Shown: in pieces, positions 1 through 64,000 of the stretch
Layout of the letters: the number at the start of each line of letters is the position of its first letter
How positions within the stretch are numbered: the stretch's first letter is position 1
Assembly (NCBI RefSeq): GCF_024609325.1
Contig: NZ_JANHMQ010000001.1
Location: 1-64,000, forward strand
From: Geothrix fuzhouensis
GTDB lineage: Bacteria; Acidobacteriota; Holophagae; Holophagales; Holophagaceae
Length of the DNA stretch: 64,000 nucleotides
Direction: 5' to 3'
Notes under the pieces: generated by a model
Told to the model about the DNA's origin: nothing
The model's database searches: none
The model's input: only the letters and a program-made list of their open reading frames with translations
Program-made: the position numbers and the translations under genes

Positions 1-3
1 CCC

Positions 4-120
4 TTCGTCGTGGCTTTTCCCCAAGTGTCACACCCGTTCCCATCCCGAACACGGCAGTTAAGACTTGGAGGGCCGATGATACTGCTCCTCACAGGAGTGG
101 AAAAGTAGGTCGCTGCGACG
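4..120 (+). rRNA. rrf: 5S ribosomal RNA
   Basis: The conserved 5S core (CCGTTCCCATCCCGAACACGG, around 34-54) is present, followed by the GTAGGTCGC element near the 3' end. The terminal helix pairs CGTCG at 6-10 with CGACG at 116-120, which fixes both ends to within a few bases. The length of about 117 nt is normal for 5S. A terminator follows directly, so this is probably the last gene of an rRNA operon whose 16S and 23S genes lie upstream of the window. Confidence 0.93.
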
Positions 121-128
121 TTATATCG

Positions 129-160
129 AACGGGTCACCCCCAAAGGGTGGCCCGTTTTT
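129..160 (+). terminator. intrinsic terminator of the rRNA operon
   Basis: A 10-bp GC-rich stem (CGGGTCACCC at 131-140 with GGGTGGCCCG at 146-155, one G-U pair) closes a five-base loop and runs into TTTTT at 156-160. It sits 10 bases after the 5S 3' end and before the ppdK start, so it separates the rRNA operon from the next gene. Confidence 0.9.
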
Positions 161-237
161 GCGTACCCCTGCTCCGGATCCAAGCGGGTTTTTGCGGGCT
201 TCGCCGGATACACTGGGAGTTCCGTGTGGAGGATCTG

Positions 238-2952
238 ATGAGCAAAGGTGTTTACACCTTCGGGGGAAACCGTAACGAAGGCGGCGCCGCCATGCGCAAC
301 CTTCTTGGAGGCAAAGGATGCAACCTGGCTGAGATGGCCGGGTTGGGCATTCCCGTACCCCCAGGGTTCACGCTCACCACCGAACAGTGCGTCGCCTACT
401 ACATCAACGGCCGCCAGCTCGCCGAAGAACTCAAGACCGAAGTGCTCGATGCCCTGAAGTGGCTGGAGGGTGTGCGCGGCTGCAGCTTCGGCTCCCACGA
501 GAATCCCCTGCTGCTTTCCGTGCGCTCGGGTGCCCGGGTCTCCATGCCCGGCATGATGGATACGGTTCTCAACCTCGGCCTTAATGACCACACGGTTGTG
601 GCCCTGGAGAAGGCCAGCGGTAACCCGCGGTTCGCCTGGGATTCCTACCGCCGCTTCATCACGATGTACAGCAACGTGGTGCTCGGTGTGGAGCACGCCC
701 TCTTCGAAGCTGAGCTGGAGCGGACCAAGGAGCGGCTTGGCAGGCACCAGGACACCGAACTCGCCGCCGAGGATTGGAAGACCCTCGTCGCGGCCTTCAA
801 GGAGATCGTGCAGGAGGAGACCGGGCAGGCCTTCCCGCAGGAGCCCATGGCGCAGCTCTGGGGCGCCATCCGGGCTGTCTTCGAAAGCTGGAACACGGCT
901 CGCGCCATCACGTACCGTCGCCTGCACCGCATCCCCGACGACTGGGGCACGGGTGTCAACGTCCAGAGCATGGTCTTCGGCAACATGGGCGACGACTGCG
1001 GTACCGGTGTGGCCTTCACACGCGATCCCGCCACGGGCGAGAAGCTGTTCTACGGGGAGTACCTCATCAACGCCCAGGGCGAGGATGTGGTGGCGGGCAC
1101 CCGCACGCCCCAGCCCATCACGCGCGCCCAGGCGGATGGCACCGGCTTGAAGAGCCTGGAGGAGGCCATGCCGGCCTCCTTCGCCGAGCTGGATGCCACC
1201 TGCAAGCGCCTGGAGACCCACTTCAAGGACATGCAGGACATCGAGTTCACCATCGAGCGCGGGAAGCTCTACCTGCTGCAGACCCGCAACGGCAAGCGCA
1301 CGGCCATGGCCGGCATCCGCATCGCCATCGACATGGTGGACGAAGGCCTCATCGACAGCCGCACCGCCCTGAAGCGCATCGACGCGGACAGCCTCTCCCA
1401 GCTGCTGGCGCCCGTCTTCGATCCCAAGGAAAAGGACCGGCTGCGGAAGGAGGGCCACCTGCTGACGAAGGGCCTGAATGCCGGTCCCGGCGCAGCCACA
1501 GGCCGCATCGCGCTTACGGCCGAACAGGCTGAGGAGATGGCCCAGGAAGGCCCGGTCGTGCTGGTGCGCGTGGAAACGAGCCCGGAGGACATCTCGGGCA
1601 TGGTGGCCTCCCAGGGCATCCTCACGGCCCGCGGCGGCATGACCAGCCATGCGGCCGTGGTGGCCCGCGGCATGGGCAAGCCCTGCGTCTGCGGCGCCTC
1701 GGCGGTGCAGATCGACGTGGCGCGCGGCGTGGTCAAGGTGGGCGCGCATGAACTGAAAGCAGGCCTGGACTGGATTTCCATGGATGGTTCCACGGGCGAG
1801 GTGTTCGCCGGGAAGCTGAGCGCCCATCCTTCCGAGGTGAACCAGGTGCTGGTGGACGGCCGCCTGAAGGCCGAGGACAGCGAGCTCTACCAGCGGTTCG
1901 CCAAGATCATGACCTGGAGCCACGAGGCCAAGCGGATGAAGGTCCGCACCAACGCCGACACCCCCCACGATGCGGCGGTGGCCCGGGCCTTCGGGGCCCA
2001 GGGCATCGGCCTCTGTCGTACCGAGCACATGTTCTTTGAGGGCGAACGCATCCTCGCCGTCCGCGAAATGATCCTCGCCACGGACACCGAAGGCCGCAAG
2101 AAGGCCCTGGCCAAGCTCCTGCCCATGCAGCGCGAGGACTTCGAGGGCATTTTCACGGCGATGGATGGTCTGCCGGTGAACATCCGCCTGCTGGATCCGC
2201 CCCTGCACGAGTTCCTGCCCCAGGATGAGCCTGGCCAGCGGGAGATGGCCGAGGTGCTGGGCGTCGATCTCGGTACCGTCGAGCGTCGCGTGACGCAGCT
2301 CCACGAGTTCAATCCCATGATGGGCCACCGCGGTTGCCGCCTGGGCATCACCTTCCCCGAGATCATCCGCATGCAGGTCCGCGCCATCGTTGAGGCTGCG
2401 CTGAACGTGGCCGCCAAGGGCATCAAGGCCTACCCCGAGATCATGGTCCCCCTCATCGGCACCGTGCGTGAGCTGACCTACACCAAGACCGAGATGCTGG
2501 ACGAGATCGCCCAGGTGAACCAGGAGCGCGGTACTCAGTTCGCCTGCCCCATCGGCACCATGATCGAGATTCCACGGGCGGCTCTCACCTCCGACAAGAT
2601 CGCTGCGGAGGCCGAGTTCTTCAGCTTCGGCACCAATGACCTCACCCAGATGGGTTTCGGCTTCAGCCGCGACGATGCCGGCACGTTCCTCCCCGAATAT
2701 GTCGGAAAGAAGATCCTGGATGACGATCCCTTCCAGAGCCTGGATCAGGAAGGCATCGGCGAATTGGTGCGCATCTCCTGCGAAAAAGGCCGTGCGGCGC
2801 GCCCGGGGATCAAGCTCGGCGTTTGCGGCGAGCACGGCGGCGACCCCCGCAGCGTGAACTTCTTCCACCACGTGGGACTCGACTACGTGAGCTGCAGCCC
2901 CTATCGCGTGCCCATCGCCACCCTGGCGGCGGCTCAGGCGGCCCTGGACTGA
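238..2952 (+). CDS. ppdK: pyruvate, phosphate dikinase
   Basis: Interconverts pyruvate + ATP + Pi with phosphoenolpyruvate + AMP + PPi in the cytoplasm; in anaerobes it serves either glycolysis or gluconeogenesis. The 904-residue length is that of the bacterial family. The N-terminal ATP-grasp part begins with the typical KGVYTFGG. The swivelling phosphohistidine domain carries GGMTSHAAVVARG with the catalytic His at 471, and the C-terminal TIM barrel carries GVCGEHGGDP with the catalytic Cys at 863. The start is ATG 238, preceded by TGGAGGA six bases upstream; the reading frame is open further upstream to 148, but that part overlaps the terminator and has no family similarity. The gene appears monocistronic, with a convergent gene after it. 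Confidence 0.96.
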   Translation: MSKGVYTFGGNRNEGGAAMRNLLGGKGCNLAEMAGLGIPVPPGFTLTTEQCVAYYINGRQLAEELKTEVLDALKWLEGVRGCSFGSHENPLLLSVRSGARVSMPGMMDTVLNLGLNDHTVVALEKASGNPRFAWDSYRRFITMYSNVVLGVEHALFEAELERTKERLGRHQDTELAAEDWKTLVAAFKEIVQEETGQAFPQEPMAQLWGAIRAVFESWNTARAITYRRLHRIPDDWGTGVNVQSMVFGNMGDDCGTGVAFTRDPATGEKLFYGEYLINAQGEDVVAGTRTPQPITRAQADGTGLKSLEEAMPASFAELDATCKRLETHFKDMQDIEFTIERGKLYLLQTRNGKRTAMAGIRIAIDMVDEGLIDSRTALKRIDADSLSQLLAPVFDPKEKDRLRKEGHLLTKGLNAGPGAATGRIALTAEQAEEMAQEGPVVLVRVETSPEDISGMVASQGILTARGGMTSHAAVVARGMGKPCVCGASAVQIDVARGVVKVGAHELKAGLDWISMDGSTGEVFAGKLSAHPSEVNQVLVDGRLKAEDSELYQRFAKIMTWSHEAKRMKVRTNADTPHDAAVARAFGAQGIGLCRTEHMFFEGERILAVREMILATDTEGRKKALAKLLPMQREDFEGIFTAMDGLPVNIRLLDPPLHEFLPQDEPGQREMAEVLGVDLGTVERRVTQLHEFNPMMGHRGCRLGITFPEIIRMQVRAIVEAALNVAAKGIKAYPEIMVPLIGTVRELTYTKTEMLDEIAQVNQERGTQFACPIGTMIEIPRAALTSDKIAAEAEFFSFGTNDLTQMGFGFSRDDAGTFLPEYVGKKILDDDPFQSLDQEGIGELVRISCEKGRAARPGIKLGVCGEHGGDPRSVNFFHHVGLDYVSCSPYRVPIATLAAAQAALD

Positions 2953-2956
2953 CGCC

Positions 2957-3352
2957 CTACACGAAGGTCACAGTCTGGGTGGCGGACGTCACGATGTAGC
3001 ACCGTTCATTGTTGGAGCGCGGATCGGCCGGGAGCAGGAAGAAACCCGGCCGGCCCGGCTGGTAGCCCTGCGTGGTCCCCACTAGCACCTCACCATCCTT
3101 GAAGGTCACCCGGACTTTCCGGCCCGGCACCGGGGCCTGGGGGGGGAACTCGTTGGTCTTATGGTGCTCAGGGTCGCCGCTCAGGCTCCGGACGAAGTAC
3201 AGGGCTTTGAGGTCAGGGACCTTCACCTCCTGGGGCTTCGCATCGAGGCTGCCATTGGTTGAGATGTGGAAGCGGTCCTTTGCCGGAAGGAAGTCGTTGG
3301 TCTGACCCTTCAGGGTCGTTCCGTCCAGGAATCGCGCCACCACTTGGTTCAT
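2957..3352 (-). CDS. conserved hypothetical protein, two small beta modules
   Basis: A 131-residue soluble protein I cannot assign to a named family. Two similar segments are visible, 'ARFLDGTTLKGQT' near the N-terminus and 'VTFKDGEVLVGTTQGY' in the second half, each reading like a short beta-rich module for regulatory or nucleic-acid surfaces. There is no signal peptide or membrane segment. Start ATG at 3352 is preferred over the longer frame (to 3388) because GGAG lies six bases before it. It is convergent with ppdK, with four bases between the stop codons. Confidence 0.65.
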   Translation of the reverse strand: MNQVVARFLDGTTLKGQTNDFLPAKDRFHISTNGSLDAKPQEVKVPDLKALYFVRSLSGDPEHHKTNEFPPQAPVPGRKVRVTFKDGEVLVGTTQGYQPGRPGFFLLPADPRSNNERCYIVTSATQTVTFV

Positions 3353-3559
3353 GGAAGTCTCCAGGCCACTAATGCCAACGGACATCAAATTTGCCCGAAT
3401 ATGGAAATTGATGCATTTAAATTACAAGCCATTGGTTCCCAGTGCAAGACCCATCCCTCAAAGAATGATGGAATCCCTCGGCCAGGACGTCTCTGGAAGA
3501 GAAACCTGGGCCGAGGCTAAGGCGATAAGCGCGATAGAATTGCCTTTTTCGAGCGAATC

Positions 3560-5257
3560 ATGGCCAAGACCGCGACCAAGGCTTCATCGGATCAGCCCGA
3601 GATCATCTATTCCATGATGCGGGTCAGTAAAATTTATAATAACAAGCCTGTTATCAAGGATATATCGCTCAGTTATTTTTATGGCGCCAAGATCGGCGTC
3701 CTGGGGCTCAACGGCTCCGGCAAGAGCACCGTGCTGCGCATCATGGCGGGCGTGGATCACGACTTCAACGGCGAGGCCGTGCTGAGCAAGGGCTACACCA
3801 CGGGCATCCTGGACCAGGAACCCAAGCTGGACGAAACCAAGACCGTCCGGGAGATCGTCGAGGAAGGCGCCGCCGAGAAGGTGGGCTGGCTGAAGGACTA
3901 CAACGCCATCAGCGACCAGTTCGCCGATCCCGATGCCGACATGGATGGGCTGCTGGCCATGCAGGGGGCCTTGCAGGAGAAGATCGACGCCCATGATTGC
4001 TGGGACCTGGATTCGCGCCTGGAACAAGCCATGGACGCCCTGCGCTGCCCGGACCCCGACACGAAGATCGGCGTGCTGTCCGGCGGCGAGCGTCGCCGCG
4101 TGGCGCTCTGCCGTCTGCTGCTCCAGGAGCCGGACATCCTCCTGCTGGACGAACCCACCAACCACCTGGACGCCGAGACCGTGGCCTGGCTGGAGAAGCA
4201 TCTCCAGGACTACAAAGGCACCGTCATCGCCGTCACCCACGACCGCTACTTCCTGGATCATGTGGCCGAGTGGATCCTGGAACTCGACCGCGGTGAAGGC
4301 ATCCCCTGGAAGGGCAACTACTCCAGCTGGCTGGAGCAGAAGCAGGGGCGCCTGGCCCGGGAGGAGAAGTCCGACCAGAAGCGCCAGAAGACCCTGGAGC
4401 GCGAACTGGAGTGGATCCGCATGTCGCCCAAGGGTCAGCATGCCAAAAGCAAGGATCGCATCGCCAACTACGAGCGGCTGGCGGGTGAGGAAGGGCGGCA
4501 GAAAGAGCAGGAGCTGGAGATCTACATCCCCAGCGGCCCGCGCCTGGGCGACCTGGTGGCGGAGCTGGATGGGGTCTCCAAGGCCTATGGCGACCGCGTG
4601 CTCTTCGAGAACCTGACCTTCGCCATTCCCCGCGCCGGCATCCTGGGCATCATCGGCCCCAACGGCGCCGGCAAGTCCACCTTGCTGCGGCTGCTCACGG
4701 GCCAGGAGCAGCCGGATGCAGGCACCATCCGCATCGGCGAAACCGTTCGCATGGCCTATGTGGATCAGCTCCGCTCGGGGCTCAACCTCGACAAGAGCGT
4801 ATTCGAGGCCGTGTCCGGCGGCTATGAGCAGATCGAGCTGGGCGGCAAGCTCATCAACGCCCGCGCCTGGCTGAGCCGGTTCGGATTCTCCGGCGACTCG
4901 CAGCAGAAAAAGATCTCCGAGCTCAGTGGCGGCCAGCAGAACCGCCTCAACCTGGCGCTCACCCTGAAGAGCGAATCCAACCTGCTGTTCTTCGACGAAC
5001 CCACCAACGACCTGGACGTGAACACCATGCGCGCGCTGGAGGAGGCCATCGAATCCTTCGCCGGCAGCGCCGTCCTGGTGAGCCACGACCGCTGGTTCCT
5101 GGACCGCCTGGCCACGCACATCCTGGCCTTCGAGGGTGATTCCCAGGTGCAATTCTTCGACGGGAACTACAGCCAGTACGAGGAGTACCGCAAGGACGTG
5201 CTGGGCCTGAAGCCCTTCGATCCCCACCGCATCAAGTACCGGAAGCTGACGCGATGA
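3560..5257 (+). CDS. ettA: energy-dependent translational throttle protein EttA (ABC-F ATPase)
   Basis: A ribosome-binding ABC-F protein with no membrane domain. EttA binds the E site of 70S ribosomes and gates the first elongation steps according to the ADP/ATP ratio. Two ABC cassettes are visible: Walker A GLNGSGKST at 49-57 with signature LSGGE at 173-177, and Walker A GPNGAGKST at 366-374 with LSGGQ later. Between them is the charged P-site tRNA interaction linker. The N-terminus (YSMMRVSKIY, then KPVIKDISLS) and the 565-residue length match EttA rather than Uup or YbiT. The next gene overlaps its stop by four bases (ATGA), so the two are probably translationally coupled. Confidence 0.93.
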   Translation: MAKTATKASSDQPEIIYSMMRVSKIYNNKPVIKDISLSYFYGAKIGVLGLNGSGKSTVLRIMAGVDHDFNGEAVLSKGYTTGILDQEPKLDETKTVREIVEEGAAEKVGWLKDYNAISDQFADPDADMDGLLAMQGALQEKIDAHDCWDLDSRLEQAMDALRCPDPDTKIGVLSGGERRRVALCRLLLQEPDILLLDEPTNHLDAETVAWLEKHLQDYKGTVIAVTHDRYFLDHVAEWILELDRGEGIPWKGNYSSWLEQKQGRLAREEKSDQKRQKTLERELEWIRMSPKGQHAKSKDRIANYERLAGEEGRQKEQELEIYIPSGPRLGDLVAELDGVSKAYGDRVLFENLTFAIPRAGILGIIGPNGAGKSTLLRLLTGQEQPDAGTIRIGETVRMAYVDQLRSGLNLDKSVFEAVSGGYEQIELGGKLINARAWLSRFGFSGDSQQKKISELSGGQQNRLNLALTLKSESNLLFFDEPTNDLDVNTMRALEEAIESFAGSAVLVSHDRWFLDRLATHILAFEGDSQVQFFDGNYSQYEEYRKDVLGLKPFDPHRIKYRKLTR

Positions 5258-5874
5258 CGGCGGATGACTCCCGAGCCTCCCGCCTGGCCCTCCTGGCGGC
5301 CGGAGCCCTCCTCCTTGTGGGCGGAGCCGCGCTGTGGCTGGGGCTCGCGGAAAGTGTCATCGCCCTCTGGGGCTTCGGTGCCGCCTGTCTTCTGCAGGTA
5401 ATCCCTTCGCTGGGTGTCTGGCAGCGCATTCGGGAGGGGTTTGGGAACCGGGGTCTGAACCGTGAACGCCTCACTCTGCGAACCGTCAGCCACCTCCTGC
5501 GTCTTCTGGCTCTGGGTGTCGTCCTGACTTCCGTGGCTGCGCTCATGGGCGACCGTTCGCCGCAGGCCGGCTTCTCCGCCCTGGGCCTGGCGATCCTGGC
5601 CGCCGGGCTTATAACCCCCCTCTGGCTCGCGAAGCGGGATTGGGCTGGGGTCCAGCCAAGCCTGGAACTCGATGCCGCACGTACCCGCACCCTGCTGGAG
5701 CTCACGGTCCTGGTCCTCGTGGGCTGGCTCCTGGGCCGCTGGTTCCCCTGTGCTGACGCTGTCACCGGAATCGCCTTGGCTCTGCGCCTGTTCGTTGAAG
5801 GCCGCACTTTGGCCAAAGTCACCACCCTCCAGGCCGCTTCCTGTGGCGGTTGCGGAAGCTGCGGCTGCGGCTAG
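5254..5874 (+). CDS. small multispanning membrane protein with Cys/Gly tail
   Basis: A 206-residue protein of unknown function that starts inside the ettA stop (ATGA overlap). Several hydrophobic stretches (around residues 9-30, 33-52, 75-95, 100-118 and 145-165) suggest four to five membrane helices. The C-terminus is peculiar: it ends SCGGCGSCGCG, four closely spaced cysteines among glycines, which could bind a metal or a cluster but matches no named motif I know. The following methyltransferase gene begins nine bases after its stop, so it belongs to the ettA-dnmt2-nucleosidase run. Confidence 0.7.
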   Translation: MTADDSRASRLALLAAGALLLVGGAALWLGLAESVIALWGFGAACLLQVIPSLGVWQRIREGFGNRGLNRERLTLRTVSHLLRLLALGVVLTSVAALMGDRSPQAGFSALGLAILAAGLITPLWLAKRDWAGVQPSLELDAARTRTLLELTVLVLVGWLLGRWFPCADAVTGIALALRLFVEGRTLAKVTTLQAASCGGCGSCGCG

Positions 5875-5882
5875 GGTCCCTC

Positions 5883-6740
5883 GTGCGCGTTCTTGAACTG
5901 TTCTCGGGCCTCGGGGGCTGGCGCTGCGCTCTCGGAGATCGGGGCAAAGTTGTCGCCGCCTATGACGTGAGCGAAATCGCCAACGGCACCTACGCGCTGA
6001 ATCACGGGGAGAAGCCCAAGGCGCGGGAACTGGCCACCGTGCCCTTGAGGGACCTAGCGGCGCATGGCGCGGATACCTGGGTCATGAGCCCGCCTTGCCA
6101 GCCGTTCTGCCGCATGGGGAACCATCAGGGCTTGGAGGATCGCCGTTCCCGGGCCTTCCGCCATCTCATGGACCTTTTCCGTGAATTTCCGCCGGAGAAG
6201 CTGGTGCTGGAGAACGTCCCCGGGTTTCTGGGCTCGGACGCCCATGCCCTGCTGGCGGAGCGGATCCGCGCCCACGGGATGCATCAACTGGATCTCCAGG
6301 CCTGCCCCAGCCACTTCGGCCTCCCCAACCAGCGGAACAGAGCGTTCATCGTGGCCTCGCGGCAACCCCTGGAAGTTCGTCCCCTGCCAGACCTTCCACC
6401 CCGTCCCCTGTCCGATTTCCTGGACGCGGAGGAGGACCCGGAATTGTACCTTCGGCCCGAGACCCTCGCCCGCCACCACTACGGCATGGACTTCGTCACG
6501 CCCGAAGACCGCCGCAGCACCTGCTTCATCGGCGGTTATGGTCAGCGCTACGTGGGCAGTGGTTCCTTCCTGAGAACCGAGCGCGGCGTGCGTCGCTTCT
6601 CACCCTCGGAGGTTGCGCGCCTGCTTGGGCTCCCGGAAGGTTTCCGCTTTCCGGAAGGATTGCCCCTCGAAGCCCGCTACCGGCTGCTGGGCAACGGCCT
6701 GTCCATCCCTGTCGCCGCCTGGGCGCTCGATCACCTGTAA
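5883..6740 (+). CDS. Dnmt2/TRDMT1-like C5-cytosine methyltransferase (probable tRNA methyltransferase)
   Basis: A SAM-dependent cytosine-C5 methyltransferase of 285 residues. Motif I is LELFSGLGG (residues 4-12), motif IV is SPPCQPF with the nucleophile Cys72, motif VI is ENV (110-112), motif VIII is NQRNRAF (149-155), and the C-terminus carries RYRLLGNGL. The order and spacing follow Dnmt2 rather than restriction-type DNA methylases: the target-recognition segment is short and holds STCFIGGYG (212-220), where Dnmt2 has its CFT hallmark followed by a glycine-rich stretch and G-S. Dnmt2 enzymes methylate C38 of tRNA (Asp in eukaryotes, Glu shown for a Geobacter homologue). No endonuclease gene is nearby, which argues against a restriction system. 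GTG 5883 is chosen because motif I then sits at the N-terminus; TTG 5850 lies inside the preceding gene. Confidence 0.8.
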   Translation: MRVLELFSGLGGWRCALGDRGKVVAAYDVSEIANGTYALNHGEKPKARELATVPLRDLAAHGADTWVMSPPCQPFCRMGNHQGLEDRRSRAFRHLMDLFREFPPEKLVLENVPGFLGSDAHALLAERIRAHGMHQLDLQACPSHFGLPNQRNRAFIVASRQPLEVRPLPDLPPRPLSDFLDAEEDPELYLRPETLARHHYGMDFVTPEDRRSTCFIGGYGQRYVGSGSFLRTERGVRRFSPSEVARLLGLPEGFRFPEGLPLEARYRLLGNGLSIPVAAWALDHL

Positions 6741-6749
6741 ACTCTAGCC

Positions 6750-7331
6750 ATGCGTCTCCTGCTTTCCGCCTTCACCCCGGAGTTGGGTCTCCTCGCGGAA
6801 GATCCGCCTGCGGGCTGGGAGACGGCTACCGTTGGCATCGGCGCTGTGACCGCGGCGGTGGCCACGGCCCGGTTGCTGGTGGAGCGGCAGCCCGAGGCGG
6901 TGCTCTTTCTGGGTACGTGCGGGCGCTACGACGAGCGGCTGGCGCTGTTCGAGTGTCTGTGGGCTTCCGAAGCCATCGCCACCTCCCTTGAAGAGCGGCG
7001 GGGCGGCGCCTACCGGCCGGGTCTCGAGCGCATCCGCTGGGTTTCAACGCTTCCAGGGCCGTTGCCGAGCCAGGCCGTGGCCGTGCCGCCCGCCATCACG
7101 AAGACCTCCGAAGGCGCGAGCCTGCTGGCCTCCGTGGCGCCGGCAGAACACCTGGAACTCACGGGTGTCTTCGCGGCCTGCCGTGCGGCCGGGGTGCCCT
7201 GCGGAGGGGCCTTGGTGGTGGTGAACGACGTGGGCCCCGAAGCCCCGGCCCAGTGGAAGGCCAACCATGCCGAGGGCAGCCGGAGGCTGGTGGAAGCGCT
7301 CAGGGCCTCGGGCTATTTCGAAGGGGAGTGA
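6750..7331 (+). CDS. nucleoside phosphorylase-family hydrolase (possible futalosine hydrolase MqnB)
   Basis: A 193-residue member of the purine nucleoside phosphorylase/MTA-SAH nucleosidase superfamily. Visible signatures are the glycine-rich GIGAVTAA near the N-terminus, VLFLGTCGRYD in the middle, and ELTGVFAACRAAGVP followed by VVVNDVG, which corresponds to the catalytic Asp region of nucleosidases. MqnB splits futalosine in the alternative menaquinone pathway, which would suit an anaerobe, but the sequence alone does not separate it from other nucleosidases and no other mqn genes are in the window. It begins nine bases after the methyltransferase stop and ends overlapping the convergent comEC by 32 bases. 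Confidence 0.65.
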   Translation: MRLLLSAFTPELGLLAEDPPAGWETATVGIGAVTAAVATARLLVERQPEAVLFLGTCGRYDERLALFECLWASEAIATSLEERRGGAYRPGLERIRWVSTLPGPLPSQAVAVPPAITKTSEGASLLASVAPAEHLELTGVFAACRAAGVPCGGALVVVNDVGPEAPAQWKANHAEGSRRLVEALRASGYFEGE

Positions 7332-9630
7332 CCACCTCGGCACCGTCCCCGGTTTCCACACGCCAACCTGCAGCAACCGCGGACACCCGCACACCCGCGC
7401 TGGGTCCCGTGATCCACCAGGCGCTCCCGGCCTGACGCAAGGTTTCCAGCGTTTCAGGATGGGGATGCTCAAAGCGGTTGCGCAGGCCCGCGGGGATGAG
7501 GGCCACCTCCGGCCTCAGCCTCGCCACCCAGGCTGGATCAGTGGCGTTGCGGCTACCGTGGTGCCCAACCTTCAGCAGGCGATGCGGCGAGGCTCCCGGG
7601 TCCCCGAGATCCAGCAGGTCCCGCTCCTGGATGGCCAGGGCATCGCCCATCAGCCAAAGGTCACGGTCGCGCCAAGTGACACGGAGCACCACGGACACCA
7701 TGTTGGCGTCCGGCAGCGCGAATGGGCGGGTCGGCCAGCGCACGCTGAAGGCCGCTTCACCACGGGTCCAGGCATCACCGCGCAGCAGGCCGACTGGATC
7801 CGTTCTGCCAACCGGCCGGAAGGGGTCCCAGGGATCCTCATCGTCGGCGGTGACCGGGACCGACGTGGAAGCCAGGGGCCAGATGCGAGCGAGGGTGGCC
7901 CAGCCGCCCGCGTGATCGCCGTGGGCATGGGTGAGCACGAGGTGCACGGGCTCCCGTACGCCCCGCCGGCTTAGCACGCGCGCGAGGCGACGGCCCGTCC
8001 AGGGGCTGGGTCCGGTATCGATGAGGGTGGCATCGCCGCCGGGCACCCGCAGCAGCAGGCCGTCGCCCTGGCCGACATCCACCGCCTCCAACGACAGGCT
8101 GTCCGGTACCCGGCCCACGCCACGGAAGGCGAGCAGGCCCAGGGAGGCGAGGACGAGCCCCACGGCCAGGGCACGGGTGCGGCGCAGCTGCGCCTGGAGG
8201 TGGGCCAAGGCCAGCCAGCCCAACGCCAGCAGGAGCCAGGGCCAGAGCAGGCCCGTGGCCAGTGGCGCGATGCCTGTGAGGGCGGGCACCAGACGATCGC
8301 CCATCCAGGTGAGAATGACCGCGGCGCCCTGAGTGATCCCCGGCAGAGGCACGAGGATCAGCAGGAGACAGAGCGGGGTCAGAAAGGCCACCAGTGGCAG
8401 CACCAGCAGGTTGGCCAGGATCCCCCACCAGGGGGCGCCACCGTGCAACAGGGCCAGCAGCGGGAGGGTGGACAGCCAGGGCGCAGCCAGCCGGGCGAAG
8501 GGCAGGGCGAGGCGGCCCAGCAGGGGCGATAGCAGGCCAGCCAGGGGTTCCGCCCCCCAGAGCAGGCCCAGCAGGGCCCACCAGGCCAGCAGGAAGCCGG
8601 GCTCCACGCCTGCCGCCGGATGGCCCAGCAGCCAGAGGAGCAACGCCACGTGCAGGCCCGCCACTGGGGGCAGCTTCCACCCGCTGGACCGCCCCACGGC
8701 CCAGGCGACCCCCATGAAGAGGCCGCGCCACACGGGTGCCGAGAAGCCCACCAGAGCGGAATAGAGCAGGCCCGCAGCGATGGCGCCAACGGCCGGTCCG
8801 CGCGCCCGCAGACGGCGCAGAAGGGCTTCGATCGCGACCATCACGAGGGTCACCTGGAGGCCGGAAACCACCAGGATGTGGATCGTGCCGCTCTCGGCGA
8901 AGACGCTGAAGTGGGCTTCGTCTGCAGGCGGAATGCCCAGGGCCAGTGCGCCCCAGAGATCCCTTGCCGTGGGATCGAGGGGAAGGGCTTCGAACCGTCG
9001 CCGGGCGAAGGTCTGGAGACGCAGCAGCCAAGACGGGCGCGGCGCTCCCAGAGGTTCCATCAGTTGCGCCGAGGCCAAGTGGATACGGCGGGGCGCCTCG
9101 TCGCTGCGGGCCCGCCACAGGGGACGTTCCGCGAGAAAGACCGGCGCAGGCTGGACGGGTCGCAGCTCGGCACGCAGGCGCACGGGCGTGCCGGGCGGAG
9201 GCGGCGCCTGCTCGCCATCGGCGGGGACCGTCAGGGGCAGCGCGAGACCCCGCATGGACTCGGGGGCGGACAGCTCGATCCGGCTGCGCAAGCGTTCGCC
9301 CTGTAAGGTCCAGGGCGCATCGATCCGACCTTCCAGCATTTGGAACCCGAAGGGCAGGGCCGTCTCCCACCGGGCCTTGCGGGCGAGCCCCAGGCAGGTC
9401 ATGCCTGCCAGCCCCAGGGCGAGCGGGACCACGGTCCAGCGGTGGGTCCGGAACAAGGGCAGGGTGAGCAGCCAGACCAAAGCGCCGAGTGCCACCCACC
9501 TGCCTGCCAAGTGGCCGTCCCAACGCTCCGGCACCAGCCAGGGCACGGCGCAGGCGGCGACCATGGCCCAGGCCAAAGGCCAGAGCGAGGCCCCGGACAG
9601 GCGCTGCCATAGACTGGATCTGGAGAGCAT
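7300..9630 (-). CDS. comEC: ComEC/Rec2 family DNA-uptake channel with metallo-beta-lactamase domain
   Basis: A 776-residue inner-membrane protein with the usual three parts: an N-terminal membrane pair followed by an OB-like periplasmic region, a central competence domain of many hydrophobic helices (from about residue 200 to 480), and a C-terminal metallo-beta-lactamase-like domain with VDVGQGDG and THAHGDHAGG. ComEC forms the channel that moves single-stranded DNA into the cytoplasm during natural transformation. ATG 9630 is used; the frame stays open upstream but that part is the shadow of the divergent regulator gene. Only this competence gene is in view, so natural competence itself is not shown. 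Confidence 0.9.
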   Translation of the reverse strand: MLSRSSLWQRLSGASLWPLAWAMVAACAVPWLVPERWDGHLAGRWVALGALVWLLTLPLFRTHRWTVVPLALGLAGMTCLGLARKARWETALPFGFQMLEGRIDAPWTLQGERLRSRIELSAPESMRGLALPLTVPADGEQAPPPPGTPVRLRAELRPVQPAPVFLAERPLWRARSDEAPRRIHLASAQLMEPLGAPRPSWLLRLQTFARRRFEALPLDPTARDLWGALALGIPPADEAHFSVFAESGTIHILVVSGLQVTLVMVAIEALLRRLRARGPAVGAIAAGLLYSALVGFSAPVWRGLFMGVAWAVGRSSGWKLPPVAGLHVALLLWLLGHPAAGVEPGFLLAWWALLGLLWGAEPLAGLLSPLLGRLALPFARLAAPWLSTLPLLALLHGGAPWWGILANLLVLPLVAFLTPLCLLLILVPLPGITQGAAVILTWMGDRLVPALTGIAPLATGLLWPWLLLALGWLALAHLQAQLRRTRALAVGLVLASLGLLAFRGVGRVPDSLSLEAVDVGQGDGLLLRVPGGDATLIDTGPSPWTGRRLARVLSRRGVREPVHLVLTHAHGDHAGGWATLARIWPLASTSVPVTADDEDPWDPFRPVGRTDPVGLLRGDAWTRGEAAFSVRWPTRPFALPDANMVSVVLRVTWRDRDLWLMGDALAIQERDLLDLGDPGASPHRLLKVGHHGSRNATDPAWVARLRPEVALIPAGLRNRFEHPHPETLETLRQAGSAWWITGPSAGVRVSAVAAGWRVETGDGAEVVTPLRNSPRP

Positions 9631-9696
9631 GGGGGGAAGTCTACCTGGACTGTCCAAACCTTGACAGGGCGGTCCAGGGCCGGGACTCTGACAGAT

Positions 9697-11118
9697 ATGA
9701 ACCCGGCCCGGGCCCTGTTGGTGGACGACGACCCCACCATCCTCGAGGTGGTGGGCACCCTGCTGTCTCGGCATGGGCACGAAGTGGTGGGCACGGGCTC
9801 GGGGCGCCGGGGCGCCCAATTCCTGAGAAACGAATTCTTCGATCTGGCCGTGGTGGACCTCATGCTGCCGGATCTGAATGGCCTGGATCTGGCCCGGGAG
9901 GCGGTGGCCAAGCCCGACACGGTGGTGGTGGTCCTGTCGGGATCCACCTCGGTGGAAACGGCGCTCCAGGCCATGCGCATGGGCATCTACGACTATGTGC
10001 CCAAGCCCTTCCGCACCGAGGAACTGGAACATACGCTGCTGCGGGCCATCGAGAAATCGCAGCTGAACCAGGAGAACAAGCGGCTCCGCGAGCAGATCCA
10101 GGGCCAGGAAACAGGGCCCCAGATGGTGGGCTGCTCGGACACCTGGCAGAAGCTCCAGGCCCTGCTCCGGCGGGTAGCTCCTTCACCCTCCACGGTGCTG
10201 ATCACGGGGCCTTCCGGCACCGGCAAGGAATTGGCGGCACGCGCCATCCACCAGTGGAGCCCGCGGTCCCAGGGGCCCTTCATTCCCATCCATTGCGGCG
10301 CCATCCCGGAGACGCTGCTGGAGGATGAGCTCTTTGGTCACGTGCGCGGCGCCTACACAGATGCCCGCACGGATCGTCCTGGCCGCATGCAGCAGGTGGA
10401 GGGGGGAACCCTGTTCCTGGACGAAATCGGCACCATGCCCATGAGTCTGCAAGTGAAGCTGCTGCGGGTGATCCAGGAGCGTGAGTTCACCCCACTGGGT
10501 TCGGCACGCACCCTGAAGGCCGACTTCCGCCTGGTGGCCGCCACCAACGAGGACCTCGGCAGTCTCGTGGAGCAGAAGCGGTTCCGGGAGGATCTGTTCT
10601 ATCGGCTGAACGTGATCCCCGTGCAGATCCATCCCCTGCGCGAGCATCCCCAGGATATCCCCGTGCTGGTGGCCCACTTCCTGCGCAAGTTCGCCCGGGA
10701 GTTGAATCTTCCCCTCAAGCAGGTGGAACCCGCCGCCCTACAGGCCATGGAGGCTTATGCCTGGCCGGGAAATGTGCGCGAGCTGGAGAACGCCGTGGAG
10801 CGGGCCATGGCCCTGGGCTCCGATCCCGACCGCCTGCTGCACCAGGATCTTCCGGCCTCGGTGGCCGGACTGCTGCCTTCCCCGGCCTTCCCGCGGCTGC
10901 CCCAGAACCAGGATCTGGGCCATTTTATGGAGGACCTGGAGCGCCACCTGGTCCTCGAAGCCCTCCAGGCCACGGGTTGGAACAAGAGCGAAACAGCCCG
11001 GCGCCTCGGCCTGCGTCGCACCACCCTGTTGCACCGCCTCCGGGCCCTGGGCATCCCATTGGATCCCCTGGCCGAAACCGCCGTGCCTACCCCAGCTGTG
11101 GAGATCCCCGATGCGTGA
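9697..11118 (+). CDS. sigma-54-dependent response regulator (NtrC family)
   Basis: A 473-residue three-domain regulator. The receiver domain has the acidic pair D11/D12 and phospho-acceptor Asp54; the AAA+ domain has Walker A GPSGTGKE at 171-178 and the sigma-54 contact loop as GAYTDA at 218-223 (classical form GAFTGA; the Asp variant occurs in other members). The Fis-type C-terminal helix-turn-helix contains NKSETARRLGLRR. It would activate sigma-54 promoters on phosphorylation by a sensor kinase, but no kinase is adjacent, so its signal is unknown. ATG 9697 puts the receiver motif at the N-terminus. The next gene overlaps by eight bases. Confidence 0.92.
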   Translation: MNPARALLVDDDPTILEVVGTLLSRHGHEVVGTGSGRRGAQFLRNEFFDLAVVDLMLPDLNGLDLAREAVAKPDTVVVVLSGSTSVETALQAMRMGIYDYVPKPFRTEELEHTLLRAIEKSQLNQENKRLREQIQGQETGPQMVGCSDTWQKLQALLRRVAPSPSTVLITGPSGTGKELAARAIHQWSPRSQGPFIPIHCGAIPETLLEDELFGHVRGAYTDARTDRPGRMQQVEGGTLFLDEIGTMPMSLQVKLLRVIQEREFTPLGSARTLKADFRLVAATNEDLGSLVEQKRFREDLFYRLNVIPVQIHPLREHPQDIPVLVAHFLRKFARELNLPLKQVEPAALQAMEAYAWPGNVRELENAVERAMALGSDPDRLLHQDLPASVAGLLPSPAFPRLPQNQDLGHFMEDLERHLVLEALQATGWNKSETARRLGLRRTTLLHRLRALGIPLDPLAETAVPTPAVEIPDA

Positions 11119-11788
11119 TCCGAGAGGCATCGTCCTGGGCCTCCTGCTGGCCAGCCTTCCCCTGGGGGCATGGTCGCCCAAGGTCCACGAGGCCCAGACG
11201 GCCAAAGCCGTCCGCCTTCTGCCCCGGAGCATGGCCGCCATCTTGCGGGCCCACCCCCGGGCGCTAATGGAGGGTGCCCGGGGCGTGGCCAACGACCAGC
11301 CGCCCACGGTGGAGCAGGTGGAGGCCCAGTTCCGCACGGTCCTCCGCCTCAGTGAGGAGCACCGCCGTCCCGAGGACATCGTCCGCGACCTCGGCGTGCT
11401 GGCCCACCAGGTCCAGCTGCTGACGGATCCCTCCGCCATGGAAGGCTTGAGCCCGCTCCGGGAAAGCTTCGAGGCTTACGCGGATGGAAACCTGGCCCAC
11501 CTGCTGGTGACGCAGGAAACCTATTGGGCCGCCACAGGCGGCCTTGATCCGGGAGCTGCCCTTCGCCGCCTTCTGGCCACCAAGCAGGAACGGAACCGCC
11601 GGCTCCGGGAGTACTTCGATGAAGAAACGGGTCGTCGGATCGGCCCCTGGGATGACCTGTCCGTCCCCTTTGCTCAACTGCAGCTGGCTTTTTCCAATGG
11701 CGTCTACGCCACGGCGAATGTCTGGATCCTTGCCTGGCGAGCGGCTGGTGATCAGTGGGAAATCCCTTCCCAGCCGGAGGAGCGGTGA
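11111..11788 (+). CDS. secreted protein of unknown function
   Basis: A 225-residue protein with a Sec signal peptide (hydrophobic GIVLGLLLASLPLGA, cleavage probably near residue 20). The mature part is helical and begins with WSPKVHEAQTAKAV, which recalls the N-terminus of zinc-dependent phospholipase C or S1/P1-type nucleases (Trp, then conserved His), followed by a His-containing DLGVLAHQVQLLTDP. A zinc-dependent hydrolase is therefore possible, but not enough ligands are recognisable to name one. Its ATG overlaps the end of the upstream regulator gene, so the two are co-transcribed. Confidence 0.7.
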   Translation: MRDPRGIVLGLLLASLPLGAWSPKVHEAQTAKAVRLLPRSMAAILRAHPRALMEGARGVANDQPPTVEQVEAQFRTVLRLSEEHRRPEDIVRDLGVLAHQVQLLTDPSAMEGLSPLRESFEAYADGNLAHLLVTQETYWAATGGLDPGAALRRLLATKQERNRRLREYFDEETGRRIGPWDDLSVPFAQLQLAFSNGVYATANVWILAWRAAGDQWEIPSQPEER

Positions 11789-11876
11789 GGGATCCCACGA
11801 AAGTTCCCGTTCCCCGCATGGGCTAGGCGAATCGCGACTTTCGGGCTATCGTTCCAACCATCCCTCTGGAGAAGTC

Positions 11877-13703
11877 ATGGGCACTTATACCCGCCTCGGG
11901 TCCTACCTCCTGGCCTCCGAACTGGCCACTGATCCTTTCGGTTCCGTGCACCGGGCGGTGGTCATCTCCGGGAGCAACTTCGATCGCCACATGCTGGTGC
12001 GGACCTTTTCGGAGGAGATGCTCCAGGCGGGCATGAACACGCGCCTGACTGAGGCTGGCCGAGTGGTGCCCCTGCTCGGCGGCGCCCGCATCTTTGGCAT
12101 GGGCTATCGCCTGGAGACCGCCAAGGCACCGCACGTGGCCTGGGATTACGTCCCCGGCCGCAACCTCGCCCAGCTCATCGAGAAGGCCAAGCAGGAGCAG
12201 ATCCCCTTCGGTGTGGACCACGCGTTGACGGTCATTCAGGGCGTCGCCCAGGGGATCGTGCAGATGCAGGCCAAGGGCGTCAGCCACGGCGTTCTCAGCC
12301 CCTACAGCGTGTGGGTGAGCTTCGAGGGGGCCACCCAGATCGTGGATGCGCCCTTCGCCGCCATCGCCAAGAGCATGCTGGCCAAGGCCCCCATGGCAAA
12401 GCGCAAGCTCACCCCCTACCTCCAGGGCCCCGATAATGACGCCCTCCAGCAGGATCTTTTCGCCCTGGGCGCCGTGCTTTACGAGTTGCTCACCTTCGAA
12501 CAGTTGCCCACCAGCGGCGGCCTCGAGGCCGTCCTGGATCGGGCCACCCTCAAGGCCGCCCAGGAAGAAGCAGCCCTGCCTGCAGAGATCCGCGCCTTCC
12601 TTGGCCGCCTGCTGCTGGGCCGGCAGCCGTTCCCCACGGTGGAGGCCTTCAGCACTGAGCTTGAGCGTGTCCTCTATGATGGCGAGTACAGCCCCACCAC
12701 GTTCAACATGGCCTTCTTCATGCACACGCTCTTCCGGGAAGAGAACGACCGGGATGCCACGGCGATGAAGGCTGAGCAGGGCGACAACTTCCTCGCCTAC
12801 ACGGCCGCCGGTGAGAGCCTGCGCAGCGGCGCCACCCGTGCCGAGCATATCGATGGCCATGCGGAGGAGCAGGCCAGCCAGAAGAACACCACCCTCCTCA
12901 TCGGCGGCGGCCTCGCCGCGGTGGTGATCCTGGGCCTGGGCTACATGTTCTTCGGCCGGCCCAAGGTGGATCCGGCCATCCAGGCGCAGCTGGTGGAGTT
13001 CCAGCGGATCAAGGCGGAAATGGAGCAGCAGAAGGCCGACCTTGACGCCAAAGCCCGGGCCGAGGCCGAGAAGACCGCTCAGCTCCAGAAGCAGCTCAGC
13101 GAAACCAAGTCCGTCGAGGAGAAGGTGAAGATCCAGAAGCAGCTCGAAGAGAACCAGCAGCGCAAGCTGGATCTCGAGCGGCAGCAGAAGGCCGCAGAGC
13201 AACGGCTGGCTGAACAGAAGCTGGCCGAACAGAAGCTGGCCGAACAGAAGAAGGCCTCCCAGACCAAAGTCGCCGCGGCCCCGCCGGTGCAGGAGGCACC
13301 CAAGCCTCAGCCCATGCAGGAGGCTCTGCGCCAAGCTGCCGCCGTGCCCACGCCCTCGGCCGTGCCCACGCCCCAGACCACCGGGTCCCAGCAAGCGGCT
13401 TCAACGGCCAATGACCAGCCCGCCCGGGTCGCGAACCAGGTCGTCCCGGTCTTCCCCCTCCGGGCCGTCCAGATGCGGTGGGAGACGAATCTGGATCATT
13501 ATGTGCGACTGAAGGTGTTCGTGAGCGAGCAGGGCCAGCCCTTGAAGGTGTCTGTGGTCGAAGGTGTGTCTGGTGCCTTCGGCTTCGACGAGGCGGCCAT
13601 CGAGGCGGCCAACAAGTCCTCCTTCAGCCCCGCCATCCGCGATGGCAGGCCCGTTCGCGGCTGGACGCCCGAGATCATCTACAAGTTCCCCAAGCGTCGC
13701 TGA
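11877..13703 (+). CDS. pseudokinase-coiled coil-TonB C-terminal fusion membrane protein
   Basis: A 608-residue protein with an unusual build. Residues 1 to about 270 have a Ser/Thr kinase-like fold, but the catalytic loop reads SHGVLSPYSVW instead of HRDxKxxN and the DFG position reads VDAPF, so phosphotransfer is unlikely. One membrane helix follows at about 338-362 (LLIGGGLAAVVILGLGYMFF). The periplasmic part is a Lys/Glu/Gln-rich coiled coil with three LAEQK repeats, a Pro/Ala linker, and from about residue 515 a TonB C-terminal-like domain with GFDEAAIEA and SFSPAI. ATG 11877 follows GGAG. It could couple a cytoplasmic binding event to an outer-membrane partner; that role is inference. 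Confidence 0.8.
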   Translation: MGTYTRLGSYLLASELATDPFGSVHRAVVISGSNFDRHMLVRTFSEEMLQAGMNTRLTEAGRVVPLLGGARIFGMGYRLETAKAPHVAWDYVPGRNLAQLIEKAKQEQIPFGVDHALTVIQGVAQGIVQMQAKGVSHGVLSPYSVWVSFEGATQIVDAPFAAIAKSMLAKAPMAKRKLTPYLQGPDNDALQQDLFALGAVLYELLTFEQLPTSGGLEAVLDRATLKAAQEEAALPAEIRAFLGRLLLGRQPFPTVEAFSTELERVLYDGEYSPTTFNMAFFMHTLFREENDRDATAMKAEQGDNFLAYTAAGESLRSGATRAEHIDGHAEEQASQKNTTLLIGGGLAAVVILGLGYMFFGRPKVDPAIQAQLVEFQRIKAEMEQQKADLDAKARAEAEKTAQLQKQLSETKSVEEKVKIQKQLEENQQRKLDLERQQKAAEQRLAEQKLAEQKLAEQKKASQTKVAAAPPVQEAPKPQPMQEALRQAAAVPTPSAVPTPQTTGSQQAASTANDQPARVANQVVPVFPLRAVQMRWETNLDHYVRLKVFVSEQGQPLKVSVVEGVSGAFGFDEAAIEAANKSSFSPAIRDGRPVRGWTPEIIYKFPKRR

Positions 13704-13708
13704 TCACT

Positions 13709-13751
13709 CCGGGGGGACCGCCTGCTCGCGTTGCTCGCGATGTCCCCCCGG
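13709..13751. terminator. hairpin between convergent genes
   Basis: CCGGGGGGAC at 13709-13718 pairs perfectly with GTCCCCCCGG at 13742-13751. It lies five bases after the stop of the pseudokinase gene. No T-run follows, so it may be a processing or Rho-type end rather than a classic intrinsic terminator. Confidence 0.5.
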
Positions 13752-13805
13752 ACCCCCGCTTCCCGGATCGGGAGACCCGCCTCGGGAAGCCGCCACCTCA
13801 CCGCC

Positions 13806-13831
13806 GAAGGGCCGCCGACAAGCGGCCCTTC
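13806..13831. terminator. second hairpin, at the rnhA stop codon
   Basis: GAAGGGCCGC at 13806-13815 and GCGGCCCTTC at 13822-13831 form a perfect 10-bp stem with a six-base loop. The stem reaches the stop codon of the leftward rnhA gene. It is again without a T-run; with the hairpin at 13709 it probably insulates the two convergent units. Confidence 0.5.
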
Positions 13832-14274
13832 TACGTCAAGGATTGCGCCGCCGTGTTGGCCAAGCGGTCCACCCGCTCATTCTCGGCGTGGCCGGCGTGG
13901 CCCTTCACCCAGCGGGCTTCCACGTGGTGCCGCGCCAGCTGCGCATCCAGTGCCTGCCACAGGTCCGCGTTGAGCACGGGCTTGCCGTCCGCCTTCTTCC
14001 AGCCGCGCCGCTTCCAGTCCTTCAGCCAGGTGGTGATGCCCTTCACCACGTACTGGCTGTCGCTCTGGAGCAGCACCTGACAGGGCTTGGTGAGGGCCTC
14101 CAGGCCGCGGATGGCGGCCGTCAGCTCCATGCGGTTGTTGGTGGTGTCGGCCTCGGGGCCCGAGCCTTCCTTCTCCTGGATGCCGCCGGCCAAGTGGACA
14201 CGCAGCAGGTACCCCCAGCCACCCGGACCGGGGTTGCCTAGACACGCGCCATCGCAGTAGAGCTCGATCTTCAT
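13831..14274 (-). CDS. rnhA: ribonuclease HI
   Basis: Cleaves the RNA strand of RNA-DNA hybrids, removing R-loops and primers in the cytoplasm. The 147-residue protein has the catalytic carboxylates of the family, Asp8 (in [11 protein letters not shown]), Glu50 (in NRMELTAA), Asp72 (in LQSDSQYV) and Asp136 (in [10 protein letters not shown]), plus the flexible-loop His126 in VKGHAGH. The basic protrusion ([10 protein letters not shown]) of E. coli-type RNase HI is present. Its ATG overlaps the stop of lat by four bases, so it is translated from the same message. Confidence 0.95.
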
Positions 14275-15611
14275 CCCACCAGGGTAGGCGATGTGGCCGC
14301 GACTTCTGCCACGGCCTTGCGGAGCAGCTCCACGCCCAGGTCCAGATCCGGGGTCGTGAGGTTCATGGCGGGGCGGAAGCGCAGGCCCTTCTCACCGGTG
14401 GAGAGGACCATCATGCCCAGCTCGTGGCCCTTGGCCACCACGGCACTGCGCAGCTCCGGCGTGGCAATGTCCAGCGCGCAGAAGAGGCCGCGGCCGCGGG
14501 GGTTCGAGGTGAGCTCGGGGAAGTCGCGGTGGATCTCCTGGAGGCCCTTGAGCAGGCGCTCGCCCTGCTTCACGCCGTGGTCCAGCAGGTTCTCCTCGCG
14601 GATGACGTCGATGATGCGGGTGCCGCGCACCATGTCCACCAGGTTGCCGCCCCAGGTGCTGTTGATGCGGCTGGGCACCTTGAAGACGCCTTCCACTTCA
14701 TCGAGTCGTCGGCCCGCGGCGATGCCGCAGGTCTGGGCCTTCTTGCCGAAGGCGATGATGTCAGGCTGCACGTCGAACCACTGGTGGGCCCACCACTTGC
14801 CCGTGGCGCCAAAGCCCGTTTGCACTTCGTCGAAGATCAGCAGGAAATCGTGACGATCCGCCAGGGTGCGAAGCTTCTTCAGGAATTCGCCCCGGAAGTG
14901 GTTGTCACCACCCTCGCCCTGGATGGGCTCGATGATGAGGCAGGCGATGTCATCCGGATCCTTGGCCACGACGGCCTCGATGGCGGCGATGGACTCCGCT
15001 TCCGCCGCTTCGACCTTGGCCAGGTCCATGGGGAACGTCAGCTTGGGGTTCGGCACCCGGGGCCAGGGGAACTTGGGGAAATACTGGTGTTTGCGGGGGT
15101 CGGCCGTGTTCGTGAGGCTCAGGGTGTAGCCGCTGCGGCCGTGGAAGGCCTCGCGGAAGTGGATGACCTGCGACCCCTTCTCGCCCTTGCCCGCCGCCAG
15201 GTTCTTGCGGACCTTCCAGTCGAAGGCGGCCTTGAGGGCGTTCTCCACCGCCAGGGCGCCACCGTCGATCCAGAAGAGGTGGGGCAGGTAGTCCGGCGCC
15301 GCGTGGGTGCCGAAGGCCTCCACCCACTCCGCGAAGGCCGTGGTGTAGATGTCCGAGTTGGCGGGCTTGTTGACGGCGATCTCGCCCAGGTGCTGGACAA
15401 ATTCCGGTTCCCGTAGGCGCGGGTGGTTGTGGCCCAGGGGTGTGGTGGCGAAGAAAGTGTAGAAATCCAGGTACTTGCGGCCATCCCGGGCATCCACGAT
15501 CCAGGAGCCGTGGGATTTCTCCAGGTCCATGACCAGGTGGAAGCCGTCCACCAGCATGTGGCGGCCGAGGGTGTCGAAAACAGCATTCGGATCAACGTGC
15601 AGACTGGACAT
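14271..15611 (-). CDS. lat: L-lysine 6-aminotransferase
   Basis: A PLP-dependent class III aminotransferase that moves the epsilon-amino group of lysine to 2-oxoglutarate, giving 2-aminoadipate semialdehyde (lysine catabolism). The 446-residue protein follows the LAT subfamily closely: [10 protein letters not shown] (81-90), [43 protein letters not shown] (from 261) and the Schiff-base lysine in [10 protein letters not shown] (Lys290). It is the first gene of a leftward pair with rnhA. The pairing with RNase HI gives no functional hint, and no downstream semialdehyde dehydrogenase is in the window. Confidence 0.88.
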
Positions 15612-15665
15612 GGCGAACCCCTGGAAACGGTTCAGTGTATGGTTGGGATCGAAGCGGAGACACGC

Positions 15666-16100
15666 ATGATTCCCTGGATATCGGTTCAGGACGCGCCTCT
15701 GGAGGCGATGGCTTTACGAAGTGTCATGGAGGACCCCCATGCCGGGGCCCTCGTTCTCTTCGAAGGTCGGGCCCGGGACCACCACGAAGGCCGCCCTGTT
15801 CTGGAACTGGCCTATGAAGCCTATGTCCCCATGGCCGAAAAGGAGCTGGGCCTGCTGAGGGAGAAGGCCATCGAGCGTTACGGTCTCACCCGCTGCGCCA
15901 TCCACCACCGCATCGGGGTCGTGCCCCTCACCGAAGCCGCCGTCATCGTCGCTACCAGCAGCGCCCACCGTGCCGAGAGCTTTCAGGCCGCCGCCTGGAT
16001 CATGGACGAGATCAAGCAGCGTGTGCCCATCTGGAAGCGCGAGCGCTACAAGGATGGCTCCGAGAGCTGGGTGGAGTGCACGCACCGCTTCCAGATGTAG
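15666..16100 (+). CDS. moaE: molybdopterin synthase catalytic subunit MoaE
   Basis: The large subunit of molybdopterin synthase, which with thiocarboxylated MoaD puts the dithiolene sulfurs into precursor Z. The 144-residue protein has the family features: a middle AGALVLFEGRARDHHEG segment, LAYEAYVPMAEKEL, HRIGVVPLTEAAVIVATSSAHR, and the C-terminal IWKRERYKDGSESWV with the active-site lysines. ATG 15666 is preceded by GGAGA six bases upstream; an upstream ATG at 15639 is possible. MoaD is not adjacent, and no other molybdenum-cofactor gene is in the window. Confidence 0.9.
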   Translation: MIPWISVQDAPLEAMALRSVMEDPHAGALVLFEGRARDHHEGRPVLELAYEAYVPMAEKELGLLREKAIERYGLTRCAIHHRIGVVPLTEAAVIVATSSAHRAESFQAAAWIMDEIKQRVPIWKRERYKDGSESWVECTHRFQM

Positions 16101-16147
16101 GGTTCGGCCCCCTTCTCGGTCGCTTCGAGAAAAGGATCGTCGAATTG

Positions 16148-16178
16148 AAAAAAACCATCCCCTCCGGGGAAGGGATGG
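16148..16178 (-). terminator. intrinsic terminator of the secreted-paralogue operon
   Basis: On the minus strand a stem of about ten base pairs (CCATCCCTTC with GAGGGGATGG, one G-U pair, small CCCG loop) is followed by seven T residues (A-run at 16148-16154 on the plus strand). It lies 30 bases after the last codon of the leftward pair 16208-17294 and also faces the end of moaE. Confidence 0.85.
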
Positions 16179-16207
16179 GATGGGCAGCGAAGGGCTTGGG
16201 TGACCGC

Positions 16208-16741
16208 TCAGGGCGCCGGTAGCACCTTGCTGATCGTGCCCGAGATATCGCAATTGCAGACGGCGAGGAGGCCGTTGGGCAGGCCGACCGGGACATCCAT
16301 CCAGGAGCCAGTGACCAGGAAGGTGCCTTCCGCGTTCTGGAACCGGCCGGTGCCAGCGACGATTTTCGCGGACCCCTGATTGCCATTCAGGCCGATGCGG
16401 CCCGGGGGCATGGGGAAGGCGGAGTTGGTGGACTCGATGGTGAAGGTGTCCTGGAAGCCGACGCCGGGCTTGGGATTGAAGGCAAGTATGTAGCGTCCAC
16501 CCTTGCCGATCCCCACGGCGCCGTGCCAGGCCGTGGTGCCGTCGGTGCCCCACACGACGCCCACGAGACACTCGCCGTTATCCAGGACCAGGTAGGCGGT
16601 TCCACCCCAGCCATCCTGGAGGGTCCCGGAGGCGGCGGTGGGCCACGTTTCTTGCATGACTCCCCGCACGCCGATGGGAGCCTGCGCGAAGAGGCCCTGA
16701 GCGCCCAGGGCCATGGTGAGAACGAGCAGATGCTTGAGCAT
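16208..16741 (-). CDS. small secreted protein, paralogue of the gene at 16752
   Basis: A 177-residue protein with a Sec signal peptide (HLLVLTMALGAQGLFAQ, cleavage after AQ). It contains no membrane helix or lipobox. It aligns throughout with the upstream gene: both have IGVRG, DGWGG, a LVG(V/I) segment, VGIGKGG or VGVGKGG, AGTGRFxNAxGTxLVxGxW and an ending DISGTI or DITGTI before VLPA. The pattern suggests a beta-rich secreted domain. I do not recognise the family. A strong Shine-Dalgarno (GGGAGG) precedes ATG 16741, ten bases after the upstream stop. Confidence 0.75.
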   Translation of the reverse strand: MLKHLLVLTMALGAQGLFAQAPIGVRGVMQETWPTAASGTLQDGWGGTAYLVLDNGECLVGVVWGTDGTTAWHGAVGIGKGGRYILAFNPKPGVGFQDTFTIESTNSAFPMPPGRIGLNGNQGSAKIVAGTGRFQNAEGTFLVTGSWMDVPVGLPNGLLAVCNCDISGTISKVLPAP

Positions 16742-16751
16742 GTCCACCTCC

Positions 16752-17294
16752 CTAGTGGGCCGCCGGCAGGACGTTGCAGATCGTGCCGGTGATGTCGGGG
16801 TTCCAGAAGCCGAAGGGCGTGATCCCAAGGTCTGCCAGGGGGCCCGCGACCATCCAGGTGCCCCGGACGAGGATGGTGCCGGAGGCGTTGATGAACCGTC
16901 CGGTGCCGGAGACGATCTTGTGGGAGCCCTGGTAGACCCCGACTTCGTTGTGGCCCTTGGGGATGGGGTAGGTGGCGTTGGTCACCGAGGTGGTGAAGGT
17001 GTCCAGGTAGAGGCCACCACCCTGCCCATTGAAGGCGAAGGTGTAGCTGCCGCCCTTGCCCACGCCCACGTGGGAATGCCACGTGGCGTCGCCGTCCTGG
17101 CCGGAGAAGATGCCCACCAGCACCTCCCCGGTGTCCAGGGTGAGGTAGACGGGGCCGCCCCAGCCATCGATGTCGTGAAGCGGTTTGTCTGTGGGGAGCA
17201 TGGCCTGGGCCAGGCCCCGGACGCCGATGCAGTCCTGACCGATGGCGAGCTGGCAGCCAGCCGCGAGGACCAAGGCGAGGATTGATCTGAGCAT
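16752..17294 (-). CDS. small secreted protein, paralogue of the gene at 16208
   Basis: A 180-residue exported protein (signal LRSILALVLAAGCQLAIGQ), the first gene of a two-gene leftward operon. The mature domain carries the same motifs as its neighbour, with GVGKGGSYTF and VSGTGRFINASGT. The start at 17294 is fixed by a near-perfect AAGGAGG seven bases upstream. The function is unknown. Tandem duplication with clear divergence suggests two related surface or periplasmic roles rather than dosage. Confidence 0.75.
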   Translation of the reverse strand: MLRSILALVLAAGCQLAIGQDCIGVRGLAQAMLPTDKPLHDIDGWGGPVYLTLDTGEVLVGIFSGQDGDATWHSHVGVGKGGSYTFAFNGQGGGLYLDTFTTSVTNATYPIPKGHNEVGVYQGSHKIVSGTGRFINASGTILVRGTWMVAGPLADLGITPFGFWNPDITGTICNVLPAAH

Positions 17295-17473
17295 GACGGG
17301 CCTCCTTTTTAGAAAAAACACGTAAAGAGACATGTTGCATGTTGATTTCTTAATGGAAGGCAATATGGGCCGAGCGCCTTCCGGATTCAAACCTCAAAGC
17401 GCGGAAAAGAGGATCAAAGCGATGCAAAGTGAAGCCGCCCCGTCCACCCCTCAGGTCAGGGGTTCATTTCTTG

Positions 17474-17494
17474 ATTTTCGCCAAATTTTCGCCA
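17474..17494 (+). promoter_or_regulatory. direct repeat upstream of imuB, candidate operator
   Basis: ATTTTCGCCA occurs at 17474-17483 and again at 17485-17494, an 11-bp period placing both copies on the same face of the helix. The pair lies 26 bases before the GTG start of the ImuB-like gene. Since imuB-dnaE2 cassettes are normally SOS-controlled, this may be the binding site of the local damage-response repressor. It is not the classical LexA box of enteric or Gram-positive bacteria. Confidence 0.35.
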
Positions 17495-17519
17495 TACTTG
17501 GATCCCCCAGGAGGATCCG

Positions 17520-18656
17520 GTGCTGGCGATGTGGGTTCCCGAACTGCCGTTCCAGCTGGCCTGCGGGCGGGATGGCGGCCTGCGGGGCCGGCCCCTGGCC
17601 TTCCTGAGCCCCGAGAGCCCCCGTTCGCCGGTGCTCTGGTTCGTGAACCGCCTGGGCCGGGCCGAGGGGCTGGCCCCGGGCCTGCCCATGGATCAGGCCC
17701 TGCGGCGGGCACCGGGCCTGCGGGTGCTGGATCCTTCGCCCCAGGTCTGGTGGGAGGCCCAGGCCGACCTGAGCGACTTCCTCCAGCACTGGACGCCCCA
17801 GGGCCAGCTGGGCCGCCTGGGCGAGGCCCTGGTGGAGCTTCAGGGCACCCAGCGGCTCTTCGGGCCCCTGGCGGACACCGCCGAGCGCATCCGCCACGAG
17901 CTGGCCGAGCGCCGCGGTTGGGCCAGCCACGGGGGCCTGTCCCTCAGCGCCACCGCTGCCCAGCTCGCCGCCCGGGCCGAGCATGAGCTGGAGCGGGTGG
18001 GGGAGGGGGCCGAGGCCGCCTTCCTGGCCCCCCAGCCTCTGCGCCGCCTGCCGGACCTGCCCCCGCGCCTCCACGACCGCTTCCACCGCCTGGGCCTGCG
18101 GGTCTTCGGCGACCTCCAGCCCGTGCCCCTGCCCGTGCTGGCGGAGCTGACCAACCCCAAGGCCGCGCCGGACCTGCGGGCCCGGGTGCGCGGCGAGGAC
18201 CGCCCGAAGCTGCCTCTGCTCACCGAGCGCCCCGGCCACGCCCGCCATGGCTGGCGCCTGCAGCCCCCCCGCCTGCCCGAGGAGGTGGCGCTGGCCGTCC
18301 GTTGCCTGGACTGGCTCTGGTCCGATCCCCGCCATCCCCGGACGCTGATCTTGCGCTGGTGGGATGTGGACGGCGAACCCCACACCTGGCGGGCCACCCC
18401 CGAGGACCTCACGGCCCCGCCCCTGGTCCTGGCCCGCCGCCTCCAGCAGGCCTTCCTGGCGGGCGCCACCCGCCGCCTGCTCGTGCGCGAGGTGGAGTTG
18501 CGCTTGGCCTGGGGCCTGGGCCGCGAGCGCGGCCTCTTCGAAGACCCCCGGAACGCCAAACTCGAACGTCTCGAACCCGCCCTCGCCCGCCTCCGCCGCC
18601 GCTTCCCCGAGCGCGCCGTCCTGCCGGGGTGGATGGGGCGGGAGGTTCCGTGTTGA
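17520..18656 (+). CDS. imuB: ImuB-like Y-family polymerase homologue
   Basis: A 378-residue relative of Y-family polymerases. ImuB proteins have lost the catalytic acidic residues and act as an adaptor that brings the error-prone polymerase DnaE2 to the beta clamp for damage-induced mutagenesis. Here the N-terminus (MWVPELPFQLAC) and the later VLWFVNRLGRAEGLAPG follow the family, and no YxDD-type catalytic motif is visible. The start is GTG 17520, eight bases after AGGAGGA. imuA, usually just upstream, is absent. The partner dnaE2 follows 640 bases downstream, with a toxin-antitoxin pair between them. Confidence 0.8.
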   Translation: MLAMWVPELPFQLACGRDGGLRGRPLAFLSPESPRSPVLWFVNRLGRAEGLAPGLPMDQALRRAPGLRVLDPSPQVWWEAQADLSDFLQHWTPQGQLGRLGEALVELQGTQRLFGPLADTAERIRHELAERRGWASHGGLSLSATAAQLAARAEHELERVGEGAEAAFLAPQPLRRLPDLPPRLHDRFHRLGLRVFGDLQPVPLPVLAELTNPKAAPDLRARVRGEDRPKLPLLTERPGHARHGWRLQPPRLPEEVALAVRCLDWLWSDPRHPRTLILRWWDVDGEPHTWRATPEDLTAPPLVLARRLQQAFLAGATRRLLVREVELRLAWGLGRERGLFEDPRNAKLERLEPALARLRRRFPERAVLPGWMGREVPC

Positions 18657-18680
18657 CAGGTGGATTAATTGTTCTACATT
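18653..18680 (+). promoter_or_regulatory. sigma-70-type promoter for the toxin-antitoxin pair
   Basis: A consensus -35 box TTGACA (18653-18658) is followed after 16 bases by TACATT (18675-18680, four of six matches to TATAAT). The -35 box includes the stop codon of imuB. The start codon of the toxin lies 14 bases after the -10 box, so the leader is very short. The pair can thus be expressed independently of the SOS cassette. Confidence 0.6.
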
Positions 18681-18693
18681 TATTGGAGCCGGA

Positions 18694-18945
18694 GTGATCT
18701 TTCATTGGGAGGACGAAAACCAGGCCCACATCGCCCGGCACGGCATCTCCGAATTCCAGGCGGAGGCGGCTTTCCAGGCCGAAGACGCCACGGTCTTTCC
18801 GGATGCCGCCCGGCTGAACCGATGGGTGCTGGAGGCCACCGTGGAAGATCGGACGCTCAAGGTGGCTTTCGCCAGAGTTTTCCCCGAGGGATTCCGGGTC
18901 ATCACCGCGCATTGGATGAGCCCCAAACGCAGGAGGACGCCATGA
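18694..18945 (+). CDS. brnT: BrnT family toxin
   Basis: An 83-residue protein starting at GTG 18694 whose opening FHWEDENQAHIARHGIS matches the BrnT signature (EWDxxKxxxNxxKHGIS), followed by the helix EFQAEAAFQ and the beta strands of a RelE-like ribonuclease. BrnT is a type II toxin that cuts RNA and blocks translation. The antitoxin gene follows with an ATGA overlap; toxin-first order is typical for brnTA. The gene sits between imuB and dnaE2, an unusual place. Confidence 0.82.
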   Translation: MIFHWEDENQAHIARHGISEFQAEAAFQAEDATVFPDAARLNRWVLEATVEDRTLKVAFARVFPEGFRVITAHWMSPKRRRTP

Positions 18946-19280
18946 CTTCCAAGAAAGCCAAGCGCATGTCCATGGCCGAGTTCGAAAAGGTCTCCGGACC
19001 AGGCGAACCCCTGGAAACCCTGCGGGCCCGTCAGGAGGCCGATGCCGCTTGGGCGGAACGGGCATTCCAGGGCAGGGAGGTGTTGGGAACGCCCATTCGC
19101 CTGCGTCGGGGACGGCCGAAGGCCGGGGAAGCCGCCGCTCCGACGGTGGTGAAGGCCATCCGGTTGCCCGAAGCCCTCCTGGAGCAGCTCCAGACCAGGG
19201 CCAAGGCCGAAGGCCTCTCCCTGAATGCGCTCCTTCAAATGGCCGCTGTGGAGTATCTCATCCACCACCGGGGGGCCTGA
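18942..19280 (+). CDS. antitoxin of the BrnT pair, ribbon-helix-helix type
   Basis: A 112-residue protein starting within the toxin stop codon, with a strong AGGAGGA ribosome binding site. The N-terminal half is charged and probably toxin-wrapping. The C-terminal VVKAIRLPEALLEQLQTRAKAEGLSLN resembles the ribbon-helix-helix DNA-binding fold of BrnA/CopG antitoxins. It probably neutralises BrnT and represses the promoter at 18653. The arrangement (N-terminal extension, C-terminal RHH) differs a little from canonical BrnA, so no symbol is given. Confidence 0.75.
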   Translation: MTSKKAKRMSMAEFEKVSGPGEPLETLRARQEADAAWAERAFQGREVLGTPIRLRRGRPKAGEAAAPTVVKAIRLPEALLEQLQTRAKAEGLSLNALLQMAAVEYLIHHRGA

Positions 19281-19293
19281 GGTCCCTCCCCCC

Positions 19294-22227
19294 ATGTTCG
19301 CCCTCGGCATTTCCGATTTCTCTGTAGGTGAAGGCGTCTACCCGGCGAAGCAGCTGCTGTCGCTGGCGCGGCAGCTGGGCTACCGCGACCTGGTCTGCTG
19401 GGACCGGGGGGTGGCGGGCTATCCGAAGCTGCGGGCGGAGCTGGCGTGGATCCACGAGGCCCGGCGTCTGGAGGGCCTGCCGCCGGACCCGCGCTGGACA
19501 GGCTTCCGCCTGCACCTGGGCAGCCGCTTCACCTGGCGGGGCCACGGCTACGGCGCGCTGCCCTTCACGGATGCGGGCTACGCCGCCCTGAACCGCCTGC
19601 TCTCAGCCCAGGCCCACCTGGACCACGATCCGCCCATCCCCGGTCTGGGCGCGCCCGAGCCGCCCCAAGACTGCGTGCTGCTGGCCGAGGATCTCGCGGG
19701 CCTCGACGCGCTGCTGCGGGAGGGACTCTACGGCGCCCTGCTGGCCCATCCCCGCCGGGCGCAGGAGGCACGGAAGGCCCTGGCGGCGGGCCTGGAGGTG
19801 GTGGCGCCCCAGGTGCTGCGCTTCCGCACGGCCGAGGGTCTGGAGATGCACCGCCTCAAGCGGGCCATCGAGGCGCAGGCCACGCTCATCCGCACGAAGG
19901 CCCTGTGGGATCCCGCCGAGGCCGCCGTCCCCCGCGCCGACTGGGAGGCGCGTTTCCCTTTCTGCGAGCCCGCCGTGGAACGGGCCACGGCGGCCGTCCT
20001 GGAGCGCATCTCGGGCTGGAACATCCACTGGGGCGAGTGGGTGCTGGCCAATCCCCTGGGCTGCAAGGGCGCGGACCTGGACGCCCTCCTGCGCGAGAAG
20101 GTGCGCGCGGGCGTGGCCCGGCGCTTCCCCGTGGTCCGCGGAGACATCCTCGCCCGCATGGAGCGGGAGCTGGACCTCATCTCCGAGCTGACGTTCGCCC
20201 GCTACTTCCTGCTGGTGGAGGACATCGTGCAGGCCGCGCAGGGCGCCATGCCCCGCATCTGCGGCCGGGGCAGCGGCGCGGCCTCCCTGGTGAGCTATGC
20301 CCTGGGCCTCAGCAACGTGGATCCCGTGGCCACGAACCTGATGTTCGAGCGCTTTCTCACGAAGGAGCGCAAGGATCCGCCGGACATGGACATCGACTTC
20401 GCTTGGGACGAGCGGGAGGACGTCATCCAGTCGGTGTTCGAGCGCTACGGTCGCCACCGGGTGGCCATGGTGGCGAACCACACCTTCTTCAAGGCCAAGG
20501 GCGCCCTGCGGGCCGTGGCCCAGGCCCACGGGCGGCCCGACAGCGAGCTAAAGCAGTTGGCCCGCTACGTCCGCGGCTGGGAAGGGGGCCTGGACCGCGC
20601 CGCCGAGAACCCCGCCTGGGACATCGTCCTGCGTCAAGCCTCGGCGCTGCGGGGGCACTTCCACCAGTTCTCCGTCCACCCCGGCGGCACGGTCATCACG
20701 CCCGGCCCCTTCTGGGAGCACGCCGCCTTCCAGCCCGCGCCGGCCAAGGAGGGCGTCTCCACCACCACCTGGGACAAGGACGGCGTGGAGAACTACGGCC
20801 TGGTGAAGATCGACCTGCTGGGGAACCGCAGCCTCGCCGTCATCCGCGATGCCTACGCGGTGCTGGGCGACGCCGTGCCCGCCGATCCCGGCACCCATTC
20901 CCGGAAGGATCCCGACACCCAGGCCCTGCTGGCCCGGGGCGACAGCATCGGCGTCTTCTACGTGGAAAGCCCCGCCACGCGCCAGCTCCAGCAGCGGGTG
21001 CAGAAGGGCGACTTCGAGACGCTGGTGATCCACAGCAGCCTCATCCGCCCCGCCGCCTACCGCTGGGTGGACCGCTACGTGAAGCGCAGCCGTGGCGAAG
21101 AGGCCTGGGAGCCCAGCGATCCCGTGTTCAACCAGCTGCTGTCCGAGAGTTACGGCGTGCTGGTCTACCAGGAGGATGTCATCAAGGTGTGCGTGGAGCT
21201 GGCGGGCTGGAGCCACTTCGAGGCCGACCAGCTCCGCAAGCTGCTGGGCAAGCCCGACTGCGAAGGCAAGCTGCCCTACTTCGAGGCGCGGTTCCGCAGC
21301 GGTTGCGGGTCCCGCGCCGTGCGCCAAGCCACGGTGGACGAGGCCTGGGACATGATCCGCACCTTCCAGGGCTACTCCTTCTGCAAGCCGCACTCGGCCA
21401 GCTACGCCCAGGTGAGCTTCGAGAGCGCCTGGATCAAGGCGCACCACCCGGCGGTGTTCTTCGCGTCGGTCATCACCAACCAGGGCGGCTACTACCCCGC
21501 CATCGCCTACCTGGGCGACGCCCGCCGCCACCGCCTGGTGGTGCGGGGGCCCGACGCCAACGCCTCCGCCTGGCCCTTCAGCGCCGAGGGCGAGCAGGCC
21601 CTGCGCGTGGGCCTCATGCAGGTGCAGGGTGCCCTGGCGAAGGAGGTGGAGGCCCTGCTGGAGAACCGGGACAAACAGGGCCCCTTCGCGGATCTCGACG
21701 ATCTGCTGGGCCGCGTGAAGCTGTCGGTCACCACCGCCGAGGCCCTCTGCGCCGCCGGGGCCTTCGACCGCTGGGCGCCGGACGGCGACCGCACGCGCCT
21801 CATGTGGGCGCGGCTGGGCGGCGTGCCCCCGGGCGTGCGCCCGCGCCCCACGGACGCCTTCGACCGCGCGGACCTGGAGATGCAGATCATGGGCCTCACC
21901 CTGGAGATCCACCCCGCCGCCCTCGCCCGCGTGCGGAAGGGCGGGGGGCCCGACCGCGCCGCCGACCTGGCCAAGGTCCTGGCCGGGGAGAAACCGGGCC
22001 GCCGCCTGCGGTTTTGGGCTTTGGTGGTGGCCGACAAGGAAGTGGCCACCGAGAAAGGCGAGCGCATGCAGTTCGTCACCTTCGAGGACGACACCGGCCT
22101 TTGCGAAGCCGTGGCCTTCCCCGACACCATCCGCCGCCGCCAGCGCCCCTTCCGCGTGGGCGACGTCGTGCCCATCAGCGGGCAGACGACCCTGCAGGAC
22201 GGGCTGGCGGTGTTCGAAGTCGGATGA
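19294..22227 (+). CDS. dnaE2: error-prone DNA polymerase DnaE2
   Basis: A C-family polymerase alpha subunit of 977 residues, shorter than replicative DnaE (about 1160) and typical of DnaE2/ImuC. The N-terminal PHP domain is recognisable but abbreviated (ISDFSVGEG instead of a His-rich start). The catalytic aspartates are Asp364 and Asp366 (PDMDIDF) and Asp507 (GLVKIDLLG). A HhH and OB-fold C-terminus ends near the last hundred residues (QFVTFEDDTG). It performs translesion synthesis together with ImuB. ATG 19294 lies 13 bases after the antitoxin stop, so it may be driven partly by the toxin-antitoxin promoter. Confidence 0.88.
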   Translation: MFALGISDFSVGEGVYPAKQLLSLARQLGYRDLVCWDRGVAGYPKLRAELAWIHEARRLEGLPPDPRWTGFRLHLGSRFTWRGHGYGALPFTDAGYAALNRLLSAQAHLDHDPPIPGLGAPEPPQDCVLLAEDLAGLDALLREGLYGALLAHPRRAQEARKALAAGLEVVAPQVLRFRTAEGLEMHRLKRAIEAQATLIRTKALWDPAEAAVPRADWEARFPFCEPAVERATAAVLERISGWNIHWGEWVLANPLGCKGADLDALLREKVRAGVARRFPVVRGDILARMERELDLISELTFARYFLLVEDIVQAAQGAMPRICGRGSGAASLVSYALGLSNVDPVATNLMFERFLTKERKDPPDMDIDFAWDEREDVIQSVFERYGRHRVAMVANHTFFKAKGALRAVAQAHGRPDSELKQLARYVRGWEGGLDRAAENPAWDIVLRQASALRGHFHQFSVHPGGTVITPGPFWEHAAFQPAPAKEGVSTTTWDKDGVENYGLVKIDLLGNRSLAVIRDAYAVLGDAVPADPGTHSRKDPDTQALLARGDSIGVFYVESPATRQLQQRVQKGDFETLVIHSSLIRPAAYRWVDRYVKRSRGEEAWEPSDPVFNQLLSESYGVLVYQEDVIKVCVELAGWSHFEADQLRKLLGKPDCEGKLPYFEARFRSGCGSRAVRQATVDEAWDMIRTFQGYSFCKPHSASYAQVSFESAWIKAHHPAVFFASVITNQGGYYPAIAYLGDARRHRLVVRGPDANASAWPFSAEGEQALRVGLMQVQGALAKEVEALLENRDKQGPFADLDDLLGRVKLSVTTAEALCAAGAFDRWAPDGDRTRLMWARLGGVPPGVRPRPTDAFDRADLEMQIMGLTLEIHPAALARVRKGGGPDRAADLAKVLAGEKPGRRLRFWALVVADKEVATEKGERMQFVTFEDDTGLCEAVAFPDTIRRRQRPFRVGDVVPISGQTTLQDGLAVFEVG

Positions 22228-22252
22228 GGCTCTACAATCAACAAATTCAGCC

Positions 22253-23341
22253 ATGAAGGATGCCATGCCCGCCCGGAAGTCCACGACGCCCTCCCAGGAA
22301 ACGCCCGCCTTGCCGGGAGGGGAATTCCTGCTCTACATCACCGAGGATGGCCACCGGCGCATCCAAGTGCGGCTGGATGGACAGACGGTCTGGATGACCC
22401 TCAAAGGGTTGGCCGACCTCTACCAGACCACTCCTTCCAACGTCATCCAGCACATCGCCAACATTTACGAAGAGGGCGAGTTGACTCCCGAGGCAACTGT
22501 TAAGCATTACTTAACAGTTCAACCGGAGGGCCAGCGTCAGGTTCGGCGAGATCTGGCCCACTACCACCTCGACATGATCCTGGCGGTGGGATACCGGGTG
22601 CGTTCTTCGCGGGGCACCCAGTTCCGCCAGTGGGCCACGGGACGTCTTTCTGAATTCCTGGTGAAGGGCTTCACCCTGGATGATCAGCGGCTCAAGGATG
22701 GCCGTGATCTGGGCCAGGATTACTTCGATGAATTGCTGGAACGCATCCGGGACATCCGGGCCTCGGAGCGCCGCTTCTACCAGAAGATCACTGACATCTA
22801 TGCCCGGTGCAGCGTGGATTACGACTCCCATGCGGACCTGACGCACACGTTCTACGCCACGGTCCAAAACAAGCTCCACTGGGCGATCCATCACCACACG
22901 GCAGCTGAACTCATCCAGGCGCGGGCCGATGCCAGCAAGCCGAATATGGGCCTCACCACCTGGCAAAACGCCCCCGCCGGACGCATCCGAAAACACGATG
23001 CGGGTGTGGCCAAGAACTACCTCACCGAGGACGAACTGAAGGCCCTCAATCGCATCGTCACCATGTATCTCGATTACGCAGAAGAGCAGGCCTCCAGACG
23101 GCAGGCGATGACCATGCGGGATTGGGCCGACAAGCTGGATGCCTTCCTTCAGTTCAACGAGCGCGAAGTGCTCAAGGATGCGGGCCGCGTGACGGCGGAG
23201 CTTGCCCAACAATTGGCCGACGGAGAGTTCGAGCGGTACCAAGCCCAGCAGCGCCTCCGCGAGGCCGTCGAGCCCAGTTCCGATTTTGACCGTGCGGTAG
23301 AGGGTGTGAAGCGGCTGAGCAGCAGGAGCCGGAAGGCCTGA
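22253..23341 (+). CDS. RhuM family protein
   Basis: A 362-residue cytoplasmic protein of the RhuM family (named after a Salmonella pathogenicity-island gene). Conserved parts are FLLYITEDGHRRIQVRLDGQTVWMT near the N-terminus, the GLADLYQTTPSNVIQHIANIY segment, and LAHYHLDMILAVGYRVRSSRGTQFRQWAT, followed by a long helical C-terminal half. The biochemical role is unknown; family members are often found on genomic islands and near restriction systems. It begins 25 bases after dnaE2, but a TACAAT box at 22233 may give it its own promoter. Confidence 0.85.
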   Translation: MKDAMPARKSTTPSQETPALPGGEFLLYITEDGHRRIQVRLDGQTVWMTLKGLADLYQTTPSNVIQHIANIYEEGELTPEATVKHYLTVQPEGQRQVRRDLAHYHLDMILAVGYRVRSSRGTQFRQWATGRLSEFLVKGFTLDDQRLKDGRDLGQDYFDELLERIRDIRASERRFYQKITDIYARCSVDYDSHADLTHTFYATVQNKLHWAIHHHTAAELIQARADASKPNMGLTTWQNAPAGRIRKHDAGVAKNYLTEDELKALNRIVTMYLDYAEEQASRRQAMTMRDWADKLDAFLQFNEREVLKDAGRVTAELAQQLADGEFERYQAQQRLREAVEPSSDFDRAVEGVKRLSSRSRKA

Positions 23342-23344
23342 TGC

Positions 23345-23971
23345 CTACTTGGCGGCCGTTGCCGGGGCGGCCTTGGGGGCTTCGGGGGCGCCGACGTTTT
23401 CGGGGGCGAGGCGGCCCCGCAGATAGTCCACCAGGTGGGCTCGGACGCCCTCGACGGCGTTGGCCAGCTTGCTCTGGTTGGGGTGCAGGAACTCGCCCTT
23501 GGCGGTCTGCTCCCGAACGGTGCCGCCGAGGAACTCCCGGCCCGAGGCGTCCTTGACTCGGTAGTCGAGGGTGATCACGCAGTATTCAGTGCTGTGGTAG
23601 ACCTGCTGCGGCGGCATGTGGGGCCCGCCGCCCACGGAGGTCCAGTAGCCGAGGCTCACGCTGTCCACATCCAGCCGGGGCAGCTCCAGGACATAGGTGG
23701 ACCCCACCCCGGTCGCCACGCCTGTCGACAGTGACTGGGCCAGATCCTTCTGGAACCCCTCGATGAAGGCGGACTCGCTGCCGTATTTCTTGACGAACGC
23801 CCGCTTGAAGTCATGCAGATCGATCTTGGCGACCGGTTTGGACTGGAAGGCGGCATCCCGCAAGGGCCGAAGGCTGTCCGCCGAAGCCCTCGTCACCACA
23901 TAGATCGGCGGCTTCGGCGTGCAGGCGAGCAGCGAGAGCAGGAGGGCGGAGGGGAGAAGGAGGCGTTTTAT
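23345..23971 (-). CDS. lipoprotein without a canonical start codon
   Basis: The reading frame encodes a clear lipoprotein signal, KRLLLPSALLLSLLAC, followed by a mature domain of about 190 residues ending in an Ala/Pro-rich tail. Between the upstream in-frame stop (24002-24004) and the lipobox there is no ATG, GTG or TTG. The only plausible start is ATA at 23969-23971, with AAGG six bases upstream; CTG at 23987-23989 is another option. GTG 23899, the first standard start, would remove the signal peptide. The gene either uses a rare start codon or carries a start-codon mutation. The product has no recognised family. Confidence 0.65.
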   Translation of the reverse strand: MKRLLLPSALLLSLLACTPKPPIYVVTRASADSLRPLRDAAFQSKPVAKIDLHDFKRAFVKKYGSESAFIEGFQKDLAQSLSTGVATGVGSTYVLELPRLDVDSVSLGYWTSVGGGPHMPPQQVYHSTEYCVITLDYRVKDASGREFLGGTVREQTAKGEFLHPNQSKLANAVEGVRAHLVDYLRGRLAPENVGAPEAPKAAPATAAK

Positions 23972-24099
23972 GGGGGACCTTGGTAACAGAGAACGGAGTA
24001 ATTAATGGATATAAATAACCGGCCCAACCCGTGAGTGAGTGCTTAACGGAGTTAAGATGGATGGAGTACGAAAATGGGTGCAGATCATTCAGTTTGGGT

Positions 24100-24933
24100 T
24101 CAAGTTGAGCAGAGGGTTTGGTGGTACCTTTCCGATTCATCTCCGGAAGGTCTGTTCATTACAATGCTACTTGAATTCCTTTCCTGAGGTCTTTCTCTGC
24201 GGACTCGACGGCATATGTAGTTAATTGGATTACCTAGCTTCTTCGTGATTTCATGACTAAGGTTGTAATCTTGCTTCTCCATAGCCGTTATTAAAAGGCT
24301 ATATTGTTCATAAAGATCATCAATTGCCATCGAGCTTAGATGCGAAGTTTCACCATTTCCATGCCGAGCAGTCAATCTGGTAAGTTCGAGAATCTCTTCA
24401 AGGATTTCTCTTTCAGGTCTGGATGTTGGGGCAATTTTTGATTTATGGGCTGTGAGAACATCGTTGATTTCCTTTTCGAGCCTTGGCCACCACATTTCGA
24501 ATACTTCATCAAGAACCACCTGTTCAAGTTTACTTTCGCCTGCTTCTTTGTTAATTGAAGATAGTAATTTTTTAAAATCCGATTTATCAAATCTTGTATG
24601 TTGGAATCCGACGAGTGGGCCTTCGATATCTGTAGGTTCAACACCAAATAATGCAGTGCACACTTTTGATTTATCGAGTTTTTTAGATAACGCACCTGCT
24701 TCAAAAAGTATCCACGGCCGGTGCAGATTTTCTTTGGTTAAGAAAATCATTCCAATATTGGATGATTCAAGCTCCTTTGAGATATCTGTATCCCAACGTG
24801 CTCCTTTTTCGATGTCATTAGGTGTGGAATAGGGCTTCACAAACTGAAGTACACCTGGAAGCCACTTCCTGACGACTTCGCCAAGATCTTTGCTTTGATC
24901 ACCAGACCAACTTAAAAAAACTTTTACTGCCAT
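24100..24933 (-). CDS. TIR domain-containing protein
   Basis: A 277-residue protein with an N-terminal TIR fold: VKVFLSWSGDQS for strand A and the BB region, ISKELESSNIGMIFLTKENL, and RPWILFEAGALSK with the putative catalytic Glu. Bacterial TIR domains commonly hydrolyse NAD or make cyclic ADP-ribose signals in anti-phage defence. The C-terminal half is helical, charged and not recognised. The gene is visibly AT-rich compared with its neighbours and lies beside a repeat array, which suggests horizontal transfer. No partner effector or STING/Thoeris gene is adjacent, so it is either a stand-alone defence protein or a remnant of one. Confidence 0.8.
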   Translation of the reverse strand: MAVKVFLSWSGDQSKDLGEVVRKWLPGVLQFVKPYSTPNDIEKGARWDTDISKELESSNIGMIFLTKENLHRPWILFEAGALSKKLDKSKVCTALFGVEPTDIEGPLVGFQHTRFDKSDFKKLLSSINKEAGESKLEQVVLDEVFEMWWPRLEKEINDVLTAHKSKIAPTSRPEREILEEILELTRLTARHGNGETSHLSSMAIDDLYEQYSLLITAMEKQDYNLSHEITKKLGNPINYICRRVRRERPQERNSSSIVMNRPSGDESERYHQTLCST

Positions 24934-26166
24934 ATAAGCTCCTTGACGGATTTGGATAAATATGAAGCCAAATCAGTAATTAGGCGGACCGTGCGGCCAG
25001 GCGGTAAGCAGTGCCTTTGGTTGGGTTGTGATGATAAAATGCTGGGTGCTGGGAGTTCCGTGCTCATGCTCTCACCAGGTCGGTCGGACGCTCGTCATAA
25101 CCGGGCGAACGGGCCTGAATCGACCCCTGAACGGTGGTCGTGGGGTAATTGAAAATGCTTTTTCGCCACCGATTTCAGTGATGACGGTGATAAAGCAGGG
25201 CAGGCCCCCGCATGGGCCCGCCTTCGGCGGCTTCCGGCGGGGCCGGAAGTCACCCAGGGGCACCGCCGCCGCGCTTTCAAAGGGCGCGACGACGGTACCC
25301 CTGGGTGGAGCCCAGGCTAGGTGCTGCCAGGGCCCAATCACTGTGAATCACCGTTCATCAGTGGCTGAATGCTTTTGCTTTTCGATTCGTGTCCATCCGC
25401 GGCCCAAACGGCCCATCGTCTCGCGGGTCGCCCCTGGGTGGAACCCAGGCTGCGTGCTGCCAGGGCCCAATCACTGGGAATCACCGTTCATCGGTGGCTG
25501 AATGCTATTGCTTTTCGATTCGTGTCCATCCGCGGCCCAAACGGCCCATCGTCTCGCGGGTCGCCCCTGGGTGGAGCCCAGGCTACGTGCTGCCAGGGCC
25601 CAATCACTGTGAATCACCGTCCATCAGTGGCTGAATGCTTTTGCTTTTGGATCCGTGTCCATCCGCGGCCCAAACGGCCCATCGTCTCGCGGGTCGCCCC
25701 TGGGTGGAGCCCAGGCTGCGTGCTGCCAGGGCCCAATCACTGGGAATCACCGTTCATCGGTGGCTGAATGCTTTTGCTTTTCAATCCACGTTCACCCGGG
25801 TTGATCCGTGGCCCAAACGGTCCATCTTCGGCCCGCTGCTTCGCTCCCGGGGCTTCCAGCGTCGAATGGCCTCGGTGTGCCTGGCTCTTTCCCATGTCAC
25901 TCTGCCGGCCGCTCGGCTTTGGTCGGCTCTCGCTGAGCGTGCAGGCTGGCATTCTCGGGGTGCCTTGTGATTGAGAGCGCTGACCCGGGCGGCGAACACC
26001 CGAAGCCTTGCCGAGAAGGTCACGGCCCCGGGCACTGACGACCCATGGTTCGTCAGTCAGTCGGCCTGTTGCATTGAAACCGTTGGCGCCTATATTGAAA
26101 AAATCCGCATGCATATAGCGTGTGAGACTTATTTTCAGTTGGTGAACCAATTCATGGGAGAAAGTC
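24934..26166. other. 1.2-kb non-coding stretch with repeats
   Basis: No convincing gene is present. Short open frames exist on both strands but have no start context and change frame through the repeats. The left part (24934-25297) is unique sequence with a GC-rich patch at about 25200-25290. The centre is the 133-bp repeat array (separate entry). The right part (25831-26166) is unique sequence that leads into the monoheme cytochrome gene, with a good GGGAGAAAG ribosome binding site just before 26167. Confidence 0.6.
25298..25830. repeat. tandem array of 133-bp repeats (four copies)
   Basis: Copies begin at 25298, 25431, 25564 and 25697, each with CCCCTGGGTGG; the first three are exactly 133 bp, the fourth diverges after about 100 bp and gains extra sequence. 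Each unit has a short hairpin, CCTGGG...CCCAGG, at its left end and a conserved AACGGCCCATCGTCTCGCGG near its right end. Copies 1 and 3 share variants (TGTGAATC, CATCAG), as do copies 2 and 4 (TGGGAATC, CATCGG), so a 266-bp dimer was duplicated. 133 is not a multiple of three, so the array is not a coding repeat. Spacing and unit length exclude CRISPR. Confidence 0.9.
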
Positions 26167-26775
26167 ATGAACCAGGCTCCAAGCCTCACCTTCGCCTCGC
26201 GCACCGGCCGCACGCTCGGGCGCTTCGCGCTGGCCATCGCCTTGGCGGTTGGCGTTGGGATTTGCGTGCCGGCCTCGGGCCAGGCCGGCGGCGAACAAAA
26301 CGAGAGCGAGGTTGCGCACGGCTTCGCCATCGTGCCGCAGGGCGTGATGCTCAACCTGCAGGGCCGCAACCGCGCGCTGGTCGGTTTGGGCAGCTACATC
26401 GTGAACACGACCGGCTGCAATGACTGCCATACGCATCCCTCGTACCTGCCCGGCAACGACCCCTTTGCCGGGCAGCCGGAGCTCGTGAACAGCGCACAGT
26501 ACTTGACGGGAGGTCGGCAGTTCGGGCCGTTCACCTCGCGCAACTTGACGCCGGATAGCACGGGCCGCCCGGCCGGCTTGAGCTTGAGCGAATTCATAAA
26601 CCTGATGCGCACCGGCGTCGATCCGGATTGGACCCCGGCATCGGGTCGTCCCCAAATTCTTCAGGTGATGCCATGGCCGGTCTTCGGCAAGAAGACTGAC
26701 CGCGAACTGACGGCCATCTACGAGTACCTGAGCGCGATCCCCTCGCTGCCCAACAACCCGAACCCGGGCCCGTGA
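26167..26775 (+). CDS. monoheme c-type cytochrome
   Basis: A 202-residue exported protein. The signal peptide (LALAIALAVGVGICVPASGQA type, residues 18-40) is followed by one heme site, CNDCH, in IVNTTGCNDCHTHPSYLP. The probable distal ligand is the Met of ILQVMPWPVFG, and the C-terminus has YEYLSAIPSLPNNP, typical of small class I cytochromes of proteobacteria. It would act as a periplasmic electron carrier. It stands alone between repeat sequences, and its codon choice looks different from neighbouring genes, so it may have been acquired recently. No partner dehydrogenase is nearby. Confidence 0.82.
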   Translation: MNQAPSLTFASRTGRTLGRFALAIALAVGVGICVPASGQAGGEQNESEVAHGFAIVPQGVMLNLQGRNRALVGLGSYIVNTTGCNDCHTHPSYLPGNDPFAGQPELVNSAQYLTGGRQFGPFTSRNLTPDSTGRPAGLSLSEFINLMRTGVDPDWTPASGRPQILQVMPWPVFGKKTDRELTAIYEYLSAIPSLPNNPNPGP

Positions 26776-26888
26776 GTGCGCTTCGCCGCGCCGGCCTTCG
26801 AATTGGTGCTGCAGCGCCGGCTAAGCCTCGCTGTTCGTGACACCTCGTTCGCTGGGTGGCGATTGCGAATATGAACACACGCCGTGGT

Positions 26889-26960
26889 TGTTTTGCTTTT
26901 TGATCCGCACCCGTCCGTGGCTCAAACCATCCTTCGCATCGCTGCCCACCCCTGGAATCG
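26889..26960 (+). repeat. diverged single copy of the 133-bp repeat
   Basis: TTTTGCTTTTTGATCC, then CCGTCCGTGGCTCAAACC, and then CACCCCTGG follow the same order as the right half of the units at 25298-25830 with many substitutions. The copy lies about 1.1 kb from the array, on the other side of the monoheme cytochrome gene, within an otherwise featureless 251-base gap (26776-27026). Confidence 0.55.
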
Positions 26961-27026
26961 CACCGCTCGCCCCGGCCTGCTTCCGATTCTGAGGGGTTCG
27001 GGGCAGGATGCTCGCGGAGGTGTCCC

Positions 27027-28055
27027 ATGCGTCGTATCGCTTCTACCCTGCTCGTAGCTACGCCGGTGCTCTTCGCCCAGGCGCCGCCTCTTAAGCTGCC
27101 TGAGGCCAGTCCCCGGGCCACGGTCAGCCAGACGGTGGGGCTGACGGACATCGATGTGAGCTACCACCGGCCGGCGGTGAATGGCCGCAAGATCTGGGGC
27201 GGGCTGGTGCCCTACGGCCAGGTCTGGCGGGCCGGGGCCAACGAGAACACCGTGGTGACCTTCTCGAGCCCCGTCCGCGTGGGCGGGACGCCGCTGCCGG
27301 CGGGGCGCTACGGCCTCCACATGCTGCCCACGGCCACGGCCTGGACCGTGATCTTCAGCAGCCGGTCCCACGGCTGGGGCAGCTACAGCTACGACGCCAA
27401 GGAGGACGTGGCCCGCGTGCCGGTGACGCCTGTGGCCGCCGAGCCCACCGAGCGCCTCGCCTACACCTTCGACGATCCCAGCGATCAGGGCGTCACCCTG
27501 TCGCTGCGGTGGGAGAAGCTGCGGGTGCCCATTCCGGTGACCGTGGATTCCAAGGCGGTGGTGGTGCAGAGCCTGCGGGAGCAGCTGCGGGGCCTCCACC
27601 AGTTCTACCCGGAGGCCTGGAGCGGCGCGGCGGGCTGGTGCGCCCGCAATGACGTGAACCTGGACGAAGCCATGACCTGGGTCGACCGCTCGCTCACCAT
27701 GCGGGAGTCCTTCATGGCTCTGCGAACCAAGGCCGCGCTGCTGGACAAGAAAGGCGACGCCAAGGGCGCCGAGGCCCTGCGGGCGAAGGCCCTGACGAAG
27801 GCCACCGAAGTGGAGGTCAACCAGCTGGGCTACACGCTGCTGGGCCAGAAGAAGATGGACGAGGCCCTCGCCCTCTTCCAGCGGAACGTGAAGGATCACC
27901 CCGATTCCTGGAACGCCTACGACAGCCTGGCCGAGGCCTACGCCCTCAAGGGCGACAAGGCCCAGGCCGCCGCGAACTACCGGAAGGCCCTCGAACAGGT
28001 GAAGCAGGCGGACCAGCGTACCCGCATCCAGGGCGAGCTGGACAAGCTCAAGTAG
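27027..28055 (+). CDS. DUF2911 domain protein with C-terminal TPR-like repeats
   Basis: A 342-residue exported protein (signal MRRIASTLLVATPVLFAQA). The DUF2911 region covers about residues 25-170 with DIDVSYHRPAVNGRKIWGG, YGQVWRAGANENT and LPAGRYGLHMLP, a beta-rich domain common in Bacteroidota and Acidobacteriota. The C-terminal part has helical repeats (DEALALFQRNVKDHPDSW, then AEAYALKGDKAQAAANYRKAL), which are TPR units. A role in the periplasm or outer membrane is likely but unknown. GGAGG lies six bases before the ATG. Confidence 0.85.
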   Translation: MRRIASTLLVATPVLFAQAPPLKLPEASPRATVSQTVGLTDIDVSYHRPAVNGRKIWGGLVPYGQVWRAGANENTVVTFSSPVRVGGTPLPAGRYGLHMLPTATAWTVIFSSRSHGWGSYSYDAKEDVARVPVTPVAAEPTERLAYTFDDPSDQGVTLSLRWEKLRVPIPVTVDSKAVVVQSLREQLRGLHQFYPEAWSGAAGWCARNDVNLDEAMTWVDRSLTMRESFMALRTKAALLDKKGDAKGAEALRAKALTKATEVEVNQLGYTLLGQKKMDEALALFQRNVKDHPDSWNAYDSLAEAYALKGDKAQAAANYRKALEQVKQADQRTRIQGELDKLK

Positions 28056-28194
28056 CTCGGACGGGCGCTTGGGTCACCGGCTGATGGCTTTTCACTTTCT
28101 CTGCACCATTCCACCAGGCGATGCCGGCTTTCAGAAAGTCGCCGGTGTAGCCGGCGGCCCGCAGTTCTCGGATGGTGAAAGGGGAAAACCTGTC
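28048..28194 (-). pseudogene. possible decayed gene fragment
   Basis: On the minus strand an open frame of 48 codons with no start codon reads FSPFTIRELRAAGYTGDFLKAGIAWWN, which has the look of the C-terminal LRxAGYT...LKxAG repeats of small repetitive proteins. A stop codon lies immediately before it. It may be the tail of a truncated gene between the DUF2911 and PilZ genes. The rest of the 186-base gap shows nothing. Confidence 0.25.
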
Positions 28195-28241
28195 TTATTT
28201 GCGTTGGGCGAGCAGGAAATTCTTTGTATCGTACAGCCATC

Positions 28242-28541
28242 ATGAATGTCCCAAAGGAAAAGCGATCCAATCCCAGGACGGCCCTGCACCAACTCGTCCA
28301 GTTCGAGCGCACGGCCGCGGAGCTGTGCACGGCTGACACTGAGCTGACGCAGGGCGTCGGGCGCGACATCAGCCCTGCAGGCGCGAGTTTCCTGACGAGT
28401 TGCCCGCTCCAGCAGGGCGAGATCCTGCGGGTCCGCATCCCCGCTGAGCTGGAGCACCACGACGCCCCTGTCATCTCCGAGGTGAAGTGGACTCAGCCCA
28501 CCCGCCACGGATTCCGCGTCGGTCTCCAGTTCCTCGCCTGA
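28242..28541 (+). CDS. PilZ domain protein
   Basis: A 99-residue protein made of a single PilZ domain, a family that binds cyclic di-GMP through an RxxxR motif and a downstream D/NxSxxG. Here KRSNPR at residues 6-11 and DISPAGASF fit these elements. The C-terminal ISEVKWTQPTRHGFRVGLQFL is the usual last pair of strands. Single-domain PilZ proteins usually act as adaptors for motility, secretion or polysaccharide synthesis. ATG 28242 is used; an upstream TTG at 28224 is less likely. There is no neighbour that shows its target. Confidence 0.8.
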   Translation: MNVPKEKRSNPRTALHQLVQFERTAAELCTADTELTQGVGRDISPAGASFLTSCPLQQGEILRVRIPAELEHHDAPVISEVKWTQPTRHGFRVGLQFLA

Positions 28542-28586
28542 AGGGGGCTCCTGCTAGGATCCCTCCATCCCTTCACGCGGAGTCCC

Positions 28587-29372
28587 ATGCGGCGTCTGAG
28601 GCAATGGACGGGTCCGGCGACGGCGGTGGCGCTGCTGGCGCTCGCGGCCTGCACACGGGCACCACGCCGGTACGTGGAGCGGCCTTCCTCCAGCCCGGGG
28701 GTGGCGCGCGCCCTCCCACGGTTGGGCTATACGCTGCAGGCTGGAGCCTTCGCCAAGGCGGAGAACGCGGCGCGCTTCGCCCAGTTGCTGCAAGGGCAGG
28801 GGCTGGAGGCGGCCTATTACGGTTCGGAGGACAGCCTCTATCGGGTGCGTTTCGGGGACTTCGCCACGAAGGAGAAGGCCCGGGTCCGGGGCGAGGCCCT
28901 GAAGGCCGCCGGGGTGATCGAGGCGTTCTGGGTGGTGGCGCCGGACGGATCGTCCCCGGGGGCCTCGGGCCAGCCCCGGCTCCACCCCTCGGATGAACGG
29001 GGCTTGAGGGCGGGTCTGGTGGACTCGGCCAAGGGCTACCTGGGCGTGCCCTACCTCTTCGGGGGCACCACGGAACGCGGCTTCGACTGCAGCGGCCTCA
29101 CGGGAGCCGTGTACCGGCTGAATGGGTTGCGCCTTCCGCGCTCCTCCCAGGCCCAGTTCGAGGCGGGCCGCCCGGTGGATCTGGAAGCGGCCAAGGCGGG
29201 TGATCTCCTCTTCTTCGCCACGAACGGTGGGACCCGGGTGAGCCATGTGGGGCTGTACCTGGGGCAGGGGCATTTCATCCATGCGCCGCGCCCGGGTCAG
29301 GGCATCCGCCAGGATGACCTGGCGGAGCGGTACTACCGTAGGACCTTCCTGGGGGCCCGGAGCTACCTCTAG
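28587..29372 (+). CDS. SPOR and NlpC/P60 domain lipoprotein, probable peptidoglycan hydrolase
   Basis: A 261-residue lipoprotein (lipobox LAAC, Cys near residue 22). Residues about 48-115 form a SPOR domain (GYTLQAGAFAKAENAARFAQ, then YRVRFGDFATKEKA), which binds denuded peptidoglycan at division sites. Residues about 140-261 form an NlpC/P60 cysteine peptidase: catalytic Cys in FDCSGLTGAVYRL, His in VSHVGLYLG, and a third polar residue in HAPRPG. It probably cuts stem peptides during cell division or remodelling. GGAG precedes the ATG by five bases. Confidence 0.9.
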   Translation: MRRLRQWTGPATAVALLALAACTRAPRRYVERPSSSPGVARALPRLGYTLQAGAFAKAENAARFAQLLQGQGLEAAYYGSEDSLYRVRFGDFATKEKARVRGEALKAAGVIEAFWVVAPDGSSPGASGQPRLHPSDERGLRAGLVDSAKGYLGVPYLFGGTTERGFDCSGLTGAVYRLNGLRLPRSSQAQFEAGRPVDLEAAKAGDLLFFATNGGTRVSHVGLYLGQGHFIHAPRPGQGIRQDDLAERYYRRTFLGARSYL

Positions 29373-29475
29373 AAAACGAACCGGGCCGGGTGATTGACCT
29401 TTTCTGGATCGAGACTCATATTCCCTCTGCCTTCTCGCCAGCCGCCGGCCGCACCTTGGCAGAAAGGGGGGATTC

Positions 29476-30414
29476 ATGGCCGCCTATGCCTATGAGGAAT
29501 GCCTCGAACGGTCCTATCGGATCAACTGGAAAATCAAGGATGTGCTGGGAACGGTGGGGTTCGATCGGGGTCGCCCCTGGCTTCCCGCGGCCCTTTCCGG
29601 TGCCAAAGGTATTTTCTGTCTAAACGCGGAGGAGAAACGGAAGCTGACCCAGGTCGAGATGGGGGCCTACGCTCATCTCTTCGGATTCGTGGAGGCCTTC
29701 ATCGCACCCGAGATGGTGGAGCTGGCCCGGGCGTCCGAAACCGTCAACCGAGTGGCCTTCGAGGCCCTCACGAACTTCGCCTCGGAAGAGATCAAGCACA
29801 TGCGGCTCTTCCGGGAAGTCCGGAAGATGGTGGATCGGACGTTGGGTTTCCCGCTCGAGCTGCTGGAGGGGCAGGATCAGGTCGCCCAAGTCGTTCTGGG
29901 TAAGCACCAGGGCGCGGTGCTGCTCCTGACATCCGCCATCGAGTGGTTCACGCAGCACCACTTCCTCAGCGCGATGAAGGACGCCGATGAACTCGATCCG
30001 CTCACCAAGGAGATCTTCCGGTGCCACTGGCTGGAGGAGGCCCAGCATGCCCGGCTGGACCACCTGGAGACCGTGCGGGTCTTCAGGGAGATGACCGAGG
30101 CCGACCGGGATCAGGCCATCGAGGATCTGATCTGGCTGCTGGCCGCCGTGGATGGGCTGCTCCAGCAGCAGGTCGCCCATGATGTGACTAACCTCGGGCG
30201 GTATCTCGGCCGTGCCTTCACGGCGCCGGAGCGGCAGGAGATCCACCGGAACCTGCTGAGGGCGAAACGCCACTGCTTCATCGAGAGCGGGATGGTCCAT
30301 CCCAACTTCCAGGAGCTTTTTCTTGCCGTGACGACCCCGGCCCAGCAGGCTGGGGTTCGGGGGGCCGTGGACCTCCTTCTGCAGGAACAACAGGGGCCTC
30401 CAGCCCAAGGCTGA
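29476..30414 (+). CDS. diiron (AurF-like/ferritin-like) oxygenase family protein
   Basis: A 312-residue cytoplasmic protein with helical diiron signatures: EEIKHMRLF and EEAQHARLDHLE are two ExxH pairs, and GFVEAFIAPEMVE and AIEWFTQHHF contribute further Glu/His candidates. This pattern is that of AurF-type p-aminobenzoate N-oxygenases and related ferritin-like oxidases. The substrate is unknown and there is no biosynthetic cluster beside it. AAGGGGGGA precedes ATG 29476. The next gene is cspA, probably under its own promoter. Confidence 0.7.
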   Translation: MAAYAYEECLERSYRINWKIKDVLGTVGFDRGRPWLPAALSGAKGIFCLNAEEKRKLTQVEMGAYAHLFGFVEAFIAPEMVELARASETVNRVAFEALTNFASEEIKHMRLFREVRKMVDRTLGFPLELLEGQDQVAQVVLGKHQGAVLLLTSAIEWFTQHHFLSAMKDADELDPLTKEIFRCHWLEEAQHARLDHLETVRVFREMTEADRDQAIEDLIWLLAAVDGLLQQQVAHDVTNLGRYLGRAFTAPERQEIHRNLLRAKRHCFIESGMVHPNFQELFLAVTTPAQQAGVRGAVDLLLQEQQGPPAQG

Positions 30415-30572
30415 AATAATTCTGTGGGTGGGCGTCGATTTTTTGAAAATCCGAACCGGAATGGCTTTACACTGGGAATCGCCCGCCGGTTGTGCGTGCA
30501 GAAAAAAGCGTTGCTGCCTCGCCTGGAAGGAACAATGCATCTACATCCAGGACGAAGAAAGCAGGTAGTCAA

Positions 30573-30776
30573 ATGGCTCAGGGAACCGTGAAGTGGTTCA
30601 ACGCCGAAAAGGGTTTCGGATTCATCACCCCCGATGACGGTGGTGCGGATCTGTTCGTTCATCACTCCGCCATCGAAACCACGGGTTTCCGAACCCTGGA
30701 TGAGAATCAGCGCGTCAGCTTCAACGTAGGTCAGGGCCAGAAGGGCCCCCAGGCGACTAACGTCACCAAGATCTAA
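30573..30776 (+). CDS. cspA: cold-shock protein, CspA family
   Basis: A 67-residue single-stranded nucleic acid-binding beta barrel. RNP1 (KGFGFI) and RNP2 (LFVHH) are both intact, and the start [14 protein letters not shown] is standard. It acts as an RNA chaperone at low temperature or in growth transitions. A 158-base gap upstream (30415-30572) is compatible with the long leader that regulates csp mRNAs; TTGAAA at 30443 with TACACT at 30468 is a weak promoter candidate with over-long spacing. An intrinsic terminator follows. Confidence 0.95.
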
Positions 30777-30793
30777 ACCATACCGTTCAAAAT

Positions 30794-30825
30794 GAAGCGG
30801 CCTCCTTCGGGAGGCCGCTTCTTTT
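30794..30825 (+). terminator. intrinsic terminator of cspA
   Basis: GAAGCGGCCTCC (30794-30805) and GGAGGCCGCTTC (30810-30821) form a perfect 12-bp stem with a TTCG tetraloop, followed by TTTT. Confidence 0.92.
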
Positions 30826-30932
30826 GGGGCCGTCCGTCGCCGGCGTGCGTCATCGGATGGCTCCGTTCAGCATATTTCCTTGGCCCGAAAGGCTTCCGAC
30901 CGTATTCTGGTCCCTTGCGCAAGGAGGAGCCC

Positions 30933-31280
30933 ATGGCTCATGAGGGTCACGAACACGGACCAGACTGCAACCACGATCACGACGATTCCTTCGAAATCGA
31001 AGTCGTTGAGCTCGAAGACGAGAATGGCGAGAAGGAAGAATTCGCGATCCTGGAAGAGCTAGAGTTCGAGGGCCGCAACTTCGCCATCCTGGCGCCCCTG
31101 GCTGAGCTGCAGGCCCAGGAAGAGGGCACTGCGGATCCCGAGGAGGGACTGAGCCTGGAGATCTTCGAGGTGAAGGACGACATGTTCACCCCCCTGGAAG
31201 ACGAGGAGCTGGCGGAACGCCTCATGAAGCACCTCGACGAGCAGGAAGCCAAGCTCAAGGCCGAGGAAGAGAAGGACTGA
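30933..31280 (+). CDS. DUF1292 family acidic protein
   Basis: A 115-residue very acidic cytoplasmic protein. It begins with a His-rich tail (HEGHEHGPDCNHDHDD) that could bind metal. The middle EVVELEDENGEKEEFAILEELEFEGRNFAIL matches DUF1292, a small domain common in Firmicutes and Acidobacteriota. The function is unknown. AAGGAGG lies seven bases before ATG 30933. A perfect hairpin ends the transcript. Confidence 0.82.
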   Translation: MAHEGHEHGPDCNHDHDDSFEIEVVELEDENGEKEEFAILEELEFEGRNFAILAPLAELQAQEEGTADPEEGLSLEIFEVKDDMFTPLEDEELAERLMKHLDEQEAKLKAEEEKD

Positions 31281-31301
31281 GCGCAACACCCATCAATCAC
31301 A

Positions 31302-31327
31302 CGAAGGCCCCCGGTTGGGGGCCTTCG
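31302..31327 (+). terminator. hairpin terminator after the DUF1292 gene
   Basis: CGAAGGCCCCC (31302-31312) pairs with GGGGGCCTTCG (31317-31327) over eleven bases with a GGTT loop. It is followed by a mixed TGCGTT rather than a T-run. It lies between convergent genes and may serve both. Confidence 0.75.
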
Positions 31328-31359
31328 TGCGTTAGAAATTTGAAAGCCTCAAGAGGGCG

Positions 31360-31629
31360 CTACTTGGGCGAAGGTACGTCCCTGCCCTTTGCGGGGTATT
31401 TCTTGGCGACTTCCTTCTGGTGGGCCTGTTCCTGGGCATTGGCCTCTTTGGAGCGCTTTTCCGCGGTGTCGTCCTTCTTGCGTTCCTTCGCTTGTGGCGG
31501 ATCGGCCTGGCGGACCCTGTCCACCGTATCCTTGGCTTTCGCCCGGCTCTTGTCCTCCTTGCTCTGGGCGGAAAGAGCCGTGGACCCGGCCAAAACAATC
31601 ATTAGGGCAAACATGCCCACCTTGTTCAT
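31360..31629 (-). CDS. small secreted charged protein
   Basis: An 89-residue protein with a Sec signal peptide (MNKVGMFALMIVLAGSTALSAQ) and a mature part made almost wholly of Lys, Glu, Asp, Gln and Ala, probably one extended helix or a disordered periplasmic linker. It has no recognised family. AAGGAG lies six bases before ATG 31629, favouring this start over the upstream ATG at 31635. Confidence 0.7.
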   Translation of the reverse strand: MNKVGMFALMIVLAGSTALSAQSKEDKSRAKAKDTVDRVRQADPPQAKERKKDDTAEKRSKEANAQEQAHQKEVAKKYPAKGRDVPSPK

Positions 31630-31760
31630 ACACAACTCCTTTTAAGCCTTTGGGCTTGCCTCAATATAGAAGCCCCGGGCGTCCGATCAAGTGCCTGGCT
31701 GAAACCAGGGTCATTCTTCTCTCAAAACCGGGGTGCGTGCCCTTGCCGTACTCTGGAAGG

Positions 31761-33707
31761 ATGTTGCCCGACTCGATCTTCTTCGATGGCCGAATCCTCT
31801 TCCTCACGGAGGATCCGGAGCGGCTCCGCCGCCAGCTCGCGGGTGAGGACCTGGAGCTGGACGAAGCGCTTCCCCTGCGGGACCAGATCAGCACGGACGA
31901 GATCACGCCCGCCTTCATCTGCTACCACTTCGACGAGAAGCTTGGCGACTTCCCCTACTTGGGGTTGAAGTGCGGGGAGGCTTTCCCGGTGAAGGAGGGT
32001 ACCGTTCGCGCAGGCGGCTTCGCGGTCAGCGTGGCCGGGAAGCGCCGGGGCAAGGGAAGCAGCCGCGAGGCCAGTCCCTACGCGGAGCTGTGCGGGGGCA
32101 TCCGCCTGGTGATCGCGGAAAGCTTCGAGCGCATCTACCGCCAGAACGCCCAGAACCTGGGCCTGCTCACCAGCACGGACTTCGGCCTGATGCCGCGCCT
32201 CCGGCGGGGCGAGGCCATCCCCTTGGCGGAGTTCACCGCCAGCCTGGATCCAGTCACCGCCGAGATCGTGCGGCGCGGTGGCCTGTTCGCCTACAACGCC
32301 GCTCGTCTCCAAGGCGACGTGGTGCCACCGCTGCCCACCCATGCGCCGCGCCCCATGACCTACGCCGAGAAACTGCTGGCGCGCCACGCGGTGGTGGACG
32401 CGACGGCGGGCACGTTGGGCTTGCCGGTCGTGAAGTCCGGCGACGGCCTCTTCGTGAAGGCCGACTGGCGGTTCAGCCATGAGTACGTGACCCCAATGGC
32501 CGCCAGCTTCCTGGAGAAGGCCTTGGGGCCGGACGTCGTGTTGCGCGATCCGGCGTCCATCCTGGCCTTCCGCGATCACCTGACCTTCCTGCACCACAGC
32601 ATGAAGGCCGAGCACCGGGCCATGGGCCTGTTGACGGTGGCGGAGCGCCTGAAGCCAGTCCAGGAGGCCTTCTGCGCGAAGCATGGCATCCGGCTGCACG
32701 GTGAACTGAGCGACGGATCCGGCAGCGAGGGCATCTGCCACGCCATCATGGCCGAGCGCTATGCCCTTCCGGGTCAGGTGGTGGTGGGCACGGATTCGCA
32801 CACGCCCCATGCCGGGGCCCTGGGCTGCCTGGCCTTTGGGGTGGGCACCACGGACATCGCCAACGCCTGGGTGACGGGCGATGTGCGCGTCACCGTGCCA
32901 CCCACGCTGCGGGTGCGCCTGCACGGGCGGTTGCGCTCCGGCGTGTCCGCCAAGGACCTGGTGCTGCACCTGCTGGCCCAGCCCCTCATCCGCGAGGGCG
33001 GCGCCATCGGCCACGTCATCGAATATCAGGGCGAGGCTCTGGTGGAGCTCGATACCGATGAGCGCGCCACCCTCACCAACATGGCGGCCGAGATCGGCGG
33101 CTTCACGGGCCTGATTGCGCCGGATGCCGAGACCCTGCGCTTCGTGAAGGAACGCCGCGGCGAGGACCTGGACCTGGAACCCTGGATGCAGGGCGACGTG
33201 GGCGCCGAGTACGCCCACACCCTGGAGGTGGACTGCGCGGCGCTGGGCCCCATGCTGGCCCGCCCCGGCGACCCAGGGAACGGCGTGGCCCTGGCGGACC
33301 TGGGCGCAGCCGTGCCCATCCACATCGCCTACCTGGGCAGCTGCACGGGCGGCAAGCGCGAGGATCTGCGGCGGGCCTACGAGGTGGTGCGGGTTGCCGC
33401 GACCGAAGGGAGGCGCGTTCCGGAGGGCGTACAGTTCTTCGTGCAGTGCGGCAGTGAGGATGTCCGCCGGTTCGCCCAGGCGCAGGGCTGGATCGCGGCC
33501 TTCGAGGCCGTCGGGGCCGTGGTGCTGGGCAGCTCCTGCGGCGCCTGCATCAACGCCGGCCCTGGCGTCTCCACACGCCCTGACCAGGTGACCATCAGCG
33601 CCATCAACCGGAATTTCCCCGGGCGCAGCGGCCCCGGCCAGATGTGGCTGGCCAGTCCCGCCACTGTGGCCGCCAGCGCCCTGGCTGGGCGCATCACGGG
33701 GATCTGA
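31761..33707 (+). CDS. aconitase-family hydratase with swivel domain first
   Basis: A 648-residue [4Fe-4S] hydro-lyase. The N-terminal part (about residues 25-150) is the swivel domain, with STDEITPAFICYHF and KRRGKGSSREASPY, and LLTSTDFGL near its end. The catalytic core follows, with VVGTDSHTPHAGALGCLAFG, a cluster Cys in LGSCTGGKREDL and two more in GSSCGACINAGPG. Canonical aconitase A and LeuC-LeuD order is core then swivel; here it is reversed, as in the AcnB part and some related uncharacterised hydratases. The substrate may be citrate/isocitrate, isopropylmalate or another tricarboxylate. It stands alone. ATG 31761 is used, though GGAAGG abuts it; TTG 31764 is an alternative. Confidence 0.8.
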   Translation: MLPDSIFFDGRILFLTEDPERLRRQLAGEDLELDEALPLRDQISTDEITPAFICYHFDEKLGDFPYLGLKCGEAFPVKEGTVRAGGFAVSVAGKRRGKGSSREASPYAELCGGIRLVIAESFERIYRQNAQNLGLLTSTDFGLMPRLRRGEAIPLAEFTASLDPVTAEIVRRGGLFAYNAARLQGDVVPPLPTHAPRPMTYAEKLLARHAVVDATAGTLGLPVVKSGDGLFVKADWRFSHEYVTPMAASFLEKALGPDVVLRDPASILAFRDHLTFLHHSMKAEHRAMGLLTVAERLKPVQEAFCAKHGIRLHGELSDGSGSEGICHAIMAERYALPGQVVVGTDSHTPHAGALGCLAFGVGTTDIANAWVTGDVRVTVPPTLRVRLHGRLRSGVSAKDLVLHLLAQPLIREGGAIGHVIEYQGEALVELDTDERATLTNMAAEIGGFTGLIAPDAETLRFVKERRGEDLDLEPWMQGDVGAEYAHTLEVDCAALGPMLARPGDPGNGVALADLGAAVPIHIAYLGSCTGGKREDLRRAYEVVRVAATEGRRVPEGVQFFVQCGSEDVRRFAQAQGWIAAFEAVGAVVLGSSCGACINAGPGVSTRPDQVTISAINRNFPGRSGPGQMWLASPATVAASALAGRITGI

Positions 33708-33797
33708 GAAACACGGCTCACGTTCAGCGGGGAGCCCGTTAAGGTGGCTTGGGTGGGCCGCCAGCCAACCCCGACCCAGCTTACGGAGACTCCGTTC

Positions 33798-34679
33798 ATG
33801 CCATCCACTCGCCTTTATCCATTGCTCCTGGCCTCCGGATGGTTGTTCTCGGGAATCCCGGATTCAAGCCTGCCGGCCACGAATCCGCCCTCCGTGAAGA
33901 CGCCAGGAGAGGGCCTGGCGATGGGTTCGCCCACTGACCCTGATCGTTTCTCCAACCTGCCCAAGCTGCTCTTCGACGATGCGGGTCATGTCGTCACCGC
34001 CCCGGCCCGCTGGGACCGGTCGGACTGGCTCACGGCCGGGGTGAGCGCCGCGGCGGTTCTGGGCACGGCCCTGCTGCTGGATCGCCCCACGGATCAGGCC
34101 GTGGTGAGGAATGCCAACGGCTCCTGGGACCGCGGAGCCAAGGCCGTCCAAAATCTAGGCGGTACCCCGAGTGTGCTGATCGCGGGAGGGACCTACCTCG
34201 CCGGCATCGCCTTCAAGGATCCTGAAGTCCGGGCCACGGGCATCGACACCATGGTGACGATGGGGCTCGCCCAGCTCTTGATCGTCCTGCCGCTCAAGGC
34301 GGTCGTGGGCCGGTCCAGGCCGATCGAGGACCAGGGCACGCACGATTTCCATCCCCTGCGCCGGGGGCAATCCTTCCCCTCCGGCCACACCACCCAGGCG
34401 TTCGCCTTGGCTGCGGTCATCTCCGAGCACGCGGACCGTCCTTGGGTTACCGGGCTTTCCTACGGACTCGCCAGCCTGGTGGGCGTGGCCCGCGGGGAGC
34501 AGCGCCAGCACTTCCTGTCCGACGTGGTGGCGGGTGGGCTGATCGGTACCTTCGTCGGGAAGGCCGTGGTGGCCCACAATCAGGCCTTGCGGGCCCATGC
34601 GCGCTCGAAGCTGTCCGTATCCTTTACACCCCTTGTGGCGCCAGGCACCTACGGAATCAGCGTGGCCATGACGTTCTGA
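33798..34679 (+). CDS. PAP2 superfamily membrane phosphatase
   Basis: A 293-residue membrane protein with a signal-like N-terminus (LYPLLLASGWLFSG). The three PAP2 motifs are clear: KAVVGRSRP, FPSGHTTQAFA and a third one read as ARGEQRQHFLSDVVAG with the catalytic His and Asp. Such enzymes dephosphorylate phosphatidate, undecaprenyl pyrophosphate or lipid A phosphates at the periplasmic face. The next gene, on the other strand, is diacylglycerol kinase, whose product is a PAP2 substrate; the two coding regions overlap by 23 bases at their 3' ends. Confidence 0.88.
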   Translation: MPSTRLYPLLLASGWLFSGIPDSSLPATNPPSVKTPGEGLAMGSPTDPDRFSNLPKLLFDDAGHVVTAPARWDRSDWLTAGVSAAAVLGTALLLDRPTDQAVVRNANGSWDRGAKAVQNLGGTPSVLIAGGTYLAGIAFKDPEVRATGIDTMVTMGLAQLLIVLPLKAVVGRSRPIEDQGTHDFHPLRRGQSFPSGHTTQAFALAAVISEHADRPWVTGLSYGLASLVGVARGEQRQHFLSDVVAGGLIGTFVGKAVVAHNQALRAHARSKLSVSFTPLVAPGTYGISVAMTF

Positions 34680-35028
34680 CGAACATCGACCAGAGGAAGG
34701 CGAGGAAGGTTCCCGCCGCGCTCAAGCTGAAGATGAGGACTGCGCCCGCAGCACAGTCTTTCGATACCTTGATGGCTGGGTGGATCTCGGGGTGAAGGTG
34801 GTCGAGGGCATGCTCCAGGGCCGTGTTGAAGAGCTCGGCGGCGAGCACCAGTCCGCAGTTCATCAGCAGCAGTGCCCACCAGATCGCCGCCGGTCGCATC
34901 CCGATCAGCACCGCGACCACCCCCAGCGCCATCAGGCTCTGGAAGCGGAAACTGGCCTCCTGGCGCCAGGCGGTACGGATCCCCTGGAGGCTGTACGAAA
35001 GGCGCTTGGGAAACGACTGGTTCTTCAT
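34657..35028 (-). CDS. dgkA: diacylglycerol kinase DgkA
   Basis: A 123-residue integral membrane kinase that phosphorylates diacylglycerol (or undecaprenol) with ATP. Three hydrophobic helices are visible, with the catalytic and metal-binding ELFNTALEHALD in the family position and KVSKDCAAGAVLIFSL following. The amphipathic N-terminal helix (RLSYSLQGIRTAWRQEASFR) is also typical. ATG 35028 is chosen since the frame upstream has no family similarity. It is convergent with the PAP2 gene and divergent from the Ldt-Mur ligase fusion. Confidence 0.92.
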   Translation of the reverse strand: MKNQSFPKRLSYSLQGIRTAWRQEASFRFQSLMALGVVAVLIGMRPAAIWWALLLMNCGLVLAAELFNTALEHALDHLHPEIHPAIKVSKDCAAGAVLIFSLSAAGTFLAFLWSMFVRTSWPR

Positions 35029-35154
35029 GCGGGCCCTTGGGTGGTAGCTAGCATTGTGACACCGTAGCTCCCCGGGCCCGCCGTTCCCCTTCTCACCGAA
35101 TCTGTGTGAATCTGTGGAATCTCTGGACCTGACGCTTTCTCCGGGAATGCCTAG

Positions 35155-37089
35155 ATGCTCGACCCCGTACACGCCGCCCGCTACCGGGCCTTGATCCTGG
35201 CCAACCTGGCACGCCGAGGCACGCCTCCTTTGGCGCGCAACTCCAGGGTCCTGGTGGTGGACACGGCCCGGCAGCGCCTGGGTCTGCTGGAGGATGGCCG
35301 CCTGGCGTTCGAGGCCGTCATCTCCACGGCGGCCAATGGCCTGGGCTGCGAGGAGAACTCACTCTGCACGCCCACAGGCTGGCACCGCATCCATGCACGC
35401 ATCGGCGCGGGCTCGGAACCCGGCACCGTCTTTCGTGCCCGGGAGGCTACAGGCGAAGTCTGGCGGAGTGAACCGCGCGAGGAGGACTTGATCCTCACCC
35501 GTGTGCTCACGCTGGATGGTCTAGAGGACGGCTGGAACCGCGGCCCGGGCCGGGACTCCCTGGCGCGCTTCATCTACCTGCATGGGACGAACCAGGAACA
35601 CCAGCTGGGCCAGCCCGTATCTCACGGCTGCGTGCGGCTCGCCAACGCCGATATGGCGGACCTTTTCGAGCGCGTTGCGGAGGGCGATGTGGTGCTCATC
35701 GCCGAAGCTCTGCCAGGCGATGGTCTGGGGCTCGGCCGCCTGCATTTCGCGGGTGTGGCGGGCAGCGGCATGAGCGCCCTAGCCCAGTTCGCGGCCATGA
35801 AGGGCAGCCGGGCCAGCGGCAGCGACCGCAGCTTCGACCGGGGCCAGCGGCCCGAGGCTCGCGCCCAGTTGGAGGCTCTGGGGGTGGTGATCCTTCCTCA
35901 AGATGGTTCCGGCCTGGAAGGCGACTGTGCGGCCCTGGTGGTGTCCACGGCTGTCGAGGATGAGGTGCCGGACGTGGCGGGGGCCCGGCGCCTGGGCGTG
36001 CCGGTGCTGCATCGCTCTGAACTCCTGGCGCACTTCGTGTCACGGTACCGCACGGTGGCCGTGACGGGCACCAGTGGCAAGTCCACCACCGTGGCCATGG
36101 TGTTCGAGATTCTGCGCGGGGCGGGGCTGGATCCCTCCGTCATCACCGGCGGCGAGCTGGTGGCCCTGCAGCGGGAGGGCCACTGGGGCAATGCCTGGGC
36201 GGGGGTTTCCGATTTTCTCGTCATCGAAGCCGATGAAAGCGACGGTTCCGTGGTGCGCTACCACCCGGCCGTGGGTGTGCTGCTCAATCTCCAAAAGGAT
36301 CACAAGGAGATGGACCTCGTGGCGGAGATGTTCCGCACTTTCCGAGCCCAGGCACGCGAGGCGGTCGTGGTGGGCGAGGCGGGAAACTTGGCGGAGTTCG
36401 CCGCGGGCGCCACCCTGTTCGGATTCAACGCTGGAGCGGATCCCCGCGCCGAGGACCTGAAGCTCGCGGCCGATGGCTCAACCTTCTCGGTGCGTGGGGT
36501 GCGCTTCCGCCTGCCCATGCCGGGTCGGCATAACGTGGAGAACGCCCTCGCAGCCATCGCGGCCTGCGCGACCCTGGGCGTCCCAATGGCGGCCATGGTG
36601 GCCCCACTGGCCGGCTTTCAGGGCGTCGCCCGGCGCTTCCAGGTGCTGGGCGTGCGGCGAGGCGTCACCGTAGTGGACGACTTCGGGCACAACCCCGCCA
36701 AGGTGTCGGCCTCGATCCGGGCCGCGCATCTGCGGACCGCCGCAACGGGAGGTCGCGTGCTGGCGGTCTTCCAGCCCCACGGCTTCGGACCGCTGAAGTT
36801 CCTCCGGGCCGAGTTCGTGGAGGCCTTCGCGGCTGAGCTGGCGCCGCTGGACCGGCTCTGGTTCCTGGACGTCTTCTACGCTGGAGGCACGGCCGCCATG
36901 GATATCAGCAGCGCCGATGTGATCGGAGACATCGCCACCCGCGGAGTGGCCGCCGAGTGGGCACCCTCGCGAGAATGCCTTGTGGAGCGGCTGGCCGCAG
37001 AGGCGAAGGCGGGCGACCTCATCCTGGTGATGGGTGCACGGGATCCCTCGTTGACGGACCTGACCAGGGCCATCCTGGAAGCGCTCTGA
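35155..37089 (+). CDS. L,D-transpeptidase fused to a MurC/Mpl-type Mur ligase
   Basis: A 644-residue two-domain protein. Residues about 28-185 are a YkuD L,D-transpeptidase domain: VLVVDTARQRLGLLEDG, YLHGTN with His143, and SHGCVRLANADM with nucleophile Cys159. From about residue 193 it continues as a complete Mur ligase: GVAGSGMSALA, ATP loop GTSGKS (305-310), EADESDGS, NLQKDHKEMD, PGRHNVENALAAIAA and VVDDFGHNP. Mpl joins recycled tripeptide to UDP-MurNAc; MurC adds L-Ala. L,D-transpeptidases act in the periplasm while Mur ligases are cytoplasmic. There is no signal peptide or membrane helix, so the YkuD domain may act in the cytoplasm, for example on muropeptides. No stop or frameshift separates the domains. 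Confidence 0.85.
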   Translation: MLDPVHAARYRALILANLARRGTPPLARNSRVLVVDTARQRLGLLEDGRLAFEAVISTAANGLGCEENSLCTPTGWHRIHARIGAGSEPGTVFRAREATGEVWRSEPREEDLILTRVLTLDGLEDGWNRGPGRDSLARFIYLHGTNQEHQLGQPVSHGCVRLANADMADLFERVAEGDVVLIAEALPGDGLGLGRLHFAGVAGSGMSALAQFAAMKGSRASGSDRSFDRGQRPEARAQLEALGVVILPQDGSGLEGDCAALVVSTAVEDEVPDVAGARRLGVPVLHRSELLAHFVSRYRTVAVTGTSGKSTTVAMVFEILRGAGLDPSVITGGELVALQREGHWGNAWAGVSDFLVIEADESDGSVVRYHPAVGVLLNLQKDHKEMDLVAEMFRTFRAQAREAVVVGEAGNLAEFAAGATLFGFNAGADPRAEDLKLAADGSTFSVRGVRFRLPMPGRHNVENALAAIAACATLGVPMAAMVAPLAGFQGVARRFQVLGVRRGVTVVDDFGHNPAKVSASIRAAHLRTAATGGRVLAVFQPHGFGPLKFLRAEFVEAFAAELAPLDRLWFLDVFYAGGTAAMDISSADVIGDIATRGVAAEWAPSRECLVERLAAEAKAGDLILVMGARDPSLTDLTRAILEAL

Positions 37090-37107
37090 GCGGGGAAAGG
37101 AATGGTT

Positions 37108-37179
37108 AACCGCAGATGGCGCAGATGGCGCAGAAAAAACCGGATGGGCTCATCTGCGAAATCTGCGACATCTGCGGTT
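37108..37179. repeat. intergenic inverted repeat (AACCGCAGATG type)
   Basis: The left arm AACCGCAGATGGCGCAGATG... (37108-37134) is matched by the inverse of ...CATCTGCGGTT (ending 37179) with about three mismatches over 27 bases and a 17-base loop. Each arm is itself built of a short GCAGATGGC repeat. The element fills most of the gap before mazG and could form a long RNA hairpin. A single half-arm of similar style (TCTGTGTGAATCTGTGG) stands at 35101. Confidence 0.8.
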
Positions 37180-37217
37180 CAAGAACAAAAGCCTTCATCT
37201 CGCGGTACCCTCGGAGC

Positions 37218-38006
37218 ATGGAACCCACGACCCTCCGCGCTGTCATGGCCGCGCTCCGCAAGCCGGAGACGGGCTGCCCCTGGGACCTGAAGCAGACCCA
37301 CGCCTCGCTGGCCCGCTACCTGCGCGAGGAGGCGGCGGAGGTGCTGGACGCCCTGGCGGCCCATCAGGCCGACGATCCCGCCACCGAGGCGCACCTCTGT
37401 GAGGAACTGGGCGACCTGTGGTTGCAGATCGCCTTCCACGCCCAACTGGCGGCGGATCGTGGCGCCTGGGACATCCACGAGGTCGAGCGCACCGTGGTGG
37501 AGAAGCTGGTGCGGCGGCACCCCCATGTCTTCGCAGAGGTCAGTGTCGAGGGTGCCGATGAGGTGCTTACCAACTGGGCCGCCATCAAGCGGGAAGAGAA
37601 GGGCCTCCACGGCGAGGAGCCGCGCCTGCTGGAAGGCATCCCGGCCTCGCTGTCGCCCATGGAGGAGGCCCTGGAGATCGGTCGCCGCTGCGCCAAGGTG
37701 GGCTTCGAGTGGCCGGATATGGAAGGCGTGCTCGACAAGGTGAAGGAGGAGGTCGCGGAGCTGCAGGCCGAGTCCGACCCCGTCAGGGTTGAGGAGGAGT
37801 TCGGCGACGTGCTGTTCAGCCTCATGCAGTGGGCCCGGAAAATGGGCGTGGACCCTGACACGGCGCTGCGCCGCCAGATGACGCGCTTCAAGGGCCGCTT
37901 CACTTCGGTGGAGGATGACGCCCGGACCGCCGGCGGCTGGGAGAAACGGAACCTCGATCAGATGGAAGCGGCCTGGCAAGCTGCCAAGCGAAAGGCAAAG
38001 CCATGA
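37218..38006 (+). CDS. mazG: nucleoside triphosphate pyrophosphohydrolase MazG
   Basis: Hydrolyses (d)NTPs to NMP and PPi; house-cleaning of non-canonical nucleotides and control of (p)ppGpp are the known roles. The 262-residue protein has two MazG domains: the first with CPWDLKQTHASLARYLREEAAEV and EELGDLWLQI, the second with EEALEIGRRCAKVGFEWPD and EEEFGDVLFSLMQWAR. The EExxE metal-binding pattern is present in each. ATG 37218 puts METTL-like start (MEPTTLRAVMAAL) at the N-terminus; the frame extends back into the inverted repeat but that is not coding. The next gene overlaps by four bases. Confidence 0.92.
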   Translation: MEPTTLRAVMAALRKPETGCPWDLKQTHASLARYLREEAAEVLDALAAHQADDPATEAHLCEELGDLWLQIAFHAQLAADRGAWDIHEVERTVVEKLVRRHPHVFAEVSVEGADEVLTNWAAIKREEKGLHGEEPRLLEGIPASLSPMEEALEIGRRCAKVGFEWPDMEGVLDKVKEEVAELQAESDPVRVEEEFGDVLFSLMQWARKMGVDPDTALRRQMTRFKGRFTSVEDDARTAGGWEKRNLDQMEAAWQAAKRKAKP

Positions 38007-38518
38007 TGGCGATGCTGCTGTTGGCGCCCCGGACCGGAAGCCCGGCGCCGATCTGGATTCCGTTTGTATTGTTCCCGCTGGTGTTCCTCGGAGCGTCCCT
38101 ACTATCCTCGCGCCTCCTGGGTGTGTTCCAGCTCTACCGGGACTTCCCGGCGGACCAGGCCGATTCCATCGAGACCAACCTGGGCTGGATCCAGATCGAG
38201 TTCGGGGTCTGGCGGGGGCACTCGCCCATGTCTGTAAAGGCTGGTCGGCGCTGCCTCCACATCAAGCAGCCCTTTCCCTTCCAGCCGCTGTTCTGGCTCG
38301 GGCCGGCCTCCATTCCCTGGGACCAGATTCGCGTGATGCAGGAGGCCGGGACAGACTGGTGGGCCTTCTGGAAGGCGGCAGAATTCGCGCTGGGGCCCGA
38401 GGACCGACGCATCCGCATCCGCGGCCGATCCGCCAGGAAGGTCCAGGCGGAAGTAGAGACGCGGCAAGGTCGAGTGGGGAACCTTCCCCTCCCGACCGCC
38501 GCCATCCGGCCCAGATGA
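38003..38518 (+). CDS. membrane-anchored protein of unknown function
   Basis: A 171-residue protein beginning inside the mazG stop (ATGA). A hydrophobic N-terminus (IWIPFVLFPLVFLGASLLSS) anchors it, and the rest is soluble with many Trp, Phe and Pro residues (IKQPFPFQPLFWLGPASIPWDQI). It has no recognised family; the tail region resembles small PH-like membrane domains of the 'bPH' style, which is only a weak impression. Probably co-transcribed with mazG. Confidence 0.6.
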   Translation: MMAMLLLAPRTGSPAPIWIPFVLFPLVFLGASLLSSRLLGVFQLYRDFPADQADSIETNLGWIQIEFGVWRGHSPMSVKAGRRCLHIKQPFPFQPLFWLGPASIPWDQIRVMQEAGTDWWAFWKAAEFALGPEDRRIRIRGRSARKVQAEVETRQGRVGNLPLPTAAIRPR

Positions 38519-38563
38519 CCAGCTTCAGCCATCACTCAAGATGGAATGGAGGAAACGTCCCTC

Positions 38564-39316
38564 CTACTTCTTGATCACCTTCGCATCCTCGATGATCACG
38601 GCGTAGCTGTAGCCGGCGCCGAAGTCCCTGCTGGTTTGGACCGTGCCTCGGATAGTCACCGTGTCGCCCGCTGCCGCCTCGTCCTGGCTGGTGACGGTGA
38701 TGTCATTCGTGCCCTTCTTCTTGTCGCCGCTGCCGTCCTGGAGGTGCAGCCAGTTCTTGCCCAGGATGCCTTTGCTGTATTTCACGACCTTGCCGCGCAG
38801 GGTGACGCTCTTCCCCTTGAGGCTGTCCTTCTGGGCCCAGATTTCAGAGACGGTGCGGGCCTCCGCGCCGGGGGCCTTCGCCACTTTCCCGACCTTGACA
38901 ACCTTGGCGGGCTGAGTACCCTGGGCGTGGGGGTTGGCCCCGGCCGCCGGAGTGGCGGCACCCGCCGTGGCGAGGGTGCCGAAATACACCTCGGCAAAGG
39001 TCCGCTTCAAGGTCTTGGATTCGAAGTCCGTCATCAGCACAGCATTGGCGACGGTGACCTCGGAGCCCTTCTCGGCCTTGGCTTCGGGAACGGCGGTCCA
39101 TACTTCGCCCTTCGCGGTCTTCAGGCGGAGGTAGCAGTAGGGCGAAGCCTCGAGGCGCTCCAGCACCTTGCCGGTCAGGTCCTCACCCTTGGGCATTTGG
39201 GCTCCCGTGGGATGAGGGGCAGGGGCTGCGGCCTGGGGCGGGGTGGTCGCCATGGTGTTCGAGCTGAAACCCGCCATCACCGAAGCGACGAGGATGAGGG
39301 TGAGGGGGCTGGGCAT
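38564..39316 (-). CDS. exported OB-fold domain protein
   Basis: A 250-residue protein with a signal peptide (TLILVASVMAGFSSNTMA). Two modules are visible: an N-terminal one with GKVLERLEASPYCYLRLKTAKGEVW and a C-terminal one with KGKSVTLRGKVVKYSKGILGKNWLHLQDGSG, the latter typical of bacterial OB-fold 'nucleic acid-binding-like' proteins exported to the periplasm. A Pro/Ala linker separates them. Such proteins occur beside cytochrome genes in metal reducers, but the role is unknown. AGGAG precedes the ATG. Confidence 0.7.
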   Translation of the reverse strand: MPSPLTLILVASVMAGFSSNTMATTPPQAAAPAPHPTGAQMPKGEDLTGKVLERLEASPYCYLRLKTAKGEVWTAVPEAKAEKGSEVTVANAVLMTDFESKTLKRTFAEVYFGTLATAGAATPAAGANPHAQGTQPAKVVKVGKVAKAPGAEARTVSEIWAQKDSLKGKSVTLRGKVVKYSKGILGKNWLHLQDGSGDKKKGTNDITVTSQDEAAAGDTVTIRGTVQTSRDFGAGYSYAVIIEDAKVIKK

Positions 39317-39374
39317 GGGGGAACTCCTAGGTGGAGGGCTGTGGGAATGCCAACAGGATTGGAGGCGTTCAGGA

Positions 39375-40835
39375 TCAGGCGGCCGGATGGGGGTGCATCT
39401 TCGGCATCTTCGCCCCCAGGTGGCCGAAGTGCTTGCCGTAGGCGGCCATCATCTCCTTGCAGGCGCTCAGGAGGTAGCGCCGCTTGAAGCCGTCCGGCAG
39501 GGCCCGGATCATGGGGATCTTCTGGGCGTAGAAGGTCATGTAGCACCGTCCCAGGGCGATGGCGACCTCTTCGAGCGTCATGTCGTAGGGCTCGATGATC
39601 GGCGTGGACAGGTTGTACTTGGAATAATCGTGGACGCGCACCCGGTCCTGCATCTGGTCGTAGAGGGGCGTGAAGGGCATCGGCGTCAGGACGGGAAACA
39701 CCGCGATGTCGGGGTTCATCCGGATGGCGACCTCGATGGTGCGGTCGATGGAGGCCTGAGTCTCCGTGGGATGGCCGATCATGAAGGAGGCCTCGGTGAC
39801 GATGTCGTGCTCGCGGGCGAGGTCGATGGCCCGGGCGATGGCGTTCACATCGTTGCCCTTGTTGAGGGAGGCCAGCAGCTCGTCCGTGCCGGCCTCGGCG
39901 CCAATATAGAGGTGCACAACGCCCGCCGCCCGGTACTTGGGCAGCAGGTCCGCGTCGCGCACCACATCCTCCGCGCGGGTCTCCATCAGCAGTCGGATGC
40001 CAAGCCTGGCGTCGATGAAGAGATCCAGCAGCCGTTCCCAGCGGGTCCGGTCGCTGGTGGGGTAGGGGTCGATGAGGGTGATGGATTCCACGCCGTAGCG
40101 ATCGACGAGGAGGCGCACCTCCTCCATCACGTCCTCCGGCGTCCGGGCGCGCCAGTCGCCCCGCCAGAAAGCCCGGTGGCTGCAGAACGAGCAGCCCATC
40201 ATGCAGCCGCGCGAGGTGAGGATGGAGGCCATGCGGCCCGGCGGGTCGATGCGGTAGCGGTAGGCGTCCCAGTCCAGCAGGTGCCAGGCGGGCTTGATGG
40301 TGTCCAGATCCAGGATGTGGGGGCGAATCTCCGTGACGAGCACGAGCCCGTCCCGGCGGAAGGCGATGCCCTTCACCGTGTCGAGCCCGCCATCCTGCAG
40401 GGCCGCCAACAGCTCCGGCAGGGTGGCCTCCGCCTCGCCCCGCAGCACGATATCCACGGGGCTGGCTGGATCGTCGAGCAGTTCCTGGTATTTGAAGGTA
40501 GGGAAGGGGCCGCCTAGCAGCGTGATGATGCCTGGATTCGCAGCCTTGGCCAGACTCAGGGCCTTCACGGCCGCCGGCACCACGGCCGTGCTGATGGCGC
40601 CCGTGACAGGCAGGTAGTCGTAGGCGACGACGATGTCCGGGCGGTACTGTTCCACTTCCGCGCGGATGGTTTCGAAGCTGCCACCCTCCCGGTTCATGGC
40701 GTCGTAGATCCGGGCCTCATGCCCCGACTGCTCGACGGCGCCGGCCAGGTAGGCGATCTGGAGCGGCGGCCAAGTGCCGATGACCTCCACACCCCAACTG
40801 GAGTAGGGCGGCACCACGAAAAGAACCTTGCTCAC
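39375..40835 (-). CDS. B12-binding radical SAM protein
   Basis: A 486-residue enzyme. The N-terminal part is a cobalamin-binding-like Rossmann domain (VLFVVPPYSSWGVEVIG, IVVAYDYLPVTGA, ITLLGGPFPT). The radical SAM core has CMMGCSFC with cluster cysteines 211, 215 and 218, followed by a TIM-barrel segment with YIGAEAGTDELLASLNKG and FMIGHPTET. The reaction is unknown; class members methylate or rearrange unactivated carbons, for example in hopanoid and lipid biosynthesis. GTG 40835 is used because it starts MSKVLFVVPP; GTG 40859 is possible. It is leftward and separate from the cytochrome operon. Confidence 0.85.
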   Translation of the reverse strand: MSKVLFVVPPYSSWGVEVIGTWPPLQIAYLAGAVEQSGHEARIYDAMNREGGSFETIRAEVEQYRPDIVVAYDYLPVTGAISTAVVPAAVKALSLAKAANPGIITLLGGPFPTFKYQELLDDPASPVDIVLRGEAEATLPELLAALQDGGLDTVKGIAFRRDGLVLVTEIRPHILDLDTIKPAWHLLDWDAYRYRIDPPGRMASILTSRGCMMGCSFCSHRAFWRGDWRARTPEDVMEEVRLLVDRYGVESITLIDPYPTSDRTRWERLLDLFIDARLGIRLLMETRAEDVVRDADLLPKYRAAGVVHLYIGAEAGTDELLASLNKGNDVNAIARAIDLAREHDIVTEASFMIGHPTETQASIDRTIEVAIRMNPDIAVFPVLTPMPFTPLYDQMQDRVRVHDYSKYNLSTPIIEPYDMTLEEVAIALGRCYMTFYAQKIPMIRALPDGFKRRYLLSACKEMMAAYGKHFGHLGAKMPKMHPHPAA

Positions 40836-40920
40836 AAAGTCACCCGTATTGCCTTTCACAACATCAGTCTGAGGTCAAAGGTAATGGAAAAAGTCACAAT
40901 GTCTTCGGGATTCGAGAGGG

Positions 40921-41748
40921 TCACTGGAAGTAAGCGGAGTGCAGCGAGGGGATCAGGAACGGAAAGATGAACGCCGTCAGAATGGACACGCCGAAACAAC
41001 CGATGGTGAGCCAGGCCGTGGTCCGTGGGCGCAGGCGGTAGAACAGCCGCAGGTGCAGCAAGGTACCGAAGCAGAGCCAAGTGACGAGCGACCAGGTCTC
41101 GATGGGATCCCAGCCCCAGTAGCGGCCCCAGGACTGGTGGGCCCAGATGGCGCCGGCCACGATGGTGGTAGACCAGAACACGAACCCGAAGCCAATGAAG
41201 CGGATCATCGATGCGTCCAGAACCTCGGCTGAGGGGAAACGTTCCAGGAAGCGGCTGGAGGCGCCCTTGACCTTCCGCAGGAGGATTACCGCGGCGGCGA
41301 AGGCGAGCAGGAAGGCCCCCACCGCCAGCTTGGTGAAGAAGATGTGGAACACGAGCCAGATGGAGCGCAAGGTCGGCGGCAGGTTGCGGGCCTCGGGGCT
41401 GGTAAGCAGGCCCAGGCCGACCATGAGGATCGCGGCGGGCAGGACCACCAGGGCCAGTCCCGCCCAACTGGGCCGCCGCCACAGCACGATGAGCAGCATG
41501 AGGATGGCGATCCAGGCGTTGGAGGACAGGACTTCGTACTTCAGCATGTAGGGGCCGTGGCCCGTTTCGATCCAGCGGATGACGAGAGCCGCCCCGTGGG
41601 GCAGGAGGCCCAGGGCCGCGAGCCCACGAGCCCAGCGGACCCGCGCGGGGTGGTCCCAGAGCAGGGCGTGGGCGAAGAGGATGGCGGCCAGGGCGTAGAC
41701 GCCCACGGCGGTCCAATGGAGGAGGGTCTCCTGGAAGAAGGGGCTCAT
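40921..41748 (-). CDS. ccsA: cytochrome c biogenesis protein CcsA (system II)
   Basis: The heme-handling half of the system II cytochrome c synthase. The 275-residue membrane protein has seven to eight helices and the conserved tryptophan-rich heme-binding segment WGRYWGWDPIETW. Histidines in HQSWGRYW and in hydrophobic helices serve as heme ligands in the family. It is the last gene of the leftward unit, after the lipoprotein and resB with 4-base overlaps, so maturation factors are made together with the 13-heme cytochrome. Confidence 0.92.
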   Translation of the reverse strand: MSPFFQETLLHWTAVGVYALAAILFAHALLWDHPARVRWARGLAALGLLPHGAALVIRWIETGHGPYMLKYEVLSSNAWIAILMLLIVLWRRPSWAGLALVVLPAAILMVGLGLLTSPEARNLPPTLRSIWLVFHIFFTKLAVGAFLLAFAAAVILLRKVKGASSRFLERFPSAEVLDASMIRFIGFGFVFWSTTIVAGAIWAHQSWGRYWGWDPIETWSLVTWLCFGTLLHLRLFYRLRPRTTAWLTIGCFGVSILTAFIFPFLIPSLHSAYFQ

Positions 41749-42284
41749 GGCTTTGCTCCCTGGGTGGCGGGCGCGGTGATCATGCCGTGGGCATCCTTGG
41801 CGTCGATGTTCCAGGGGACTTCCTTGCGTCCCACCTGGGGTGGGGCCGTGAACTTGGTCTCCTCCACCAGCCAGGTGCCCTTGTGGTAGCTGAACCGGTA
41901 GAGCATCTCGTAGTGGTCCACGGAGGCTTCGCCCACCTGCCGGCCGGTGGCGGTCTGCACATCCCGGTAGCGCCACTGCTCCCGGGTGTGGACCTGGAGA
42001 CTGTCGGCGGCCTGCTCGACCTTCGTCACCTCCAGGTTCTCCAGGCGGGCATCCAGGGTCAGGCCCATGTCCATGCGCACGCCGATGAGGCCGAGGAGGC
42101 GTCTCCCGTCGGGAGCATCCGGACCTACCACCTCGTCGATGAGGCGGACATCGTTCTTCCGGTAGGCCTCGCTCACCACCTGGTTGTAGCGGGCCACCAG
42201 CATCCGGGCCTCGCTGGAGGACACCCGCGAGCAGCCGAGGGTTAAGGCCATGAAGGCCAGGGCAAAGAAGGTCCGCATCGTCAT
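41745..42284 (-). CDS. lipoprotein of the cytochrome maturation operon
   Basis: A 179-residue lipoprotein (signal FFALAFMALTLGC, Cys18). The mature part is a small alpha/beta domain with conserved looking NDVRLIDEVVGPDAPD and RYRDVQTATGRQVGEASVDHYEMLYRF. It has no recognised family. Its ATG overlaps the resB stop and its stop overlaps the ccsA start (both ATGA), so it is made in step with the two synthase subunits and probably helps apocytochrome handling or the assembly of the complex. GGAGG lies six bases before the ATG. Confidence 0.75.
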   Translation of the reverse strand: MTMRTFFALAFMALTLGCSRVSSSEARMLVARYNQVVSEAYRKNDVRLIDEVVGPDAPDGRRLLGLIGVRMDMGLTLDARLENLEVTKVEQAADSLQVHTREQWRYRDVQTATGRQVGEASVDHYEMLYRFSYHKGTWLVEETKFTAPPQVGRKEVPWNIDAKDAHGMITAPATQGAKP

Positions 42285-43597
42285 ACCTCGCCTCCATGGT
42301 CCCGTACCAGGCGCTCGAAGCGCTCCTGGAATAGCGGGGCGAACCGGTGGGGTCGCAGGGCCACGACCACCCGTTCCTGATCACCTTCCGGCGTGACAGA
42401 GACCAGCTCATCCACCCGCGTCACGCCATAGGTGAGGGCCGCTCCCGTCAGGGCCAGGGCGAAGCCCAGGTAGGCCAGCCCGATGGCGGGGTCGTGGTTG
42501 CCGTGGAGCCGTGCCCAGTAGGGAAGGCCGTGCAACTTGAAGGTGCCGCCCCCGGGCAGGGGCAAGCTTTCGCCGGGCCGCAGGGGGCCCTCCGCCAGGG
42601 TGGCGGAGCCGTCGAGGATCCGCACCTCCGCCAGACCAGGGCGGCTGCCGTTCGCGGGCATGGGCACGCGGATCCGGGCGCGCAGGGGTCCGGGGCCCGG
42701 GGAGTAGGCGCCGAACGCGGCGGCCTCCTTCTTTTCCAGTAGGGCGGCGGTTCGCTGGGGCGGCCCGGCGGGGAGGCTCCACTCCACCAGGGCCGCGGGG
42801 CCGTGCTGGTTGTCCGCGTAGAGGCGGCCCCGGGCCACGGACAGTTCCTGGTTGATGCCCAGCTCGCGCATCTGGTCCCCGTTCTCGGTCACCTCTGCCA
42901 GGCCCAGGCGGAGGGTCCGCAGGTCGCCGCTGCCGTAGCGGGTGATCTCCACGGACACCAGGCGCAGGGGGGACTCCAGGCGGAAGGGTTCGCCCAGCGG
43001 GCCGGGCCACTGGGCGCCCCAGGCCTCGACGGTGGGCGGCAGCACCTCCCCCTCGTAGAGGTCTACCATGGCCTGGACACCGAACAGGGCCTGCAAGGCG
43101 CCGGCGAGAACCACGCAAAGGAGGCCGATGTGGAACAGGGGCGACCCCGCCAAGGCCAGGCGCCCCCGGGTCCGGATGTGCGTGATCGCTTGCGCACCTG
43201 TGGATGCAGGCCGCGTGAACTCGCGCCGGAAGGGCGCCGTCCGAAAATGGGCCTCCGTGGGAACCAGCTGCCATTGGGCCCGGAGGCGCCGGGCCTGCTC
43301 CACCACCACAATGGCCAGCGAAACTGTGGCCATGCCCAGGGCCAACAAGAAGGCTGGACTCGTGAAGACGTGATCCAGAGCCAACGCATCCACCAAGGTT
43401 GAGATAAGGGCTCCGTGGGTGCGAAGTCGCTCCACTTCCATGGTTGGGGCCGTGCCCGCTTGGGGCAGGATGGCGCCAAACGCGCCGATTCCTGTGACAG
43501 CTAGGACTTCCCCAATGATGGTGGCTGGATGCCTGAGGAACCGTTTGACGAGACGAAGCAAGGTCAATCCTCTGATTGGTAGCGGCCCAGAGCCCAT
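42281..43597 (-). CDS. resB: cytochrome c biogenesis protein ResB (Ccs1)
   Basis: The second subunit of the system II cytochrome c synthase, presenting apocytochrome to CcsA. The 438-residue protein has the ResB layout: three N-terminal membrane helices (with SPLFHIGLLCVVLAGALQ as the third), a large periplasmic domain, and a final helix near LAYLGFALALTGAALTYG. ATG 43597 is used; a TTG two codons upstream is also in frame. A 134-base gap separates it from the 13-heme cytochrome gene, so it may also have its own promoter. Confidence 0.9.
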   Translation of the reverse strand: MGSGPLPIRGLTLLRLVKRFLRHPATIIGEVLAVTGIGAFGAILPQAGTAPTMEVERLRTHGALISTLVDALALDHVFTSPAFLLALGMATVSLAIVVVEQARRLRAQWQLVPTEAHFRTAPFRREFTRPASTGAQAITHIRTRGRLALAGSPLFHIGLLCVVLAGALQALFGVQAMVDLYEGEVLPPTVEAWGAQWPGPLGEPFRLESPLRLVSVEITRYGSGDLRTLRLGLAEVTENGDQMRELGINQELSVARGRLYADNQHGPAALVEWSLPAGPPQRTAALLEKKEAAAFGAYSPGPGPLRARIRVPMPANGSRPGLAEVRILDGSATLAEGPLRPGESLPLPGGGTFKLHGLPYWARLHGNHDPAIGLAYLGFALALTGAALTYGVTRVDELVSVTPEGDQERVVVALRPHRFAPLFQERFERLVRDHGGEV

Positions 43598-43737
43598 ATC
43601 CAACAGTGCCTGCCTGGGCTCCTGATCAGGGTGGTTTGCAGGACGAGTTATATGTCGTGCCCGTCTTTCTCTTCTGTGTAGGGCAAGGCTTGGCTACCGA
43701 TTCGGAGAAAACCAGGGGGAGCGACATGCGCTCAGGT

Positions 43738-46700
43738 TCACCAGGTCTCCTTGATGCCCGAGTTGGTCAGGGTGGATGGATGAGCGCTACTGCTACATTT
43801 CGCCGAACAGTTCCCAGTAGCATCCTTGTTGTAGTTGGAACTGCTGGTCTTGATGAACTGGGTCAGCTGGATCTTGGTATTGTCGTTCAGATAGGCATAG
43901 CGCTTTGGGAGATTACTGGTATCTGTGGCGATCAGGCGCGAAACCTTGCCACCGTGGGGGATGACGATGTGGCATTCGTAACATTTCCGCGACGAGTGGT
44001 CGCCGGCGGAGTGGACATTGTTGGTCGATGATTGGATTGGGTGGCAGTTGTTGCACCAGGATTGGTTGGTGGGTGTCGTGGTCTGACGAGCGTTGGAAAG
44101 CGTTACATCCGGCCAGTTGGCCGGAGGCGGGGTCCCGGTGCCGAAGCTGCGAAGCATGAATTGGGCGGCCGATCCATGGGGCCCCTGTGCAGCGGTGCCG
44201 TCCGTGTTGTGGCAGTCCGAGCACATCATGGTCTGGCTGCCCTTGTTGGTGTTCCAGGGAGGGTTGAGGGTAACGGTCAATCCCCCGGTGGGAGTCACCT
44301 GACCTGTCTGAGCGTTCATGGGGACGACCACAGGGTGGGCCGACCGGTTGGCCGGGTTGAACTCCTGGGCCAGGTCGGTGTAGCTGAGGACCGGGGTGGT
44401 GGTCACGGTGGCAGTGGAGTAGCGGTAGTAGCGCGTGGTTCCCACGTAGGGCGTCGTGAGGGTCAGGCTGGTGGCGGTGGGTGCCGGCGAGGCCGCCACG
44501 ATGTAATAGATTCCGGTCCCGTCCTCGGGGCGGATGGCTTGCCCCGCCATCGCCGCCGTCCAGTTGGTGCCGGAGCCGGTGACGGTCGTGCTGCCGCTCA
44601 GGAACTTGGCGCCGGGATGCAGGTAGAAGTCCGCAGGGGTGGCTGCCACGGTGGAGGCTGCGATGGTCAGGCCTGTGGCCGAGCCCCAGGCGGTGATCTC
44701 GGACGAAGTGCCGGACCCTATGAGTTCGATGTACTGCCCCACCACGGAACTTACCCAACTGGTACCGTAGCCGGTGACGGCGTTGGTTGCCGTAATGGCG
44801 GCAGAGGGCCGTGTCTGGTAGTTCCCAGAGGTGTTGTTCTGAAGGAAATTGGTGAGCAACCGCAAGGAAGTGCTGGTGATGTTGTAGGCCGTGCTCGGAT
44901 CGACAATGTAATTGTTGGTGGTCCCGGATCGCCGGATGCCTCGGCCTTTCATGTTGGCGTTGGTCCAACTGGTCGTGGTCCCCGCAACAGTGTTGCTGTT
45001 CAGCGTGAACGAGGCGGTTCCCGAGCCAGTGGCCCAGGTTTGAGGGGTGGTGCTGGCGGCCATGGTGAAGGCGCCGACGGAGGTTCCCCCTCCGCTGGAC
45101 GGCGCCGTGGTGCCAAAGGAATAGCTGGTGTGGCACTTGAAGCAGACTTGGTACTCCTTGGTAGCGGTGGGCTGGGGAGAATAGCTATAGGTTCCGGGGG
45201 CCAGCCAAGTCGGCCAGGTGGCCACATCCACCCCATCCACGCCCATGAGCGGCCCGCTCTGGACGGTGGTGCCGTTCATGATCTGGTTTCGGTACTGATC
45301 GGCCGTGGTGCCGTAGGTGTGCGAACCCGCCGCGGCCTTGTGGGGGTTGTGACAGTCGGCGCACATGACAGTGCGGCCGCTGGTGCGCTCGATGGGATGG
45401 TGGGTGGCCTTGGTGATCTCTTTCTGGATGTCAGGAATGAGGAGCTGGACCGCTCCGGTGGGAGTGAGCTGGTTGGGGGTCGTGGTGTTTACGTCGCTGT
45501 GGCAGGTCAGGCAGAGGTTTGAGGGCTCGTCCACCAGGAGCTTGGCATAGTGCTTGGTGGTGTCTCGGGAATCGGGCCAACCATGGGGAACGTGGCAGTT
45601 CACGCAGGTGGCCCGCTTGCCGGCATCCGCGGCGTAGCTGAAGGCCGGATAGGTGGTGATGGGGCTGCCGTACTTCCCGCCGGGCCACAGCACGCCCTTG
45701 GCGGTGTCGAAGTGCACGCCCTTGTTGGTAGTGACCGTGGCGTAGGTGTGGCAGTCGTTGCAGAGGGGGCTGACGCCGGCGGTGGCACTGCTCACTTCGG
45801 CGCGGAGCAGGAGGCCGTTGGCGGTGGTGGTCGCCTTGTGGACGTCGTGGCAGGACTGGCACCGCACGAATCCATCTGCGTCAAGCAGGGCCGTGGAGGG
45901 GCCTTTCCAGTCCCCGCTTATTTGGTCCTTCGAAAGCTTGTTGGCATAGGATCCCACCGGATGGCTGATACCGCCCTTAGCGGTGACATTGCGGGGCGCG
46001 TGGCAGTCCACGCACATCTGGCTCTGGTTGTTGTCGATGCGCTGGAAGTGGCGGCCAGCGCTGCCTGCGGCCAGCAGGCGGGAGGCGGGGTCGAAGGCAT
46101 TGGCGGCCTGGCTGTGCTGGTTGTGGCAGCTGGAGCACATGAGGCCGCCGTTCTCGAGGCGGAGGTTGGCGTTGGTGGGCACGGCCAGATCGGTCCGCAC
46201 ATGGAGGTACCACTGGTCGCCTGTGGCGAACGAGGTGCCCGTGGTCCCGTCCGCGAACTTCAAGCTGATGCCAGCGTCGAGGAGGGTGCCCGTGAGGGAG
46301 GCGCGGAGGCCGGTGACGAGGCCGCCGAGGGTCCCGGTGAGGGGATCGGAGGTCTGGTACTGGAAGGTGGCAGAGCTGGCCGTGCCAGGCGCGGTGATCG
46401 TGATGAGGTAGGTCTTCGCGTAGGGCCCCGTGAAGCTGCCTGTGGGCGTGAGCGAACCCGTGGAACTGTTCGTTTTGCCGGAAGGCACGGAGATGCGACC
46501 CGAGGGGCCGGCGTTCCAGCGGTGGGAGGTGCCGCTCGCCGCGACACCGGCGGGCATGCCCCGGCCGGGGACGGCCTGGTCATTCGGGGTGAAGGAGTAG
46601 GGAGCTCCAACGGCGGTGCTGGGGGGGGTGCCGACGCCAAGGGAGCCCGTGGTATGGCAGGTCATGCACAGGTTGGCATTCCCGGCCGCGGTGGTGAGGG

Positions 46701-46845
46701 TTCCGCCGGGGGCATTGTGCAGCTTATGACAGGACAGGCACTGGATGTTGTTGGTCCCGTTGTGCGGCGGATCCGAGGCGCGGAGGGCCGCCGGGGTCAG
46801 CAGAACGGCGAGGAGCGCCAGGAAGGTGGAGCGCATGCGGTTCAT
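43738..46845 (-). CDS. 13-heme c-type cytochrome, large exported protein
   Basis: A 1035-residue cytochrome with signal peptide (TFLALLAVLLTPAALRA). There are 13 CXXCH sites, in two groups: ten between residues 35 and about 585, and three in the last 150 residues (CSDCH, CNNCH, CYECH). A cysteine pair near the C-terminus, CSAKCSSSAH, could be an atypical heme or metal site. Between the groups lies a heme-free Ser/Thr-rich stretch of about 230 residues that reads like beta-sandwich modules. The architecture suggests a surface-exposed electron carrier. Its start overlaps the stop of the NHL gene upstream (ATGA). Confidence 0.93.
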   Translation of the reverse strand: MNRMRSTFLALLAVLLTPAALRASDPPHNGTNNIQCLSCHKLHNAPGGTLTTAAGNANLCMTCHTTGSLGVGTPPSTAVGAPYSFTPNDQAVPGRGMPAGVAASGTSHRWNAGPSGRISVPSGKTNSSTGSLTPTGSFTGPYAKTYLITITAPGTASSATFQYQTSDPLTGTLGGLVTGLRASLTGTLLDAGISLKFADGTTGTSFATGDQWYLHVRTDLAVPTNANLRLENGGLMCSSCHNQHSQAANAFDPASRLLAAGSAGRHFQRIDNNQSQMCVDCHAPRNVTAKGGISHPVGSYANKLSKDQISGDWKGPSTALLDADGFVRCQSCHDVHKATTTANGLLLRAEVSSATAGVSPLCNDCHTYATVTTNKGVHFDTAKGVLWPGGKYGSPITTYPAFSYAADAGKRATCVNCHVPHGWPDSRDTTKHYAKLLVDEPSNLCLTCHSDVNTTTPNQLTPTGAVQLLIPDIQKEITKATHHPIERTSGRTVMCADCHNPHKAAAGSHTYGTTADQYRNQIMNGTTVQSGPLMGVDGVDVATWPTWLAPGTYSYSPQPTATKEYQVCFKCHTSYSFGTTAPSSGGGTSVGAFTMAASTTPQTWATGSGTASFTLNSNTVAGTTTSWTNANMKGRGIRRSGTTNNYIVDPSTAYNITSTSLRLLTNFLQNNTSGNYQTRPSAAITATNAVTGYGTSWVSSVVGQYIELIGSGTSSEITAWGSATGLTIAASTVAATPADFYLHPGAKFLSGSTTVTGSGTNWTAAMAGQAIRPEDGTGIYYIVAASPAPTATSLTLTTPYVGTTRYYRYSTATVTTTPVLSYTDLAQEFNPANRSAHPVVVPMNAQTGQVTPTGGLTVTLNPPWNTNKGSQTMMCSDCHNTDGTAAQGPHGSAAQFMLRSFGTGTPPPANWPDVTLSNARQTTTPTNQSWCNNCHPIQSSTNNVHSAGDHSSRKCYECHIVIPHGGKVSRLIATDTSNLPKRYAYLNDNTKIQLTQFIKTSSSNYNKDATGNCSAKCSSSAHPSTLTNSGIKETW

Positions 46846-48248
46846 CGCGAACCCCCGTGCTTGTGGGATTTTTTGGAGGTGCCCCCCCCTCCCCGCGGAA
46901 TCTGGGGCCGCGGATTCACGATGACCCTCGTGGCCGCTTCGAATTCGTTGCCATCGGAGGTCCGGCCGGTGATGAAGACGATGCTGGTGCCATCGGGCAA
47001 CGTGGCCAGGAGCGCCGGGATGTTGAAGCGGAGTTTCAGCTCTGCCGCCGGCGCGTCGCCGACAGCCTGGATGGCATCCTGCTGCAGAGGCTGGGCTGGC
47101 ACGCCGTTCACGAGCACCGTCGAGGCGATGATCTGTTCGGGCGCCACGCCGTTCACATGCAGGTGGCCGACCACCATCTTGGGATGCTCTTGTCCGTCCT
47201 TGTCCTCGTCCCCGTCCTCGGGTTCCTCCCTGAACGCGGATCCCCGGCCCATGGGCCCGCGGGTGAAGGTGACCTGGTCCAGGAGGAAGGCGGCCTGGCG
47301 GATGGCAGGATCGGCGTAGGTATCCAGGCCGAAGATCTCCACCCGCGTGCTGCCAGCGGACACCACCAGCAGGCGGTTGTCGCTGTCCACGGCCAGGCTG
47401 GAGGGCACGCTCAGCTCGCCAGGGCCCTCTCCGAAGGAGCCAATGGTGGAGAGGATCTTCCCCGTGGTGGCATCCATCACCTGGACCATGCCGTGGAAGG
47501 CATCCGCGATGTAGATACGCCCTTGAGCATCGCCGGCCAGGCCCTGGATGCGGCCGAAGGGAGACTTGGCGCCCATGCCCATCCGACCGGGCGTGGAACC
47601 GAGGATACGGAGCAGGCTGCCCTCAGGGGTGAAAACCTGGATACGGTTGTTGTTCTGATCGGCCACGAAGACTTCCCCCGCGGGACTGACCCACAGGCCC
47701 GTGGGGAAGTCGAACTTTCCGGCGATGGCTCCGGCGCCTCCGAACTCGCGTACCTTGGCCCCCGTGGGCCCATAGACCTTGATGAGGTTGGCGGCGCTGT
47801 CGGCCACATAGACCTGGCCCGCCGCATCGAGGGTGATGTGGTTGGGAAGGAGGAACTCGCCAGGGCCCTGCCCCAACCGCCCAGCGAGGGTTCCGTCCTG
47901 GAGGAGGATGGACACGGCGCCGGTTCCGGCCTCGCCGACGAAGACGCGCCCGCTCTTGTCTACGGCCACCCCAAGGGGGCGGGCCAAGCCATCCTTGATG
48001 AAGAGGAGGCGGCCGGATTCGTCGCGGACATACAGCCTCCCCAGGGCTGCATCCGTGATGTAGATGCGGCCGATCGCACCCGCAGCGATACGGGCGGGGT
48101 CATGTAGGCCATTCCGATAGGCCCGCAGCGGCGTGGCGACCGGAGCCACCACGGGGACGGGGGTCTGGGCCTGGAGCTCAAGGCCGCCCAGCAGCAGGCC
48201 TGCGCAGACCAAGGCCAGATGTCGAGGAGTGACAGAGCGGTGACTCAT
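46842..48248 (-). CDS. NHL-repeat beta-propeller protein
   Basis: A 468-residue exported protein. Six NHL-type blades are visible, for example FLLPNHITLDAAGQVYVADS, FDFPTGLWVSPAGEVFVADQ and LSVPSSLAVDSDNRLLVVS. The C-terminal 130 residues form a different beta domain, then a basic, glycine-rich tail (GGGGTSKKSHKHGG). NHL propellers often accompany multiheme cytochromes in metal reducers, where they may act as scaffolds. It is the first gene of the leftward unit (NHL, 13-heme, ResB, lipoprotein, CcsA). Confidence 0.88.
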   Translation of the reverse strand: MSHRSVTPRHLALVCAGLLLGGLELQAQTPVPVVAPVATPLRAYRNGLHDPARIAAGAIGRIYITDAALGRLYVRDESGRLLFIKDGLARPLGVAVDKSGRVFVGEAGTGAVSILLQDGTLAGRLGQGPGEFLLPNHITLDAAGQVYVADSAANLIKVYGPTGAKVREFGGAGAIAGKFDFPTGLWVSPAGEVFVADQNNNRIQVFTPEGSLLRILGSTPGRMGMGAKSPFGRIQGLAGDAQGRIYIADAFHGMVQVMDATTGKILSTIGSFGEGPGELSVPSSLAVDSDNRLLVVSAGSTRVEIFGLDTYADPAIRQAAFLLDQVTFTRGPMGRGSAFREEPEDGDEDKDGQEHPKMVVGHLHVNGVAPEQIIASTVLVNGVPAQPLQQDAIQAVGDAPAAELKLRFNIPALLATLPDGTSIVFITGRTSDGNEFEAATRVIVNPRPQIPRGGGGTSKKSHKHGGSR

Positions 48249-48535
48249 GGGCGACCTCGGGGGGGGGAGTCCAGGCCAAAGGCCGGGATATCCCAGGAGC
48301 ATAGGGCGGAATGAGGTTTAAGGATGAGCAGATGATCTATGCTGCGTAACACGCAACAGTTGCGGACTGCAACAAATCAATCGTTTCTTGAAGGCCCCTA
48401 AGAAAAAAAAACCAGATGATCAAAATCACAAAAATAGATGACCCGTAGTTCGCTTATGGGCCCTATGGTTCGAGGGTCGGCTGACAGGTTCCTGTGACGT
48501 TGTCCGATGCAAGACATCCACGAGGCAAAAAAGCC
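48249..48535. promoter_or_regulatory. divergent control region between the two cytochrome units
   Basis: A 287-base AT-richer gap between divergent NHL genes. It contains the perfect palindrome CGCAACAGTTGCG at 48352-48364, flanked by related words TGCGTAAC (48343) and CTGCAAC (48367), so three similar half-sites are clustered. A regulator could control both units from here. A poly-A tract (AAAAAAAAA, about 48402) lies to the right. No -35/-10 pair is convincing enough to mark. Confidence 0.5.
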
Positions 48536-49603
48536 ATGTTCAAACGTTCCACCCTGCTGTCGATCGCCCTCGCGTGTGTCGCGAGTGCGATGGCGCCTCT
48601 GTCCGCGCAGAAGCCCGCCACCCCTCCCGTGGCACAGGACGAGGTGCTGGCCTGGCCCGCTCCCCCAGCTCCCGCCCGCATCAAGTGGGTGGCCGAGTAC
48701 CGCAACGCCTTCGATGTGGGCGCCAAAAAGAAACGGAGCTTTCTCGATCGCCTGGCCGGCAAGTCCGAGGATGTGATCTGGCTGCAACGCCCCCTCAGCG
48801 TCGCGGTCGATGACAAGGGCGTGATTTTCGTTGGCGACTACAACCTGGGCGTCATCGCCATGGATCCCGCGAACAAGAAAATTTGGGCGTTCTCTGCCGT
48901 CAGTGGCTCTGTGCTGACCACACCCACGGGGCTGGCGGCGGATTCCAAGTTCGTGTTCGCGACAAGCGCCAATACGAGCCAAGTGGTGATCTTCGACAAA
49001 GAGGGACGTCAACTCAGCGCACTGGGGAAGGCGGACGGCATCAAGCGCCCGGTGGGACTGGCCGTGGATGAGGCTCGAAACCTGCTGGTGGTGGTGAATG
49101 GAGACGAGCACGCCGTACGCCTCTACAACCGGAGCCTCAAGCTCCTCAAGACGATCGGCAGCCGTGGGAGCGAGGAGGGCCAGTTCAACTTCCCCACCTA
49201 TGTCTGCATGGTGGCCGGTGTCGGCTTCGCGGTGGTGGACTCGGGCAACTTCCGTGTCCAGCTCTTCGACTTCAATGGCCGGTTCCTCCGGGCCTTCGGC
49301 CAGGTAGGTGACATGGCGGGCCAGTTCGCCCGGCCCAAGGGCATTGCGGTGGATCCCGACGGCCAGCTCTACGTGGTGGACGGCGCTTTCAACAACTTCC
49401 AGATCTTCAACCAGGAGGGCCGCCTCCTCACCTTCGTCGGTCAGGGCGGGGTGCGCAAAGGCCAGTTCCAGGTGCCCAATGGCATCGCCATCGATGCCAG
49501 CGGAGCGATCTACGTGGCGGATCAGATCAACCACCGCATCCAGAAGTTCCAGTATTTGCGAGAGGAAAAGGAGGCACCCGCCTCCCATCCCACCCCGCAA
49601 TAG
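48536..49603 (+). CDS. NHL-repeat beta-propeller protein
   Basis: A 355-residue exported protein (signal LLSIALACVASAMAPLSAQ). NHL blades include LQRPLSVAVDDKGVIFVGDY, IKRPVGLAVDEARNLLVV, FARPKGIAVDPDGQLYVVD and FQVPNGIAIDASGAIYVADQ. It leads the rightward unit, facing the NHL gene of the leftward unit, with which it shares the blade type though not the C-terminal domain. It probably serves the porin-cytochrome complex. ATG 48536 follows GAGG and begins the signal peptide correctly. Confidence 0.88.
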   Translation: MFKRSTLLSIALACVASAMAPLSAQKPATPPVAQDEVLAWPAPPAPARIKWVAEYRNAFDVGAKKKRSFLDRLAGKSEDVIWLQRPLSVAVDDKGVIFVGDYNLGVIAMDPANKKIWAFSAVSGSVLTTPTGLAADSKFVFATSANTSQVVIFDKEGRQLSALGKADGIKRPVGLAVDEARNLLVVVNGDEHAVRLYNRSLKLLKTIGSRGSEEGQFNFPTYVCMVAGVGFAVVDSGNFRVQLFDFNGRFLRAFGQVGDMAGQFARPKGIAVDPDGQLYVVDGAFNNFQIFNQEGRLLTFVGQGGVRKGQFQVPNGIAIDASGAIYVADQINHRIQKFQYLREEKEAPASHPTPQ

Positions 49604-49624
49604 CAGCACCCTGCTGCTTTTCTC
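49602..49624 (+). terminator. weak hairpin at the NHL gene stop
   Basis: AGCAGC (49602-49607) and GCTGCT (49613-49618) form a six-base stem with loop ACCCT, followed by TTTCTCT. It begins in the stop codon of the NHL gene. It may reduce read-through to the cytochrome genes rather than stop it. Confidence 0.45.
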
Positions 49625-49661
49625 TCCACTCCCCCCCCCCAACCCACCTACGAGGTGAACC

Positions 49662-50306
49662 ATGAAGTCCCTTCTCGTCGTTCTGCTGGCCGCCGGCTCC
49701 CTGAGCCTGTCGGCGGGCATCATCGGCACCAAGCACGACCTGAGCACTAACGCTCTCGCCGGCCAGGGTCACACCAATACGACTCAGGTCTGCGTGTTCT
49801 GCCACACCCCCCACAACGCGGCTGCCACCCAGCTCGCGCCCCTGTGGAACCGGAAGTTCGCGGGCACCACCCCGACCTTCACCCTCTACAGCAGCGCGAC
49901 CCTGACCTCCACCCCCACGCAGCCCACCGGGGCCAGCTTGGCCTGCTTCACCTGCCATGACGGCACGACCTCCGTGGGCAACCTCATCAACATGCCCTCC
50001 GACACGGCGACCTTCACCTACACGGCCGGCGGTAATGTAAGCAACCTCGGTGTACTCAGCGGGGCTCCCGCTCTTGGCACGGATCTGTCCAATGACCACC
50101 CCGTGTCCATGACTTACCCCACCAAGACAGGCCTTGTGGTTCCGACCGTAAGTGGCACGACGTCCAACGTCGGCGGGCTCCCCCTCTTCACCAACAAGGT
50201 TGAGTGCGCCAGCTGCCACGACGTGCACAGCAACGCGATCGCCACGCCCTTCCTGCGCGCGTCCATGACCAATTCCGCACTCTGCACCACCTGCCACATC
50301 AAGTAA
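49662..50306 (+). CDS. tetraheme c-type cytochrome (cytochrome c3-like)
   Basis: A 214-residue exported protein with four CXXCH sites: CVFCH, CFTCH, CASCH and CTTCH. The signal peptide is MKSLLVVLLAAGSLSLSA. Its build closely matches the gene at 58906: CVFCHTPHN, ACFTCHDGTTSVGNL, TDLSNDHPVSMTY and ECASCHDVH, then a final CxxCHxK. It is probably a periplasmic shuttle feeding the outer-membrane conduit encoded next. A GC-rich hairpin with a T-run follows the gene. Confidence 0.92.
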   Translation: MKSLLVVLLAAGSLSLSAGIIGTKHDLSTNALAGQGHTNTTQVCVFCHTPHNAAATQLAPLWNRKFAGTTPTFTLYSSATLTSTPTQPTGASLACFTCHDGTTSVGNLINMPSDTATFTYTAGGNVSNLGVLSGAPALGTDLSNDHPVSMTYPTKTGLVVPTVSGTTSNVGGLPLFTNKVECASCHDVHSNAIATPFLRASMTNSALCTTCHIK

Positions 50307-50331
50307 GCCAGGCACCACGACACGCATGACA

Positions 50332-50368
50332 AGCGGGGGGTGGTTCCACCCGCCCCCTGCCTTTTTTT
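50332..50368 (+). terminator. hairpin with T-run between tetraheme and barrel genes
   Basis: GCGGGGGGTGG and CCACCCGCCCCC make an imperfect stem, followed by seven T residues at 50362-50368. It lies 25 bases after the cytochrome stop and just before the barrel gene, so partial termination could set cytochrome above barrel expression. Confidence 0.5.
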
Positions 50369-50393
50369 GGGCCTCCTTTCCCGAAGGTCTGCC

Positions 50394-52172
50394 GTGAGGT
50401 TTGGAACATTCACATTGCTCCTCGTGAGCGCGGCTACCGCCGTGCAGGCTGAGGACTGCCCGTTGGTACTGAATCAACGGTTCCAGCTCCGCTACAACCA
50501 ATGGCAATCCAGCCAGATGGCCACCACTTCCACCACCCAGGCCATCTATGAGGTGGAGGCGGGCATCCCCATCTTCACGTACCGTCTCGGTGCCCTGGCT
50601 CTGAATGGGGCGGTGGAGTACAACCGCCTGGCCTACAGCAACGAATCGGGTGCTGAGATCGGCCTGAACCGCTATGGCGCCCGCATCAGCCTGTTCCCCT
50701 ACCGCCCGGTCCACCTCTACCTGGACTATCAGCACACCCAATCTCCGGATCTGCTGGGCTCCGGCTCACTAAAGGGTGAGACATGGGGAGCCGGCCTCCG
50801 CTATGCCAACCGAATTCTCGGGGATGTCTTCCTCACCTACCGCCATGGGGAGGCCCGGCTGGAAGGGGGCGCCACGCCGAATGCCTATCGGGATGAATGG
50901 GCCCAGTGGAAGCTGGAGACTCACCATCGCTTCGCTCAGACCCAGGTTGATTTCGAGGCCCTCCGTCAGGATTACGCACCCCTAGGTACGCCCGCCTGGC
51001 GGTACACCACCCTGAACTTGGACACGAGCACCTTCCTCGCCCGCGACTGGAAACTCCGCACGCGAGCCCAGGCGCAGGAATCCGGGGCCAGCCGCTGGTC
51101 TAATTTCAGTGCTTCGCTCTACGGGCCGATCAGCGGCGCCTGGCACTCCCTGACCAATGTTTCCACTGACGCCACCGCGACAGGATCCGTTCGCACGGCC
51201 ACCAGCTTCACCTCGGAATCCCTGGTGTACGAAAGCGGTCGATGGTACTCCCATGCCACAGGGAGCTACGGCGGAGCTGATACGCCGGCCCAGGAGCGGA
51301 GCGAGCGCACCAGTTCTCTTCTGATGGGGGGCTCCTACACCCTGAATCCGGAATGGCGACTCCATGGAGACGCGGGTCTGTCGTATTTCCAGAGGTCCCT
51401 CGTTACCCAGGACGACTCCAAAAGCATCAGCTCTCTGAACCTGGGCATCGCCCGGGGAGGCGATGTGCCCGAGTTGATCCGTCATAGCCTTTTCTTCCTC
51501 AGCGATTGGAACTTCGACCGGAAGATGCGCGAGGAGTATCCCCCAGACTTCGTGCCCACCGAGCTGGCCCAGGAACTGCTGCGGCGCCGCATGCGCCAGA
51601 CCGGCAGCTTCGGGTTCACCGCAGACCTATGGCGTATGAGTGACAGCAGTACCGAAGGGACTTTGGACTGGGCCCGCGTCACTGGCCAGGTCCAGACCCG
51701 AAGTGATCTGGCTTTCTACCTGATGGGCGATTTCAAACACGACAAGGGCCTGACCCAGCCCGGTCTGGATCTGCGCAGCACTGACCTGCAGGTGAATGGT
51801 TCCTACCGGATGGGGCCTACCACGTTGACTGCCTCCCTGGGTTACAGCGATGGCTACCAAAGCCAGACCGCAGTCTCGGCCACGAATCCCGCGCCCTTCG
51901 TGGGGAACCAAGTCGGCCTGAGCCGACACTACTCGGCGGGTGCAACGACCCGGCTCTGGAGGGTGCCGGTCGGCGCACTGCTCCTGCGGTACGATGCGTC
52001 CATGAATCCTTCCACCACCACTCTTTCCGCCTGGGCGGACCTGAGCTTCCGCCAGGTTTCTCTCCGGGTCCGGTACCAGACATCCCGCACCGACGGCGGC
52101 TTCCGCAACGACAGCATCAACGTGGATCTGCTGCGTTGGTTCGATACCATCTGCGTGAGGAACTGGCGATGA
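50394..52172 (+). CDS. outer-membrane beta-barrel protein of the porin-cytochrome conduit
   Basis: A 592-residue protein with a signal peptide (FGTFTLLLVSAATAVQA) and, after it, long runs of alternating polar and aromatic residues typical of outer-membrane strands (LNGAVEYNRLAYS, LYLDYQHTQSPDL, VFLTYRHGEARLEG, SLRVRYQTSRT). A plug-like heme-binding part is not obvious. Length and composition match MtrB/PioB-type barrels which hold a cytochrome through the outer membrane. It lies between a tetraheme and a 7-8-heme cytochrome, with an ATGA overlap to the latter. GTG 50394 is used as start, with AAGG seven bases upstream. Confidence 0.8.
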   Translation: MRFGTFTLLLVSAATAVQAEDCPLVLNQRFQLRYNQWQSSQMATTSTTQAIYEVEAGIPIFTYRLGALALNGAVEYNRLAYSNESGAEIGLNRYGARISLFPYRPVHLYLDYQHTQSPDLLGSGSLKGETWGAGLRYANRILGDVFLTYRHGEARLEGGATPNAYRDEWAQWKLETHHRFAQTQVDFEALRQDYAPLGTPAWRYTTLNLDTSTFLARDWKLRTRAQAQESGASRWSNFSASLYGPISGAWHSLTNVSTDATATGSVRTATSFTSESLVYESGRWYSHATGSYGGADTPAQERSERTSSLLMGGSYTLNPEWRLHGDAGLSYFQRSLVTQDDSKSISSLNLGIARGGDVPELIRHSLFFLSDWNFDRKMREEYPPDFVPTELAQELLRRRMRQTGSFGFTADLWRMSDSSTEGTLDWARVTGQVQTRSDLAFYLMGDFKHDKGLTQPGLDLRSTDLQVNGSYRMGPTTLTASLGYSDGYQSQTAVSATNPAPFVGNQVGLSRHYSAGATTRLWRVPVGALLLRYDASMNPSTTTLSAWADLSFRQVSLRVRYQTSRTDGGFRNDSINVDLLRWFDTICVRNWR

Positions 52173-53392
52173 GGCAGGATCTCCTGTTCAAACGGATCCA
52201 GAGCCTCGCCGTGGGCCTGGCGATGGGTCTGGTGATGAATTCGACACGGGCCCAGACCCGGCCTGCGACCCCGGTGCTGGCCAAGGTGCCCACCAAGAGC
52301 GGGATTCCGATGACCCACGGAACTTGCGTCATCTGTCATAAGAATCACCACGCGAGCTCAAGCGCCATTCTGAAACTCTCCCGTGCGGCGGCGGATCGGC
52401 TCTGTCTGTCCTGTCACGAGGGCATGAATGGCGCGCCCAGCGCCGATTTCGCACCCAAACTCCCCGCATGGAGTGGCCAGGGCTCGGGTCACATGGCGGG
52501 GCGCTTCAGCTCCCGCCGAGCCGAGACTTACGCCCGAACGATTCCGGCCGGCCAATCCAGGGTGATCCGCCTGATCCAGGATTGCTCCGGCTGCCACGAC
52601 CCCCACGGCAAAGAACGCGGCAAACTCCGCATGACCGCCTTTGATACCCGGGGCCAACTTCTGGATCGCCGACCCCAATCAGTGGCCGAGGTCTGCTTCG
52701 GGTGCCACGCGGGTTCGGAGGCGGCTCCCCTCACCTCCGGCAATCCGGATATGGGCCAACTGTTCGGCAAGGGTGTGTCCTCGGCCCATCGTATCGGAGC
52801 CACCGCGGCAGGTCGCCCAGAGCTCCCCAGTCTGCGCACTTCGGCATTCCAAGGGCGGCTAGACTGCACATCCTGCCATGACAACCCCGACCCGGCCGGC
52901 GCCCGGGGGCCGCACGTCTCGACCAACGCAGCCCTCCTGAAAGCGTCTTTCGGCCATGAGAAGGATATGGGCCGCCTGGGCGACCGGGTTAACGAGCTCT
53001 GCTTCCTCTGCCACGACAAGCAGTCCATCCTCGGCAATCAGTCCTTTGCCTTCCACAGTCAGCACATGGCGGGTTTCACGGGCGGAAGCCCCTCCGCCGC
53101 TGGTTCCACCCAGCCCGTTTCCGAAGCGGCGGCGGCGCTGGGGATCCGTTCCCCCCGGGACTTCCGGCCAGGACGAAGTGGGGCCTTCCAGCCTGGCTAC
53201 GGCGAGCCCACCACCTGTGCCACCTGCCACAACTCCCATGGATCCTTGCGACAATCCTCCCTGATCGAGTTCGACCGGTCCGTCGTGAGCCCCTCCTCCG
53301 TGGGCGGGCCGTCTTTCCAGCGATCCGGCCTCGGCCACGGCACCTGCACCCTCAGCTGCCATGGCTACGACCACGTGCAAACGCGCTATTGA
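52169..53392 (+). CDS. 7-8-heme c-type cytochrome, conduit partner
   Basis: A 407-residue exported cytochrome (signal LAVGLAMGLVMNSTRAQ). Seven canonical sites are present: CVICH, CLSCH, CSGCH, CFGCH, CTSCH, CFLCH and CATCH. An eighth site near the C-terminus reads CTLSCH, a CX3CH variant, followed by GYDHVQTRY. There is no lipobox. The start overlaps the barrel gene stop (ATGA), so the barrel and the cytochrome are translated together; it is probably the cytochrome inserted in or docked to the barrel. Confidence 0.92.
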   Translation: MRQDLLFKRIQSLAVGLAMGLVMNSTRAQTRPATPVLAKVPTKSGIPMTHGTCVICHKNHHASSSAILKLSRAAADRLCLSCHEGMNGAPSADFAPKLPAWSGQGSGHMAGRFSSRRAETYARTIPAGQSRVIRLIQDCSGCHDPHGKERGKLRMTAFDTRGQLLDRRPQSVAEVCFGCHAGSEAAPLTSGNPDMGQLFGKGVSSAHRIGATAAGRPELPSLRTSAFQGRLDCTSCHDNPDPAGARGPHVSTNAALLKASFGHEKDMGRLGDRVNELCFLCHDKQSILGNQSFAFHSQHMAGFTGGSPSAAGSTQPVSEAAAALGIRSPRDFRPGRSGAFQPGYGEPTTCATCHNSHGSLRQSSLIEFDRSVVSPSSVGGPSFQRSGLGHGTCTLSCHGYDHVQTRY

Positions 53393-53427
53393 CCTGTCTG
53401 CCCCGACGCCTGTCCCAGGAGCCTTCC

Positions 53428-54984
53428 ATGCATGACGCTTCCCTTTCGCGGAACGGCTTCCCACGGATTGGAATGGTGACCCTACTCGGGGCTCTGGCTC
53501 TGGGTTTCCCGATCCAGGCCGCGCCCGCCAAGCGTCCGATCCGCGCTGCAGAACCTGCGGCGGAGCGCCTGAAAGTGATTATGGCGGTGGAGTCAGGGCT
53601 TTCCCCGGAAGCCGCCAAGGCCCGGATCGTCCGCTTGGAGAGGGCCTGGACCCGGGCCGGGGCGAAGGGACTCCTGAAGGCCCCCGAATGGCAGGAGAGC
53701 CGCCAGGAGGGTCGCCAGGCCGTGCTGGGGAAGGCCTACCTGGGCTCCCGGCCGGGGCATTCGGCCATGACGGAGGACCAGGTGCGCGCCGCATTCCTGG
53801 CTCAGGGCGAGGAGCGCCGGGTGTCGCATGTGCTGTGCAAGACGCAGGAGGACGCCGAGGCAGCCTTGAAGCGGATCCAGGGTGGGGAGGCCTTCGAGAA
53901 GGTGGCGACTGAGGTCTCCACCGATCCCAGCGCAGCCAGGAACCACGGCGACCTGGGCTGGATCCGCCAGAAGCAGCTGGTGGCTGCCTTCGGGGATCCA
54001 GTGTTTGCCGTGCCGGTCGGCGCGCTAGTGGGCCCGGTGAAGAGCGAGTTCGGGTGGCACCTGGCCAAGATCTGGGAAGCCCGGCACAAGACGGCCGCGG
54101 ACTTCGCCGCAGAGCGTGACGGACTCATGAAGGCTGCCGCTGTCACCCAGCTGAAGGTGAAGCGGGATGCGGCCCTGGAAACACTTCGGCTTCGCTATCC
54201 CCTCGTCCCGGATATGGACGTGCTGGGGGCAGACCGGACCACTGAGACTCTGCCCGGTGATGACAAGAAGGTGGCAGGCCGGGTGGCCGGCACGGCCATC
54301 AGCCTCCGGACCCTGAAACGACATCTGGTCGACATTCTCAAGACCATGGGCCAGAGCCACTCACTCGGGGCCGCCACGAAGGCCAGTTTCATGGAGGGGC
54401 TGGCGGACCAGATCCGCCTGGCCGCTGCCGCCCGGCGACAAGGGCTGGACCGGCGTCCCGAAGTGCGGGCCGCCCTCTGGCTGGACGAGCGGGAACGGGC
54501 CTACGCCAGGTATGCAGAAGCCTTCCTCGCGGAAGCGAAAGTGCCCGAAGCCGAGCTGGAGCGTCATCACCAGGCTTTCCCAGACCGGTTCAGGCAAATC
54601 GGCTCACTGCGCCTGCAGGTGCTGGTGGCCGATTCCGAAGATCGTGTGAATGCGGCCCTGAACCAGGTACGCATGGGACTGCCATGGGGGGCCGCGGTGG
54701 CGCAGTTCGGCAGCGCCGAGGCCACAGGCAACCCCGAGCCCGGCTGGGTGGAGGTGGCTTCGCTCAAGACCCTGGTGCCGCCCACGCTGATGCAGCCCCT
54801 CCTGGCGGGCCCCCTGGGACAGCCTGTGGGCCCCATGCTGGGACCCGACGGCTACATGATCTTCAACGTCCTGGAACGGCGCCCCGGTCCTGTGTTGCCT
54901 CTGGCTGAGTGCCGGGACGCGGTGCGGACGGATTACCTCAAGGCGCGCGGCCAGGTCCTGGTGGACCAGAGCCTGGAGGACTGA
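53428..54984 (+). CDS. PpiC/SurA-like peptidyl-prolyl isomerase, periplasmic chaperone
   Basis: A 518-residue exported protein. One parvulin domain is clear (RRVSHVLCKTQEDAEAALKRIQGGEAF, then GDLGWIRQKQLVAAFGDPVF and SEFGWHLAKIWEARH), and a second, degenerate one lies in the C-terminal half (LRLQVLVADSEDRVNAALNQVRMG, EPGWVEVASLKTLVPP). Between them is a helical region with basic and acidic repeats, as in SurA-type chaperones. It probably assists folding of the barrel or of apocytochromes. It is the last gene of the rightward unit. AGGAG lies seven bases before ATG 53428. Confidence 0.85.
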   Translation: MHDASLSRNGFPRIGMVTLLGALALGFPIQAAPAKRPIRAAEPAAERLKVIMAVESGLSPEAAKARIVRLERAWTRAGAKGLLKAPEWQESRQEGRQAVLGKAYLGSRPGHSAMTEDQVRAAFLAQGEERRVSHVLCKTQEDAEAALKRIQGGEAFEKVATEVSTDPSAARNHGDLGWIRQKQLVAAFGDPVFAVPVGALVGPVKSEFGWHLAKIWEARHKTAADFAAERDGLMKAAAVTQLKVKRDAALETLRLRYPLVPDMDVLGADRTTETLPGDDKKVAGRVAGTAISLRTLKRHLVDILKTMGQSHSLGAATKASFMEGLADQIRLAAAARRQGLDRRPEVRAALWLDERERAYARYAEAFLAEAKVPEAELERHHQAFPDRFRQIGSLRLQVLVADSEDRVNAALNQVRMGLPWGAAVAQFGSAEATGNPEPGWVEVASLKTLVPPTLMQPLLAGPLGQPVGPMLGPDGYMIFNVLERRPGPVLPLAECRDAVRTDYLKARGQVLVDQSLED

Positions 54985-55029
54985 TCCCGACTCGCTTTCA
55001 ACGGTCAAGGTTCCACCACCTGACGGATC

Positions 55030-55402
55030 CTAGCTATCGACCAGGTTCCACAGCCCCGGAATCGGCACCGCCCACATCCTGGGGCCAAAGGCTAGGATCT
55101 CTGCGCCCGTGGAGAGCACGACCCCGCGATGCAAGGCATCCCCCAGCGTCCCGGAGAGGCCCTGGAGGCCCTTGAAGTCTTTCGGCTGGCAAACCTGGCT
55201 TCACTTCCAGGCCCACCACGCGCCTATCGGTCCGCTCCAGCAAGAAGTCCACCTCCTGACCCGGAAGAGTCCGGTAGTGGGAGAGCCTGGCCCTATCCTG
55301 GGACAACCCAAGCAGCTTACGCACTTCCCCCGCGACGAAGGTCTCCATCAGGCCTCCCAGCAGGTCGGGATCCTTCTTCATCCGATCCTGATCGGCCCCC
55401 AC
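55030..55402 (-). pseudogene. decayed DUF4143 ATPase fragment
   Basis: The minus strand encodes the C-terminal part of a DUF4143 (AAA+-associated) protein: GGLMETFVAGEVRKLLG, HYRTLPGQEVDFLLERTDRRVVGLEVK in one frame, and then KGLQGLSGTLGDALHRGVVLS and FGPRMWAVPIPGLWNLVDS in the neighbouring frame. A single frameshift near 55195-55210 separates the two. The N-terminal ATPase part, about two thirds of the usual 400 residues, is missing. The remnant lies between the PpiC gene and the 42-heme cytochrome and shows that this junction has been rearranged. Confidence 0.75.
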
Positions 55403-55456
55403 CAGATGGGGCCGAGTTGGAGGAGCGCTTTCCTTGGGCGGACCGGTGGCGCTGGC

Positions 55457-58400
55457 CTACTTGTGGCAGGCGTCGCAGCCGGTGATGGCGAGCAGCTTTG
55501 GGTTCGTTGAGAAGTGGGGCTGGTGGCAGGAGAGGCAAGTGAGGGGTTTGCCGGTGGCCTTGACGGTGCGGCCTGAGGTCGGATGGTTGGCCACGGGGTG
55601 GCCGGCCTTCTTGTCCTTGTGGCAGCTCAGGCAGAGGGTCTGGACCTCGCCGCGGGGGAAGCCCTTGGCATCGCCGCCGTGGGCTGTGTGGCAGGTGGCG
55701 CAGAGGCCGTCCATCACGGGCTTGTGCTTGGAGACCGCCTTGTTGGCTTCATCCCGGAGGCCGTCATGGCACTGGAGGCAGAGGTCTTTGGGGTTGCCCG
55801 CCAGGAGTGAAGGCCGGCTGGAGGCGTGGGGCGTATGGCAGGCGGTGCACTCGCCGTTGGCCACAGGGGGATGGGGGAAGGCCTTCTTGGCAGCCGCGGC
55901 CACGCCATCGTGACAGTTGAAGCAGAGGCCAGGCATCGCCTCGTTGGTCGCGAACGGCTTGGACGAAGCGGCATCTGCGTGGCAGGTCGAACAATCGCCC
56001 TCGGCGACAGGTGGGTGTGCGGTGGTACGCAGCATGCCGGCCTGGTTCGAGCCGTGGGGATCGTGGCAGGTGGCGCAGTCCTTGGCCGTCACGGGGTAGC
56101 CCTTGTGGGCCTTCTTCAGGTCGCCGGCGTCGTGGCAGGTGACGCAAAGCTCTTCCACCGGCTGGAGGAGGCCCTTGGGGAGCTTGCCGGTATGGGCCGC
56201 ATGGCAGCTGAGGCACTCGCCGGAGGCGGCAGGTGGGTGGGCGTGCTTGGACTTGACGGCCGTGGCGATGGTGGTGTGGCAGGTGAGGCAGAGGTCGAGG
56301 GGCTTCTGCCGCAACAGGCGTTTCTCCTGGGTGTAGTGCGGCGCGTGGCATTCGCGACAGTTGCTGTCCAAGTACGGCTTGTGGCCCCAGCCATCTTTCG
56401 GTTGTTCAGGCTCCCCGTGGCAGGTGAGGCAGATCTGGCTCTGGGGCTTGTCGAGCAGGGCCTCGTTGCGGGAGGCGTGGGGGCGATGACAGGCGGTGCA
56501 TTCACCCGCCTGGAAGGGCTGGTGCTGGGTGGCGCCGGGCTTGGGCTCCAGGTCCACATGGCAGTTCTTGCAAAGTTGCGGTACAGGCTGCTCCAGACGG
56601 GGGGCACCGGGCGGCAGTTTGGCGCCAGGCACTGGGACCGTGTGGCAGTTGGCGCAGCTCTCGGTGAAGGGGGGGTGTGCGCCCTTCAGGATGAGGCCCT
56701 TCTTCTGCGAGGTATGGGGCTCGTGGCAGCCGAGGCAGTCCACCTTCTGGAGGGAACCGGTCAGGTGCTTCCGCTGCAGGGCCTCATCGGCCAGGTCGTG
56801 GCAGTTCGCGCAGGTCTCCTGGATCGTGGGGCCGGCGAGCATGGCCGGACCACTGCCGGAATGGGGGCTGTGACAGCTGCTGCACTGACCGTCGTTCACG
56901 GGGGAGTGGACCACCTGGAACCGGTCCTTCCGGGTGTGACAGACGTAGCAGCTATCGGGTTGTTCCCGCTTCAGAAGCGTGGCCTGGTCGCCGCCGTGGG
57001 GATCGTGGCAGGCGAGGCAGCCACCCTTGCCGGTGGCGGGCTTGTGTTTGGTGTCGCCCTTCAGCAGGCTGTCGTGGCATCCCGTGCAGAGCTTGTCCGT
57101 ATCGTCTTTCAGGAGCTTGGGGAGGCTGCCGCCGTGGGGGGTATGGCAGGCACTGCACTCGCCAAGCTTCACGGGCTCGTGGAGCACCTTCCGGTTCACG
57201 ATCTTCGCGTGGCAGGCTCCGCAGGCGGCGAGTTGGCCGCCCTTGATGAGCTTGGCGGACGCCGAGGCATGGGGCGTGTGGCACGCGAGGCACTGCCCCT
57301 TCTTCGCCGGGGCGTGGGGGATCTCGCCCTTTGCCACGCCCGCGTGGCAGGTGGTGCAGAGCGTCTCGGCGGGCTGCTTCAGGACGGGAGCCGTGGCAGT
57401 GGCGTGGGCTCCGTGGCAAACGAGACAGTCGCCCTGGGCGGCCGGCGCGTGCTGGCTCTTGCCCTTGACGAGATCCTCATGACAGGTGAGGCAGAGCCTC
57501 TTGGCTGGCGCGGTGAGGAGGGCCTTTTCTTCCGAGTCGTGAGGCCGGTGGCAGTCCATGCAGGCCCCGTCCCGGAAGGGAGGATGCATGGATTTGCCTT
57601 TGGCGAGGTCTGCGTGGCAGCCGGCGCACAGCTCCTTGGGCGGCGCCGTGAGGAGGCCCTTGGAATCCCCGGCGTGGGGCCGGTGGCAGGCGAGACACTT
57701 CCCTTCCTTCACCGGCTGATGCTGGACGCCGGGTCCGGGCAGGGGACCGTGGCAGTCCAGGCAGAGCTCCGGTACGGGCTTCGCCAGCTTCACAGCGCCG
57801 CCGGCGGCGGGCGCGTGGCAGTCGGCGCAGGAGCCCGGCGCGAAGGGGGCGTGCTGGCGATCGCGCAGTAGGCCCTTGGCCGCGCCGCCGTGGGGGTTGT
57901 GGCAGGTGGCGCAGGCCTCTGCTTTCAGGGGGAAGCCGCCGTGGGTCTTCGAGAGGCCGGCTACGTCGTGGCAGGTGTCGCACTGGCCCGGAACGCCCGC
58001 CTTCAGGAGGTTGCGCGTGGCGGAGGGATGGGGCTGATGGCAGGCCAGGCAGTCGTCCGTGGCCGGATGGGGATGGGCCGACGTGGTGCGGGCCTTGATG
58101 TCCGCGTGGCAGGAGAGGCAAAGCTCCTGCGCGTCCTTCCGGAGCAGGCGCTTCCGCCCCGTGTCGTGGGAGCCGTGGCAGGCGCCGCACTCGCCCTTGG
58201 ATTCGAAGCGGTGCGCCGGGCGCTCCTCGGCGGTCTGCTTGAAGCCCTTGTGGCAGATGGCGCAGAGAACTCTGCCGCCACCCTCGTGGAGCAGGTTGAC
58301 GTTCGCTGTGCCGTGGGGCTTGTGGCACCACTGGCATTTTCCGTCGAGGAGGGGCTTGTGGGCCGTGGTGGGAGAGGCGGCCTGGCGGACCTTGGGATGG

Positions 58401-58501
58401 CAGTCCTGGCATTTTTTGGGGGCGCTGCCGGCCCGACCTGGCGCGAGGCCGGCCAGCAAGGTGAACAGGAGGCAGGTGAGGATCCGGCGTGGGGAGGTCA
58501 T
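55457..58501 (-). CDS. 42-heme c-type cytochrome
   Basis: A 1014-residue exported protein with 42 CXXCH sites by direct count, about one heme per 24 residues, from CQDCH near residue 31 to CDACHK at the very C-terminus. The sites follow the doubled-CXXCH pattern: a CxxCH with PH or PHA after it, a GLL- or KLL-type linker, then another CxxCH about 20 residues on. Most sites are followed by a second His (as in CLACHRPH), probably the distal ligand, so low-potential bis-His hemes are expected. The signal peptide is ILTCLLFTLLAGLAPGRA. Such an array could be a molecular wire across the periplasm or beyond the outer membrane. It is the largest protein of the cluster apart from the 13-heme one. Confidence 0.96.
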   Translation of the reverse strand: MTSPRRILTCLLFTLLAGLAPGRAGSAPKKCQDCHPKVRQAASPTTAHKPLLDGKCQWCHKPHGTANVNLLHEGGGRVLCAICHKGFKQTAEERPAHRFESKGECGACHGSHDTGRKRLLRKDAQELCLSCHADIKARTTSAHPHPATDDCLACHQPHPSATRNLLKAGVPGQCDTCHDVAGLSKTHGGFPLKAEACATCHNPHGGAAKGLLRDRQHAPFAPGSCADCHAPAAGGAVKLAKPVPELCLDCHGPLPGPGVQHQPVKEGKCLACHRPHAGDSKGLLTAPPKELCAGCHADLAKGKSMHPPFRDGACMDCHRPHDSEEKALLTAPAKRLCLTCHEDLVKGKSQHAPAAQGDCLVCHGAHATATAPVLKQPAETLCTTCHAGVAKGEIPHAPAKKGQCLACHTPHASASAKLIKGGQLAACGACHAKIVNRKVLHEPVKLGECSACHTPHGGSLPKLLKDDTDKLCTGCHDSLLKGDTKHKPATGKGGCLACHDPHGGDQATLLKREQPDSCYVCHTRKDRFQVVHSPVNDGQCSSCHSPHSGSGPAMLAGPTIQETCANCHDLADEALQRKHLTGSLQKVDCLGCHEPHTSQKKGLILKGAHPPFTESCANCHTVPVPGAKLPPGAPRLEQPVPQLCKNCHVDLEPKPGATQHQPFQAGECTACHRPHASRNEALLDKPQSQICLTCHGEPEQPKDGWGHKPYLDSNCRECHAPHYTQEKRLLRQKPLDLCLTCHTTIATAVKSKHAHPPAASGECLSCHAAHTGKLPKGLLQPVEELCVTCHDAGDLKKAHKGYPVTAKDCATCHDPHGSNQAGMLRTTAHPPVAEGDCSTCHADAASSKPFATNEAMPGLCFNCHDGVAAAAKKAFPHPPVANGECTACHTPHASSRPSLLAGNPKDLCLQCHDGLRDEANKAVSKHKPVMDGLCATCHTAHGGDAKGFPRGEVQTLCLSCHKDKKAGHPVANHPTSGRTVKATGKPLTCLSCHQPHFSTNPKLLAITGCDACHK

Positions 58502-58905
58502 GGCGTCGGTGGTCTCAGAAAGGAGCCCTTGGGGGGATGGGCATAACTCATCTTAGTGTCGTCTTTACTTTGTCCAAGATCTCTTAGGGGCCTCTCAAGC
58601 AGACACCGCCCGTGAATAGGTCTCCGGATTTGGTTATTTCCGACCTGGTGAGCAAACCAAGGCCCAAAGCCTCCTTGGCACTGTCACGAGAGAGTCACGG
58701 GATTGTCCGAGTCTCCGCCGGTGCCATCAGGTTTAAGAAGACAAGATTTCCGGGCCTGTTTCGGAAAGGGAACGGCTCCAGGGGGCCTTCCCGCGCCACC
58801 AGGCTCCTCACGTTTCACGGCAGGTGATGCCGGTCACGATTCGTCCATCCCCTGTGCTGGGGTCGGGAGGCAGGACCCGCGGAAACGGCGGGCGGGACCC
58901 GGGCA
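58502..58905. other. 404-base intergenic region upstream of the 42-heme gene
   Basis: No gene fits here. On the minus strand TGGACA (58571-58576) and TAAGAT (58550-58555), 15 bases apart, form a possible promoter for the 42-heme gene. Further right (about 58640-58720) the sequence has small inverted words (TTTGGTT with AAACCAA; CCAAGG with CCTTGG) that could fold, but no known riboswitch consensus is met. Confidence 0.4.
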
Positions 58906-59604
58906 TCACTTCTTGTGGCAGCTCCGGCAGAGGAAGGAACCTTCCATGGTCGCCCGCAGGAACGGTGCCGTGGTTCCGGGCGTGCCGTAGTTGTGGGCAT
59001 CGTGGCAAGAGGAACACTGCACCTTCGCGCCCGTCACGTTCTCCGGATAGAGGCGCACGGCGACGAGGGAGGCTGCGGGTTGGAGACCGGTGTCCAGGTT
59101 GTCCTGGTAGGTGATGGAGATGGGGTGATCGTTGCTCAGGTCGGTCCCGACCAGGGCGCTGCCGCTGCTGATGCGGCCGGTGCCAGGACTGACGCCGCCC
59201 TTCGCGCTGATGTAGGTGTCGTTGCCACCGCCGAGCGGAGCGACCAGCAGGGAGCCCACCGCCACCGAGCCGTCGTGGCAGGAGAGGCAGGCCAGGCTCG
59301 GCCCCGTGGGCTGCGAATCCACGGTGCCCTTTAGGTCGGCGCCAGTGTGGTTCGTGTTGTTGTACATCGCGAACGCCGCGACGGTGGTGGTGTGATTCCA
59401 GTCCGGGATGAGCTTTGAGCTGCTTCCGCCACCGGAGTTGTGGACTGTGTGGCAGAACACGCAAGACCTGGTCGCCAGGGTCACGGAGTTCAATCCCGTG
59501 ATGCTCAGGTCGTGGGCCGTTCCGTCCACTCCCGTGGCGGGGGGAAGGGCCAGAAGAAGGGTCGGTGCGAGGACGATGGCTAAGGCACGCAGGCAGATGC
59601 GCAT
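58906..59604 (-). CDS. tetraheme c-type cytochrome, paralogue of the gene at 49662
   Basis: A 232-residue exported protein with four CXXCH sites: CVFCH, CLSCH, CSSCH and CRSCH. It aligns with the gene at 49662 over its length (TAHDLS, CVFCHTVHN, ACLSCHDGSVAVGSL, TDLSNDHPISITY, CSSCHDAHN, and final CHKK). The signal peptide is CLRALAIVLAPTLLLA. AAGGAG lies six bases before ATG 59604, so this start is preferred to the TTG at 59619. The two paralogues flank the cluster in opposite orientation and could serve different outer-membrane partners. Confidence 0.92.
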   Translation of the reverse strand: MRICLRALAIVLAPTLLLALPPATGVDGTAHDLSITGLNSVTLATRSCVFCHTVHNSGGGSSSKLIPDWNHTTTVAAFAMYNNTNHTGADLKGTVDSQPTGPSLACLSCHDGSVAVGSLLVAPLGGGNDTYISAKGGVSPGTGRISSGSALVGTDLSNDHPISITYQDNLDTGLQPAASLVAVRLYPENVTGAKVQCSSCHDAHNYGTPGTTAPFLRATMEGSFLCRSCHKK

Positions 59605-59644
59605 GGCGGTCTCCTTCAACCCTGCTATCGGCTCCTATGGGAAT

Positions 59645-59672
59645 TTATATAACAGAAGGATACGTTTAAACG
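59645..59672 (-). promoter_or_regulatory. AT-rich promoter with palindromic operator for the tetraheme gene
   Basis: On the minus strand TATATA (59646-59651 on the plus strand) is a good -10 candidate. The perfect palindrome CGTTTAAACG (59663-59672) lies in the spacer/-35 position, where a repressor or activator would bind. The leader to ATG 59604 would be about 35 bases. Confidence 0.45.
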
Positions 59673-59873
59673 AAAAAATACAAAATCATCTGCTATGAAT
59701 GCAGCGAGGCGCACACTGCGGCAGCCCTCGGGAGGGATCCCCAGCGGGTCCTTCGAACCCGCGTTTGAACCGGGTTGGGTTTTCCGTGTCTGTGAGTGGC
59801 TCATCGGCCATCTGCGCCGGCCCCTTTAGTGAGCCGGAGTGCACGAAGGCGGCCTGTGGGTGACACCCCTGAG

Positions 59874-60929
59874 TCACACTGCGTCTGCGATGGCCTTGCC
59901 CATGTCGAATGTGCTGGCCTTGCCGCCCATGTCGGGGGTGCGCAGACCGCTGGCCAGCACCTTCTCGATGGCGGCCACGACGGAAGCACCAGCTTCGGGG
60001 TAGCCGAGGTGGTCCAGCATCATGGCGCCGGCCCAGATCTGGCCGATGGGGTTGGCGATGCCCTTGCCGTAGATGTCTGGCGCCGAGCCGTGGACGGGTT
60101 CGAACATGGAGGGGAACTCGCGCTCGGGGTTCAGGTTCGCGCTGGGGGCGATGGCGATGGTGCCCGTGCAGCCGGGGCCCAGGTCTGAGAGGATGTCGCC
60201 GAAGAGGTTGGAGCCCACCACCACGTCGAACCAGTGGGGGTTGCGCACGAAGTGGGCGCAGAGGATGTCGATGTGGAACTGGTCCACCTTCACCTCGGGG
60301 TACTTCGCGGACATGGCCTTCACCCGCTCGTCCCAGTAGGGCATGGTGATGGCGATGCCGTTGGACTTGGTGGCCGAGGTGAGGTGCTTCTTCGGGCGCG
60401 ACTGGGCGAGATCGAAGGCGTATTTCAGGATGCGGTCCACGCCCTGACGGGTGAAGACGGTCTGCTGCACGGCCATCTCCTGATCGGTGCCTTCGTAGAG
60501 CCGGCCGCCGATGGAGGAATACTCGCCCTCGTTGTTCTCGCGCACCACGATGAAGTCGATGTCGCCCACCTGCCGGCCCGCGAGGGGGCAGGGCACGCCG
60601 GGCATGAGCTTCACGGGACGGACGTTGGCGTACTGCTTAAAGCCCCGGCGAATGGGGATGAGCAGGCCCCAGAGGGAGACATGGTCCGGCACGCCGGGGA
60701 AGCCCACGGCGCCGAGGAAGATGGCGTCGTGGTGGCGGATGCGGTCGAGGCCATCCACGGGCATCATCCGCCCTTGCTCGAGGAAGTACTCGCAACTCCA
60801 GGGGAACTCATCCCACTTGAAGCGCAGATCATGCTTCGCCGCGGCGGCCTCCAGCACACGGATGCCCTCGGGCACCACCTCCTTGCCGATGCCATCGCCG
60901 GGAATGACCGCGATCCTCAAGTCGCGCAT
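59874..60929 (-). CDS. tartrate/D-malate dehydrogenase family (TtuC/DmlA-type)
   Basis: A 351-residue member of the isocitrate/isopropylmalate dehydrogenase family. Features are IAVIPGDGIGKEVVPEG at the N-terminus, RENNEGEYSSIGGR, VVVGSNLFGDILSDLG and EPVHGSAPDIYGKGIANP. The motif RENNEGEYS and the FPWSCEYFLEQGRMMP segment favour the tartrate dehydrogenase/decarboxylase and D-malate dehydrogenase branch over LeuB. It would oxidatively decarboxylate D-malate or tartrate to pyruvate or related acids with NAD. Divergent to a C4-dicarboxylate-type transporter. AGGAGGG precedes ATG 60929. Confidence 0.88.
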   Translation of the reverse strand: MRDLRIAVIPGDGIGKEVVPEGIRVLEAAAAKHDLRFKWDEFPWSCEYFLEQGRMMPVDGLDRIRHHDAIFLGAVGFPGVPDHVSLWGLLIPIRRGFKQYANVRPVKLMPGVPCPLAGRQVGDIDFIVVRENNEGEYSSIGGRLYEGTDQEMAVQQTVFTRQGVDRILKYAFDLAQSRPKKHLTSATKSNGIAITMPYWDERVKAMSAKYPEVKVDQFHIDILCAHFVRNPHWFDVVVGSNLFGDILSDLGPGCTGTIAIAPSANLNPEREFPSMFEPVHGSAPDIYGKGIANPIGQIWAGAMMLDHLGYPEAGASVVAAIEKVLASGLRTPDMGGKASTFDMGKAIADAV

Positions 60930-61076
60930 GGAACCCTCCTGTGAAGAAACATGCAAATGTATCTATTTGGCGAAGGAATGGGCTCAAATCGCAGTGCAGA
61001 TACCTCTTCACACTATGCGACTCAGGGGTAGACTACGCACCGAAATCCCACCCCATCCTAACCATGGAGGCTCCTC

Positions 61077-62831
61077 ATGAGCCACGAACCCGTTTCCGGA
61101 ACGGCCGCTGCCGGAGGTCTGTCCGGCTGGCAGGGTGCCAGGCCCATTCCCGCTTTGGCCACCCTGGTCCTCGGTCTGATCCTGTACTTCGGACTGCCCC
61201 AAATGGTGTCGGTGCCGGATGCCAAATTCTTCACTGGTCAGCCTGCGGCCCCCAAACCTGCCGCGACGGCGGCCGCGAAACCTGCGGCCAAGCCAGCCCC
61301 CGCGCCAGTGGCGGCACCCGTCGCTGCCCCGGCTCCCACCAAGCCTCTGACCAAGGCCCAGCTGGAGGCCAAGGCGAAGGCGGAGGCGGAAGCCAAGGCC
61401 AAGGTCGAGGCGGAGACCAAGGCCAAGGCAGAGGCCGAGGCGAAAGTGAAGGCCGAGGCCGACGCCAAGGCCAAGGCAGACGCCGAGACCAAGCGGAAGG
61501 CCGATTGGGTGCGCGGCCTGCATCTCTTCGCCATCTTCGTGAGCACCATCGTGGGGATCATCGTTAAGGCGCTGCCCATGGGCGCGGTGGCCATGGTCGG
61601 GATCGCGATCACGGCCCTGTCGGGCACTTTGGGCATCGCGGATTCCATGAGTGGCTTCTCGGACGTGGTGATTTGGCTCATCGTGTTGGCCTTCTTCATC
61701 TCCCGGGGCTTCATCAAGACCGGGCTGGGCGCCCGCATCGCCTACACCTTCATGGCGCTGCTCGGGAAGCGCACGCTGGGCCTCAGCTACGGCCTGGCGG
61801 CCACGGACCTGGTGCTCTCACCGGCCATTCCCAGCAACACGGCCCGCGGCGGCGGCATCGTCATGCCCATCATGGCCTCGCTGGCCCGCGCCTACGGCAG
61901 CAACCCCGGTGATGCCAGCGCCCGCAAAATGGGATCCTTCCTCACCCTCACGGCCTACCAGGTGAACTGCATCACCAGCGCCATGTTCCTTACAGCCATG
62001 GCCGCCAACCCCCTGGCCCAGAAGCTGGCGGGGGATCTCAAGGTGAACATCACCTGGGTCGGCTGGGCACTCGCGGCAGCAGTACCGGGCCTCGTGGCGC
62101 TGCTGGTGATCCCCTACCTGATCTACCGGCTCCACCGGCCCGAGATCACGGAAACGCCCGGAGCGGTGGAAATGGCCAAGGGCCATCTGCGCGACCTCGG
62201 CCCCATCAAGCGCCAGGAATGGGCGATGCTGGGCGTCTTCGTGATGCTGCTGGTGCTATGGATCTTCGCCAAGCAATTGGGCGACCTCAACCCCACCACC
62301 TCTGCCCTGGCGGGTCTGGCGGTGCTCCTGCTGACCGGCGTTCTCAACTGGGATGACATCAAGGCCGAGACCGGCGCCTGGGACACCCTCGTGTGGTTCG
62401 CGGCCCTGGTGATGATGGCCAGCTTCCTCAACAAGCTGGGCATGGTGCCCTGGTTCAGCAAGTCCATGGGCGGCATGGTGGCGGGCAAGGGCTGGATCGC
62501 GGCCTTCCTGGTGCTGGCACTGGTCTACTTCTACAGCCACTACTTCTTCGCCAGCAACACGGCCCACGTGGCCTCGATGTACGCGGCCTTCCTCGGCGTG
62601 TCCATCGTGGCCGGCGCACCGCCCGTGCTGGCGGCGCTGGTGCTCGCCTTTTTCAGCAACCTCTTCGCGGGCATGACCCACTACGGGACGGGGCCGGCGC
62701 CGGTGCTCTTCGGGACGGGCTATGTGGAACTCGGCGCCTGGTGGCGGATTGGGCTCATCGTGAGCGTCGTGAACATCGTCATCTGGGTGGGCCTTGGCGG
62801 CCTGTGGTGGAAGGTGCTGGGCCTCTGGTAG
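61077..62831 (+). CDS. DASS-family anion:sodium symporter/antiporter with a TolA-like insertion
   Basis: A 584-residue membrane protein. The transporter core (from about residue 146) matches CitT/TtdT-type carriers: [13 protein letters not shown] for the first substrate loop, [23 protein letters not shown], and [18 protein letters not shown] for the second. Between helix 1 (residues about 25-42) and helix 2 lies an insertion of about 90 residues: Pro/Ala-rich ([10 protein letters not shown]) then a long KAEAEAKAK repeat, predicted as one charged helix. Such an insertion is not usual in the family. It probably imports tartrate, malate or succinate, matching the divergent dehydrogenase. GGAGG is six bases before ATG. 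Confidence 0.9.
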
Positions 62832-62871
62832 CTCCTACTCGCGGAAGACTCTTCTAGGGACTCCTGAAAAG

Positions 62872-62981
62872 AAAAGCGGAACACTGAGAACACAGAAAAG
62901 CACAGAGGACACAGAGAACAGCTATAGGGCTCCTTTCTGTGTCCTCATGTTTTGCTCTGTGTCTTCTGTGTTCCTGCTTTT
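62872..62981. repeat. long imperfect inverted repeat between convergent transporter genes
   Basis: AAAAGCGGAACAC... at 62872 and ...GTGTTCCTGCTTTT ending at 62981 are the outer ends; inside, AGAACACAGAAAAGCACAGAGGACACAGAG on the left is matched by the inverse of TCTGTGTCCTCATG...CTCTGTGTC on the right. Arms are about 45 bases with several mismatches. T-rich ends suggest it also ends transcription from both sides. It is of the same style as the element at 37108, with another core sequence. Confidence 0.8.
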
Positions 62982-62991
62982 TTGCTACCGT

Positions 62992-64000
62992 TCAGGCGAA
63001 GATCCTCGACAACCCATAGGCGACGCAGGTGGAGACGCTGACGCCGATGAGGCCGGGGATCATGAAGCTGTGGTTGAGGAGGTACTTGCCGATCCGCGTG
63101 GTGCCGGTGCGGTCCATGTTGATGGCGGCGAGGTCGCTGGGGTAGAAGGCGAAGAAGAAGTAGGCGTAGCTGGCAGGGATGAGGCCCAGCAGCAAGTTCG
63201 TGGGCAGGCCCAGGGCGTAGCCGAAGGGCAGCATGATGGTGAGGGTGGCGGCCTGGCTCTTCACGAAGGCGGAGACGGCGAACATGGCGAGGGCGAAGGT
63301 CCAGGGGGCCACCTGTACCATGGCCTTGATGTGGGCCACCAGGTAGCCCTCGTTGGCCTTGATAAAGGTCTCGCTCATCCAGGCGATGCCGAAGATGGAG
63401 ACGACGGCGATCATGCCCGCAATGAAGACGCTGGAGCGGGCAATCTCGGGGGCCTTCACTTCGGTGGCGAACAGAATGAAGGCGCCGAAGGCCAGCATGA
63501 TGACCTGCACCACCGTGGTCATGGGGATGGGCTTGCCGTTGGCCATGGGCAGCAGCCCGGGCTTGAGGGCGATGAGCACGATGGTGAGGACACCAGCGAA
63601 GAAGAGGCCCACGGAGAGCTTGGCCTTGAAGGGGATCACCTTGTCCAGGGTGGTGACGTCGCCTTCCAGGCCCTTGGCGAAGTCGGGATCCTTCATGCGC
63701 TCGAGGAACTCGAGGTCCTGGTCCAGCTCCTTGCCGCGGTTGAAGCTCCAGGCTGCAGCGGCCAGCACGCCGATGATGCCGGCCGGCAGGGTGATGCGCA
63801 CGATGTCGAAAAGACCTACCGGGTGGCCGTTCTTGGCGGCCATGGCCAGGAAGGTGGTGACGGCGGCGGCCACGGGACTGGCGGTGATGCCCATCTGGGA
63901 GGCGACGCTGGAGATGGCCATGGGGCGCTCGGGCCGGATGCGGGTCTTGAGGGCCACGTCGGAGATGACCGGCAGCAGCGCGTAGACCGCGTGCCCGGTG
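62992..64000 (-). CDS. anaerobic C4-dicarboxylate transporter, DcuA/DcuB type (partial, N-terminus outside the window)
   Basis: The C-terminal 336 codons of a Dcu carrier are visible; the frame stays open to the right edge, where the residues read AVYALLPVISDV before ALKTRIRPERPMAISSVASQMGITASPVAAAV, the conserved Dcu block. Membrane helices follow (IGVLAAAAWSF, LSVGLFFAGVLTIVLIAL, FGAFILFATEV) and a cytoplasmic loop. The protein exchanges fumarate for succinate (or imports aspartate) during anaerobic fumarate respiration. Next to the DASS carrier and the TtuC-type dehydrogenase it completes a dicarboxylate-use region. Confidence 0.92.
   Translation of the reverse strand, partial: TGHAVYALLPVISDVALKTRIRPERPMAISSVASQMGITASPVAAAVTTFLAMAAKNGHPVGLFDIVRITLPAGIIGVLAAAAWSFNRGKELDQDLEFLERMKDPDFAKGLEGDVTTLDKVIPFKAKLSVGLFFAGVLTIVLIALKPGLLPMANGKPIPMTTVVQVIMLAFGAFILFATEVKAPEIARSSVFIAGMIAVVSIFGIAWMSETFIKANEGYLVAHIKAMVQVAPWTFALAMFAVSAFVKSQAATLTIMLPFGYALGLPTNLLLGLIPASYAYFFFAFYPSDLAAINMDRTGTTRIGKYLLNHSFMIPGLIGVSVSTCVAYGLSRIFA

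Follow-up and report, generated by a model that had tools for sequence, protein, structure and literature searches.

A 42-heme cytochrome of Geothrix fuzhouensis that very probably unites the 26-heme and 16-heme proteins of an osc-type operon in a single chain

The window, by which is meant the whole 64,000-nucleotide stretch of Geothrix fuzhouensis DNA analysed here, harbors a 42-heme cytochrome c gene at 55457-58501 on the minus strand. The reverse complement of this interval is a single open reading frame of 1014 residues with an N-terminal signal peptide, recognized by eye, and 42 CXXCH motifs; CXXCH is absent from the remaining five frames. An earlier note on this DNA had given the same count, without a strand, and had described motifs running from the signal peptide to the last five residues. 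The recount agrees on both points, with the first motif at residue 31 and the last at residues 1009-1013. The motifs are spaced 20-32 residues apart, mainly 22-25, and 84 of the 85 cysteines lie within them, while 500 shuffles of the protein gave a mean of 0.68 motifs and a maximum of 5. In Pfam, Paired_CXXCH_1 is matched over 21 stretches and all matches are to multiheme cytochrome models, and domain searches revealed no surface domain, lipobox or binding domain. Two NCBIfam decaheme models, DmsE and GSU2203, also exceed their cut-offs (409 versus 192 and 329 versus 325 bits, respectively), and automatic annotation of the product is therefore likely to be wrong. The decaheme identity was rejected because the cut-offs are passed only by summing 8-11 stretches of the 42-heme repeat; ten hemes in a single domain, as these families would have, are not found in this protein.

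The neighboring genes encode further cytochromes together with proteins for their maturation and folding. On the minus strand lie genes for a CcsA-like cytochrome c assembly protein (40921-42411, PF01578), a ResB-like (CcsB) cytochrome c maturation protein (42281-43603, PF05140) and a 13-heme cytochrome of 1035 residues with long non-heme stretches (43738-46845). Beside the CcsA/ResB genes, at 39375-40859 on the same strand, is a B12-binding radical SAM protein whose position is kept in several relatives. Two NHL-repeat beta propellers follow, at 46842-48302 (minus strand) and 48494-49603 (plus strand). The plus strand then encodes a tetraheme homologue of the OmcE nanowire subunit (49662-50306; 7tfs_A, E 6e-36, full length), a secreted 610-residue putative outer-membrane beta barrel (50340-52172), a cytochrome c with seven CXXCH motifs and Paired_CXXCH_1 matches (52136-53392), and a PpiC-type peptidyl-prolyl isomerase (PPIase) with Rotamase domains (53389-54984), which converges on the 42-heme gene. 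The barrel is proposed from the pattern of the sequence only; this protein has no Pfam or PDB match, and an AlphaFold model from four sequences was discarded at a pLDDT of 31. On the other side of the 42-heme gene, a second OmcE homologue lies at 58906-59619 on the minus strand (9yuq_N, E 5e-24; 7tfs_A, E 6e-22, full length). Both flanking tetrahemes thus combine four hemes with full-length homology to 7tfs, whereas the 42-heme protein itself did not match OmcE in PDB searches. No MtrB or MtrC homologue was matched in the cluster, whose gene order is mostly conserved among relatives. Beyond it, at 59874-63957, are a tartrate-dehydrogenase-like gene, a DASS-type (Na_sulph_symp) carrier and a DcuA/DcuB-type transporter, the last matching only the C-terminal two thirds of its model.

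Within the genus the number of hemes is nearly invariant. Named relatives of the protein, at 82-87% identity, occur in Geothrix paludis, G. terrae, G. fermentans DSM 14018 and Geothrix sp. SG200. Among 11 same-genus sequences, the window's included and reaching down to 57% identity, ten have 42 hemes and one has 43, and the count of 42 is therefore biological; the earlier note had proposed looking for the same count in relatives, and it is indeed found there. Heme 26 is missing from its usual place in two relatives, in which a new CXXCH has arisen in the same linker, only a few residues from the old site, so that the total is still 42. The gain and loss of sites around heme 26 (residues 600-644 of the window protein) takes place inside the fusion linker at three loci (L026, L027 and L028), one of which has both heme-26 sites, giving 43 hemes, and two the new site only. 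In two genomes of the genus the cluster is present as two diverged copies (L063 and L064 in G015:C3:57001-97000, about 30 kb apart, and L061 and L062 in G017), every copy with its own 42-heme gene, these being ~57% and 64-69% identical to that of the window.

A wider homologue search, covering the Acidobacteriota and the order of a Desulfuromonadales MAG, revealed many loci in which the homologous sequence is divided into two adjacent open reading frames. Every complete split pair found has 26 and then 16 hemes, in frames that overlap or lie a few bases apart, and the complete fused forms have 42 hemes or, once, 43. When 13 distinct split pairs were concatenated and aligned with 17 fused proteins, all 42 heme columns were common to every split pair and to 14 of the fused proteins, the three exceptions being the two heme-26 shifts and one sequence that ends at a contig end. 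The split junctions all map to residue 628/629 of the window protein, in the linker that separates heme 26, at residue 616, from heme 27, at residue 644. This linker, at 23-46 residues, is the inter-heme stretch most variable in length. The N-terminal half (residues 1-628; 56618-58501, minus strand) is thereby equated, column by column across the 13 split pairs, with a 26-heme gene of the OscI type that stands separately elsewhere, and the C-terminal half (residues 629-1014; 55457-56617, minus strand) with a separate 16-heme gene of the OscJ type. The aligned columns and the position of the junction point either to a fusion that produced the 42-heme protein or to a fission that produced the split form, and we are highly confident that the open reading frame joins in one chain the 26-heme and 16-heme cytochromes of the oscH-oscI-oscJ operon type. 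The earlier description of a protein with no other domain is thus right in that only multiheme models match, but it had missed that two proteins are joined in the chain. A tree of the two forms requires two changes between fused and split, and a single fusion origin may still apply.

Several further matches differ in kind. Proteins of 21, 23 or 25 hemes were found at five loci (L091, L104, L106, L108 and L109), where the sequence examined shows no 16-heme gene beside them, and these are taken as related but distinct; the cytochromes of L106, L108, L109 and L104, of 657-696 residues with 23 or 25 hemes, possibly form a sister family. In a Desulfuromonadales MAG, a 39-heme open reading frame ended by the contig edge (L055:9122-14520) consists of a near-perfect 23-residue repeat and lies beside a 24-heme frame. 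It was rejected as an orthologue because the repeat is of a different kind and the similarity tracks motif spacing, and it represents a separate giant cytochrome family, the tandem repeat of which looks recent.

The divided form of the protein belongs to an operon type that has been described before. In G. sulfurreducens, GSU2494 carries 16 hemes. GSU2495 (26 hemes) has been named oscI and GSU2494 oscJ, both in an omcS-companion operon and both listed as periplasmic (PMC13194489, PMC12977616), with the osc block extending from GSU2500 to GSU2493 (PMC12977616). A core operon of a six-bladed propeller, a 16-heme protein, a 26-heme protein and a PPIase is found in SEEP-SRB1, Desulfuromonadales and others, where the products were judged to be soluble and periplasmic (Skennerton et al. 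2017, PMC5539420). The window shares with this operon the order of 26 and then 16 hemes, seen in the 42 columns aligned with the 13 split pairs, neighboring PPIase and propeller genes (53389-54984 and 46842-49603), and nanowire-type cytochromes nearby. Its PPIase is matched by profile to the PPIase genes beside 26-heme genes and is the equivalent of the split-operon enzyme, and its propellers likewise match by profile those of the split loci. Among the split loci themselves, a PPIase frame adjoins the 26-heme gene in most, and in many the gene after the 16-heme one encodes an NHL propeller. However, the window differs from the operon in gene order, in the fusion of the two cytochromes into one chain, in having OmcE-type tetrahemes in place of OmcS, and in a PPIase that lies convergently on the opposite strand. 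The osc-type assignment is probable and rests on architecture and synteny.

The hemes appear to be matched by an equal number of ligands. A second histidine or a PH had been claimed to follow nearly every site, which overstates the case, as a histidine is found within the next four residues at only 19 of the 42. The window protein has 45 histidines outside the motifs. An alignment of 29 sequences, fused and split, shows 39 of these positions to be invariant and three more to be kept in 69-90%, making 42 in total, the same as the number of hemes. As a rule there is one conserved non-motif histidine in each inter-heme gap; for hemes 9, 26 and 35, however, the preceding gap holds two and the following gap none. 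Because these 42 other histidines are conserved, at about one per heme, bis-His coordination is likely at all hemes despite the figure of 19, and the earlier suggestion that the hemes can be so coordinated is supported. So many redox centers on one chain, in a cluster with 70 CXXCH motifs in a genome of 353 pattern matches (143 in a reversed control), could also suggest that the protein is a periplasmic electron store, or capacitor, and not a directed path. We regard this as improbable, as the heme number is unchanging, being kept even where heme 26 shifts, and storage would have no need of a barrel and a filament as partners.

The two halves also resemble each other. In a self-comparison, heme-centered profiles match best when the chain is shifted by 26 hemes, which pairs hemes 1-16 with 27-42; shifts of 2 and 17 match as well. 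The 26-heme and 16-heme halves therefore look like ancient duplicates. Both contain a stretch resembling MtrA (6r2q_A), the decaheme of MtrCAB (PDB 6r2q), a dense bis-His chain such as is predicted for the window protein, but with 10 hemes over 80 Å in comparison with 42. The copy of the PDB that was used misnames this MtrA chain as cystathionine beta-synthase. An AlphaFold model of the 42-heme protein built from a set of six sequences that included the distant repeat protein of L055 was discarded at a pLDDT of 28. Published geometry, of 47 Å per 6 hemes in OmcS, 34 Å per 4 in OmcE and 58 Å per 8 in OmcZ, together with the ten hemes over 80 Å of MtrA, would give a putative single-file chain of 42 hemes a length of ~31-36 nm (7.3-8.5 Å per heme). 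The Gram-negative periplasm is about 20-30 nm in width, which such a chain would be long enough to cross if it is single file and extended.

The distribution of the genes ties the 42-heme protein to the barrel and the OmcE-like cytochromes. The 42-heme gene is present in 9 of 47 Geothrix genomes, the barrel gene in exactly the same 9, and OmcE-like genes in these and in one 72%-complete genome, and the three behave as one accessory module. As the genes are linked, their presence in the same 9 genomes reflects shared inheritance and not independent association. The OmcE-like gene in the 72%-complete genome (G011:C78:5566-6210), where neither the 42-heme gene nor the barrel was found, may be due to incompleteness or may be a genuine exception. 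An acidobacterial split locus (L140) encodes a homologue of OmcS (E 2e-92), and the hexaheme neighbors at two further loci (L136 and L139) have no PDB match.

The earlier note had pictured one of the larger arrays, which would either span the periplasm or itself leave the cell as a wire. The array is large, although its size alone is unexceptional, since outer-surface cytochromes of 27 and 34 hemes are known from Geobacter metallireducens. These OmcN/OmcO-type proteins of 27-34 hemes share with the window protein a very high heme number and a link to extracellular electron transfer, but they are assigned to the outer surface, and one of them has an Ig-like domain (PMC10989804). Together with the size of the protein, they are the argument that it could act as an external wire or surface contact, a role that we consider very unlikely: the filament subunits are separately encoded in the same cluster as OmcE-homologous tetrahemes, the domain searches gave no sign of surface attachment, and the split homologues are treated as soluble and periplasmic (PMC5539420, PMC13194489). 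What finds support in the proposed function is a large bis-His array serving extracellular electron transfer.

A role in assembly deserves more attention. The osc operon is tied to the making of OmcS nanowires, with OscH proposed for folding and OscE-G for secretion and OscD linked to filament morphology (PMC13194489; Shen et al. 2025, as cited there and in PMC12977616). Since a PPIase and propellers also adjoin the 42-heme gene, its product could mainly nucleate, anchor or help to secrete the OmcE-type filament, with electron transfer being secondary. We think this doubtful, as 42 precisely conserved hemes with 42 conserved ligands favor electron transfer and no assembly role for oscI or oscJ was found in the literature searched.

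From the signal peptide we infer that the 42-heme protein is periplasmic and, because its gene lies among those of filament cytochromes, it probably passes electrons between respiration and the filaments. The protein would be exported, have its hemes attached and fold in the periplasm as a bis-His heme chain, with the PPIase and propellers aiding the folding and export of the cytochromes. Its donors may be inner-membrane quinol-linked proteins or small periplasmic cytochromes, and electrons would be exchanged with the outer-membrane barrel, which in turn would join OmcE-like filaments outside. The flow could serve outward respiration or electron uptake. Uptake has been suggested for the 26-heme and 16-heme homologues, which four species were reported not to express while respiring metals, and high-current Geobacter strains carry a frameshift in oscJ (PMC13194489); the pair is therefore not always needed for outward transfer. 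That the protein is a conduit from respiration to the barrel and filaments is, in our judgment, evenly poised, and the overall explanation, comprising fusion, osc-type identity and a periplasmic electron conduit, is reasonably probable. A stricter version, in which all 42 hemes line up without a break in a chain of set length (about 31-36 nm) from the inner membrane across the periplasm to the barrel and the base of the OmcE-type nanowire, without diffusible shuttles, and in which the total of 42, fused or split, is a length setting matched to the envelope, is speculative and on balance unlikely.

The operon type was already known, and the fusion, the constant 42, the match with 42 histidines and the pairing with OmcE are not described within the literature searched. 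A current review lists the charging and anchoring of cytochrome nanowires as an open question (PMC12307469). The constant 42 and the 42 matching ligands make the idea of a fixed length directly testable, and the fusion offers a single structural target of about 130 kDa. Filaments of two unrelated types accompany the module, OmcE-like ones in Geothrix and OmcS-like ones in another acidobacterium. That the 26-heme and 16-heme proteins occur naturally as one chain implies that they work at a common site and in a 1:1 ratio.
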